This document shows, piece by piece, positions 1 through 41,253 of a stretch of 41,253 nt of DNA. Positions within the stretch are counted from its first letter, which is position 1; every line of letters begins with the position of its first letter. This DNA is from Bifidobacterium sp. (GTDB lineage Bacteria; Actinomycetota; Actinomycetes; Actinomycetales; Bifidobacteriaceae): assembly GCA_024104275.1 (NCBI GenBank), contig JAGGHK010000011.1, positions 1 through 41,253 of the forward strand, written 5' to 3'. The notes under the pieces were generated by a model. That model searched no databases. It saw nothing but the letters and a program-made list of their open reading frames with translations, and was not told the origin of the DNA. Position numbers and translations under genes: made by a program.

Positions 1-2
1 AT

Positions 3-1814
3 CAGCTCAAGCTCTACACCCTGATTTGGCAGCGCACGCTTGCCTCGCAGATGGCCGATGCCACCGGTTTCACCGCCACCGTGCGGCTTTCCGCACCTGC
101 CGGAGATAAAGGTGAGGGCATTTTCCAGGCTTCCGGCACCGTCGTCGAATTCCCTGGATTCCTCAAGGCCTCTGGCTGGCCGCGTCGTTCGTCGGGTTCT
201 TCATCGTCCGCGTCCGGTTCCTCCGCCGCCAAGACCAAGGATTCCATGGCAACCGCCAAATCCAGCAAGTCTGAGGAAAACGCGGCTCTGCCGCCAATGA
301 AAACCGGCGAAGTGCTCAATGCCACGTCGGTTACCGCCGACGGTCATGAGACCCAGTCCCCGGCACGCTATACCGAGGCTTCGTTGGTCAAGACGCTCGA
401 GGCCAAGGAAATCGGCCGCCCGTCCACCTACGCCAGCATCATTTCGACGATTATCGACCGTGGCTATGTCTACGAGCGTGGCCGTGCGCTGATTCCTTCC
501 TGGCTCGCGTTCGCAGTGACCAAGCTGCTCGAAACCAACTTCCCGAAGTACGTGGATTACCAGTTCACCGCCGACATGGAGAACGGGCTCGACAAGATCG
601 CCCAAGGCATGGAAACCAGCAAGGAATGGCTCACCCGCTTCTATTTCGGCGACGGCAAGGGTGCGGTGAAATCGCAGGACGAGGCGCACGAGGGCCTGCA
701 GCAGCAGGTCGCGCAGCTTGGCGACATCGACGCGCGCGCCATCAACACCATCGAAATCGGCGACGGCCTGCAGGTGCGCGTCGGCCGTTACGGCCCCTAT
801 CTTGAGGATACGAAGAATCTGGACGCGGAAGGCAACCCCAAGCGCGCCTCGATTCCCGAGACGATGGCGCCCGACGAGCTGACCGTCGAGGCCGGCCACG
901 AGCTCATCAAGAACAACGCCGGCGGGCCGCGCGTGCTGGGCAAGGATCCGGCAACCGGCGGTACCGTGGAGGTGCGCAACGGCCGGTTCGGCCCATACGT
1001 TGCGTTGATTTCTCCCGAAGCCGAAGCTGAAATGAAGGCCGAGCGTGAAGCCAAGGCTGCTGCTGCGAAGGCTGCGGCTACTGCTGACTCCGCTGACGCA
1101 AAAAATGCCAAGCCCGGCAAAACCACCAAGACCCGTGCCAAGAAATCCGCCAAATCCACGGCACCCAAGCCCAAGATGGCCTCGCTCTTCAAGACGATGA
1201 GTCCGGACACAGTCACGCTCGACGATGCTCTGAAGCTTCTGAGCCTGCCGCGTGAAGTCGGCAAATACGACGAGACCGATGCTAAAACCGGCGAAACCAG
1301 TGAAGCCGTCGTCACTGCAAGCAATGGTCGCTATGGCCCTTACCTCACCAAGAAGAGCGCGGATGGCAAGTCCGAGACGCGCTCGCTGGGCAGCGAGGAT
1401 GAGATTTTCACGGTTGATTCGGACAAGGCCAAAGCGTTGTTCGCCCAGCCGAAGTATGGCCGCGGCCGTGGCAGAGGAGCGGCCAAACCGCCGCTGCGCG
1501 ACCTCGGTGCGGACCCGGAGAACGGCAAGAACGTGACCATCAAGGATGGTTTCTACGGCGCCTACATCACCGACGGCGAGACCAACCGCACTCTGCCTAA
1601 GCAGTACACCCCGGAGTCCATCGACCCTGCCACCGCTTTCCAGCTGCTCGCCGAAAAGCGTGCCGCCGGCCCCACCAAGCGCCGCGGCCGCCGCAAGACC
1701 ACTACCCGCAAGACCACCGCGCGCAAGTCGACGAAGTCCACGACTCGCAAGACCACAACGCGTAAATCCACTGCGAAGAAGACCGCTACTCGTAAGGCAA
1801 CAGCTAAGAAGTAG
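3..1814 (+). CDS. topA: DNA topoisomerase I (type IA), C-terminal part; 5' end lies outside the window
   Basis: TopA relaxes negative supercoils by cutting and rejoining one DNA strand. The frame is open from base 3 to the stop at 1812-1814, about 603 residues; the TOPRIM domain and probably the catalytic tyrosine are upstream of the window. Visible are the end of the core (IWQRTLASQMA) and the family signature ARYTEASLVKTLE followed by IGRPSTYASI. Four C-terminal topoisomerase repeats follow, marked by VGRYGPYLE, NGRFGPYVA, NGRYGPYLT and DGFYGAYIT near bases 780, 975, 1325 and 1540. Two Lys/Ala-rich linkers occur, and the last 45 or so residues are almost entirely Lys, Arg, Thr, Ser and Ala. 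Such basic tails are known in actinobacterial TopA, where they aid DNA binding and processivity. The identity is secure. Confidence 0.97.
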   Translation, partial: QLKLYTLIWQRTLASQMADATGFTATVRLSAPAGDKGEGIFQASGTVVEFPGFLKASGWPRRSSGSSSSASGSSAAKTKDSMATAKSSKSEENAALPPMKTGEVLNATSVTADGHETQSPARYTEASLVKTLEAKEIGRPSTYASIISTIIDRGYVYERGRALIPSWLAFAVTKLLETNFPKYVDYQFTADMENGLDKIAQGMETSKEWLTRFYFGDGKGAVKSQDEAHEGLQQQVAQLGDIDARAINTIEIGDGLQVRVGRYGPYLEDTKNLDAEGNPKRASIPETMAPDELTVEAGHELIKNNAGGPRVLGKDPATGGTVEVRNGRFGPYVALISPEAEAEMKAEREAKAAAAKAAATADSADAKNAKPGKTTKTRAKKSAKSTAPKPKMASLFKTMSPDTVTLDDALKLLSLPREVGKYDETDAKTGETSEAVVTASNGRYGPYLTKKSADGKSETRSLGSEDEIFTVDSDKAKALFAQPKYGRGRGRGAAKPPLRDLGADPENGKNVTIKDGFYGAYITDGETNRTLPKQYTPESIDPATAFQLLAEKRAAGPTKRRGRRKTTTRKTTARKSTKSTTRKTTTRKSTAKKTATRKATAKK

Positions 1815-1840
1815 GCCGCATAGCTGAACAACTTATCAAA

Positions 1841-1873
1841 CTTGTCCCGTTCTGGTTATCAGGGCGGGATAAG
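1841..1873 (+). terminator. Weak stem-loop after topA
   Basis: A 9-bp stem (CTTGTCCCG, 1841-1849, with CGGGATAAG, 1865-1873, one G-T wobble) follows the topA stop by 27 bases. There is no clear run of T after it, so termination here is only a guess. Confidence 0.35.
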
Positions 1874-1874
1874 T

Positions 1875-2451
1875 CGTTATATGACATATTTATCGGAGAA
1901 TTCGATTGAAAAATATCTTCTGATTCGCATTTTCCGTGGCTAATATTGTGTGGGAGAGAAACGAAACCCGGGATTCGTGTCTGCGTACGCTCCGTGGTTT
2001 TCCGGTTTATCCATGGAGATGTTTTCTGTTTGTTCGGGAAGATACGTTACTCGGCAAATGGTTGCGGATATACGGATATCCATTATTGATTAATGTGGAT
2101 AAGAAATGTCCTCAATGGCTGATTGTGGATAGTCGGCCGCCATTGTCGGCTTTTGTGGGCAACTGGCGGATGTAGCCCGCGACACGCCTCAAATGTGGAT
2201 AACCCCTATCATCCGACCACAGTGCCCGTTTTTGCCTCGGTAATTTTGCTTTTTGTGCTTCGATGGAATCAACGAAGATTTCACGCAAGCGAAAGGAGCA
2301 GAATATGTCGGCTCGGTCTATGGCAGGTAGCGGTAAACGCAAGCCTGCAAATATCAAGGTCCCATCTCGGTCTCGTCACGCTCGCACCACCTCGCGTCCT
2401 CCCGCATTTCCGCTACAATTGGCGGTATTGCAGGAGGAAAGGAGGTGCAAT
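1875..2451. other. Gene-free stretch between topA and the DUF4160 cassette
   Basis: About 580 bases with no convincing gene. The left part (about 1875-1930) is AT-rich, the middle holds the DnaA-box-like sites listed separately, and the right end carries a TACAAT hexamer (2414-2419) that could be the -10 of the small genes at 2452. Short open frames exist on both strands, but none has a good ribosome-binding site or a recognisable sequence. Confidence 0.6.
2094..2202 (+). promoter_or_regulatory. Cluster of DnaA-box-like sites
   Basis: TGTGGATAA, the complement of the consensus DnaA box TTATCCACA, occurs at 2094-2102 and 2194-2202. A one-mismatch copy (TGTGGATAG) is at 2124-2132 and a weaker one (TGTGGGCAA) at 2154-2162. 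All lie in the same orientation. The starts are 30, 30 and 40 bp apart, so the boxes lie on one face of the helix. An AT-rich segment lies about 170 bp to the left. No dnaA or dnaN is in view, so this is probably not the main chromosomal origin as usually organised. Confidence 0.55.
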
Positions 2452-2685
2452 ATGGAGTGCGATGATTTCCTTGAGGAAGATGGTATCCGGCTGGGATATA
2501 ACGCCGATACGGTGACCATTACGGAAATCGGGTATGGCAGGAAAGCAGTGCTTGACAACGAGGGCAATATATTATCGTCGACTTTTCCGAAAGATAGCTT
2601 GGATTTTGTTCATCGATATTTCCGGCAGAACTACAAGATGATTGAGTGTGCCCGGTCGATAGATCGGAAGTACGGACATGACTGA
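2452..2685 (+). CDS. Small hypothetical protein, partner of the DUF4160 gene
   Basis: A 77-residue protein beginning MECDDFLEEDGIRLGY. The start is chosen because a very strong ribosome-binding site (AGGAGG repeated, 2432-2446) precedes this ATG, while upstream in-frame starts lack one. The protein is soluble, with a central stretch (VTITEIGYGRKAVLDNEG) that looks like a beta-rich segment and a C-terminal basic helix containing HRYFRQNYKMI. I do not recognise the family. Its last 8 bases overlap the next gene, which points to translational coupling. By position it takes the place of the small DUF2442-type partner often found beside DUF4160 genes, but no similarity to that family was established. 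Base composition is more AT-rich than in the flanking housekeeping genes, which fits an acquired cassette. Confidence 0.7.
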   Translation: MECDDFLEEDGIRLGYNADTVTITEIGYGRKAVLDNEGNILSSTFPKDSLDFVHRYFRQNYKMIECARSIDRKYGHD

Positions 2686-2950
2686 ACTGTTTCGCGTGAT
2701 GGGTTATTCGGTATTCTTCAGCTCCCAAGATATGCACCATGGCGTTCATGTGCATGTCGGTAAAGGGCGGAAACGCGACCTGAGCAAATTTATTCTGACC
2801 AAAGATGGTCATGTTTCGCTGGCGCATAATCGTGGCGGGCTTTCCGACTATGAGATTTCGAAGATTGAGGATGCGATCGAAGGCCGATACAAGAAGATCG
2901 TTGATCGTTGGTCGTATCAATTTGGTAGCGATTATCATTTTGATAAATAA
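2678..2950 (+). CDS. DUF4160 domain protein, possible toxin-antitoxin-like module
   Basis: A 90-residue protein, MTELFRVMGYSVFFSS at the start. The layout fits DUF4160: an N-terminal strand with RVMGYSVFF, then a His-rich turn (MHHGVHVHVGKG, about residues 19-30), then a C-terminal helix with the pattern ISKIEDAIEGRYKKIVDRW. DUF4160 proteins are small, of unproven function, and are commonly found in two-gene cassettes with a second small protein, which has led to the idea that they belong to toxin-antitoxin-like modules. Here the start codon lies inside the end of the upstream gene (8-bp overlap). The cassette sits between topA and tmk, which is otherwise housekeeping sequence. The family assignment is by pattern only. 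Confidence 0.65.
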   Translation: MTELFRVMGYSVFFSSQDMHHGVHVHVGKGRKRDLSKFILTKDGHVSLAHNRGGLSDYEISKIEDAIEGRYKKIVDRWSYQFGSDYHFDK

Positions 2951-3065
2951 GCCGTGAAGCGTTGCGATTCATTATGTGCCTTGGTGTGTTGTTGACTTTA
3001 AAGTATGGTCGTAACGGATAATGGAAATGGATTTGGAAGTTATTGGTAAGGGGGATTGGGGAATT

Positions 3066-3692
3066 ATGAGCGGGGTGTTTATTTCGTTTGAGGGCGTTGA
3101 CGGGGTCGGCAAGACCACCCAGGTCGAGCGCCTGAAACGTTACGTCGAAGAGCTGGGACGTGAGGTTGTCGTCACCCGGGAGCCAGGCGGCACGAAGCTG
3201 GGTTTGGCTTTGCGGCAGCTGCTGCTGCATGGAGGTGACATCGCGCCGCGCACCGAAGCGTTGCTCTTCGCCGCCGATCGAGCCCAGCACGTTGCCGAGG
3301 TCATCCGCCCGGCGCTCGCGCGTGGGGCCGTGGTCATTTCCGACCGTTACATCGATTCGTCATTGGCGTATCAGGCAGGTGGGCGGGAGCTCACGCAGGA
3401 GGAAGTGCGGAACCTGAGCCTCTGGGCGACGAATAATCTGTTGCCGGAACGCACGTACTTGCTCGACATGGATCCGGCGGTTTCGCACGGCCGGCTTGAT
3501 CACAGCGAAGACCGTATGGAGTCGGCAGGCGACGGATTTCAGGAGCGCACGCGGCAGGCGTTCTTGAATTTGGCGGCGCATGAGAAGTCGCGGTTCAAGG
3601 TCATTGACGCTTCGAAGCCGATTGATGAGGTGTGCAACGAGATTCGCGTCGATACCGATAACCTGCTGGCAGATTGGTCGTGCGGGTTGTAG
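3066..3692 (+). CDS. tmk: Thymidylate kinase
   Basis: Phosphorylates dTMP to dTDP with ATP, an essential step of dTTP synthesis in the cytoplasm. The 208-residue protein has the usual length. The P-loop is at residues 9-18 ([10 protein letters not shown]), followed by the dTMP-binding [11 protein letters not shown] segment and the [11 protein letters not shown] motif around residues 92-102. The lid region contains [12 protein letters not shown]. The ATG at 3066 is preferred over one at 3021 because homologues begin just before FISFEG and a purine-rich ribosome-binding site (TAAGGGGG, 3047-3054) precedes it. tmk followed by holB is a common bacterial pairing, though a 224-bp gap with its own promoter-like element separates them here. 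Confidence 0.95.
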
Positions 3693-3769
3693 AGCGCGGC
3701 ACAGATTGGTTGGTAAGCCGGCAATATGTAATACATAAAGTTTGTTGTCGGTAGCTGAATAAAGCCGAT

Positions 3770-3778
3770 TGGTATACT
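3770..3778 (+). promoter_or_regulatory. Possible extended -10 promoter before holB
   Basis: TGGTATACT is a good extended -10 element (TGn plus TATACT). No clear -35 sits 17 bp upstream. If used, the holB transcript would start near 3785 with a leader of about 130 nt that includes a small hairpin (TAGGC, GATT, GCCTA near 3857). Confidence 0.35.
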
Positions 3779-3916
3779 GCGATTTACTGCATATTGCGAT
3801 ATGGCATAGAAGAATCTGGCGATTTCAAAAGGTCAAATGGGACATTGAAAGAATGTAGGCGATTGCCTATCGGTGGCGAGCAATAAAGTTGGGTTACGAA
3901 AACGAGTGGAGGAACA

Positions 3917-5071
3917 ATGAGCGTATGGGACTCGATTGTCGGCCAGGACCAGGTCGTGGCGCGATTGCGCGCCGTCGCTTCCGGCGATCCCAAGGCCATC
4001 GCCCAATCGTGGCTGATTTGCGGCCCTCCCGGATCGGGCCGTTCCAACGTCGCGCGCGCTTTTGCAGCTGCGTTGGAAAGCCCGAGCCACGGCTTGAGCG
4101 ACGAGCCCGAACGTTCCAGCGAGCAGGTGCTGGCGGGGACGCACCCCGATGTCACCATTTTGGCGACGAACAAGGTCACCATCGGCATCGACGAGGTCCG
4201 CGACCTGATTGAGACTTCCGAGCAGACCCCGAGCATCGCCCCTTGGCGGATCATCATCATCGAGGATGTCGACCGCATGCTCGAGCGCACCACCAACGTG
4301 CTCCTCAAAGAGATCGAGGAACCCAGTCCGCACACCATTTGGCTTTTATGTGCTCCTAGCGCCGAGGATGTGCTGCCGACCATCCGCTCCCGTACGCGCG
4401 TCATCAATCTTGCTGTGCCGTCAACGCAGTCTGTGGCGAAGTTCTTGGAAACGCAAGAGCATATCGAGCCTAAACTTGCCGCGCAGTGTGCGCGTCTGGC
4501 CGAGGGCCATATCGGCGTGGCCAGGCTTTATGCCACCAACGAGCGTGTGCGGAGCGATCGTGCCGAACTGATTTCCGGCGTGCTCAACATGGGCAAAGCT
4601 TCGGATGCCGTGCTGCTCGCCGGCCGGCTCATCGACAATGCCAAAGCCCAGGCGCAGGCCGATGTCGAAGAGAAGGCAGGCAAGCAGGAAGCCGAGTTCA
4701 GACGCCTCAACGGCTTGGGAGAGAAAGACCGGATTCCGCCGCAACTTCGCGGTGCCTTCAACCAGATCGGCAAGAAAGCCGATATCAAGCGCCGCGCCAC
4801 CAGACGCAGCCGCGATGTGCTCGACCGCGACCTCAATACCGTCGCAAGCATCTACCGTGATGTCTCTGTACTACAAAACAACGCGGAAGATGCTGCCGGG
4901 CTGATCAACAAGGAGAAGCGTTCGTCCCTCGTCAACCTTGCCGAGCGCCTGACCCGTCAAGGCGTGGTCAACCGTCTCGAAGCCATCTCCGTCGCCCGCC
5001 GCCGTCTCAACGGCAATGGCAACCAGACACTTCTTTTCGAAGCGCTGTTTTGCGCGTTGCTGGCAATGTGA
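3917..5071 (+). CDS. holB: DNA polymerase III delta prime subunit
   Basis: Delta prime is part of the clamp loader that opens the sliding clamp for the replicative polymerase. The 384-residue protein starts MSVWDSIVGQDQVV, with a strong GGAGGAA site 2-8 bases upstream of the start. AAA+ landmarks are present: a Walker-A-like loop GPPGSGRS (residues 36-43) in which Arg replaces the usual Lys, a segment IIIIEDVDRML at the Walker B position, the LLKEIEEP helix and IRSRTR at the arginine-finger region. The usual zinc-binding cysteine cluster between the P-loop and AGTHPDV is missing; that stretch reads PSHGLSDEPERSSEQ. Loss of ATP binding is normal for delta prime, which acts as a stator. Following tmk supports the call over DnaX. 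Confidence 0.9.
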   Translation: MSVWDSIVGQDQVVARLRAVASGDPKAIAQSWLICGPPGSGRSNVARAFAAALESPSHGLSDEPERSSEQVLAGTHPDVTILATNKVTIGIDEVRDLIETSEQTPSIAPWRIIIIEDVDRMLERTTNVLLKEIEEPSPHTIWLLCAPSAEDVLPTIRSRTRVINLAVPSTQSVAKFLETQEHIEPKLAAQCARLAEGHIGVARLYATNERVRSDRAELISGVLNMGKASDAVLLAGRLIDNAKAQAQADVEEKAGKQEAEFRRLNGLGEKDRIPPQLRGAFNQIGKKADIKRRATRRSRDVLDRDLNTVASIYRDVSVLQNNAEDAAGLINKEKRSSLVNLAERLTRQGVVNRLEAISVARRRLNGNGNQTLLFEALFCALLAM

Positions 5072-5221
5072 ATGATTGGGTCCGGCCCTGTAAGTCAAAT
5101 GTCATACCGGTAATGCGAGTTTTGTGGGAATCGCGGCAGACGAGAAACGCCGGATTATCCTGACAGCGAAGGCAGGGCAAGGAGGGGTGTCCCCCTGGCA
5201 GCCTGCATTTGGTTCGGGGCT

Positions 5222-6298
5222 TCAGCGGGGGTCGGCCATGTCACTTGTGCCGATGCGCGGCGAGGATGTTGATTCCCTGCGCACCACTTGCGGCGGGAAT
5301 GCGGTGTGTGAGGGCAGATGGCGCTTGCCGCCACGTTTCAGTTCGATGAGCCGCAAAGCCTCTTCGGCCATCGAGCCGTATGGCGGTCGCAACGAGGTGA
5401 TGGAGGGATGGTACGAGGCCGCCAGTTGCGAATCGCCAAAGCCGATGATCTTCACCTCATCGGGCACCGTGATATCGAGTTTTTGCAGCGCCGTCAACGC
5501 CCCGATGGCAATATCGTCGGAACCGCAGATTATGGCATTGGGACGATTTTCCGTGTTTTCAAATACTCTGAGTGTGTCGTCGTAGCCTCGTTGGATGGTG
5601 CAGTCGCCGAACGTCGTCCATTCCGGATTATGCAGATAGCCGGTGATCTGATCGGAATTCTGGAAAGCCACAAGAGCGTCTGCGGCCTCATCGGCATCCA
5701 TATTGGGGCCCATGAACATGATTGATGTGCCGTTATGGTCGGTGATGTGGGTGACGGCTTCACGCATGCTTGCTGCACCGTCGATGCCGATCCAATTGGT
5801 TTTTGAGGAGGTGCTGCGTCCCGAAATCTGCACGATGGGAGTCTTTTCCGTCGTCGCGTCGGCGATGATTCCGGAGAGGTCGGCTTCTGGAACGGGAATG
5901 ACGATCAGCCCATCCACGCCACGGGCAATCAGCGAATTGATGCATTTGCTTTGTTCGTCGGCGGTCTCTCCCATGCTGGCCAATATGTATTTGCCTTTTC
6001 CCCGTGCCTTCGGTTCAAGTTTGGAAAGCAGTTGGGAGCTGAACGTGTCGATGGGGCTGGGGATGACGACACCCAGCGTGTTGGTGACATCGCTGCGAAG
6101 ACTGCTGGCAGCGGAATTGGCGCGATAATGAAGTTGATCGGCGGCCTCGTGCACTCGGCGCGCGATGTCGTCATTTTTTTTACGCCGGCCCGAAAGCACC
6201 CGTGAAACGGTGGCCGTGGAGACTTTCGCCAGCGCCGCCACCTCGGTGATGGAATTGTTCGGGCTCTCTGTGCGACGCCTGCGGGCCCGAGTTTTCAT
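5222..6298 (-). CDS. LacI-family transcriptional regulator next to the PTS cluster
   Basis: A 358-residue repressor. The start MKTRARRRRTESPN is chosen because GGAG lies 8 bases upstream; a longer start 54 bases further up has no ribosome-binding site. The helix-turn-helix is ITEVAALAKVSTATVSRVLSG (about residues 17-37) with a hinge helix ending RANSAASSLRS. The periplasmic-binding-protein-like effector domain follows, with the typical GVVIPSP start, GVDGLIVIPV and the late ICGSDDIAIGALTAL motif. The N-terminus is unusually basic (RARRRR). The gene is convergent with holB and lies downstream of HPr on the same strand. It is the best candidate to bind the palindrome at 6790-6806 and so control the sugar PTS, but that is inferred from proximity only; the effector is unknown. 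Confidence 0.9.
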   Translation of the reverse strand: MKTRARRRRTESPNNSITEVAALAKVSTATVSRVLSGRRKKNDDIARRVHEAADQLHYRANSAASSLRSDVTNTLGVVIPSPIDTFSSQLLSKLEPKARGKGKYILASMGETADEQSKCINSLIARGVDGLIVIPVPEADLSGIIADATTEKTPIVQISGRSTSSKTNWIGIDGAASMREAVTHITDHNGTSIMFMGPNMDADEAADALVAFQNSDQITGYLHNPEWTTFGDCTIQRGYDDTLRVFENTENRPNAIICGSDDIAIGALTALQKLDITVPDEVKIIGFGDSQLAASYHPSITSLRPPYGSMAEEALRLIELKRGGKRHLPSHTAFPPQVVRRESTSSPRIGTSDMADPR

Positions 6299-6388
6299 AA
6301 CGATGCTCCAGTTGCGATGCCAACCCGTTTGCCGAGCTGAACCATAGATCAAAATGGTAGGGGAAGTAACCTATGCCCATTGTAGTCC

Positions 6389-6432
6389 GGCCGTGTCCGC
6401 TTGATCCGTATGCGTCTTAAAAAGACACGGCC
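6389..6432 (-). terminator. Inverted repeat downstream of ptsH
   Basis: A perfect 9-bp stem (GGCCGTGTC, 6389-6397, with GACACGGCC, 6424-6432) lies 9 bases past the ptsH stop. On the minus strand the 5' arm is followed by TTTTT. A second, nested hairpin (GTCTT with AAGAC) could compete. It may limit read-through from ptsH into the LacI gene. Confidence 0.5.
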
Positions 6433-6441
6433 AGGAACTTG

Positions 6442-6708
6442 CTATTCGGCCTTTGTGAGGGTCTCGATAAGATCGTCGGCCACCTTTTCGGCGTTGTCGC
6501 CGTCGACGTTCACGGTCACTTCGTCGCCCTTTTGGATGCCCAGGCCCATCACGGAGAGGATGCTGCCGGCGTTGACCGGAGCCCCAGCCCCCTTGGCGAT
6601 GGTGACGGCACAGCCGGATGCGGTGGCCGCCTGCGCGAATTGCGAGGCGGGTCGTGCGTGGATGCCGACCGGATCGGTGATTGTTGCGGTACGTGTTGCC
6701 TTTGCCAT
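6442..6708 (-). CDS. ptsH: Phosphocarrier protein HPr
   Basis: HPr takes phosphate from phospho-EI and passes it to the EIIA domains of sugar PTS transporters. The 88-residue protein is of family length. The active-site His is residue 17 in GIHARPASQFAQ. A serine is kept at the regulatory position (Ser49 in NAGSILSVMGLG, equivalent to Ser46 of Firmicute HPr), although no HPr kinase is seen in the window. The rest of the fold is standard, with KGDEVTVNVDG before the last helix. It diverges from ptsI across a 221-bp shared promoter region instead of forming the usual ptsHI operon. Confidence 0.95.
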   Translation of the reverse strand: MAKATRTATITDPVGIHARPASQFAQAATASGCAVTIAKGAGAPVNAGSILSVMGLGIQKGDEVTVNVDGDNAEKVADDLIETLTKAE

Positions 6709-6761
6709 AAGAACTCCCTCGATATTGGCGGATTAGCCCGTAAAGGACATTGAACAACAGA

Positions 6762-6770
6762 AGTATAGCA
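6762..6770 (-). promoter_or_regulatory. Extended -10 promoter of ptsH
   Basis: On the minus strand the sequence reads TGCTATACT, an extended -10 element, about 55 bases before the ptsH start. A good -35 hexamer is not obvious. Confidence 0.45.
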
Positions 6771-6789
6771 TCCAGAAAGCAAAATAGAG

Positions 6790-6806
6790 AAAACGATTAC
6801 CGTTTT
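6790..6806. promoter_or_regulatory. Operator-like palindrome between ptsH and ptsI
   Basis: AAAACG-ATTAC-CGTTTT is a perfect 6-bp inverted repeat with a 5-bp centre. It overlaps the -35 region of the ptsI promoter and lies just upstream of the ptsH -10, so a bound protein could affect both. Its half-sites resemble LacI-family half-sites, and a LacI-type gene lies close by (5222-6298). Confidence 0.5.
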
Positions 6807-6833
6807 TGCAAAGCCAGTTTTAGTGTGTATAAT
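6805..6833 (+). promoter_or_regulatory. Promoter of the ptsI-EII operon
   Basis: TTTGCA (6805-6810) and a consensus TATAAT (6828-6833) are separated by 17 bp, giving a start near 6840 and a leader of about 90 nt before ptsI. Its -35 overlaps the palindrome at 6790-6806. Confidence 0.6.
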
Positions 6834-6929
6834 AACCTCTGCTGAAAACTTTACTTATCATGTGGCAGCGGCTGACATGTCGTGGCAGACCTGTTGGTTG
6901 CTTCTTCAAAGATTCAAGGAGTGAATGAT

Positions 6930-8588
6930 ATGCGTATTGCTGGTGCAGGTATTGGACGTGGCGCGGCCGTAGGTCCGGTCCTGCGTTTTTCGGCGCCTTT
7001 GCCGGAACCCTCTTCGGAGGCGCGTGACGCTTCAAGGAGCACGGAATCCGAGGTCGCGCGTGTCGAGGCTTCGCTGCGTAAGGTCAACGACGATTTGAAG
7101 CGTCGTTCCGCTGATGCTGCCAAGGGCGACAAGGGTGCCCGGCAGGCTGCCCCGATTCTTGAGGCATTGGCCCAGATGGCCGCGGATCCGGCGTTGTCGG
7201 ATTCGATCAAAAAACATATCGAGGACGGGCAGACCGCTGAGCGTGCGGTGTTTGATGGCTTTGCCGGTTTCGAGCAGACGCTGACCAATATCGGTGGGTA
7301 TATGGCCGAACGCGCCGCCGACCTTCATGATGTCGGCCAGCGCGTCATCGCCGACCTGATGGGGGTGCCGGCTCCCGGGATTCCCGAAAGCGACAAGCCG
7401 TTTGTGCTGGTGGCAGAGGATCTTTCCCCCGCCGACACCGCGGCGCTTGATTTGGACAAGGTACTGGCCATCGTCACCAGCCAGGGCGGCCCGACCAGCC
7501 ATACCGCCATCCTGGCGCGTGCGCGTGGCGTTGTCGCCGTCGTCTCCGCCGATGGTGCCGACGAGTTGACCGATGGCACCACCGTGGTGGTGGATGCCCG
7601 CCATGGTGAGGTCATCTCCGATCCGACGCAGGAGCAGGTTGACCGGGCCGAGGCCGTCAAGGCTCGTGTGGCCCAGGCCAAGGAGCTCCGCGGCAAGGCC
7701 GGTTCCTTCAAAGACGGCCATCCGATTCCGTTGCTGGCCAACGTCGGCAAGCCGGAAGACGCCGATCCCGCGCTTGAGTATGGCGCAGAAGGCGTGGGGC
7801 TGTTCCGCACCGAGTTCCTTTTCCTCGGCAATGAGCAGGCTCCTGGCGTCGAGGAACAGACCGAGGCGTACATCAGGCTTCTGAGTCGTTTCCCGGGCAA
7901 GAAAGTGGTCATCCGACTGCTTGACGCTGGGGCGGATAAACCGTTGCCGTTCCTGACTCCTGGCGATGAGCCGAATCCGGCGTTGGGCCTGCGCGGTTTG
8001 CGTACGCTCCGTGTCCACCAGCAGGTGCTGAACGATCAGCTTGACGCCTTGGCCGCGGCTGACGCGAAGACGAATGCGGATCTGTGGGTCATGGTTCCGA
8101 TGGTCACCGATGAACAGGAGGCCGGATACTTCGTCAAGCTCGGCAAATCGAAGGGCCTCAAGAAGGTCGGCATCATGGCCGAAGTCCCTTCCATCGCCTT
8201 TATGGCCGAAGAGGTCTCCAAGGTCGCTGATTTCGTTTCCATCGGCACCAACGACCTGACGCAGTACACGCTTGCCGCCGATCGCACCTTGGGCTCCGTG
8301 TCCAATTATCAGACTGCATGGCACCCGGCGGTGCTGCGTGCCATCAAGATGATTGCCGACGCAGGCAACGCCAACGGCATGCCGGTGGGCGTCTGCGGCG
8401 AAGCCGCGGCCGATCCGGAACTTGCGGTGGTGCTGGCCGCCATCGGCGTCAACTCCCTGTCGATGACTCCGGTCGCGCTGGACGATGTGCGCGCCCAGCT
8501 TGCCGACACCACGTGGGATGAGGCTCGGGAAAAGGCCGATAAGGCCCTTCACGGAGCGTTCTACCACTCGATCATGGCGACAGACTGA
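6930..8588 (+). CDS. ptsI: PTS enzyme I (phosphoenolpyruvate-protein phosphotransferase)
   Basis: EI uses PEP to phosphorylate itself and then HPr, starting the PTS phosphate relay. The ATG at 6930 (MRIAGAGIGRG) is chosen because AAGGAG lies 8 bases upstream; it gives 552 residues, close to the usual 570. The N-terminal domain contains the phospho-histidine loop GGPTSHTAILARARG with the active His at residue 191. The C-terminal PEP-binding barrel shows GVGLFRTEFLFL, PNPALGLRGLR, VGIMAEVPS, FVSIGTNDLTQY and VGVCGEAAADP. It heads the operon EI-EIIA-EIIB-EIIC and diverges from ptsH. As no other EI is visible it may serve every PTS of the cell, but that cannot be told from this window. Confidence 0.97.
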   Translation: MRIAGAGIGRGAAVGPVLRFSAPLPEPSSEARDASRSTESEVARVEASLRKVNDDLKRRSADAAKGDKGARQAAPILEALAQMAADPALSDSIKKHIEDGQTAERAVFDGFAGFEQTLTNIGGYMAERAADLHDVGQRVIADLMGVPAPGIPESDKPFVLVAEDLSPADTAALDLDKVLAIVTSQGGPTSHTAILARARGVVAVVSADGADELTDGTTVVVDARHGEVISDPTQEQVDRAEAVKARVAQAKELRGKAGSFKDGHPIPLLANVGKPEDADPALEYGAEGVGLFRTEFLFLGNEQAPGVEEQTEAYIRLLSRFPGKKVVIRLLDAGADKPLPFLTPGDEPNPALGLRGLRTLRVHQQVLNDQLDALAAADAKTNADLWVMVPMVTDEQEAGYFVKLGKSKGLKKVGIMAEVPSIAFMAEEVSKVADFVSIGTNDLTQYTLAADRTLGSVSNYQTAWHPAVLRAIKMIADAGNANGMPVGVCGEAAADPELAVVLAAIGVNSLSMTPVALDDVRAQLADTTWDEAREKADKALHGAFYHSIMATD

Positions 8589-8652
8589 ATCGCGAACTAT
8601 TCGACGAAGGCCGGGGCGGAAGTGCTTCGGCCGGAAAATGAAAGGAAATATC

Positions 8653-9117
8653 GTGGCCAACAACGACGCGACAAGTGATATTGACGGCTTCCTGCCTGAT
8701 TCCTCGTTCCTGCTGGATGTGCCGGCTAAGGACTGGAAGGACGCGATTCGTCTGGCGGGCAAGGGATTGGTGGCCTCCGGCTTCACCACTGACGCCTATA
8801 CCGATGAGATGATCGGGACCGTGGAGAAGATGGGTCCCTATATCGTCATTGCCCCGGGTATGGCGCTGGCCCATTCCCGCCCGTCCGATGCGGTGCTCAG
8901 CACCGGTCTGAGCTGGGTTCGTCTGAGCACGCCGGTCGAGTTCGGCAACAAGGCCAACGATCCGGTCTCTTTGGTCATCGGCCTTGCCGGCCATGACGAG
9001 AACGAACACGTCAAGGTGATGTCCGCCATCGCGGGTGCGCTTTCGAAGCCCGAGAAGGTCAAGGCCCTGGCCGATGCCAAGACGCCTGAAGAGATCCGGG
9101 CGATCCTGAACCGGTAG
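8653..9117 (+). CDS. PTS EIIA, ascorbate/mannitol-fructose type
   Basis: Takes phosphate from HPr and passes it to the EIIB at 9249. The protein has 154 residues counting from GTG 8653, chosen because AAAGGAAA (8641-8648) is well placed before it; ATG 8638 is a weaker alternative. The active-site motif is PGMALAHSRPSD with His at residue 74, as in the PTS_EIIA_2 family. The following VRLSTPVEFGN and PVSLVIGLAGHDENEHVKVMSAIA are typical of the UlaC/SgaA branch. It lies 64 bases after ptsI. The substrate cannot be set from EIIA; the UlaA-type EIIC suggests L-ascorbate or a related acid or pentose, yet no ula catabolic genes are nearby. Confidence 0.88.
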   Translation: MANNDATSDIDGFLPDSSFLLDVPAKDWKDAIRLAGKGLVASGFTTDAYTDEMIGTVEKMGPYIVIAPGMALAHSRPSDAVLSTGLSWVRLSTPVEFGNKANDPVSLVIGLAGHDENEHVKVMSAIAGALSKPEKVKALADAKTPEEIRAILNR

Positions 9118-9143
9118 TCGGCGTCTGGTTTCCCAGATACTTC

Positions 9144-9182
9144 GACGGACGGGAAAGGCGGGGTTTGCCGTTTCCCACCGTC
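9144..9182 (+). other. Stem-loop between the EIIA and EIIB genes
   Basis: A long imperfect hairpin: 9144-9159 pairs with 9167-9182 (about 13 of 16 positions, loop of about 7). It has no T-run. Hairpins like this between cistrons can protect mRNA ends or set relative expression of neighbouring genes. Confidence 0.5.
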
Positions 9183-9248
9183 GTCATTTGTACCGTGTCC
9201 GGCATTCGTCGGGACGGAAACATGCAGAAAAGCAGAAAGGAGAATATC

Positions 9249-9521
9249 ATGGATATTCTTTGCGTATGCGGCAACGGAATCGGAACTTCCGTATTGCTCA
9301 AGGTCAATGTCGAGAATGTCGCAGCCGATATGGGCATGGACGTCACCGTCACCACTTCGGACGCGGGCAGCGCCAAAGGCACGGCCAACATGAACGACTT
9401 GGTGCTCACCTCGCCGCAGTTGGCCCCCGAGCTCGAAGGCACCTCCACGCCTGTCGAGACCGTCCAGAACTTCATGGATGCCGATGAGATCAAGGGAATC
9501 CTCGAGAAGTACCAGGACTGA
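9249..9521 (+). CDS. PTS EIIB, ascorbate (UlaB/SgaB) type
   Basis: A 90-residue EIIB that carries phosphate on a cysteine and transfers it to the sugar during transport. The P-loop-like motif CVCGNGIGTSVLLK holds the active Cys7 near the N-terminus, as in the lactose/ascorbate EIIB family. The rest alternates strands and helices, ending IKGILEKYQD. AAAGGAGA (9236-9243) is 5 bases before the ATG. The gene stands between EIIA and EIIC, with 131- and 138-bp gaps that each contain hairpins. Confidence 0.9.
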   Translation: MDILCVCGNGIGTSVLLKVNVENVAADMGMDVTVTTSDAGSAKGTANMNDLVLTSPQLAPELEGTSTPVETVQNFMDADEIKGILEKYQD

Positions 9522-9536
9522 GATTCTTATCGATGG

Positions 9537-9568
9537 CGGTGGCGATCTGCCGAATCGGATCGCCACCG
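9537..9568 (+). other. Perfect stem-loop between the EIIB and EIIC genes
   Basis: An 11-bp perfect stem (CGGTGGCGATC, 9537-9547, with GATCGCCACCG, 9558-9568) and a 10-nt loop, starting 15 bases after the EIIB stop. No T-run follows, so an mRNA-stabilising or processing role is more likely than termination. Confidence 0.6.
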
Positions 9569-9578
9569 TTGTCGGCGT

Positions 9579-9604
9579 TCCACGGGATCCCATGATTCCG
9601 TGGA
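9579..9604 (+). other. Second stem-loop before the EIIC gene
   Basis: TCCACGGGA (9579-9587) pairs with TTCCGTGGA (9596-9604), 9 bp with one G-T wobble and an 8-nt loop. It sits 11 bases after the previous hairpin and about 55 bases before the EIIC start. Confidence 0.45.
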
Positions 9605-9659
9605 AAGCGTTGTCTGATAACGAAAATAAAGAAAAGAACAAGAAAAAGGACTAAGAACC

Positions 9660-11186
9660 ATGAACGTTCTTATCGATGTGCTGAACTTCATCAGTCAGCA
9701 GATTCTCAACGTCCCCGCGTATCTGATCGGTATCGTGGCGGCGATTGGCCTGATCGCGTTGAAGCGCAGCGCGGGTCAGGTCATCGCGGGCGGCTTGAAG
9801 GCGGCCATGGGCTACCTCATCCTCGGCGCAGGTGCCACGGTCGTCACCGATGCTTTGGCACCGTTCGGCCAGCTGGTCTTCAAGGCCACCGGCGCACACG
9901 GTGTGGTGCCGACCAATGAGGTCATCACCGCGCAGGCTTCCAGCCAGTTTGGTGCGGCTTCGGCCTACATCATCGTGCTGAGCTTCATCATCATGCTGCT
10001 GCTTGCGCGCTTCACCCCGCTGAAGTACGTCTTCCTGACCGGTCACCATATGGTCTTCATGTCCACGCTGCTGGCTCTGGTACTTTCCTTCGGCTTCGGC
10101 GCGAAGAACCAGTTGCTCGTCGTGGTCGTCGGCGCTGTGCTGATGGGTGTGATCATGGTGGTCATGCCTTCCTTCACCCAGCCGTTCACCAACCGCGTCA
10201 CCGGCAGCGACCAGCTCTCTGTGGGCCACTTCGGCTCGCTGGGCTATCTGCTCTCCGGCTCCATCGGCACCGTCGTGGGCAAGAAGTCCAAGTCTACCGA
10301 AGACATCGACTTCCCGAAGGGCCTGAGCTTCCTTCGTGACTCCATGGTCTCCACCACGCTGCTGATGGTCGTGCTCTATCTGGTCTTCTCCATCTGGGCC
10401 GCCATCGTCAAGCCTTGGAGCGTCATCAAGAAGATCTTCCCGGGCAACATCACCGATTACGGCGCCTTCTTCATGGCCGCGTTCGCGCAGGCCTTGCAGT
10501 TCGGCATCGGCGTGAGCATCATCCTCTACGGCGTCCGCATCATCCTGGGCGAGCTGGTTCCCGCTTTCCAGGGTATCGCCAAGAAGGTCGTCCCCGGAGC
10601 CAAGCCTGCGCTCGATATCCCGATCGTCTTCCCCTACGGCCCGAACGCCTCGCTCATCGGCTTCCTGTCCTCCTTCCTCGGCGGCCTTGTCGCCCTGGTC
10701 ATCATCGCGGTCTGGCTCGGGCCTGTGTGGGGCCTCGCCCTCATCCTGCCGGGCATGGTGCCCCACTTCTTCGATGGTGGCGGCGCCGGCGTGTTCGGCA
10801 ATGCGACCGGTGGCCGTCGTGGCGCCATCGTCGGCGGCTTCATCAACGGTCTGCTGATCACCTTCCTTCCTGCGATCCTGATGACCGTCATGGGCAGCTT
10901 CGGCCTGTCGAACTCCACGTTCGGCGACACCGATTTCTGCTGGTACGGAACGATCGTCGGCAAGCTCGCCGGCTTCGGTCCTGTGGCCGGTGGCATCTCC
11001 CTGATCGTCTTCGCGGCCATTCTCTTCGCCGTGGCCTGCGTCTGGCAGGTCAAGGTCGTCAACAAGGGCTGGCTCCCCGGCGCCGAGCATGTCAAGTTCG
11101 TCGAGAGCGTCAAAGAGCAGGAAAAGGCCGAAAAGGCCGCCGCCCGCGCTGCCAAGAAAGCTGCGAAGGCCGAGGCAAAGGCCTGA
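9660..11186 (+). CDS. PTS EIIC, ascorbate (UlaA/SgaT) family permease
   Basis: The membrane channel of the PTS, moving its substrate inward as EIIB phosphorylates it. The 508-residue protein has about eleven hydrophobic segments and the family features VPAYLIGIVAAIGL near the N-terminus, LTGHHMVFMSTL, a GGGAGVFGNATGG loop at about residues 372-384 and FFDGGGAG. The C-terminus is a Lys/Ala-rich cytoplasmic tail (KAEKAAARAAKKA). UlaA-family permeases transport L-ascorbate in Escherichia coli, but members in other bacteria may take different acids or sugars. There are no ulaD-, ulaE- or ulaG-like genes in this window to process ascorbate 6-phosphate, so the substrate is open. Confidence 0.92.
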   Translation: MNVLIDVLNFISQQILNVPAYLIGIVAAIGLIALKRSAGQVIAGGLKAAMGYLILGAGATVVTDALAPFGQLVFKATGAHGVVPTNEVITAQASSQFGAASAYIIVLSFIIMLLLARFTPLKYVFLTGHHMVFMSTLLALVLSFGFGAKNQLLVVVVGAVLMGVIMVVMPSFTQPFTNRVTGSDQLSVGHFGSLGYLLSGSIGTVVGKKSKSTEDIDFPKGLSFLRDSMVSTTLLMVVLYLVFSIWAAIVKPWSVIKKIFPGNITDYGAFFMAAFAQALQFGIGVSIILYGVRIILGELVPAFQGIAKKVVPGAKPALDIPIVFPYGPNASLIGFLSSFLGGLVALVIIAVWLGPVWGLALILPGMVPHFFDGGGAGVFGNATGGRRGAIVGGFINGLLITFLPAILMTVMGSFGLSNSTFGDTDFCWYGTIVGKLAGFGPVAGGISLIVFAAILFAVACVWQVKVVNKGWLPGAEHVKFVESVKEQEKAEKAAARAAKKAAKAEAKA

Positions 11187-11312
11187 ATGCAGTAAGCATT
11201 GATGTCTCGGACCGGTCGGCGTCATATCGTCGCCGGCCTGGCCGGGATGTCAGGCATGTATAGATCTTGCATCGTCGACAGCCTGGTTATCTCCTTTGGC
11301 CGGCATGCATCC

Positions 11313-11347
11313 AATCCCAACCTCCCCTGCCGGGGGTTGGGATTTTT
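11313..11347 (+). terminator. Rho-independent terminator of the PTS operon
   Basis: AATCCCAACCTCCC (11313-11326) pairs with CGGGGGTTGGGATT (11331-11344) with one mismatch and a 4-nt loop, followed by TTTTT. It lies about 125 bases past the EIIC stop. Confidence 0.9.
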
Positions 11348-11419
11348 CCATATCGTTGTCGCGTTTGTCGTAGTGTCTTGGGGCGAACGTTCGTCACAAG
11401 CCCGAGCGATACTTGAACC

Positions 11420-11977
11420 ATGAAGATTTCAGCAGATTTCACCACCATTCCCGACGATTTCACTGGGGCAGCGGCGTCCGAATACAAGCTTGACGGCACG
11501 CCGATTGTGTCGTTGCCGTTCTATATCGACCAATTGCAGGACAACATGCACTACCTGCACTGGCAGCTCACCGATCCCGATTCGATTCCGGTCTGTGGCT
11601 TCGAGTGGATCCATTGGTCCGCTGCCAATGTGCCGGTCGACGCGCTGATGTTCGATTTCAATGATTCACACGCGTTGCAGATTCCGCCGGACTTCTCGCG
11701 CACGTTGCCGACGATGATTCCCGAGGCCGCGCAGGGGCGTACGAGCGCCGCCAGCAAGTTCGTCGGTTCCACCGATCCGAACGTCACCATGCGCTACAAC
11801 GGCCCGACTCCGCCTGACAAGCCGCATGGCTACGTGCTGCACGTCTGGGCCACCGTCGACCCGCTGCCGGACATGCGTCAGGGCTTCTGGCTCAACGATT
11901 TGTACCATAAGATCCTTGATTATTCCGGCCCGATGGATGACGCCGAAATCACCTTCATCGGCAATCCGGCCAAGTGA
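11420..11977 (+). CDS. PEBP/YbhB-YbcL family protein (Raf kinase inhibitor-like)
   Basis: A 185-residue cytoplasmic protein. The ligand-pocket motifs of phosphatidylethanolamine-binding-like proteins are clear: TDPDSIPVCGFEWIHW followed by SAANVP (about residues 52-73) and YNGPTPPDKPHGYVLHVWA (about 125-143). Bacterial YbhB-type proteins have no settled function. There is no Shine-Dalgarno sequence before the ATG, but GATACT at 11408-11413 lies where a -10 would sit for a transcript starting at or next to the start codon, so leaderless translation is possible. It stands alone between the PTS terminator and a repeat-bearing gap. Confidence 0.88.
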   Translation: MKISADFTTIPDDFTGAAASEYKLDGTPIVSLPFYIDQLQDNMHYLHWQLTDPDSIPVCGFEWIHWSAANVPVDALMFDFNDSHALQIPPDFSRTLPTMIPEAAQGRTSAASKFVGSTDPNVTMRYNGPTPPDKPHGYVLHVWATVDPLPDMRQGFWLNDLYHKILDYSGPMDDAEITFIGNPAK

Positions 11978-12043
11978 TTGGTCCTGTCGCAGCCAAATAT
12001 TCTTTCGTCGCGCAACTCTCCCATCAGATCATCATTTTTTAAA

Positions 12044-12197
12044 CCTCTTGGCGCTCCAAGATTCCTCTATTTTGAAGATTGGCCTCTTTTTCTTCATTTT
12101 TAGGCCCTCTTGGTGCTCCAAGTCCCTCATTTTTTGAAGATTTACTGGTCAATCGCCGTATTTTGGTCCTCTTGGTGCGCCAAGAGGTGTTGAAGAT
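12044..12197. repeat. Three 62-bp-period palindromic tandem repeats
   Basis: The 17-mer CCTCTTGGYGCKCCAAG occurs at 12044-12060, 12106-12122 and 12168-12184, each exactly 62 bp from the last. Its core CTTGGYGCKCCAAG is an inverted repeat, and the third copy extends to a near-perfect 20-bp palindrome (12168-12187). Each unit also contains TTGAAGAT (12072, 12134, 12190). The first two copies run into T-rich DNA. They fill the gap between the PEBP gene and the dipeptidase gene and end about 120 bp before the latter. Confidence 0.85.
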
Positions 12198-12319
12198 GGG
12201 AAATTGCGGGGGTGGGGAGAATTTGGCGATGGCGATAATGATGGGGGATGCGCAATGCTTCCATCTCTATTATCATTGATATTGGTATTCAATATTTGTT
12301 TATTGAGAGGAACAAAAAC

Positions 12320-13936
12320 ATGGCATGCACCACCATTTTGGTCGGTAAGGACGCGAGCTATGACGGCTCGACCATCATCGCGCGCAACGAGGATTCGGCG
12401 AACGGGGAGTTCAATCCCAAGCGTTTCGTCGTGGTCAAGCCAGCCGACCAGCCCCGGCATTACCGCAGCGTGCTGAACCATCTCGACATCGAACTTCCGG
12501 ACGATCCGTTGCAATATACATCGCTGCCCAACGCGGACCTCAAAGACGGCGTCTGGGGCGAGGCGGGCGTCAACGAAGCGAACGTGGCCATGAGCGCCAC
12601 CGAGACGCTGACCACCAACGAGCGTGTCATCGGCGCAGATCCGTTCGTCGAGCTGCAGCCCGCCAAGGGCAAGAAAAGCGAACCGGACTATGTGCCGGAA
12701 GTCGCCGGCGGTATCAGCGAAGAAGATTTCCTAACCATCGTCCTGCCGTATATCAAAACCGCCCGCGAAGGCGTTCAGCGCCTGGGCTCGCTGCTCGAGC
12801 AGTACGGCACCAACGAGATGAACGGCGTCGCCTTCAGTGATGTCAACGAGATCTGGTGGCTCGAAACCGTCGGCGGCCACCATTGGATCGCCAAGCACGT
12901 GCCGGACGAGGCCTACGTCACCATGCCGAACCAACTGGGCATCGACGAGTTCGACCTCGAAGACGCGTTGGGCGAGCAGGAGAACCACATGTGTTCCGCC
13001 GACCTGAACGAGTTCATCGAGGCCAACCATCTCGACCTCGCCGTCGAGGCGACCACCCCGTTCAACCCGCGCGACGCCTTCGGTTCCCACTCCGATTCCG
13101 ACCACGTCTACAACACTCCGCGTGCCTGGTACATGCAGCGTACGCTGAACCCGTACGACGAAGTGTGGGACGGCCCGGACGCCGACCATACCCCCGAATC
13201 CGACGACATCCCGTGGGCGCGCCAGCCCGAGCGTAAGGTGACCATCGAAGACGTCAAGTACGTGTTGAGCTCGCACTATCAGGGCACACCTTACGATCCG
13301 TACGGTCACCTCGGCGACGAGCACACCCGTCATATGTACCGTTGCATCGGCATCAACCGCCAGAGCCAGCTTTCTGTAATGCAGATTCGTCCGTACCGTC
13401 CGCAGTCCGACCGCGCCATCCAGTGGATTTCCTACGGTTCGAACCCGTTCAACGCGCTCGTTCCGTTCTATCCCAACGTCGACGCCACTCCGGCTTACCT
13501 CGAGGCGACCACTACGCGTGTGACCAGCGAGAACCTTTACTGGGCCAACCGCATCATTGCGGCGCTTTGTGATTCCGCGTTCGCCGAGACCTCCAACGCC
13601 ATCGAGCGTTATCAGGAGCTGACCGGCGGCATGGGCCATCGCATGGTTGCGGCCACCGACGAGCAGATCGCCAGGCTTGGCGGCGACAAGGAGGTCAGCG
13701 CCGAATCCATGGCCCAGACCGAGCTCAACGCCGGCAATCCTGACGGCGACGTCGAGCCGATGGAGCCGGACCAGATCATCGCCGCCACCCGCAACGCCGA
13801 GGTGCGCGAGATCCTGCGCACCGCCAACCAGTCGATGGCCGACCAGATCAAGAAGGAGACCGACGCCTTGCTCGACACCGTGCTTTACGCGGTCTCGATG
13901 AAGATGGCCAACGGCTTCAACCGTTCCGACAACTAA
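12320..13936 (+). CDS. pepD: C69-family dipeptidase (PepD type, Ntn hydrolase)
   Basis: Cleaves dipeptides in the cytoplasm. The 538-residue protein begins MACTTILVGKDASYDGS: in this family the cysteine becomes the N-terminal nucleophile after removal of the residues before it, here Cys3. The next motifs are IIARNEDSANGEF, WGEAGVNEANVAMSATET and IWWLETVGGHHW, all typical of peptidase C69. The length fits relatives of about 470-540 residues. GAGAGG (12305-12310) precedes the start; the in-frame ATG at 12248 would hide the catalytic Cys behind 24 extra residues and has no ribosome-binding site. It appears to be a single-gene unit, with the 62-bp repeats upstream. Confidence 0.93.
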   Translation: MACTTILVGKDASYDGSTIIARNEDSANGEFNPKRFVVVKPADQPRHYRSVLNHLDIELPDDPLQYTSLPNADLKDGVWGEAGVNEANVAMSATETLTTNERVIGADPFVELQPAKGKKSEPDYVPEVAGGISEEDFLTIVLPYIKTAREGVQRLGSLLEQYGTNEMNGVAFSDVNEIWWLETVGGHHWIAKHVPDEAYVTMPNQLGIDEFDLEDALGEQENHMCSADLNEFIEANHLDLAVEATTPFNPRDAFGSHSDSDHVYNTPRAWYMQRTLNPYDEVWDGPDADHTPESDDIPWARQPERKVTIEDVKYVLSSHYQGTPYDPYGHLGDEHTRHMYRCIGINRQSQLSVMQIRPYRPQSDRAIQWISYGSNPFNALVPFYPNVDATPAYLEATTTRVTSENLYWANRIIAALCDSAFAETSNAIERYQELTGGMGHRMVAATDEQIARLGGDKEVSAESMAQTELNAGNPDGDVEPMEPDQIIAATRNAEVREILRTANQSMADQIKKETDALLDTVLYAVSMKMANGFNRSDN

Positions 13937-13948
13937 AGCTGGCAGGTC

Positions 13949-14028
13949 AGCCCAAAGGTCGGTCGATACGAAATCAGAAATGGCGGATTAACGCCGTTCT
14001 TTAATTTCTATCGGCTGACCTTTGGGCT
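13949..14028. terminator. Large inverted repeat between pepD and fhs
   Basis: A 19-nt arm (13949-13967, AGCCCAAAGGTC core) pairs with 14010-14028 at 16 of 19 positions; the 42-nt loop contains a smaller GGCG/CGCC hairpin. It begins 12 bases after the pepD stop. There is no T-run on the plus side, so it may be a non-canonical terminator or an mRNA 3'-end stabiliser. Confidence 0.5.
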
Positions 14029-14155
14029 ATCCGCTATAAAAATTAATTCTGGTCGTGCTGCCGCTTGCGGGCGCGGCTGCTGATAGGCTTTGGGTATGGG
14101 TTGCGGGTTTATCGGCACGGTCGGTTAGTTGGGATAGCTGTGTGTTGGTAACAAT

Positions 14156-14184
14156 AAAAAATTCCGCAGCTTCGGATTATTTTT
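14156..14184 (+). promoter_or_regulatory. Imperfect hairpin just before fhs
   Basis: TCCG (14163-14166) and CGGA (14173-14176) form the top of a stem that extends, with a mismatch and a bulge, through an A-run (14156-14160) paired with a T-run (14180-14184). It ends 24 bases before the fhs ATG. The shape is like a weak intrinsic terminator, so attenuation is possible. I do not see the conserved elements of a tetrahydrofolate riboswitch. Confidence 0.3.
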
Positions 14185-14208
14185 ACGCGCGTTGAAAGCA
14201 GGTACGGC

Positions 14209-15780
14209 ATGGCTTTGATCGATCAATTCACTACCCAGTACGGACTGGTCAAAAAAATCGATGCGTTCGGCTATCTCGATTATTTGAAGAGCCACGCCGA
14301 CGAGCCGCGCAAACATGGCTTGGTCGTGCTCGTTACTGCCGATACCCCGCTGAAGGCCTCGCGCGGCGAGGGCAAGACCACCACCACCATCGCGCTGATC
14401 GATGCGTTGCGGGCTCGCGGCATCGATGCGACCGCCGTGCTGCGCCAGCCGAGCATGGGCATCACTGCGGCCGGCTCCAAGGGAGGCGCCTCGGGCGGCG
14501 GCAAGTCCTCGCTTTCGCATCCCGAGCTGATCGACTGGGGCCTGTGCGGTGAGATGGCCGCCATCGAGAACGCGCAGAACCTGCTGGTCTCCTTCGCGGA
14601 GAAGGCCGTTGACGAAGGCCGTATCGACACCATTCTCGTACCGCGCGTCTCCGAGGTGCCGTCGCGCTCGCTGCGTCAGATTGCCGTCGACCGAAACAAG
14701 AACAACGTGCCCGAGCGCGTCGTCTTGACCCCTACCTGCGAGCTGATGCAGATTGTCGTACTTTCTCATTCCATGGATGAGATCGCCGAGCGCGTCTCGA
14801 AAATGGTCGCCGGCACCAAGGACGGCAACCCTGTCTCGTTCGGCTCGTTCATTGATTTGTGGCGTATCACCGGCATCCTTGCTGACGCGGTGAAACCGGC
14901 CAAGACCGAGACGGTCAACGGTTCGCCGGTCTACGTGCACTGCGGCCCGTTCGCCAACGTGTCGCTGGGTATCCCGAGCCTGATTTCCGTGGAAATGGCC
15001 TGTGCGCTGCACGACGTGGTGGTGGTCGAAGCCGGTTACGGTGCCGACGCCGGTGCCCAGAAATGGCTTGACATCGCCTGCCGCGAGTTCGGCGCAGAAT
15101 GGCCGGCAGCCGCTGTGGTGGTCACCCGTGCCTCGACCTGGCGCGACGATCCGAAGCTCGCCTGGCGCTACCCGTTCCATGTTCATCGCCTTGAAAACCT
15201 TGGTATTCCTACCTTCCCGCTGGTCAATCTCTGGGACGGTGAGGACGACCAAATCGATTCCCTGCGTGACACCGCGAAATCATTGAACTTCCGCGACCCG
15301 ATTATCGGCAACCTCTTCCGTGACGGCGGCAAGGCGTTGGCCCCGCAGCTCGACGAGTTTGTGGGCGCGCTTGATTCGGCGGATGATGCCGCCAACGCCG
15401 ACGCAATCAGTGCTCCCGCCGACGCTTCCGACCCCGAGGCCGCTGACAACCGCGCCAGCCACAAGGGCATGGGCCTGGTCGAAGACGTGAAGTGGATCGC
15501 CGATAACGCTTACGGCGTTCCCGCCGATCGTGTGCTGACCAAAGTCGGTTTCGCTGAATCCCTGGCCGCTGCGACCGAGCTGTGCAACGGTGTCGGCGCG
15601 AGTATCGACGACCTCGCCGTGGTGGCGGTGAAATCCCCGGCCACCATGACCGACGACGATTCCGCCGCAACCGACGAACGCACCGTAACGCTCAAAAAAG
15701 TCGAGCCGCATCTCGGCGCCGGCGTGGTGCAGGTCAATCTCACCACCTCCCTGACCACCCCGATGCCGAAGATCGTCTGA
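14209..15780 (+). CDS. fhs: Formate-tetrahydrofolate ligase
   Basis: Joins formate to tetrahydrofolate using ATP, giving 10-formyl-THF for purines and other one-carbon needs. In bifidobacteria, pyruvate formate-lyase is an expected formate source. The 523-residue protein has the P-loop SRGEGKTTTT (residues 51-60), then AVLRQPSMGI, TAAGSKGGASGGG and the VEAGYGADAGAQKW segment that marks the family. It is slightly shorter than the common 555 residues. A low-complexity Asp/Ala insert (SADDAANADAISAPADASD) lies at about residues 387-410. It ends LTTPMPKIV, matching the usual tail. The ribosome-binding site is modest (AGG 6 bases upstream). The next gene starts 10 bases after its stop. Confidence 0.95.
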   Translation: MALIDQFTTQYGLVKKIDAFGYLDYLKSHADEPRKHGLVVLVTADTPLKASRGEGKTTTTIALIDALRARGIDATAVLRQPSMGITAAGSKGGASGGGKSSLSHPELIDWGLCGEMAAIENAQNLLVSFAEKAVDEGRIDTILVPRVSEVPSRSLRQIAVDRNKNNVPERVVLTPTCELMQIVVLSHSMDEIAERVSKMVAGTKDGNPVSFGSFIDLWRITGILADAVKPAKTETVNGSPVYVHCGPFANVSLGIPSLISVEMACALHDVVVVEAGYGADAGAQKWLDIACREFGAEWPAAAVVVTRASTWRDDPKLAWRYPFHVHRLENLGIPTFPLVNLWDGEDDQIDSLRDTAKSLNFRDPIIGNLFRDGGKALAPQLDEFVGALDSADDAANADAISAPADASDPEAADNRASHKGMGLVEDVKWIADNAYGVPADRVLTKVGFAESLAAATELCNGVGASIDDLAVVAVKSPATMTDDDSAATDERTVTLKKVEPHLGAGVVQVNLTTSLTTPMPKIV

Positions 15781-15789
15781 GGCCGCCGT

Positions 15790-16794
15790 ATGGCTGGGAA
15801 TGACGGAAACGACAAGAGGGATAGGGGCAGAGCCTCCAAGGGTAACACAGTCAGGGATGTGGCTAGCGATAGTAGCAGCAGCCAAGGCAGTGATACCGGA
15901 AGAAATGCCACCAGTACTATAGCCAATGATACCGAAAGTAATACATCTAACGGTAGAGCAGGCAATAACGGCAGTAGCTCTGGCGGCGATACCGCTAATA
16001 ACCCCCAAAATGAAACCCGCTCTGGCCAGCGCGCGGCAGATGGTGACTTGCCGAGCCCTGGCCAGACCGCAGCAGACGCTGACAGCACTTCTCTGAGCGC
16101 CGACCAGCGCGCGGCCATCTCCGGCCTTGCCAAGGACAACGTCTACGTCAAGCAGTCCAAGTGGACCACGTTCCGCCAGCTTCCCGCCGGGCAGAAGGGC
16201 TCGTTTTTCGTCCAGCATTTTCTGCTGGGTACGGTCGTGGTCATCATCGCCCTCGTGGTCGTCATTTCGTTGGTGGTCACCTACCTGACCAAGCCGCCTA
16301 CCCCCGTCTTCACGCTGGAAGCGGTGAATATGCACGAAAATTCCCGGCAGATCAGCGCATTGAAAGACGGATTCGTCAAATACGACAACGTCAAGGACGC
16401 GCGTTTGGTGAGTTTCGGCAGTGATTTGACCATCGGAAGAAATAGTTATGCCGACGATTCGCCGAAAATCATGACCCAGATGTCGGCCGGCCAGATCAAT
16501 GCCATGATCTCCGACAGGAAAACGATGGCCACGTTGAATAAACGCGGTCTGGTCAACAAACCTGCGGATGTGCTCACTGCCGTGGAGCTCAAGCACTACC
16601 TGGATATGGGCGTTCTGGTCGATGCCAAGGGCAACCCGGCCACGAGTGCGAAAGACGCCGTCTGCTTCGACCTTTCCCGCTCGGAAACCTGGAAGGCCAA
16701 GGGTCTGCCAAGCGAGGCGCTGTTCGGCTTCGCCAACGTCAAAAACGGCAAGGACCATCCCCGCGCCTTCGTGCGCTACCTCGATTTCAAGTAA
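15790..16794 (+). CDS. Hypothetical single-span membrane protein with low-complexity N-terminus
   Basis: 334 residues, not recognised. Residues 1-100 or so are low-complexity, rich in Ser, Asn, Asp, Gly and Thr, and would be cytoplasmic. One strong transmembrane helix follows (HFLLGTVVVIIALVVVISLV, about residues 139-158), then about 170 residues outside the cell containing FTLEAVNMHENS and the end AFVRYLDFK. The N-terminal third uses codons that are rare around it (AGA, AGG, ATA, AGT), unlike the GC-rich usage after the membrane span. It starts 10 bases after fhs with no clear Shine-Dalgarno sequence, so it is probably translated from the fhs message. A cell-wall or divisome-associated role would be a guess. 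Confidence 0.75.
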   Translation: MAGNDGNDKRDRGRASKGNTVRDVASDSSSSQGSDTGRNATSTIANDTESNTSNGRAGNNGSSSGGDTANNPQNETRSGQRAADGDLPSPGQTAADADSTSLSADQRAAISGLAKDNVYVKQSKWTTFRQLPAGQKGSFFVQHFLLGTVVVIIALVVVISLVVTYLTKPPTPVFTLEAVNMHENSRQISALKDGFVKYDNVKDARLVSFGSDLTIGRNSYADDSPKIMTQMSAGQINAMISDRKTMATLNKRGLVNKPADVLTAVELKHYLDMGVLVDAKGNPATSAKDAVCFDLSRSETWKAKGLPSEALFGFANVKNGKDHPRAFVRYLDFK

Positions 16795-16862
16795 AACAGC
16801 ACTGAAAATCGTCAGCGCCTGAATTGCGGAAACCAAAATGGTTGTTGGCCAACGGCGATAAC

Positions 16863-16911
16863 AAAAGGCGATAAACAGACCGAAAAATTCCTGGTGTGTT
16901 TATCGCCTTTT
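16863..16911. terminator. Bidirectional terminator between convergent genes
   Basis: A perfect 14-bp inverted repeat: AAAAGGCGATAAAC (16863-16876) and GTTTATCGCCTTTT (16898-16911), 21-nt loop. The arms end in T-runs on both strands, so it can end transcripts from the membrane-protein gene on the left and the MIF-like gene on the right. Confidence 0.85.
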
Positions 16912-16965
16912 AACGATTGCTATAAGGTGCCGTTCAGTGCTGTTCGGCATCTACGGACGCAAAAA

Positions 16966-17319
16966 TCAGAAGTTGCCGCCGTTGAAGCCCCAGTCGCCGG
17001 TGGCCGTGTAGCGGATGTAGGTGCGGTCCTCGGGCACGCCGAGCTGGTCGTGAAGCGCGGTCATGATCTGCTTCGACATCGATTCCCAAACTGAACGGTC
17101 GATGCTGCCGGGCGCACCCATCACGTTGACCTCGACGTAGGCCGCCGGCTTGTCATCAGTGCCGCCGAAATAAATCGGCATGTTGTCCTCGAACGGGCAC
17201 ATCAGCCAGCTCTCGGTCTTGCCGGGGACAGCGGTGATGGCCTTGCCGTACGCGGTCTTGAGCGCCTCGCGCTGTTCGGGGGTGGTGGAAACGGAAACGT
17301 GGGTATGGATGACTGGCAT
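16966..17319 (-). CDS. MIF-like tautomerase
   Basis: A 117-residue member of the tautomerase superfamily closest in pattern to macrophage migration inhibitory factor (phenylpyruvate tautomerase). The initiator Met is followed by Pro2, which becomes the catalytic N-terminal proline (MPVIHTHVSV). Family landmarks are MCPFEDNMPIYFGGTDDKPAAYVEV in the middle and DRTYIRYTATGDWGFNGGNF at the end, which lines up with the [22 protein letters not shown] end of human MIF. Length also matches MIF (about 115), not the 60-residue 4-oxalocrotonate type. AAAGGAG lies a few bases before the start. A role in a phenylpyruvate step, or none that matters to the host, cannot be told apart here. Confidence 0.88.
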   Translation of the reverse strand: MPVIHTHVSVSTTPEQREALKTAYGKAITAVPGKTESWLMCPFEDNMPIYFGGTDDKPAAYVEVNVMGAPGSIDRSVWESMSKQIMTALHDQLGVPEDRTYIRYTATGDWGFNGGNF

Positions 17320-17435
17320 AATAGCTCCTTTGTTTTGCGATGAATCGTTATCGTCACTGATATTTTATGACAAGTGCTGCAGATAGCGCAGTGCGTATTC
17401 CATTTCTGTCTCTTGCTTGGCCTGTCTCTTGTCAA

Positions 17436-17639
17436 GCTGGGTCTTGTCAGGTTGCGTTTGTGATGATGATTTCCCATTTTGCATCTCATTTGCAATGATG
17501 GCTTGCGTTTGTAACGTTCTCAATCCGCTCCGCGTCCCATTTACAATCGTCGGTTACGTTTAAGACGGTTATGCGCCGCTTCACGTCACACCTGCAATCC
17601 AAGGTCGTGTTTGCGACGGACCGGCATCGGGTAATGTGG
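17436..17639. repeat. 51-bp tandem repeats, about four copies
   Basis: Units start at 17436, 17487, 17538 and 17589, exactly 51 bp apart. The conserved first 30 bp reads roughly CATTTGCAATNNTGGTTRCG plus TTTGTRACG; the first copy keeps only its right half. A further 30-bp copy lies far away at 30704-30733. The repeats fill most of the 530-bp gap between the MIF-like gene and the fused mevalonate-pathway gene, both of which are transcribed away from it. Confidence 0.75.
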
Positions 17640-17849
17640 AGGTGCTGCGCAGATTATCGGGGTATTTGGTGCAGAGTATGCCCGTGGCGGCCTTCTTTGA
17701 CGGAGTTGTGCGTACATTGGGAATGTTAACACGGATAGGTATGTCTTGCTGTATTAAAAAGTATTGCCTGATGATACTTAGGGTTGAAAACGCCGATTAC
17801 AGCACACGAACGTAGTTGACGGATGATGAAGGGGAAGGAACGGCAAACG

Positions 17850-20321
17850 ATGAGCGGTAGGCGAGCCCAGGAACCAGCCAGCACTGTAGCGACGGCTCCC
17901 GGAAAACTGTATATCGCCGGCGAATATGCTGTGGTCGAGCATGGCCATCCAGCGATTCTCGTCGCCGTCAACCGCCTTCTGACCGCCCGTATCACCGAAC
18001 ACGACAACACTTCCGCGGCCGCCCAGCCCCGGCCTTTCGGGGTCGATCCGGTCGGTCGCATCCATTCCGCGGGCCATCCAGAGGCTTCGGTGACTTGGCG
18101 GCGTCGCGCAGGACGTGCGGTACCCGACGTGGAGCAGCCGGGAGCGGCATTCGTGCTCTCCGTCATCCACGCGGTCGAGGAATTGGCCCAGCAGCAGGGC
18201 CGGGACCTCAAAATCTACGATGTCAATATCGAAAGCGAACTCGACGATGCCTCCGGCCGCAAGTACGGCCTGGGCTCGTCCGCCGCGGTGACGGTGGCCA
18301 TGATGAAGGCGCTCACCGCGTTCTACGGCCTCGAACTCGACCCGATTCAGCAATATAAACTTGCGTTCGTCTCGGCCAGCCGCGCCCAGAAGGTCGGTTC
18401 CGGGGGTGACCTCGCAGCGAGCCTGTTCGGCGGCTGCATTCGTTTCACGGCGGTCGACCGCCAGTGGGTCACCAACCGCTTGCAGGACACGGCGTTGAGC
18501 GACCTGATTGACATGCCGTGGCCGGGGCTGAGCATCGCGCGGCTTCGAGCGTTCGAGCCCGGCAGCAGGCTTCGTTTGATGGTCGGATGGACCGGCAATC
18601 CCGCGTCCACACCTTCGCTGGTCGGTCACGTCCAGCAGCAAAGCGCCGCCGAACATGAGCGGATGTATCAGGACTTTTTGGGCGGCAGCGATTCCTGCGT
18701 CGACGCGTTGGCTTCGACATTGGTCCATGATGACGAGCAGGCCGTTATCTCCCACGTGCGCGAGGCCCGCAAGCTGTTGCAGAATCTTTCATCGTTCACC
18801 GGCGTCACCATCGAAACCCCGGCCTTGCGCGCTCTGGTAGAAGTCGCGGAAAGCCACGGTGCGGCGGCGAAAAGTTCCGGTGCTGGCGGCGGCGACTGCG
18901 GCATTGCGATTGCCGGACCGAGTGCCGATAGAGAGGCCATCAAGAGCGGTTGGCAGGAACGAAGCATTGTTCCGCTGGATTTATCGGTGCATGCCCCACA
19001 GGTCGAGCTCGCTGAATGGATGGGCGGAGCCAGGGATTTCATGTCCGATGGGGTTGCCGGAGGTATGGGCGCACGCGGAAATTTTCGCGGTAAAGCCGGC
19101 GTGAATCCGAGTGCCGGAACGGCAGCCGGCAGTCCTTCGGCTTCTGAGTCGAGTCCTATCGGCGGCACAGGGCAGTTGTTCGGTATGGATTCGCGGGCTT
19201 CCGGTGCTGGTTCGAACCGCAAGGACGACCACGTTCGTCTTGCGCTTGCCGAACATGCGGATATGCGACGTAATGCATTTGATGATATCTCGTTCGTTCA
19301 CCACAGCTTGGGCAGCGTAGACGTCACCGATGTCGATATGACCACGAAGGTTTGCGGCGTGACGTGGGGCGTGCCGTTCTATATCAACGCGATGACCGGC
19401 GGATCGGCCAAAACCGGCGCCATCAACGCCTCATTCGCTCGTGTCGCCGCTGCGACCGGCTTGGCCATGGCCTCCGGTTCGCAGCACGCCGCCATTCGCG
19501 ACCCGAAGCTCGAACCCACGTTCACCACGATTCGTGAACACGACCCGTCCGGTTTCGTCTTTGCCAACGTCGGGCTTTCCGTGAGTGTTGAGCAGGCGTT
19601 GCAGGCTGTTGAGATGATTGGCGCCGATGCCTTGCAGATTCACATCAACGCCGCCCAGGAACTGGTGATGCCTGAAGGTTCGCGCGATTTCGACGCGTGG
19701 CCGGCGCGTATAGCAGCGATTGTGAAGGCCTCGCCGGTGCCGGTAATGGTCAAGGAAGTCGGTTTTGGCATGAGCTCACAAACCGTCCGGCAGCTGGCTG
19801 AATTGGGTGTGCACACAGTCGATGTCAGTGGCCGGGGTGGTACCGATTTCGCCCGCATCGAGAACGCGCGGCGAGCTGGTCACGAATACGGCTATATGGC
19901 CGGTTGGGGCCAGTCCACAGCCTTGTGTCTGCTTGAGCTGTTTCCGGATGAGAGTGGTCAGCCGGATACCGATAGCACGAATAACGCTGAAAGCATTGAA
20001 AAACATTCCGAAAACACCGACATGACCGAGCTGGCTTCCGGCGGCGTCCGCAATCCGCTCGACGTGGTGAAGGCGCTTGCACTGGGTGCGAAGGCCGTCG
20101 GAATTTCCGGTCATTTCCTGCAGGTGCTCAATGCGAATGGTGAAGACGGTCTGATCGCCGAAATCAACAGCTGGAAGAGTCAGGTGCGCTCGCTGATGGC
20201 CTTGCTCGGTGCGAAAACCGTCGCCGATTTGCGTCGCACGGATTTGCTGGTTACCGGTAAGACCGCCGAAGAGGCCCGTTTGTTTGGTGTTGATCTGTCA
20301 GCGCTCGCGAAACGTTGCTGA
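17850..20321 (+). CDS. mvaK2-fni: Phosphomevalonate kinase fused to type 2 isopentenyl-diphosphate isomerase
   Basis: 823 residues holding two enzymes of the mevalonate pathway. Residues 1-385 are a GHMP kinase of the phosphomevalonate kinase branch: APGKLYIAGEYAVVEHGHPA near the start, KYGLGSSAAVTVAMM with the phosphate loop at 140-146, and SSGAGGGDCGIAI around 342-354. A Gly/Ser/Ala-rich linker spans about 390-456. Residues 457-823 are an FMN-dependent IDI-2: RKDDHVRLALAEH, INAMTGGS (515 onward), ASGSQHAAI, INAAQELVMPEGSRD, VKEVGFGMS, DVSGRGGTDFARIE, WGQST and SGGVRNPLDVVKALALGA. Steps on either side (diphosphomevalonate decarboxylase) are not in view. ATG 17850 is preferred because AAGGGGAAGGA (17829-17839) precedes it; ATG 17823 would add 9 residues. 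Confidence 0.93.
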   Translation: MSGRRAQEPASTVATAPGKLYIAGEYAVVEHGHPAILVAVNRLLTARITEHDNTSAAAQPRPFGVDPVGRIHSAGHPEASVTWRRRAGRAVPDVEQPGAAFVLSVIHAVEELAQQQGRDLKIYDVNIESELDDASGRKYGLGSSAAVTVAMMKALTAFYGLELDPIQQYKLAFVSASRAQKVGSGGDLAASLFGGCIRFTAVDRQWVTNRLQDTALSDLIDMPWPGLSIARLRAFEPGSRLRLMVGWTGNPASTPSLVGHVQQQSAAEHERMYQDFLGGSDSCVDALASTLVHDDEQAVISHVREARKLLQNLSSFTGVTIETPALRALVEVAESHGAAAKSSGAGGGDCGIAIAGPSADREAIKSGWQERSIVPLDLSVHAPQVELAEWMGGARDFMSDGVAGGMGARGNFRGKAGVNPSAGTAAGSPSASESSPIGGTGQLFGMDSRASGAGSNRKDDHVRLALAEHADMRRNAFDDISFVHHSLGSVDVTDVDMTTKVCGVTWGVPFYINAMTGGSAKTGAINASFARVAAATGLAMASGSQHAAIRDPKLEPTFTTIREHDPSGFVFANVGLSVSVEQALQAVEMIGADALQIHINAAQELVMPEGSRDFDAWPARIAAIVKASPVPVMVKEVGFGMSSQTVRQLAELGVHTVDVSGRGGTDFARIENARRAGHEYGYMAGWGQSTALCLLELFPDESGQPDTDSTNNAESIEKHSENTDMTELASGGVRNPLDVVKALALGAKAVGISGHFLQVLNANGEDGLIAEINSWKSQVRSLMALLGAKTVADLRRTDLLVTGKTAEEARLFGVDLSALAKRC

Positions 20322-20454
20322 GTAATGATTGTCTGTCGCCGTTCGCTAGGTATTGTTGAATAAGCGTAGATTTGTCTGCTCTGGTGAAGCGTCGCGGAAA
20401 CGGCATCGAGGAAACGCTCTTGCGCAAATCACGTGCGCGGACTTCAATGGAAGT

Positions 20455-21024
20455 ATGTTTCCTTCATTTTTGAGTGAAGACGCCGAAACCGTGGCGAAGG
20501 GGTTGCTCGGTTGCACTTTGACGCGCGAAATCGACGGCGAGACGCTGACCGTGCGCATCGTGGAAACCGAGGCCTACGACCAGCTTGACCCAGCCAGCCA
20601 TACCTTTCACGGCAAAAGCGAACGCAACCGCGCGATGTTCGGCCCGTCCGGTCACGCCTACATTTATCTAATTTATGGCACGAACCTTTGCATGAACGTC
20701 ACCGCATTCGAGGAGGGCTTCGGCGCGGGCGCGCTGATCCGCGCCGCCGAACCGAAGGATAGCAAAACCGTCGAGATCATCGAAAAGCGGCGTGGCGGCC
20801 GTCGTATCAAGGATTGCCTCAACGGTCCAGGCAAAATCTGCAAGTCGCTTGGCATCACAATGGGCCTCTACGGGCACGACCTGCGCAAGCCACCGCTGAG
20901 TCTGGCGACCGGTTCGTTGCGTTCCGGTGAACGTATCGAGGCCACGCAGCGCGTCGGTATCACCAAGGCCAAGGACCGCCCGCGCCGTTTCATCATCGCC
21001 GGTAACCCGTATCTTTCAAGGTAG
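20455..21024 (+). CDS. DNA-3-methyladenine glycosylase (AAG/MPG family)
   Basis: Removes alkylated and deaminated purines from DNA as the first step of base-excision repair. The MPG-type fold is marked by VETEAYDQLDPASHTFHG (catalytic Glu within VETEAY), RNRAMFGPSGHAYIYLIYG, LCMNVTAFEEGFGAGALIRAAEP, LNGPGKICKSLGI and RPRRFIIAGNPYLS at the end. From ATG 20455 the protein has 189 residues and begins MFPSFLSEDAETVAKGLLG, which matches where homologues begin. An in-frame ATG at 20353 would add 34 basic residues; neither start has a well-spaced ribosome-binding site. It follows the fused mevalonate gene by 133 bp. Confidence 0.9.
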   Translation: MFPSFLSEDAETVAKGLLGCTLTREIDGETLTVRIVETEAYDQLDPASHTFHGKSERNRAMFGPSGHAYIYLIYGTNLCMNVTAFEEGFGAGALIRAAEPKDSKTVEIIEKRRGGRRIKDCLNGPGKICKSLGITMGLYGHDLRKPPLSLATGSLRSGERIEATQRVGITKAKDRPRRFIIAGNPYLSR

Positions 21025-21196
21025 GGTTTCAGATGTTGCAGATATTCTCTGGCACATGGTTGCAGGGTAAGCGGATTCTTGCGTCTATTTAGATGCCATT
21101 TGCCAGCAGCCTTTGACACTAGATGTATAGCAACGAATTCCTAACCCGAGATTGGTGTACGGATGATGCGTTGTTGCAGGGTTTCGTAATATTGGA

Positions 21197-22213
21197 TTAC
21201 ACCAACGCAACCACGATAACGACTAGGTTCATCAAACTGGTGAAGGCCTCGATGCCACCGACTTGCATGGCCTTCATACGCTTGTGGTGCGGCGCGAAGA
21301 TTGCAATCAGCAACAGTACGATGGCAGCGATGCCCCAGAGCAAGGTGGCGGCCATCACGCCTCGGGCTGCGGTGAATCCGGCGAAGTTCTGCAGCATTGC
21401 AGGTGCGGCGAAACTCAGTGCGGCGAGGATGACGTGGTAAATAATCGACAGTGCGTAATAGTCGGAATTGCCGTATTTGCGGAACATGGTCTTGACGAAA
21501 ACGACCGAAGCATATTCGGTGAGAATAAACGCGATTGCGGTGACCACACCGGCTTTTGGCAGCAATGGCGAGCCGAGAAAATATTGCGATGCCACGCTAG
21601 GGTGAAGTCCGGTTGGCGACAATCTGGACGCGAAACTTTCGTGTGGCGCTGCAGCCACGAAGAACCGTGAGCCCAGCGAAGTCGCGAGCAGAGCCATACC
21701 GCCAGCGGCGATAACTGAAACGGCATTGCCCCAAAGCGTCCGCTCGCGCCGCAGCCACGCGGCCACGAACGAAAGCACAGCGAGCACGGCATAAGCCGGA
21801 ATCCACCACAGTAGTTTCGGCGCGGATACGAGAACCGGAATTCCCACGATGGCCGTAGCGATGAGATAGACGGCCGCCGGAACGAAGTAGACGTTGGAAT
21901 GGCGCTTTTTGCTTGCGCCCGAACGTTGGGGGATGCCGCCGGCAGGGGAGGCGGGAATCGACGAATGGTCCTTTGACTTTTCAACGGTTTTCCGCGCGTC
22001 TTTGGCTTCGTGCGAGCGAACCGCGAGCCAACGCGCCGCGGAGAACTGGAAGCAGTAGCACAGCGTCCATGCCACAACCAGCCAAACATTACGCCAAGAG
22101 ATTCCGCCTACCGCGATTCCGCCAATCGCCGGGAACAGCGCCATGACCCAAGCGCCCGGTTGATCAGGCAGCCAGAGTTTTGCGACTTTTTTATGCATTT
22201 TAGTCTCTACCAT
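21197..22213 (-). CDS. YwiC-like membrane protein
   Basis: 338 residues with about nine or ten hydrophobic helices. The N-terminal WLPDQPGAWVMALFPAIGGI matches the opening signature of YwiC-like proteins (W-P-x-x-H/P-G-A-W), a family of unknown function. A basic, Ser/Lys-rich cytoplasmic loop (EAKDARKTVEKSKDHS) lies after the third helix. Later segments include TEYASVVFVKTMFRKYGNSDYYALS. The open frame runs upstream to 22537, but that extension is AT-rich, covers a promoter on the other strand and has no membrane-protein character, so the Met at 22213 (MVETKMHKK) is chosen. Met at 22200 is also possible. The ribosome-binding site is weak for both. Confidence 0.8.
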   Translation of the reverse strand: MVETKMHKKVAKLWLPDQPGAWVMALFPAIGGIAVGGISWRNVWLVVAWTLCYCFQFSAARWLAVRSHEAKDARKTVEKSKDHSSIPASPAGGIPQRSGASKKRHSNVYFVPAAVYLIATAIVGIPVLVSAPKLLWWIPAYAVLAVLSFVAAWLRRERTLWGNAVSVIAAGGMALLATSLGSRFFVAAAPHESFASRLSPTGLHPSVASQYFLGSPLLPKAGVVTAIAFILTEYASVVFVKTMFRKYGNSDYYALSIIYHVILAALSFAAPAMLQNFAGFTAARGVMAATLLWGIAAIVLLLIAIFAPHHKRMKAMQVGGIEAFTSLMNLVVIVVALV

Positions 22214-22351
22214 ACTTACAGCATAGTCATGGTCATTTCTTTTCGATAGTAAGTAATCTTGAAAAATATCCTGTAATCCAATTGGAAGTGACATAGTGGC
22301 ATCAGCCGGAAGGAAATACAAAAGAAAGAAATTAGTAAATCGTGTGTCATA

Positions 22352-22380
22352 TTGACAAATATAGTTAAACGCTTTATCAT
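22352..22380 (+). promoter_or_regulatory. Sigma-70 promoter of the first nucleoside operon
   Basis: TTGACA (22352-22357) and TATCAT (22375-22380) are 17 bp apart. Transcription would begin near 22387, giving a leader of almost 500 nt before the nucleoside hydrolase at 22885. The same arrangement recurs at 25599-25627. Confidence 0.75.
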
Positions 22381-22409
22381 TGTTGATTACGGACTGATAA
22401 AACGTTAAA
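22368..22409. promoter_or_regulatory. Paired LacI-type operators
   Basis: AACGCTTTATCAT (22368-22380) overlaps the -10, and TGATAAAACGTTAAA (22395-22409) lies across and after the start point. The central CG steps are 33 bp apart, about three helical turns. Both sequences recur letter for letter, with the same spacing, at 25615-25656. Confidence 0.75.
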
Positions 22410-22558
22410 TCAATTCGGAGTTCAGTGTTGAAACTCTGTTTTATCAGATTGCTATATCGTAGAAGAGAGGTGGACACGCCGTGTTTGGTTAAATGTGATG
22501 ATGACAGTTTTGTTACCATTGTCGGTCTCAAAATCATTCATTCTATGCAAGGAGTGAA

Positions 22559-22591
22559 ATGAAGAATTGTTACCACGTAGGTAATGGTTGA
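22559..22591 (+). CDS. Possible 10-residue leader peptide
   Basis: ATG at 22559 follows AAGGAGTG (22549-22556) closely and opens a frame MKNCYHVGNG ending in TGA at 22589-22591. It lies in the long leader, about 60 bases before a terminator-like hairpin, so it could be a regulatory uORF. It may equally be chance or the stub of a lost gene. Confidence 0.35.
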   Translation: MKNCYHVGNG

Positions 22592-22650
22592 TTCAAAGTC
22601 GATTCTTTAATCTCCGTACTCGTAGCAGCGAAATCGGTTTTATCGTCGAG

Positions 22651-22668
22651 CCGCACAGGCTCTGTCGG
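22651..22668 (+). terminator. Attenuator-like hairpin in the leader
   Basis: CCGCACAG (22651-22658) pairs with CTGTCGG (22662-22668) with one bulged base and a 3-nt loop. A T-rich stretch (TTCATATTTTCTTCTTT) follows. An alternative pairing, GAGCC with GGCTC (22648-22662), overlaps it. Confidence 0.4.
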
Positions 22669-22884
22669 TTCATATTTTCTTCTTTGTCTGTTTGGGTGGG
22701 CTTTTTGATTGGTGCGAACGAGATTCGCGCAGACGAGACGCGGGCAATGCTATAGATTGTCAACGTGTGAGGTCAATGGCAAGTATTGAGGACCTTTGCA
22801 CAAAGTGTGACGGAGAAGGTGCAGGGCGTTATGTGACGACGCTTGCGGCCGGATTCGTTCGTTACTTTTTCAGAGAGGAACATT

Positions 22885-23841
22885 ATGCAAAAGATTATCT
22901 TGGATTTGGATACCGGCATTGACGATACCCTCGCCATTGCGTATGCACTTGGAAGCCCTGAAGTCGAATTGATTGGCATCACGGCCACGTATGGGAACGT
23001 CACGTTGGAGCAAGGTATGCGCAACGATCTGGCGATCACCGATTTGTTCGGCCACTCGCAGGTACCTGTCTATCCTGGCCTGTCGCATGCAAGCACAAAG
23101 GATTCGTTCACCGTGCTTTCCGGTTCGGCCTTCATCCATGGCAAGAACGGCATTGGTGATGTTGAGATTCCGGATTCCGCAAGGAGCGCGGAGTCGGAGA
23201 ACGCTGTCGATTTCATCATCGACGCGGCTCATCGTTATGGCGAAGAACTCACCTACGTGGCCACTGGCCCGCTGACCAACATCGCTGCTGCGATTGCCAA
23301 AGAGCCCGATATCAAGAACGAAATCGGCAAGATTGTCATCATGGGTGGGGCGCTGACCGTCAGCGGCAACGTCGCTCCGTGGAGGGAGGCCAACATCTCC
23401 CAGGATCCGGAAGCCGCAAATGCGCTGTTCACTTCCGGTGCTCAAGTGACGATGGTCGGCCTCGACGTGACTCTCCAAACACTCCTGACCACCGAGGAAA
23501 CACAACAATGGCGTGATTTGCACACTGCCGCGGGCGATTTTTTGAGTGATATGACCGATTATTACATTCGTGCTTACGCCAAGACCTCGCCCAAGTTTGG
23601 AGGTTGTGGCCTTCACGATCCGCTGGCGGTGGGCGTTGCCATTGATCCGACGCTGGTCAAGACGCTTCCCATCAATCTCAAGGTGGACACCGAAGACCCC
23701 ACTAGGGGACGTACGATTGGCGACAAGGACAAACTCAACGATCCGCACAAGACCACGCAGGTGGCCATCGGCATTGACGTCAATCGGTTCCTTTCGGAGT
23801 TCATGTCGCGAATCAGCGCCTTGGCCAAAGGAAAACGCTGA
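22885..23841 (+). CDS. Inosine/uridine-preferring nucleoside hydrolase (first copy)
   Basis: Hydrolyses ribonucleosides to the free base and ribose. The 318-residue protein begins MQKIILDLDTGIDDTLA: the calcium-binding DxDxxxDD motif is present (Asp7, Asp9, Asp13, Asp14), with Thr where Pro is usual. The second metal-site segment, ATGPLTNIAAAIAKEP, the IVIMGGALTVSGN loop and the late GLHDPLAVGVAID with the catalytic-site His and Asp are all intact. GAGAGGA (22873-22879) precedes the ATG at 22885. It is followed after 76 bp by an MFS transporter, and both are controlled by the promoter/operator block at 22352-22409. The exact base preference cannot be judged from sequence. Confidence 0.93.
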   Translation: MQKIILDLDTGIDDTLAIAYALGSPEVELIGITATYGNVTLEQGMRNDLAITDLFGHSQVPVYPGLSHASTKDSFTVLSGSAFIHGKNGIGDVEIPDSARSAESENAVDFIIDAAHRYGEELTYVATGPLTNIAAAIAKEPDIKNEIGKIVIMGGALTVSGNVAPWREANISQDPEAANALFTSGAQVTMVGLDVTLQTLLTTEETQQWRDLHTAAGDFLSDMTDYYIRAYAKTSPKFGGCGLHDPLAVGVAIDPTLVKTLPINLKVDTEDPTRGRTIGDKDKLNDPHKTTQVAIGIDVNRFLSEFMSRISALAKGKR

Positions 23842-23917
23842 CTTCGGTCCGTTGGCGGTTTCCTTCTTTTTCTGCAAATAAATCAATAATCACAATATTC
23901 AACCATCGAGGAAAAAC

Positions 23918-25345
23918 ATGTCAACATCATCATCCTCGGCGCCGGATCAAAAGGTTGCGGCACCTGATGCAAAAGATTCCGAGATAACCAGCGATATGGC
24001 CGTGAAGGCCCTGATTCCGCTGCTTATCACGTTCGTCCTAGGTACGCTGTGCCTGCAGGGCTTCAATATGGTCTTCCAGCAGATCGGCGAGGCCGTTGGT
24101 GCTCCGCAGCAGGCCTCGCTGATTACCGCCATCCCGAGCATCGTGCTGGGCATCGTCTGCTTCGTCTACGGCTCGCTCGGTGACTTCGTGTCGTTGAAGA
24201 AGCTTGTCGTGGTCGGCATTACTTTGCTCGTTGCCGGCTCCCTGTTGGGATTCTTCGGTAATTTCTTTTTCAATGCCAACATCTGGACGGTTATCATTGC
24301 CAGGTCCATCCAGACAGCCGGTGAACAGGTGGCTGGTTCGGTCTATCTGGTCGTGGCCACCAAGTATCTCAAGGATTCGCTGAAGGTCATCTTCTTCGGC
24401 ATCTTTACCGCCGGTTATCAGGTCTCCGCTGCCATCGGAGTGTTCGCGGCCGGTTTCCTGACCTCGATCCACTGGCAGTATCTGTTCCTGATTCCCGCAA
24501 TCACGATCTTCTTCCTGCCACTATTGCTGCATAACCTGCCGAACAAGACCGGCAATGGGGAGAAGGTAGACGCCCTTGGCTTCATCATCTTCGGCACTGC
24601 CGTGGCCTTCATCACCCTCTTCTTCTCCTACAAGAGCTGGTGGATGATCGGCGTGTCCGTGCTGCTGTTCGTGGTATTCGCAGTCTATATTCACAAGGCC
24701 TCGCACCCCTTCATCACCCCGGCCTTCTTCCACAACAAGCGCTGGCTCATGGCCATTTCTCTTATGCTGCTGCTCTATCTGCCGAACTACACCTTCTCCC
24801 CGCTGTTCAACGGCATCTTCGTCAAGGTGTTCCACATGTCCACCTCGCAGGTCTCCACCTACTTGGTATGGGGCTTCGTGGTCGGTGCCACCGTGGGCAT
24901 TTGCTCCGGTTGGATTGTGGGTAAGATTGGCACCCGCACCGCCATCATCGTGGCGGCCTGCATGAAGATTCTGGGCTTTGTGCTCGAGATTTTCTGCATG
25001 AATCTCGGACCGTTTGCGATGACGCTGGCTGCATGCGTCTACTATGGCGGTGGCGGCTTCCTCTACTCCCCACTGGTATCCACGGTGCTTGGCACGTTGC
25101 CCAAGGATCAGTCCGGCCGTGGTGTCGGTATGAACGATCTGGCGATGAACGTCTCCAGTTCCATCGGTATTGCCGTCATCGGCGGTTTCATGAACTCCCC
25201 AGCCCTCCAAGCCGGCAGCATCAACGGAACCACCGGTCTGGCCGCCAACTATGCCAACCTGTTCCTGCTTGACGCGGTGCTTATTATGATCGCGTTGGTT
25301 GTCTACTTCGTCTTCAATAAGAAGATTTACGCTCAGGACAAGTGA
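23918..25345 (+). CDS. MFS transporter, DHA2-like, probable nucleoside importer
   Basis: 475 residues with a polar N-terminus (Ser/Ala/Asp, about 25 residues) and about fourteen hydrophobic helices. MFS signatures are visible: GSLGDFVSLKKLV after helix 2, IIARSIQTAGEQVAGSVYLV in helix 4 and the mirrored GWIVGKIGTRTA in the second half. DHA2 proteins are mostly known as drug exporters, but the operon (nucleoside hydrolase directly upstream, 76-bp gap, shared LacI-type operators) makes uptake of nucleosides or ribose more likely. The ribosome-binding site is GAGGAAAA just before the ATG. A strong terminator follows at 25404-25446. Confidence 0.85.
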   Translation: MSTSSSSAPDQKVAAPDAKDSEITSDMAVKALIPLLITFVLGTLCLQGFNMVFQQIGEAVGAPQQASLITAIPSIVLGIVCFVYGSLGDFVSLKKLVVVGITLLVAGSLLGFFGNFFFNANIWTVIIARSIQTAGEQVAGSVYLVVATKYLKDSLKVIFFGIFTAGYQVSAAIGVFAAGFLTSIHWQYLFLIPAITIFFLPLLLHNLPNKTGNGEKVDALGFIIFGTAVAFITLFFSYKSWWMIGVSVLLFVVFAVYIHKASHPFITPAFFHNKRWLMAISLMLLLYLPNYTFSPLFNGIFVKVFHMSTSQVSTYLVWGFVVGATVGICSGWIVGKIGTRTAIIVAACMKILGFVLEIFCMNLGPFAMTLAACVYYGGGGFLYSPLVSTVLGTLPKDQSGRGVGMNDLAMNVSSSIGIAVIGGFMNSPALQAGSINGTTGLAANYANLFLLDAVLIMIALVVYFVFNKKIYAQDK

Positions 25346-25403
25346 TGCGATTGAAAGCTTTGGGTTGCAGAGCGTAACTGCCCCGTAACCTAAGGGTTTT
25401 CAG

Positions 25404-25446
25404 GGACGAAGTCAGGTCTAATCACCTGGCTTCGTCCTTTTGTTTT
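25404..25446 (+). terminator. Rho-independent terminator after the MFS gene
   Basis: GGACGAAGTCAGGT (25404-25417) pairs with ACCTGGCTTCGTCC (25424-25437) over 14 bp with one G-T wobble; loop CTAATC; tail TTTTGTTTT. Confidence 0.93.
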
Positions 25447-25459
25447 CCGCGGTGAAACC

Positions 25460-25483
25460 GGGTTTGTGGGTTTGTGGGTTTGT
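25460..25483. repeat. Short tandem repeat, GGGTTTGT three times
   Basis: Three perfect copies of an 8-bp unit (25460-25467, 25468-25475, 25476-25483) between the terminator and the next promoter. Such runs can change length by slippage. With only three G-runs it is not a full quadruplex motif. Confidence 0.8.
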
Positions 25484-25598
25484 TTTTCGGATGGTATATG
25501 GTAATCTGCATTTTCGTTTGTGTCTCGGTAACGTTCGGCAATGCTCCATTCACATTCTGCAACGATAGTGATTGGTTATTTTTATGACGTTATTGATT

Positions 25599-25627
25599 TT
25601 GACAAAAATGATTGAACGCTTTATCAT
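25599..25627 (+). promoter_or_regulatory. Sigma-70 promoter of the second nucleoside operon
   Basis: TTGACA (25599-25604) and TATCAT (25622-25627) with a 17-bp spacer, nearly the same as the promoter at 22352-22380. The start would be near 25634, about 105 bases before the nucleoside hydrolase gene. Confidence 0.8.
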
Positions 25628-25656
25628 AGGTTTTGGCCAAATGATAAAACGTTAAA
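25615..25656. promoter_or_regulatory. Paired LacI-type operators
   Basis: AACGCTTTATCAT (25615-25627) and TGATAAAACGTTAAA (25642-25656), with centres 33 bp apart, the same sequences and spacing as at 22368-22409. The first covers the -10 and the second the early transcript. Confidence 0.78.
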
Positions 25657-25737
25657 CCATGACGAAAGGACAGAAAACATCACAATATAATTAGGTGGTG
25701 TTTGCAGAATTTTTCTTACAAAGGAGTGATTGATATC

Positions 25738-26670
25738 ATGACACAAACTGATACGGTAACGCCGATTATTATCGACACCGATCCCGGCATCGATGATGCG
25801 GTCGCCATCGCGATTGCAGTGTACGACCCGACGCTGGATGTCAAGCTCATCAGCACAGTAGCCGGCAACGTTGGCCTCGACGCAACGACGCTGAACGCGG
25901 AGAAGCTCCTGACGTATTTCGGCAAGGATGTGCCGATCGCCAGGGGAGCGGCAGAGCCGTTGATTCACAAATTCGAGGATGCCAGCGATATTCACGGCAA
26001 AACCGGCATCGAAGGGTTCGATTTCCCTGAACCGCGCAAGGATCTGCTGCTCAAAGAAAACTCGGTCGATGCGATGCGCAACGTGCTGATGTCCAGTGAC
26101 AAGCCGATTACCCTGGTCACCATTGGCCCGTTGACCAACGTGGCCCTGCTGCTTAAGGCCTATCCCGAAGTCAAGGCCCACATTTCCGAGATTGTAATGA
26201 TGGGTGGCTCCGTGACCCGTGGCAACAAGGGTGTAATGGCAGAATTCAATGTGTATGTCGACCCGGAAGCCGCCAAGATCGTACTGAAGGCGGGTATCCA
26301 CGTCACTATGGCGACGCTTGACGCGGGCATGGGCACCGCGATTCCGCCCGAGGAGACGGCTCGCATGGACACCATGGGTAAGGTCGGCCACATGGCCCAC
26401 GACCTCTTCCAGCGTTACCGCAAGCGCAGCTTTGGCACGGGTCTGAAGATGTATGACCCCTGCGCCATCGCCTGCATTCTGCAGCCGGACCTGTTCACAA
26501 TGGAAGATGCATTCGTCGATGTCGAGACCTCCGGCGAGCTGACTCAGGGCTGCACTGTTGTCGATCTGAAGGGCTACCTCAAGAAGGAACCGAATGCGAC
26601 CGTTACCACAGGCGTCGATTCGCAGCGCTTCTGCGAGTGGTTCATGAAGGCTATCGAACGCTGCGACTGA
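25738..26670 (+). CDS. Nucleoside hydrolase (second copy)
   Basis: 310 residues, starting MTQTDTVTPIIIDTDPGIDDAVAI. The full DTDPGIDD calcium-site motif is at residues 13-20. Further family marks are TIGPLTNVALLLKAYP, IVMMGGSVTRGNKG and FNVYVDPEAAKIV. The late catalytic segment reads LKMYDPCAIACIL, with Tyr where the first copy (and most relatives) has His before Asp-Pro, so its substrate range may differ. AAGGAGTGA (25720-25728) precedes the start by 9 bases; the frame could be extended to 25702 but without support. A DcuC-like carrier follows after 48 bp, in the same operon. Confidence 0.92.
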   Translation: MTQTDTVTPIIIDTDPGIDDAVAIAIAVYDPTLDVKLISTVAGNVGLDATTLNAEKLLTYFGKDVPIARGAAEPLIHKFEDASDIHGKTGIEGFDFPEPRKDLLLKENSVDAMRNVLMSSDKPITLVTIGPLTNVALLLKAYPEVKAHISEIVMMGGSVTRGNKGVMAEFNVYVDPEAAKIVLKAGIHVTMATLDAGMGTAIPPEETARMDTMGKVGHMAHDLFQRYRKRSFGTGLKMYDPCAIACILQPDLFTMEDAFVDVETSGELTQGCTVVDLKGYLKKEPNATVTTGVDSQRFCEWFMKAIERCD

Positions 26671-26718
26671 GTGTTTGACTAGAGATTTTCATATAGAAGA
26701 AAAGAAAGAAATCCAACA

Positions 26719-28149
26719 ATGCAAATGGCAATAATGTATATCGCTGCGATCGTTGCGGTCGCAGTGGTCATCTTTATGCTCATCAAAAAGATGGACATCA
26801 AGATTTCGCTGTTCCTTATCGGCATCCTGCTGATGTTCGTAGCCTTGCTGATGGGCAAACCGATCGCCTTTGAGAAATTCGTTTCGAGCGGCGTGACTTG
26901 GCTCGACCCGTTCAAGGTTGTGGGCGATCAATTCGTCAGCACGTTGGTTTCAGCGGGCTTTATCATCCTGATTCTCGGCGGTTATACCGCTTACATGTCC
27001 CATATCGGCGCCAACGAGGTCACGGTTTCCGTGCTCGCCAAGCCAATTGGGCACATCAAGTCCGCCTATATTCTTGTACCGATCACCTTCCTGCTGGGCA
27101 ACCTGCTGTCCCTGGTGATTCCGAGTGCGTCCAACCTTGCCATCATCTTGTTGGCGACCCTCTTCCCGGTGCTTATTCAGGCCGGCATGTCGACGCTGAG
27201 CGCCGCGGCCGTCATCGCGACCACCGCAACGATCATGCCGACCCCGCTTGGCTCCGACAACGTGGCCATTGCCGCTGAGCTGGCCAAGACTGCAAAGTTC
27301 GCCGGTATGACTGCAAGCGATTACGTCTTCCGCTATCACGTCCTCGTCTCGGTGCCAACGTTGCTCATCATTGCTATTGTGCATTACTTCTGGCAGAAGT
27401 TCATGGACAAGCGTCACCCCGAGACCACGGGTCTTGCCTCCGCTGACGTCAAGGACGTCAAGCCCGTTGAAGACGGACATCTGTTCCGCACGGTCTACGC
27501 GATTCTGCCGCTGCTGCCAATCATCATGTTGCTGGTGGTCTTCGCTATCAACTCCATCGCCGGCACCAAGATCAATATCACTGTTGAGCTTGCCTCTATC
27601 CTTTCCTTCGTCATTGCGATTCTATGCGAGCTCATTCGCACCCGTAAGGGCAAGGAAACGCTTGCCGGCACCGACAGCTTCTTCAAAGGCATGGGCAACG
27701 CGATGCCGATAGTCGCGCTTCTGGTCGCTGCATCCGTCTTCGTTGTGGGCCTCAAGTCCATTGGCCTGATCAATGCTCTGCAATCCGCTATGACCGGCCT
27801 GCATGGATCCGGCATGGGCTTCGTCCTACCGCTCATCCTTGTGGCTCTGAGCGCTCTGATTGTGCTGCTCTCTGGCTCCGGCACCGCGCTGTTCTTCGCG
27901 ATGGTTCCGCTTATGGTTCCGCTCGCAGCTGCTGCTGGCATCAACGTACTTGCTGTCTCGCTGCCGATGGGCCTGGCTGGCAACCTGCTTCGTGCGGTTT
28001 CCCCGGTTTCGGCTGTAGTCATGATCGTGGCTGGCTCCGTGAAGAAGAGCCCGCTCGAGATCGTTCGCCGTACCAGCGTTCCTATGGTTGCCGGCGTCGT
28101 GGTGATGTTCGTCCTCTCGATGCTCATCTTCCTGCCGATGGGTGCGTGA
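26719..28149 (+). CDS. DcuC-family carrier in a nucleoside operon
   Basis: 476 residues with about twelve hydrophobic helices. The match to the C4-dicarboxylate carrier DcuC is clear at GGYTAYMSHIGANEVTVSVL, LGNLLSLVIPSASNLA, ILLATLFPVLIQAGMS, VHYFWQKFMDKRHPET, AILPLLPII, LLVAASVFVVGLKSIGLI and LLRAVSPVSAVV near the end. In enteric bacteria DcuC exports succinate during anaerobic growth. Here it is cotranscribed with a nucleoside hydrolase under a LacI-type operator, so it may instead move nucleosides, bases or ribose, or trade a fermentation acid. The sequence alone cannot decide. A terminator follows at 28215-28278. Confidence 0.88.
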   Translation: MQMAIMYIAAIVAVAVVIFMLIKKMDIKISLFLIGILLMFVALLMGKPIAFEKFVSSGVTWLDPFKVVGDQFVSTLVSAGFIILILGGYTAYMSHIGANEVTVSVLAKPIGHIKSAYILVPITFLLGNLLSLVIPSASNLAIILLATLFPVLIQAGMSTLSAAAVIATTATIMPTPLGSDNVAIAAELAKTAKFAGMTASDYVFRYHVLVSVPTLLIIAIVHYFWQKFMDKRHPETTGLASADVKDVKPVEDGHLFRTVYAILPLLPIIMLLVVFAINSIAGTKINITVELASILSFVIAILCELIRTRKGKETLAGTDSFFKGMGNAMPIVALLVAASVFVVGLKSIGLINALQSAMTGLHGSGMGFVLPLILVALSALIVLLSGSGTALFFAMVPLMVPLAAAAGINVLAVSLPMGLAGNLLRAVSPVSAVVMIVAGSVKKSPLEIVRRTSVPMVAGVVVMFVLSMLIFLPMGA

Positions 28150-28214
28150 GTCTCGTCGCTATAGGCGCTATAGCTGTATAGCTTGGTTTGCGCTGCTAAT
28201 ACAACCGAACAAAT

Positions 28215-28278
28215 AAAACGGATGGCCAGATATCTCGGCTCTGTAAACGCAGAGTGTAGGTATTCGACCGTCCGTTTT
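28215..28278. terminator. Two-tier terminator between convergent genes
   Basis: AAAACGGATGG (28215-28225) pairs with CCGTCCGTTTT (28268-28278), one wobble, and the loop holds a second hairpin (CTCTG with CAGAG). T-runs end the arms on both strands, so it can serve both the DcuC-like gene and the regulator at 28332. Confidence 0.75.
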
Positions 28279-28331
28279 GTTGTATCGCAAATAGAGATGC
28301 TGCCGTCGCGTTGCGGCAAAATTCTGAACTG

Positions 28332-29378
28332 TTATTTTATGGTTCTGACAGACCCTTTGATAATCATTTTTGGCTTAAGCAATGAAGTCTGGGGGTCGTT
28401 TAGCCATGGAGCCGGGCTGAGTTTGGATGCCTTCTGTTTGATTCGATTCATCATGTAGGCGTGACAGGATTTTGCAAGCTGGGGGATGTCCTGATCGATG
28501 GTGGTCAGATTTGAGGCGATGCCGAGGCTGTTGAGGACATTATCGTAACCGATCAGGGAGATGTCTTCGGGAATGGACAGGTTGCGTTCCTCGGCTCGTT
28601 TTGAAAATCCTAGCGCCATCAGGTCGTTGCAGCAGAACACCGCAGTGGCTCCGGAATCGAGAATGCGGTCGGCGGTCTGATAGCCGCCATCGAAACGGTA
28701 AGCTCCGTAGCAATCGAGTTGCGGGTCGATGGTGATGTGGTTTTTGCCTAGCTCGTCAACGAAACCTGCCTTGCGAGCTTCCGCGTTTCCGTTGTCATGA
28801 CGGCCGGAAATGCAAGCGATATGAGTGTGACCAGCTTCGACGAAAAGACGTGCTGCAAGCTGGCCGCCCTGATAGTTGTCTGAACCCGCCGCGTCGCACC
28901 ACTGCTCCCGTACCAAACGGTCAGTCAGTACGACCGGGCAGCTCATCTGTGCTACTTCGCTGCGCAAATCGGTGGAATCCTTGGTTGATTCGCTGGAAGG
29001 AATCAGGAAAAGCCCGTCGATATTGCGTGCCTCAAACTGTTGAAGCAATTGACGTTCGGTGTTTTTGGAATCGTTTGAATTGGCAATAATCAGTGAATAG
29101 CCGTCCGCGCTGCATTCGTCCTCGATTTCCTTGGCCAAAGATGCAAAGAAAAGGTTTTCGATATCGGGGACCAAAAGCGCCAACAGCATCGAGCGTTTGG
29201 TGACTAGACTACGAGCGGTCTGATTGGGTACGTAGTTGAGTTCGTTTGCCTTGCGTTTGATAAGCTCACGTTTTTCTTCTGAAACTCGTGTCGGATGGTT
29301 GTTGAGTACCAGCGAAACAGTTGTTATCGAGACTCCTGTGGCTTTTGCAACATCACGCAATGTTGTGCGATTGCTCAT
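28332..29378 (-). CDS. LacI-family regulator of nucleoside/ribose genes (RbsR-like)
   Basis: 348 residues from the Met at 29378, chosen because AGGA sits 9 bases upstream; the Met at 29387 is too close to that site. The DNA-binding domain is TLRDVAKATGVSITTVSLVLNN with hinge NYVPNQTARSL. The effector domain starts LLALLVPDIENLFFASLAKEI and has RNIDGLFLIPSSES, AGHTHIACISGR and AVFCCNDLMALGFSKRAEE, the pattern of ribose and purine repressors (RbsR/PurR). It lies downstream of ribokinase on the same strand and has an operator-like site in its own leader (29466-29480). It is the natural candidate to bind the repeated operators at 22368, 25615 and 30581-30625. Confidence 0.9.
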   Translation of the reverse strand: MSNRTTLRDVAKATGVSITTVSLVLNNHPTRVSEEKRELIKRKANELNYVPNQTARSLVTKRSMLLALLVPDIENLFFASLAKEIEDECSADGYSLIIANSNDSKNTERQLLQQFEARNIDGLFLIPSSESTKDSTDLRSEVAQMSCPVVLTDRLVREQWCDAAGSDNYQGGQLAARLFVEAGHTHIACISGRHDNGNAEARKAGFVDELGKNHITIDPQLDCYGAYRFDGGYQTADRILDSGATAVFCCNDLMALGFSKRAEERNLSIPEDISLIGYDNVLNSLGIASNLTTIDQDIPQLAKSCHAYMMNRIKQKASKLSPAPWLNDPQTSLLKPKMIIKGSVRTIK

Positions 29379-29465
29379 TGTTCCCATTCCTACACGATGA
29401 TTGTTATCGCGACTTAGGCGACGAAAAATTACGTAAGAATGGTATCAAAGCCGCTCTATAAGCCA

Positions 29466-29480
29466 TGACAAAACGTTTCA
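29466..29480. promoter_or_regulatory. Single LacI-type operator before the regulator gene
   Basis: TGACAAAACGTTTCA differs from the operator TGATAAAACGTTAAA at 3 of 15 positions. It lies 86 bases upstream of the regulator start and downstream of ribokinase, which suggests autoregulation. Confidence 0.6.
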
Positions 29481-29554
29481 CTATTATGTAAGGGCATTTT
29501 AACCGCGAAAATGATGGTAATCAAGTGAGTGAGAAACAAGAGATTTTGCAGCAA

Positions 29555-30538
29555 TTACTTGATTGGGATGCTTGCTTTTGAAAAGAACGCCTTGATTTGC
29601 TCGCTGGTGCCGTAAGAAGCTTGCGCACCATAGCTGGTCGCGGCGTAGGCGGCCACGTATGAGGCCAGCGAGGCGGAATCGCTAAGTGAGAAGTCGGAGG
29701 ATAGGCCCGCAAGCAGGGTACCCATGAAGGCGTCGCCGCAACCGGTGGTGTCGACAGCGTCGATTTTCGCGGCGTCAACGTGGTAAGTACGGTCTTCTTC
29801 GATGACGATGGCACCGTTGCCGCCGAGAGTAACGACAGCCTGCTTGAAACCGAAATCATGCATGGTCTGCGCGATATAGTTCCAGTCCATGCCCAGCCAA
29901 TCACCGTTCTTCGGTTCGGCGATATTCAGCAGTTGCGCCATCTCGTGTTCGTTGACCAGAAGGATATCAGAATATTCGACGAGTTCGTACGGCAGCTTGT
30001 CAGTGAAGGGGGAGTCGTTCAAAAGCACCTTGATGCCGGCATCGTGGCACATTTTCGCCGTCGCGGTGACGGTTTCGATTGGACTTTCTAGGCATAGGCC
30101 GAGCACCGACGACTTGAGCAGCACGCCTTTCTGACTTTCGATGTAGTCGGTGTTGACGGCTGCGTTTGAACCCGCCGAATAGACGATAGTGTTTTCGCCG
30201 TTATCGTCGACGGTGATTACGGTCGTGCCGCTTGCGCCGTCGGCATGGCGGACGTGTGATGTGTCTACGCCGGCGTCATTGAGCTTGCCAAGCAGAAAAT
30301 CAGCGTTTGCGTCGCTTCCCACGGCTCCGAACATATTGACGCTTGCGCCGATTCTCGCGGCAGCGGCGGCTTGGTTGCCGGACTTGCCGCCGGGAAGAAT
30401 GCGCAGCGGACCTCCGGCGATGGTCTCGCCGGGCTTCGGCAGACGCTTGGCTGTGATCGTATAGTCGGCGTTCATTGACCCCACAATGCTGATTGATCCT
30501 GAAATATTATCCAGCAGGGGAAGGGCCTTTACGTTCAT
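29555..30538 (-). CDS. rbsK: Ribokinase, PfkB family
   Basis: Phosphorylates D-ribose to ribose 5-phosphate, linking nucleoside breakdown to the bifid shunt and PRPP. The 327-residue protein has the PfkB layout: SISIVGSMNADYT near the start, the substrate motif GGKSGNQAAAAARIGA (about residues 50-65), TVITVDDNGENTIVYSAGSN, and the catalytic DAVDTTGCGDAFMGTLLAGL near residue 250 (GCGD in place of the usual GAGD). Start 30538 follows GAGGATGAG; an upstream Met at 30574 has no support. It is transcribed toward the LacI gene from its own operator-bearing promoter. Related adenosine or fructose kinases are the alternative, but the context fits ribose. Confidence 0.88.
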   Translation of the reverse strand: MNVKALPLLDNISGSISIVGSMNADYTITAKRLPKPGETIAGGPLRILPGGKSGNQAAAAARIGASVNMFGAVGSDANADFLLGKLNDAGVDTSHVRHADGASGTTVITVDDNGENTIVYSAGSNAAVNTDYIESQKGVLLKSSVLGLCLESPIETVTATAKMCHDAGIKVLLNDSPFTDKLPYELVEYSDILLVNEHEMAQLLNIAEPKNGDWLGMDWNYIAQTMHDFGFKQAVVTLGGNGAIVIEEDRTYHVDAAKIDAVDTTGCGDAFMGTLLAGLSSDFSLSDSASLASYVAAYAATSYGAQASYGTSEQIKAFFSKASIPIK

Positions 30539-30580
30539 CTCATCCTCGTTTCGCGTTACATCAAACCACAACAAGTCTTT

Positions 30581-30634
30581 TAACGTTTATGTTCAGTTCG
30601 ATTATATGGTAAAACGCTTTATCATAGAAGTCAA
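30581..30634 (-). promoter_or_regulatory. Ribokinase promoter with two LacI-type operators
   Basis: Read on the minus strand, TTGACT (30634-30629) is a good -35; the -10 is TACCAT (17-bp spacer) or TATAAT (22-bp spacer, 30606-30601). AACGCTTTATCAT, identical to the sites at 22368 and 25615, lies at 30613-30625 on the plus strand within the spacer. A second site with central AACGTT lies at 30581-30590. The centres are 31 bp apart. Confidence 0.68.
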
Positions 30635-30703
30635 GTGTGGTGAGTCTGCATAGAATTTGGTAGCTTGCATGTGAATGCGACATGATTCGCTTCCTGGGCG
30701 TAT

Positions 30704-30733
30704 CGTTTGCAATGCAAGATTACGTTTGTGACG
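30704..30733 (+). repeat. Isolated copy of the 30-bp repeat core
   Basis: This 30-bp segment starts CGTTTGCAATGCAAGATTAC and ends GTTTGTGACG. It matches the conserved 30 bp of the 51-bp repeats at 17487 and 17538 at roughly two thirds or more of positions. It lies between the ribokinase promoter and the end of prs. Confidence 0.6.
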
Positions 30734-30802
30734 TTGTGTGACTTTTGGTTTCGCAACCACAAATGGAACTATACGCAGAGGGTTTTTGGGAATGATACAC
30801 AC

Positions 30803-30831
30803 AAAGAGGCTGCCAAAATGACAGTCTCTTT
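30803..30831 (-). terminator. Hairpin after prs
   Basis: AAAGAGGCTG (30803-30812) pairs with CAGTCTCTTT (30822-30831), one wobble, 9-nt loop. On the minus strand it lies about 35 bases past the prs stop and ends in TTT. Confidence 0.6.
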
Positions 30832-30864
30832 TCTCCAAATGTTGCCTATGCAACAATTGTCATT

Positions 30865-31878
30865 TCACGCGTACATATTGCGCGGGTGCATGTCGTCGGG
30901 GAGGCCGTCCATCAGGCCGGAGACGGAACCGGATTCGAAGACCGAGCGGATGCCGGCGGCCAGCAGCGGGGCGATGGAGAGCACGGTCATGTTGGGCAGG
31001 CGCTTTTCCTCGGGAATCGGCACGGTGTCCATCAGCACGATTTCGCGTGCGCCGCAGTCGCGCAGCCGCTCGATCGCCGGTCCGGACAAAAGCCCGTGGG
31101 TCGCTACCAGCGTCACGGATTTCGCACCGGCCTCGCGCAGCGTGCGCACGGCTTCGCAAATGGTGCCGGCGGTGTCGATCATGTCGTCGACCACCACGCA
31201 GTCGCGGTCGCGTACCTCGCCGATGATGCCGTGGGCCACAGCGTGGTTCGGGCGGGTGACGTCACGGGTCTTGTGGATGAAAGCAAGTGGCAGCCCGCCG
31301 AGCTTGGCCGCCCAGCGTTCCGAGACCTTGATGCGTCCCGCGTCGGGGGAGACGATGGTCGCGTTCTCCAGAGGCATGGAGTTGCGCACGTAATCGAGCA
31401 GCACGGGCATGGCGGTCAGGTGGTCCACAGGTCCGTCGAAGAAGCCCTGCTCCTGCGAGGCGTGCAGGTCCACCGTCATGATGCGGTCGGCGCCGGCCGT
31501 CTGGAAGAGGTCGAACATCAGGCGGGCGGTGATGGGCTCGCGGCCCAGGCCCTTCTTGTCCTGGCGCGAATAGCCGAGGAACGGCGCAACGACGGTGATG
31601 GAACGTGCTGAGGCGCGCTTCAGCGCGTCGATCATCAGCAACTGCTCCATGATCCACTTGTTGATGGGGTCGGTGTGCGATTGCAGCACAAAGACGTCCG
31701 CGCCGCGCACCGGTTCGGTATAGCGCACATACATCTCGCCGTTTGCAAAGTCGTAAGCCGTAGTCTGAAGCGGCACAGTGCCGAGGCACTCGGCCGTGGC
31801 GGCTGCCTGTTCGGGATACGCCCGACCTGTCACCAGTGCCAGTCGCTTTTTGGGCTTACCTTCGAGAATCGCCGACAT
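30865..31878 (-). CDS. prs: Ribose-phosphate pyrophosphokinase (PRPP synthetase)
   Basis: Makes PRPP from ribose 5-phosphate and ATP for nucleotide, histidine and tryptophan synthesis. The 337-residue protein has the class I motifs: ANGEMYVRYTEPVRGADVFVLQS, the ATP-site YSRQDKKGLGREPITARL, DLHASQEQGFFDGPVDHL, the flexible-loop HKTRDV and the PRPP-binding CVVVDDMIDTAGTI. AAGGCGAG precedes the ATG. It is next to ribokinase on the same strand, but separated by about 325 bp with its own terminator, so the two are probably separate units that feed the same pool. Confidence 0.96.
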   Translation of the reverse strand: MSAILEGKPKKRLALVTGRAYPEQAAATAECLGTVPLQTTAYDFANGEMYVRYTEPVRGADVFVLQSHTDPINKWIMEQLLMIDALKRASARSITVVAPFLGYSRQDKKGLGREPITARLMFDLFQTAGADRIMTVDLHASQEQGFFDGPVDHLTAMPVLLDYVRNSMPLENATIVSPDAGRIKVSERWAAKLGGLPLAFIHKTRDVTRPNHAVAHGIIGEVRDRDCVVVDDMIDTAGTICEAVRTLREAGAKSVTLVATHGLLSGPAIERLRDCGAREIVLMDTVPIPEEKRLPNMTVLSIAPLLAAGIRSVFESGSVSGLMDGLPDDMHPRNMYA

Positions 31879-32277
31879 ATCTCGCCTTCCGCTCTATCTC
31901 CTCCTCGTCCGTATCGCCAATCCGGCATTGTGCATACCGGATGTGGCGGAACAAGGATGAATCACAAGAAACCTCTTCTAATATAGCGCCAACCCCGCGC
32001 AAATCCGTGGTGGCGGGTTGCAGGTGGTGAGCCGTCCGTATCAGTTGAATACAAAAAGATTACTTCGTTTGTCGGTTTGTGCCGATTTTGTCGGGTATCG
32101 GGAACGGTCAAAATGGGACACTCCTTATTTGTCGTCGGTGCAAATGATGAGGAAACATCTGATAAATCTCGGATTGCTCAGTTAGGGAACGGCGATTCTA
32201 TACAGCCAAAAACCGGAAATAGGCCTTATATAAATCGGAAATAACAGACGGGTAGTTTGTTCGTTATACGAGGTAAT
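31879..32277. other. Intergenic region between prs and the envelope cluster
   Basis: About 400 bp between divergent units. On the plus strand TTGCTC (32174-32179) with TCTATA or TATACA (32197-32204) could form the promoter of the envelope cluster. On the minus side TATATT at 31980-31985 might be a prs -10. No gene was recognised. Confidence 0.45.
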
Positions 32278-32415
32278 ATGAATGACGTTTTAACCATGAT
32301 GAGTTTGCATGGTAAAGAAGTGGAATGGAACCTGATGACATGCTTATCGTTGTCTCCAGCGGAGTGGACGGCTTTGTATTGTCTTCTTGCCCATACCTCA
32401 AGAGATGAAAAATAG
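32278..32415 (+). CDS. Possible 45-residue small protein at the head of the envelope cluster
   Basis: ATG 32278 follows GAGGT (32270-32274) and opens a frame of 45 codons ending at TAG 32413-32415, 18 bases before the next gene. The sequence begins MNDVLTMMSLHGKEVEW and has LSLSPAEWTALYCLLAH, which looks like an amphipathic helix; no membrane helix or signal peptide is seen. The ribosome-binding site is tightly spaced (3 bases). I recognise no family. Its position suggests it is the first gene of the cluster, but it could also be a chance frame in the leader. Confidence 0.4.
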   Translation: MNDVLTMMSLHGKEVEWNLMTCLSLSPAEWTALYCLLAHTSRDEK

Positions 32416-32433
32416 ATAATAGAAGAAGGTATC

Positions 32434-33174
32434 ATGTCCAAAAGCCAAAAAGCCGATGAATACAAAAACGCATTAGCGATTTTGGATACGAATTTTTCCA
32501 CGGAAGTAAACTCCGCTTATCAGGTCGCCAAGGCCCAGCTTGATAACGTTCAGACTGCCAATCTCGAGGGCCCGGCCCGCGCCATGCCCGATGATCTGCG
32601 TAGCCAATTGGAAACGCTGAACGCGACTTTCATGCAGCAGATCCCGCAGAAGCGCGCACAGTTGCAGCCTCAGCGTGAAACCGCGGAACGTAACCATACC
32701 GTTTTCCTCATTGTCCAGATCGCCTTGATCGTCGTTGGCGTGCTTATGCTTCTCGGCAGTGCAGGTGCCCAGAGCGGCGGTTTGGCGGGATTCGGCATTT
32801 TCCTTATTATCGTCGGCATCGTCTGCCATTACGTTTTCAAATCGATGAGTGCGAAGTCCGTCGAAGGCCTTGCGCTCGATTGGCACGCTTTCTTCGAATA
32901 CTATGCGGAGAATATCGGCCATCCCGAATCTTTGCATACCCAGGCCACCGGTCTCTATAAGGGCATTGATCAGCTTTATCTGCAAAGCCTTACGGAGCAG
33001 GCCCGCGGTTTTGAAATGCAGCAGCGTCAGATGAAGAAACAGATGGAAGCCCAGAACGAGCAGAGCCAGCAGCAGCTTGCGATGCAGATGCAGACCATGC
33101 AGGCCATGCAGCAAGGGATGCAACAGATTTCGCGCCAGCAGACCATCGGCAACATCATCAATCTCAGCAAGTGA
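32434..33174 (+). CDS. Two-span membrane protein with coiled-coil C-terminus
   Basis: 246 residues, unrecognised. Residues 1-87 are helical and charged, probably a coiled coil (TFMQQIPQKRAQLQPQRETAE). Two adjacent membrane helices follow (FLIVQIALIVVGVLMLLGS and GFGIFLIIVGIVCHYVF, about residues 90-108 and 119-135), which puts both ends on the same side, likely the cytoplasm. The last 60 residues are an extreme Gln/Met-rich coiled coil (MQQRQMKKQMEAQNEQ, then repeated QMQTMQAMQQ). Similar Gln/Met coils end the protein at 33883, so the two may pair. The ribosome-binding site is AGAAGG. It starts the co-directional cluster with the SPFH protein. Confidence 0.8.
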   Translation: MSKSQKADEYKNALAILDTNFSTEVNSAYQVAKAQLDNVQTANLEGPARAMPDDLRSQLETLNATFMQQIPQKRAQLQPQRETAERNHTVFLIVQIALIVVGVLMLLGSAGAQSGGLAGFGIFLIIVGIVCHYVFKSMSAKSVEGLALDWHAFFEYYAENIGHPESLHTQATGLYKGIDQLYLQSLTEQARGFEMQQRQMKKQMEAQNEQSQQQLAMQMQTMQAMQQGMQQISRQQTIGNIINLSK

Positions 33175-33218
33175 GTCATTGTCGCCGGACGACGATGTTT
33201 TAAAAGGAGCTTTGCGTT

Positions 33219-33788
33219 TTGCCAAGTGTTGATGACTCTCTGTTATGCCCTGGGTGCGGGGCGTCTCTTTCTCGAGACGACACCGTCTGTGAATATTGCG
33301 GACGTAAGGTGGTCGTCACCGGGGTGACGTTGAAGACGGCGAATCGGGCGGTGTTCAAACGGGCCGACAAGACCATCGAGAAGATAAAGGGAGTCGTCGG
33401 GGCGTCCGAGAACTCGGATGTGCTGGCTGCGGAGGCGTTTAACATGCTTCATCGTGGTCAGTATGCAGAAGCGGCTCGCAAGCTGGATCGGGCGCAGGCC
33501 ACCACCAATGACCCAGATGTCGTTTTCTATGACGCCGTTGCGCATTACAAGTGTCAAGAGCCGTATGAACTTGATCTGGATGAGGCCGAGTCGATAATCA
33601 CAACCATAGACTCGGCCATTGCGCTCAATCCGGATCCCCAGTATTTTTATGCGAAGGCATTCATTATCCGCGAGGTGTTCGAGCGGCGCTTTCTAAACTA
33701 TGACGAAGAGTCGCAGGCCGTGTTCGCAAAGGCTGCGGGATTGAGCGAAGGCGACAAGGCGGATATCGAATCGATTCTCTCACAGTGA
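33219..33788 (+). CDS. Zinc-ribbon protein with TPR-like helices
   Basis: 189 residues from TTG 33219, selected because AAAGGAG (33203-33208) sits about 10 bases upstream and no ATG or GTG fits in frame. An N-terminal zinc ribbon is formed by Cys10, Cys13, Cys24 and Cys27 (CPGCG and CEYCG). After a basic linker (KRADKTIEKIKG) the rest is helical and looks like tetratricopeptide-type repeats: VLAAEAFNMLHRGQYAEAARKLDRA, then VVFYDAVAHYKC and ATIDSAIALNPDP-like turns. No membrane helix. Such proteins often serve as adaptors. It lies 44 bp after the two-span protein. Confidence 0.8.
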   Translation: MPSVDDSLLCPGCGASLSRDDTVCEYCGRKVVVTGVTLKTANRAVFKRADKTIEKIKGVVGASENSDVLAAEAFNMLHRGQYAEAARKLDRAQATTNDPDVVFYDAVAHYKCQEPYELDLDEAESIITTIDSAIALNPDPQYFYAKAFIIREVFERRFLNYDEESQAVFAKAAGLSEGDKADIESILSQ

Positions 33789-33882
33789 TGCGGCAGTTTC
33801 GATTCGGACGCTGTTTTTCGTGGAAGTGGAATAAGCGAAACGGCAGCAAGCAACAATCACGTTGGATGAATTTGGAGGAACA

Positions 33883-34431
33883 ATGGGCGAGTCAAAGCAG
33901 GATTTTGTCGCACAGATGCGTGAAAGGGCCATTCATTTGTGTGGCACGAGTTCAAAGGAAGTTTCGAGGGTCAGAGAGTTGACCTATTGCGAACGGTCGG
34001 GTCAGCGTGTGCTTGTCACGGTCTGGCTCTTCGGCAACAACAAGTTGATGTCAGCCCTGTTCGAGCCCGATGCCCCCCTCGACTCCTTAGGTAGGCCGCA
34101 GGGGGGCGCGGTTGAGGAGTATGAGATCAAAAGCATCAACGATGTGATGGTCGATCCTTACGGCTGCGTCATCACCTTGAAAAACGGCAAGAAGCTTGAG
34201 CTGAAGCCTAAATGCATGGAGGGTCCCGAGTCCTTCAATAGTTCCGCAAACGGGCTTAAATCGTTGTGGCATCAATTCCGTAAGGATAGTGTTTCCGGCG
34301 GTGGCATGAGGTCCAAGGATATGCAGGAAATCCTTGACCAGTTGCAGGAAATCAAGCAGATGCTGGAGCAGATGCAGCAGACCATGCAGGCTCCTTCGAT
34401 GCAACGGCCTCCTATGCCGAAGCGATTGTAG
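33883..34431 (+). CDS. Soluble protein with PH-like segment and coiled-coil tail
   Basis: 182 residues, unrecognised. The start at ATG 33883 is chosen for GGAGGAA just upstream; a longer frame from 33862 lacks such a site. The middle is strand-rich (RVLVTVWLFGNNKLMSALFEP and YGCVITLKNGKKLELKP), which suggests a small beta-barrel or PH-like fold. The C-terminus is a predicted coiled coil (MQEILDQLQEIKQMLEQMQQ) ending in a Pro-rich tail (PSMQRPPMPKRL). No membrane helix or signal peptide. It lies directly upstream of the SPFH gene and may be its cytoplasmic partner. Confidence 0.75.
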   Translation: MGESKQDFVAQMRERAIHLCGTSSKEVSRVRELTYCERSGQRVLVTVWLFGNNKLMSALFEPDAPLDSLGRPQGGAVEEYEIKSINDVMVDPYGCVITLKNGKKLELKPKCMEGPESFNSSANGLKSLWHQFRKDSVSGGGMRSKDMQEILDQLQEIKQMLEQMQQTMQAPSMQRPPMPKRL

Positions 34432-34510
34432 CGCCGAAGAAAACGAGACGAATCAGGACGTATACCAAAGGGATCTTACGGTTCGCGTTCTTAAAGAGAA
34501 AGATAAGGCA

Positions 34511-35821
34511 ATGGTGGTATTCAAAAAGAATTCCAACGAGATGATGTACGAGGGCGGCAAAAAGCATTTCGTCGATGTAATCAAGAACCGGGCGCCCAAC
34601 GATACCTTTATTTTCAAGAATCCGGAAGAGGATTTCAACAACGGCAGCACCTTGGTGGTTGAGCCGGGGGAACAGGCGGTGTTCGTCAACGAAGGCAATA
34701 TCGAACAGACCTTCAATCAGGGCACCTACACGTTGTCGCCCCAGAACTACCCGTTCATCTCGCGCTTGCGCAACGCGTTGTCGGGTGGGGTCTCCTCGTT
34801 CCACTGCCTTGTCTATTTCGTACGTATCGCCAGCGGCCATGAAATCAAATGGGGGACGCCCGAGCCCATCAAGGTCTACGACAAGTCCCTTGCCGACCAG
34901 TTCACCGGCATCGGTGTGGAAACCGAGATCCGGGCTCGCGGCGCCTACCGTGTCAAAGTGGTGGACGCAGGAATGCTGCTGACCAATATGGTCGGAGGCA
35001 ACTATGACCTCACCAGCCAGGAATCCCTGCGTGATTTCTTCCGCAATGAGTTCCTTGAAAGCATCACTTCGACGCTGACCCAGGAATTCAATGCGTTCAA
35101 CGGCCCGCTGAACGCGCTGCCCGGCAATGCGGGACAGTACAGTTCCGAGATCCAGCAGCAGCTCGCCCCCAAGGTGGCGCAATACGGTCTTCAGATGCTG
35201 AAATTCTCGATTGCGGCCATCGAAGTCGTCGACAACGATCAGCGTCGTGAGGCCCAGGATCTGGCAAGTGAAAACCGCCGGAATTATTACGGGAGCATGG
35301 CAGCGGGAGCCGGCAACGCCGCGTTCGCTCAGGGCCAGCAACAGGCTTACCAGACCTATGGCACCGATTATCAGCAGGCCCAGGTGCTCAAGGCGATGAA
35401 CAAGACCGCAGACAACCCGGGGGCTGCAGGTTCTTCGTTGATGAACGCCGGTCTTGGGCTCACGATGGGAGCCGGGCTCGGGCAGGCTTTGCCGAATGTC
35501 TTCAATTCCACGATGCAGGCGGCTCAGGGGCCTGCATCCAACCAAAATGGTCAAAATGGTCAAAACCAAGGTCAAGGTCAAAACCAAACTGTGCCTCACG
35601 GGCAGCCGGATGGCAATGGTCCGTCCGAGAACAGCCAATCGCAAGGGGTTCCTGCTCCTGATGTTCCGCAGCCGCCTGCTCCTGCAAATCCGTCCAATGC
35701 GTCTGCCGACGGTCCAACAATGTTCGAGCGTTTGAGCCAGCTGAAGCAGATGCTCGATGCCGGGCTGATTACGCAAGACGAATACGATACAAAGAAATCC
35801 GAAATCCTGAAGAGTCTGTGA
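34511..35821 (+). CDS. SPFH-domain protein with C-terminal SHOCT motif (YdjI/virion-core-like)
   Basis: 436 residues. The N-terminal two thirds match the SPFH-like family once labelled virion core protein and related to YdjI of Bacillus subtilis: NGSTLVVEPGEQAVFVNEG, FNQGTYTLSPQNYPFISRL, VYFVRIASGHEIKWGTPEPI and GAYRVKVVDAGMLLTNMVGG. A helical coil follows (QLAPKVAQYGLQMLKFSI). Then comes a low-complexity region (Gln/Asn/Gly, Pro) and a SHOCT motif at the end (MFERLSQLKQMLDAGLI followed by TQDEYDTKKSEIL). There is no membrane helix, so it would coat the inner membrane as an oligomer. Many relatives end in a zinc ribbon; here that is on separate proteins. Its stop codon is 11 bases before the next gene. 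Confidence 0.88.
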   Translation: MVVFKKNSNEMMYEGGKKHFVDVIKNRAPNDTFIFKNPEEDFNNGSTLVVEPGEQAVFVNEGNIEQTFNQGTYTLSPQNYPFISRLRNALSGGVSSFHCLVYFVRIASGHEIKWGTPEPIKVYDKSLADQFTGIGVETEIRARGAYRVKVVDAGMLLTNMVGGNYDLTSQESLRDFFRNEFLESITSTLTQEFNAFNGPLNALPGNAGQYSSEIQQQLAPKVAQYGLQMLKFSIAAIEVVDNDQRREAQDLASENRRNYYGSMAAGAGNAAFAQGQQQAYQTYGTDYQQAQVLKAMNKTADNPGAAGSSLMNAGLGLTMGAGLGQALPNVFNSTMQAAQGPASNQNGQNGQNQGQGQNQTVPHGQPDGNGPSENSQSQGVPAPDVPQPPAPANPSNASADGPTMFERLSQLKQMLDAGLITQDEYDTKKSEILKSL

Positions 35822-35832
35822 GGCGTACCGCT

Positions 35833-36555
35833 ATGAAATATCTGGCTTCAATCATCGTCACCGTGTTCTTCGTCGTGGCGGCCGCGGCGTTCGGGGTGCA
35901 ATTGGGAACGTATGGCATCGCCCCGCCCGCGCAGTTCGTGGTCATGTTCTTCCTGCTGCTCTTCACCGGGTTGGTGTGGCTGGCCCAGTCCCAGCGCAAC
36001 AAATACGATCCTTCGCAGCCCGACGCCAACGGTCTGTATTACCGGACGATCTCGGACAACAGCGTCTTCCCGATTGTCGCGTTCGTGATCCAAGGTGTGA
36101 TCGCCGTGCTGTATTTCTGCGGCTGGAACCTTCCTCCCTTCAGCTCGTTGTCTCTGGCCATGAAAGTCGCGCTTCCCAAAGGATTCTTCATCCCGTTGGT
36201 GGTCGAGCTCATCATTACCGCCATCGTCGTGGTGCTGTGGATCGGCAACAATCGTGCCAACGCCCATACGGTCGTACAGCAACAGGTCCGAACACAGAAA
36301 GTCGTGCGTAACCAACAGCTCTCCTCGCTGGTCACCCTGATTGCCCCGCGCGTGGATGCGTCGGATGCCAATGCGTTGGCGCAATTGAACCTTATCGAAG
36401 AGAAGGTGCAATCCCTGCCGTTGAATATCAATCCGGCGACTGTTGTGTTCTATCAGCAGGCCGTGCAGGAATTGAATCTGGCTGCCGGGCGTCCTGGCGT
36501 TGTGGATGCCGCGGAGCTTCGGAAAATCTGGGATTCGGTCTCCCGGATCCGTTGA
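35833..36555 (+). CDS. Four-span membrane protein of the SPFH cluster
   Basis: 240 residues. Four hydrophobic helices: two near the N-terminus (YLASIIVTVFFVVAAAAFGV, FVVMFFLLLFTGLVWLA), then VFPIVAFVIQGVIAVLYFC and FIPLVVELIITAIVVVLWI. The last 95 residues are soluble and helical (VVQQQVRTQKVVRNQQLSSL and onward), likely cytoplasmic. I recognise no family. GAGG (35820-35823) overlapping the SPFH stop codon is its ribosome-binding site, so the two genes are tightly coupled and their products probably form one complex, with this protein as membrane anchor for the SPFH oligomer. Confidence 0.8.
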   Translation: MKYLASIIVTVFFVVAAAAFGVQLGTYGIAPPAQFVVMFFLLLFTGLVWLAQSQRNKYDPSQPDANGLYYRTISDNSVFPIVAFVIQGVIAVLYFCGWNLPPFSSLSLAMKVALPKGFFIPLVVELIITAIVVVLWIGNNRANAHTVVQQQVRTQKVVRNQQLSSLVTLIAPRVDASDANALAQLNLIEEKVQSLPLNINPATVVFYQQAVQELNLAAGRPGVVDAAELRKIWDSVSRIR

Positions 36556-36632
36556 AGTGATTGCTGTTTTATACTGTTTAAAGTTGATTGCCGGCTCGTG
36601 GATTGAAGTGCCGAAAGAAAAGAGATTTGAAA

Positions 36633-39116
36633 ATGTACTGTGCTCAATGTGGAACCCTGATCCCGGACGGCGCAAAATTCTGCCCTCATTGCGGCCATGC
36701 GACCGCTGGCGCATCTAAGGATTCGGCCGCAATGGGTTCTGCCGGCAACGCCACCAAGCCGGTACAGGCCTCTGCCTCGTCCATCCCTCTTCCTTCGTCC
36801 TCATCCGGTTTGCCAAGCGCCCGTCCGGCTTCGGTGCCTGTGCGGCAGGGACAATCCTCAAAGGCACAGGGAGGGGTGCCAGTGTCTGTTTCCGCTATGC
36901 CGTCATCACCTGCCCCAGCTCAATCCGCCGTACCTCTTCCCTCCGTTTCGTCGGCTGCGGCTTCACCGATTTCGGTGGGTGGCGCGCCGCTGACATCCCC
37001 ACAGGTGGGCGCTGTCTCCGGAGCGTTGCCGGGGATGAACTCCGCATTGCCAGAAACCACCGGCACGTTGCCGTCGATGACATCTACGACTTCAGCAGCA
37101 GGTGACAACACATTGGCCGCCAATAATGACATCGTCGCCGAATTGACCGGTCCGACGAACATCAAGGCCATGCTCACCTCATGGGGTGCGGGTATCGGTT
37201 TTGCGCTGCTGGCCGCCCTGATTCTCTTTGGTGCGGACTTTTGGCTGGAGAAAATAGTCTATCGGCCATCATTCGGGTATGTGAATGGGGCGACGCTGCT
37301 TCAGGATGCGTTCGAGAAGAGTGTCGACCATCCAAACCTGCTTTTCGGCGTGTTCGTCTATCTGCTGACCACGGGTTCAGGTGGTGCGTTCTCGGTGAAG
37401 ACATGGGCTGAATCTTCGCATTCCAATCTGCTGGGTGCGCGGCTATTTGGCTTCAGTGGTATCAATTTTGTCGGTGTGGCCCTGCTTGTCGGTGCCGCCT
37501 TTGGCATGTTCATCTTCGCCCGCAAAGCCATGGCTCATAACAAATGGGCCGGTGCCGCGGGGTCGGCGATTGTCGGTGTAGCGACCGGTCTTGTCTATCT
37601 TCTCGTAGCGGCCATAGGCTCGATGACGTATTTCATGCCTCTCGGCGATTTGGCCTCGGCTTTCTTCAATACGAATCAGTCCGTTAACTCCCATGGCACT
37701 TTCGAGACCACAGTCAGCACGATGACTTGGCCAACGTTCGTTGTTCCGTTCCTGTTGGCCACTTTGGGGGCGTTCGTCGGTTATGCCCTTGGGGAGTATG
37801 CCGGTGACGCGGGCAATGTGTTCGCTGCAGCGTGGCGCTGGATGCACCGTACGCGCGGGTTCGTTCGTACGATTGCCGAGGCAGGACTGGTATATTTCCC
37901 TGTGTTTGTCGTGTTGGGTATCTGTTTGGATCTATTGGTCGCCGTGTCGTTTGGGTCGAAATATCACATGAAGGGAATCGAACTTGTCTTCGACATGCTG
38001 TTTCTGTTCCTGAACAATGTGCTTGGTCGTTTTGTCGACAGTTCATTGGGTGGAACATTCTATCGGCCGATGATAGGTTCAACTCTCCATACCTCGTTCT
38101 TCGGCACTATCGGTTCTTTGGGCTTGCCTGCTTCGTTGATGTCATATGGACTAGGATTCATCGTGTTCCTGCTGTGTACCCTGTACCTTGCCTTGCGTGC
38201 TTCCGCCCGCAATCTGCAGGACCGGTCCAATGCCGTTTGGCAGAATACATGGAAGTCTCCTGCCGTAATGGCTGCCATATGGATTGTGCTGCTCGTATGC
38301 AGCATGAGCGTAAGCTCGGTCAAGATGAATCCGTATATGGGTATCGGCAGTGCGATGCGGCGATTTGGCATCACCCTTCCTTCGTTGCAGACGTCATTGA
38401 GTGGTTTCGAACCGTGGTATGTGCTCGTGGCGGCTGCGTGGATGTTTGCTATCGAGGCGCTCGCCATGAGCGTCGGCCCCATGATTGTGACCAAGATGCC
38501 GTCGCTCATGACCATTCTCAAAGGTGGCCTGGTGCAGCCCGTTCCTGTGGATGTTGCCGCACGTGTCAATGCGTTGGACGGGTATAGCGACCGCAACAAG
38601 GCGGCATACATCGACGCCGGCAGTTTTGTTGCCCGGCTTCAGGCTCATCAGGTCGATGCGACGTTGGGCAATGCCAAACCGAACGGAATGGCTGCTTCCA
38701 TGTTCTCCAAGGTCTCAAGCGGGAATCCCGCTCCTACTACCACACCCGCGACCGGGTCATTGCCAGGACTGGGTTCTTTGGCCAACAGCAATCCGATGGC
38801 TGGTGCCACGCCTTTGGCGGGTACAGGAACTGGCATGTCCGGCATGCAGGATGTTGGGGCTCAGGCTATGGGTACTGCGGATTCCGATATGCAGCCTGCC
38901 TCGTCAGCCCTTTCTTCTTTCTCTGATTCTTCTTCGACCGGTCCGGCAGTGACGCCGTCGGTTTCCGCACCGGCTTCAACCGGTGCGATGCCGGCGTCAG
39001 GCACTTCGGCCTCGCCGAACCTGGCTGCTACGGGACCGGCAACTGCGGCTCCTGCAGCCGAGCATCTTCCCGGGCTTGCCGACTTGGAGGCTTTACGTAA
39101 CGAGCAGGGAATGTGA
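36633..39116 (+). CDS. Large zinc-ribbon polytopic membrane protein
   Basis: 827 residues, unrecognised beyond its parts. The N-terminal zinc ribbon is MYCAQCG with CPHCG (Cys3, Cys6, Cys17, Cys20). A Ser/Pro/Ala-rich disordered linker runs to about residue 165. Nine or ten membrane helices follow (for example FALLAALILFGADFWL, FVGVALLVGAAFGMFIFA, FVVPFLLATLGAFVGYALG, YVLVAAAWMFAIEALAMSV), up to about residue 640. A second Ser/Thr/Pro-rich tail ends LPGLADLEALRNEQGM. Zinc ribbons on otherwise unrelated membrane proteins are often adaptors. It follows the four-span protein by 77 bp and precedes another zinc-ribbon protein. The ribosome-binding site is weak (AAGAGA). Confidence 0.78.
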   Translation: MYCAQCGTLIPDGAKFCPHCGHATAGASKDSAAMGSAGNATKPVQASASSIPLPSSSSGLPSARPASVPVRQGQSSKAQGGVPVSVSAMPSSPAPAQSAVPLPSVSSAAASPISVGGAPLTSPQVGAVSGALPGMNSALPETTGTLPSMTSTTSAAGDNTLAANNDIVAELTGPTNIKAMLTSWGAGIGFALLAALILFGADFWLEKIVYRPSFGYVNGATLLQDAFEKSVDHPNLLFGVFVYLLTTGSGGAFSVKTWAESSHSNLLGARLFGFSGINFVGVALLVGAAFGMFIFARKAMAHNKWAGAAGSAIVGVATGLVYLLVAAIGSMTYFMPLGDLASAFFNTNQSVNSHGTFETTVSTMTWPTFVVPFLLATLGAFVGYALGEYAGDAGNVFAAAWRWMHRTRGFVRTIAEAGLVYFPVFVVLGICLDLLVAVSFGSKYHMKGIELVFDMLFLFLNNVLGRFVDSSLGGTFYRPMIGSTLHTSFFGTIGSLGLPASLMSYGLGFIVFLLCTLYLALRASARNLQDRSNAVWQNTWKSPAVMAAIWIVLLVCSMSVSSVKMNPYMGIGSAMRRFGITLPSLQTSLSGFEPWYVLVAAAWMFAIEALAMSVGPMIVTKMPSLMTILKGGLVQPVPVDVAARVNALDGYSDRNKAAYIDAGSFVARLQAHQVDATLGNAKPNGMAASMFSKVSSGNPAPTTTPATGSLPGLGSLANSNPMAGATPLAGTGTGMSGMQDVGAQAMGTADSDMQPASSALSSFSDSSSTGPAVTPSVSAPASTGAMPASGTSASPNLAATGPATAAPAAEHLPGLADLEALRNEQGM

Positions 39117-39208
39117 ACCAGACAGGATTGCGTCCGAGACTGAATGCCGGATACGATGCCGGTATCTATCGCCAATGTCATTGAACGAATCAGAGAGATG
39201 GGATAGCC

Positions 39209-40546
39209 ATGAGAAAATGCGATAAATGCGGTGCGTCGATATCCGACACCGATTTGTTCTGTGCAACATGCGGGGCGAAACAGACGGGTGCGGCAGGTAG
39301 CCCGCAAGCCAGTGCCCCTGAATCCGGCGGTTCTCCGGTTCCGTTGCCTTCCGGTGCCGGTGGACAATCCGGCATACCTTCTCCCGTTCCCAGCGTTGCC
39401 AATGCCGCAACCGAACCAATGCAGGTGCCCGGTGACGGCATGACCACGCCTTCGTCCTCTTCGGGGGCGCCGCCGATGTCGCAGGCGATACCCGGGATCG
39501 GTGCCACGGCCGGCTCCTCGCCTGCGCGCAATGCCGCGGCGATGTCCGATTTGCCCGGTGATCCCGCCGCTCTCGCCGAGGTTGAGGCCAATAATAAAAA
39601 AGCCCGAACTGTTGTTATTGTGGTGGCCATCATCGCTGCGGTATGCATCGTTCTTGGCCTAGTGATGGCAGCGACCGGTGGCAATAAGGCTTCCTCCTCA
39701 TATCAGAATGCCAGTGCCTCCAGAACCTCGTCTTCGGGCGGAGATGAGGGCAGTGCCAGTTCGTCCGGCCAATCAGATGACGACGATTGTGTCACTGCGC
39801 CCAAGGCCACGGTCGACAAGATCAATCACGAGGATACGACGTTGTTGGTCGATCTCGACCTCACTTCAGGTTGTGCTTCCGGGGAGAAATACAAGCGTTC
39901 CGACACCACGGTGATGTTGAAAGCCGATTCCTACGTCGTGGCCATCGCGAATTTTGATTTTTCCAGGCACCCGGTCAAGTTCGATGACGATTCGGCACAG
40001 GTAACGCTTGCTTTTTCCGACCACCAGTATTGGCGCCCATACGATGAGATCGGCAACGCCACGGCGCTTTTCGAAACCCATGGCCAAGGGGTGGCTTCCG
40101 ATCCGAACGGCGACAAAGCCCCCAGCGTGACCGACGCGATATCGGGCGAAGCCGTCAATGCCCAGCGGGCCAATGAATACGCAGAAGGGGACTTGGCTTG
40201 GCAGGAGAAACACGACCGTGATATGGCATCCAGCTTTTATAACTCCGCGACCACCCAGTTGTCGAGCATGAAGCTCAATAGCCAAGTCGGTGCCAAGACC
40301 GTCGATGCCAGAAGCATTATGCGGCAGTTCATCCTTACGAGGGCGAAATACCCCAATGCCTTTATTATATGGGCCCAGCGCTATCCGCATTACACGCAGC
40401 GTGGGTTTGACGCCCAATATTATGTGCTGCTTTCGGGCGAGTCATTCGGCGATGTCAATGCCGCGAATGCATGGTGTTCGGCGAATGGGTACGGCAGAAG
40501 TGACTGCATCGGTATGAAGATGAGTGACGATGGGACAGATGAATGA
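39209..40546 (+). CDS. Zinc-ribbon, single-span protein with extracytoplasmic domain
   Basis: 445 residues. The zinc ribbon is formed by Cys4, Cys7, Cys18 and Cys21 (CDKCG, CATCG). A Ser/Pro/Gly-rich linker leads to one membrane helix (VVIVVAIIAAVCIVLGLVMAA, about residues 134-154), placing the ribbon inside and the rest outside. Outside lies a Ser/Asp-rich stretch, then a folded domain of about 250 residues with two pairs of cysteines (CVTAPK and SGCASG; AWCSANGYGRSDCIG) that could form disulfides. The end, FDAQYYVLLSGESFGDVNAANAWC, resembles SPOR-like sensor ends seen on some actinobacterial membrane proteins, but I cannot confirm it. GAGAGATGGGA precedes the ATG. Possibly the outward sensor of the cluster. 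Confidence 0.78.
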   Translation: MRKCDKCGASISDTDLFCATCGAKQTGAAGSPQASAPESGGSPVPLPSGAGGQSGIPSPVPSVANAATEPMQVPGDGMTTPSSSSGAPPMSQAIPGIGATAGSSPARNAAAMSDLPGDPAALAEVEANNKKARTVVIVVAIIAAVCIVLGLVMAATGGNKASSSYQNASASRTSSSGGDEGSASSSGQSDDDDCVTAPKATVDKINHEDTTLLVDLDLTSGCASGEKYKRSDTTVMLKADSYVVAIANFDFSRHPVKFDDDSAQVTLAFSDHQYWRPYDEIGNATALFETHGQGVASDPNGDKAPSVTDAISGEAVNAQRANEYAEGDLAWQEKHDRDMASSFYNSATTQLSSMKLNSQVGAKTVDARSIMRQFILTRAKYPNAFIIWAQRYPHYTQRGFDAQYYVLLSGESFGDVNAANAWCSANGYGRSDCIGMKMSDDGTDE

Positions 40547-40575
40547 TTGGTGCGCCGACTGTCTCAACCCGCCCG

Positions 40576-40655
40576 TAAAATAGAAAAGCTATGTCTGGCG
40601 CGGATTCGCGCCGTGAAATGGCACGCATACACACTCCTGTCGCGGAAATGCCGCG
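40576..40655 (+). promoter_or_regulatory. rpsF promoter and leader hairpins
   Basis: TAAAAT (40576-40581) is a possible -10 with no clear -35. The leader contains two perfect hairpins: GGCGCG/CGCGCC (40597-40602 with 40607-40612) and CGCGG/CCGCG (40641-40645 with 40651-40655). Leaders of rpsF in several bacteria bind the S6:S18 pair for feedback control; this one could do so, but the specific bulged motif was not established. Confidence 0.35.
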
Positions 40656-40683
40656 GCCGACTTTAGTCCGAAGGAGGTGGGTG

Positions 40684-40980
40684 ATGTCTGCACACAAGTA
40701 TGAACTGATGTTCATCGCCGATCCGGAGCTTGACGAAAGAGCCCTGAAGAAGCTGACCCAAGAATATATGGAAATCGTCACCAAAGAGGGCGGTTCCGTT
40801 TCCGACCCCGATATCTGGGGGCGCCGCAAGCTTGCCTATGAGATCGATGGCAAGACCGAAGGCAACTACGTCGTGGTCAACTACAGCTGCGAGCCGGCAA
40901 CGAACGATGAGCTGGACCGCGTCCTGAACCTGAACGAGTCCGTAATCCGCACGAAGATTCTTCGCAAGGATGTCAAGTAA
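40684..40980 (+). CDS. rpsF: 30S ribosomal protein S6
   Basis: 98 residues, MSAHKYELMFIADPELDERALKK at the start. S6 binds S18 on the platform of the small ribosomal subunit. The sequence shows the usual SDPDIWGRRKLAYEIDGKTEGNYVVVNY core and the VIRTKILRKD end. ATG 40684 is preceded by the near-perfect AAGGAGGTG (40671-40679); upstream in-frame starts are rejected. It is followed by ssb, as in the common rpsF-ssb-rpsR-rplI operon. Confidence 0.97.
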   Translation: MSAHKYELMFIADPELDERALKKLTQEYMEIVTKEGGSVSDPDIWGRRKLAYEIDGKTEGNYVVVNYSCEPATNDELDRVLNLNESVIRTKILRKDVK

Positions 40981-41068
40981 TTCCGTTTATGAATATCAAA
41001 TTTTAGTCTATTTGCTTTTCGCTTTAGCGTTATCGACAAAAGCCAAAAGCTGGTGAGGAAGGCACGTC

Positions 41069-41253
41069 ATGGCAGCAGGAGATACGGTTATCACGATTAT
41101 CGGCAACCTTACGGCCGACCCGGAGCTGCGCACTATCGGCAGCGGGGCATCGGTCGCGAGTTTCACGATTGCTTCTACGCCGCGGACCTATAACCGCAAC
41201 ACGAACCAGTGGGAGGACGGCAACGCCCTGTTCATGCGCTGTTCCGCGTGGCG
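41069..41253 (+). CDS. ssb: Single-stranded DNA-binding protein, 5' part
   Basis: The frame from ATG 41069 runs off the window end, giving 61 residues. It starts [21 protein letters not shown] and has ASFTIASTP followed by [10 protein letters not shown] and LFMRCSAW, the OB-fold of bacterial SSB. GAGGAAGG (41055-41062) lies before the start. Its place after rpsF confirms the call. SSB protects single-stranded DNA in replication and repair. Confidence 0.95.

Follow-up and report, generated by a model that had tools for sequence, protein, structure and literature searches.

A five-gene bifidobacterial cassette is one form of a transferable membrane module that recurs across phyla around an SPFH protein

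Seven open reading frames (ORFs), A–G, lie in a single direction in a 41,253-nucleotide stretch of Bifidobacterium sp. DNA (positions 1–41,253 of contig JAGGHK010000011.1, assembly GCA_024104275.1; the whole stretch is referred to as the window), and were grouped by the original prediction into one SPFH/zinc-ribbon envelope system. The locus raises the question of which of these genes belong together, how widely they occur and what the encoded proteins might do. All seven ORFs are real, with the shared direction and the domains first described; the possible small leader gene placed before them is probably none, the best E-value in a search of eight bifidobacterial loci being 1.6. The features are as follows.

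Candidate leader ORF: 32278..32415, + strand; sits within a 52-aa ORF starting with TTG; probably no gene
A: 32434..33174, + strand; 246 aa, two-span coiled-coil protein; first gene of the cassette
B: 33219..33788, + strand; 189 aa, zinc-ribbon/TPR protein; core; TTG start
C: 33883..34431, + strand; 182 aa, PH-fold protein; core
D: 34511..35821, + strand; 436 aa, spanless SPFH (Band_7_1) protein with a SHOCT end; core
E: 35833..36555, + strand; 240 aa, four-span protein; core; translation may instead begin at a GTG at 35818, which would overlap D
F: 36633..39116, + strand; 827 aa, zinc-ribbon polytopic protein; neighbour outside the conserved unit
G: 39209..40546, + strand; 445 aa, zinc-ribbon single-span protein; neighbour outside the conserved unit

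D belongs to the SPFH superfamily, matching PF13421 (Band_7_1) in Pfam at 3.1e-33 and 115.6 bits against a curated cut-off of 24, with a SHOCT match at 9.5e-9, and the resemblance to YdjI-type SPFH proteins noted at the outset is borne out; PF13421 is named as the partner found most often with SHOCT in the available portion of the source (PMC3581485). No span is predicted in D, while E has four hydrophobic segments and A has two (sequence-based segment prediction). In B, four Cys are invariant in the homologue alignment, the TTG start agrees with the MPSVD of its homologues, and the TPR exceeds the Pfam cut-off in homologues outside bifidobacteria. The predicted structure of C (pLDDT 91.3) has PDB matches of PH type and shows the seven-strand barrel and closing helix that place it in the PH-domain superfamily, with a coiled-coil tail that the alignment confines to the window and to Bifidobacterium sp. 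ESL0763. E is predicted (pLDDT 89.2) to have a long fourth helix and a small, helical end. Neither C nor E matches anything above the curated cut-off in Pfam and NCBIfam scans, and no toxin domain exceeds the Pfam cut-off in A–G.

Within the family, D is matched (E ≤ 1e-3) in 42 of 151 genomes, and its close subfamily is present in 6, that of the window included. The other five close-subfamily genomes (62–64% identity in D) all carry A, B, C, D and E in identical order, with no match to F, G, prs or rpsF in the 18–19.5 kb around the cassette. A seventh genome, Bifidobacterium sp. ESL0763 (locus L082), has the order prs-A-B-C-D-E-F-rpsF, with identities to the window of 62% for A (43–50% in five further bifidobacterial genomes), 89% for B, 84% for C, 88% for D, 77% for E and 45% for F. 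G has no match in L062–L066 or L082, its single match (43%) adjoining rpsF in a locus without A–E (L079). F is matched in 58 of the 151 family genomes at E ≤ 1e-3, some of these matches being confined to the zinc-ribbon end; at E ≤ 1e-20 the number is 39. F homologues without A–E are common in the family, and F stands beside A–E in the window and L082 only. Across the seven genomes with this D subfamily, A–E are thus found together in 7/7, F after E in 2/7 and G in 1/7, and the cassette occupies more than one genomic site in bifidobacteria, with neighbours that vary between sites (ORFs compared by eye). Judged from sequence, the conserved unit is A–E, and F and G are neighbours, since they do not travel with it. 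The idea of a single seven-gene system, for which togetherness across Bifidobacteriaceae had been proposed as a check, therefore holds for A–E and fails for F and G.

The prs–rpsF interval is a variable site, to which F belongs. One genome (G148) resembles the window on both flanks (90% up to 32021 and 95% from 40571) and has 2.7 kb with an F-like gene where the window has an 8.5-kb block (32022–40570); it is not among the 42 family genomes with a D match. In two close relatives (L077 and L078), the flanks are near-identical to those of the window, but only F-like minus-strand genes lie between them, as against A–G. It is conceivable, if improbable, that in this lineage A–G function together, the cassette having recruited F and G once it had entered the interval. 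The shared direction and short gaps would agree with such a unit, as would the succession of E and F in L082 and the replacement of the entire 32022–40570 block in a close relative; against it, the cassette lacks F in 5/7 genomes and G in 6/7, and many family genomes have F without A–E.

A scan of a named genome collection with the D alignment yielded 109 relatives. The analysis used the best 80, three of them bifidobacterial and 77 from elsewhere (75 of the latter scorable); these were picked on D alone, and genes there were called by a simple longest-ORF script. The best 80 of the 109 come from Clostridia, Treponema, Bacteroidales, Lactobacillaceae and further groups, with 33–46% identity to D, and E lies directly after D in 64 of the 74 non-bifidobacterial loci among them with enough sequence. 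Well-covered non-bifidobacterial loci from the same best 80 of 109 (at least 7.5 kb upstream and at least 1.5 kb downstream; n = 41) contain E in 36 cases, B in 32, C in 31, B, C and E together in 29, a YidD-domain protein (YidD match 5.5e-18) in 22 and an ATPase in 17; eight of the 41 have neither B nor C, which counts against the platform reading set out below. The E family of the window is homologous to E of the relatives (99.9% probability, 3.8e-35 in profile comparison), and an iterated search from five bifidobacterial copies of C picked up every one of the 42 proteins in the relatives' C cluster, and with the threshold at E < 0.01 it reached nothing other than C. The module of B, C, D and E is found repeatedly in Bacillota, Spirochaetota and Bacteroidota. 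Matches to A outside bifidobacteria are weak (L101_0, 1.3e-4; L093_10, 0.02), and on this distribution A is peculiar to the bifidobacterial form. The C terminus of D switches in relatives between SHOCT and a double zinc ribbon (L142, L160 and L204; L160 by eye).

The system had been put forward as possibly actinobacterial, a label that does not suit a module present in several other phyla, with E in only 2 of 396 sampled Actinomycetota genomes, that of the window included. In the other of these two (G1031), a D-like gene lies beside a short E-like gene (L214 8341–10413), and a second D-like gene was seen at L213. The seven bifidobacterial D proteins form one clade (100/100) on a long branch of 1.14 changes per column in a quick tree, and the clade is confirmed in a careful tree, in which the bootstrap had not converged. 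This pattern fits a single entry of the module into the family, presumably from outside. A–E are the bifidobacterial form of a transferable, trans-phylum membrane module with B, C, D and E as its core.

Among the relatives we distinguished a long form, with the ATPase near D, from a short form, in which B, C or the YidD-domain protein adjoins D and there is no ATPase. The 75 non-bifidobacterial loci from the best 80 of 109 include 26 short and 20 long forms; 15 further loci have an acid-rich ORF (>20% Asp + Glu over the first 150 residues) near D and no ATPase in the stretch, the contig ending upstream in 13 of these. The long-form ATPase is HerA-like (DUF87/HerA, 1.6e-10; solved HerA structures, 6.5e-10), and the usual order is ATPase, at least one protein with an acid-rich N terminus, often a small ORF, then D and E; where these genes and the YidD-domain gene lie by the core, their usual place is between C and D. 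Ruminococcus albus is one commensal with the long form. Of the 951 ORFs in the loci that are 180 aa or longer, block proteins included, 6.1% have such an acid-rich start, and 23 of 25 acid-rich ORFs upstream of D have no predicted span. Among 48 loci that extend 7.5 kb or more upstream (bifidobacterial loci included, minus-strand loci exempt from that test), ATPase and acid-rich ORF occur together in 15, the ATPase without the ORF in 2, the ORF without the ATPase in 2 and neither in 29 (p 1.5e-8, indicative only because the loci are related). One of the two ATPase-only loci has an acid-rich ORF after E and the other is masked there; in one of the two acid-rich-only loci the ORF resembles a lipoprotein.

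Pfam matches of 34 acid-rich proteins include DUF6782 metallopeptidase (7), Gln_amidase papain-fold toxin (5), Colicin-DNase (4), SprT-like (3), Peptidase_M76 (3), WHH nuclease (2) and others (1–2 each), counts that overlap between families, with many proteins matching nothing. The long-form relatives have the defining arrangement of polymorphic toxins, a common kind of N-terminal start joined to C-terminal toxin domains that differ between proteins, glutamine deamidase and colicin DNase among them. Many acid-rich proteins are followed by small ORFs, which may be immunity genes, although Pfam found an immunity-type (SUKH) match in only 1 of 28. Three long-form loci (L142 11973–15994, L160 11960–14587 and L155) encode, after E, single-span proteins that have a zinc ribbon and a domain on the outside (cluster 12); their layout is like that of G, and one resembles a C-type lectin fold by eye.

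Whole-genome searches found the ATPase once, at full length, in each of six long-form genomes and in none of 14 short-form genomes, three of them bifidobacterial; it is absent from all six bifidobacterial cassette genomes searched, two of which are also in the short-form set. When searches began from the ATPase, three sets of 196, 345 and 344 genomes yielded 2, 4 and 2 full-scale matches, query genomes included. Four of the strong matches were new: one lies beside a D-like gene and an acid-rich protein, a second has D-like, E-like and zinc-ribbon genes and no toxin, a third has no D in 19.9 kb on a contig that starts 3.3 kb before the ATPase, and the contig of the fourth is too short, which gives linkage to a D-like gene in two of the three with context. 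D was near none of four more distant ATPase homologues; the contig of one is only 4 kb, and one (L207 5383–12096) lies beside a 1318-aa acid-rich ORF. The results of these ATPase-first searches suggest that the tie between ATPase and acid-rich protein may predate the tie to D, and that the two may be paired in the absence of the SPFH core. Neither the long nor the short form is confined to one part of the D tree, and the toxin/ATPase block may therefore be a passenger; this and the incomplete linkage seen from the ATPase count against the platform reading set out below.

As to function, we infer from these contexts that D, anchored by E and with B and C as adaptors, may well form a sub-membrane platform for the assembly of client proteins, which some bacteria use for toxins; the gene context of the relatives, in distant gut bacteria, speaks less for a simple stress operon than for a platform, so far undescribed, on which membrane assembly or export takes place. 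D, being spanless, would oligomerise at the inner face of the membrane, where E would hold the oligomer by analogy with YdjI, which needs two membrane proteins. Band-7 proteins in Psp contexts have been interpreted as chaperone-like assembly factors (PMC11237479). C would contact the membrane or a partner and B would bind clients, and the platform would gather clients at the membrane, where they would be inserted, assembled or exported. YidD is named as a membrane insertion factor. Because a YidD-domain protein is a frequent extra part, a client-handling platform is preferred over a pure stress sensor; A may replace the YidD-domain protein as an additional membrane part. In the long form, the ATPase would move toxins, with the Asp/Glu-rich start as an address, and the toxin block would represent one class of clients. 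In the short form, as in the window, where the genome has no such ATPase, the platform would serve other clients or membrane order itself. For bifidobacteria, the toxin link is by homology only, since their cassette contains no toxin, ATPase or YidD-domain gene and the ATPase is missing from 6/6 genomes. A more specific version, which we hold as tentative and rather doubtful, is that B–C–D–E with the YidD-domain protein are the base of an export machine, in which an SPFH ring on a four-span anchor, with a HerA-type hexamer serving it, delivers polymorphic antibacterial toxins with Asp/Glu-rich N termini, the bifidobacterial cassette being the same base with other clients and with A in place of the YidD-domain protein and ATPase. 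A membrane-associated complex, as first proposed, was a sound expectation of the product; for its proposed role in envelope stress, the context of the relatives favours a client-handling or toxin-associated platform at least equally.

That role would take the form of a PspA-free relative of the Bacillus subtilis YdjGHI membrane-stress complex, in which D organises stressed membrane with its partners and has no clients, a reading that we consider unlikely. D shares PF13421 with YdjI-type proteins (we take YdjI to belong to this family), and short forms free of toxin and ATPase are as common as long ones (26 versus 20 of 75 loci from the best 80 of 109). The pspA-ydjGHI operon likewise has a spanless SPFH protein, membrane partners encoded alongside and zinc ribbons (PMC8581546, PMC11237479). 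YdjI is likely a soluble SPFH protein whose membrane position requires two membrane proteins, and the division of labour reported for YdjI with YdjG/YdjH (PMC8581546) is that of spanless D and four-span E. However, PspA (PF04012) has no match in the genome of the window (94.85% complete), as against matches in 9 of 14 control genomes, so that the absence of PspA noted from the window extends genome-wide. The seven window proteins include no match to a YdjH-like TPM domain (Pfam, E ≤ 1), E, B, C and A being present instead, and the YidD-domain gene and toxin–ATPase block of the relatives would be left unexplained.

In flotillin–NfeD (YuaF/YqiJ) pairs, an SPFH protein and a multi-span partner are encoded in adjacent genes. 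D–E are alike in this adjacency, but D is a spanless Band_7_1 protein, and a Pfam scan of E at E ≤ 1 gave no match to NfeD, with a comparison of folds pointing neither way. DUF87 and solved HerA are both matched by the long-form ATPase, as HerA/FtsK pumping ATPases would, yet its scores come nowhere near the cut-offs set for the named HerA and CedD families. Like the polymorphic toxin systems described in the available part of Zhang et al. (2012; PMC3482391), long-form relatives combine a shared leader with varying C-terminal domains (papain-fold, colicin-DNase) and small neighbouring ORFs, one of them SUKH, whereas the window has no toxin gene. The same part of that survey gives at least eight secretory systems and mentions neither SPFH nor YidD, and the word 'toxin' does not occur in the available main text of the 2024 Psp survey (PMC11237479). 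That the bifidobacterial cassette is what remains of a toxin export system, or a general-purpose base for one, and now exports toxins encoded elsewhere would be in keeping with the homologous core around motor and toxin-like genes in relatives, but is highly improbable given that such an ATPase is missing from all six cassette genomes searched and that short forms are stable and occur widely across the D tree. An anti-phage defence module is barely credible: the patchy, apparently transferred distribution and a distant similarity of the long-form ATPase to HerA_antiphage (45.5 bits, the cut-off being 800) could be so explained, but PADLOC matches none of the seven proteins at E ≤ 1, and the variable proteins of the relatives have acid leaders and polymorphic-toxin domains.

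SPFH proteins are widespread, and we know of no account of what most bacterial ones do for clients. No paper turned up by full-text searches of an open-access library describes, in its title or the opening of its abstract, an association between an SPFH core, a HerA ATPase and toxins, and none in that library combines SPFH with YidD, or DUF87 with polymorphic toxin and secretion. The SPFH/four-span/adaptor set across phyla, with and without motor and toxin-like proteins, is a natural deletion series, and comparing the two forms can show the SPFH base's own role and whether it can underlie export. On the platform reading, two unnamed families, C and E, would gain a role, as neither has a curated-cut-off match in the Pfam and NCBIfam scans.

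Elsewhere in the window, an 832-aa ORF (17823–20321, + strand) resembles by eye a mevalonate-pathway kinase fused to a type 2 isopentenyl-diphosphate isomerase. Just before prs, the interval 22843–30574 carries two nucleoside-hydrolase-like genes, two transporters, a LacI-type regulator and a ribokinase-like gene, and looks by eye like a ribonucleoside-use cluster.
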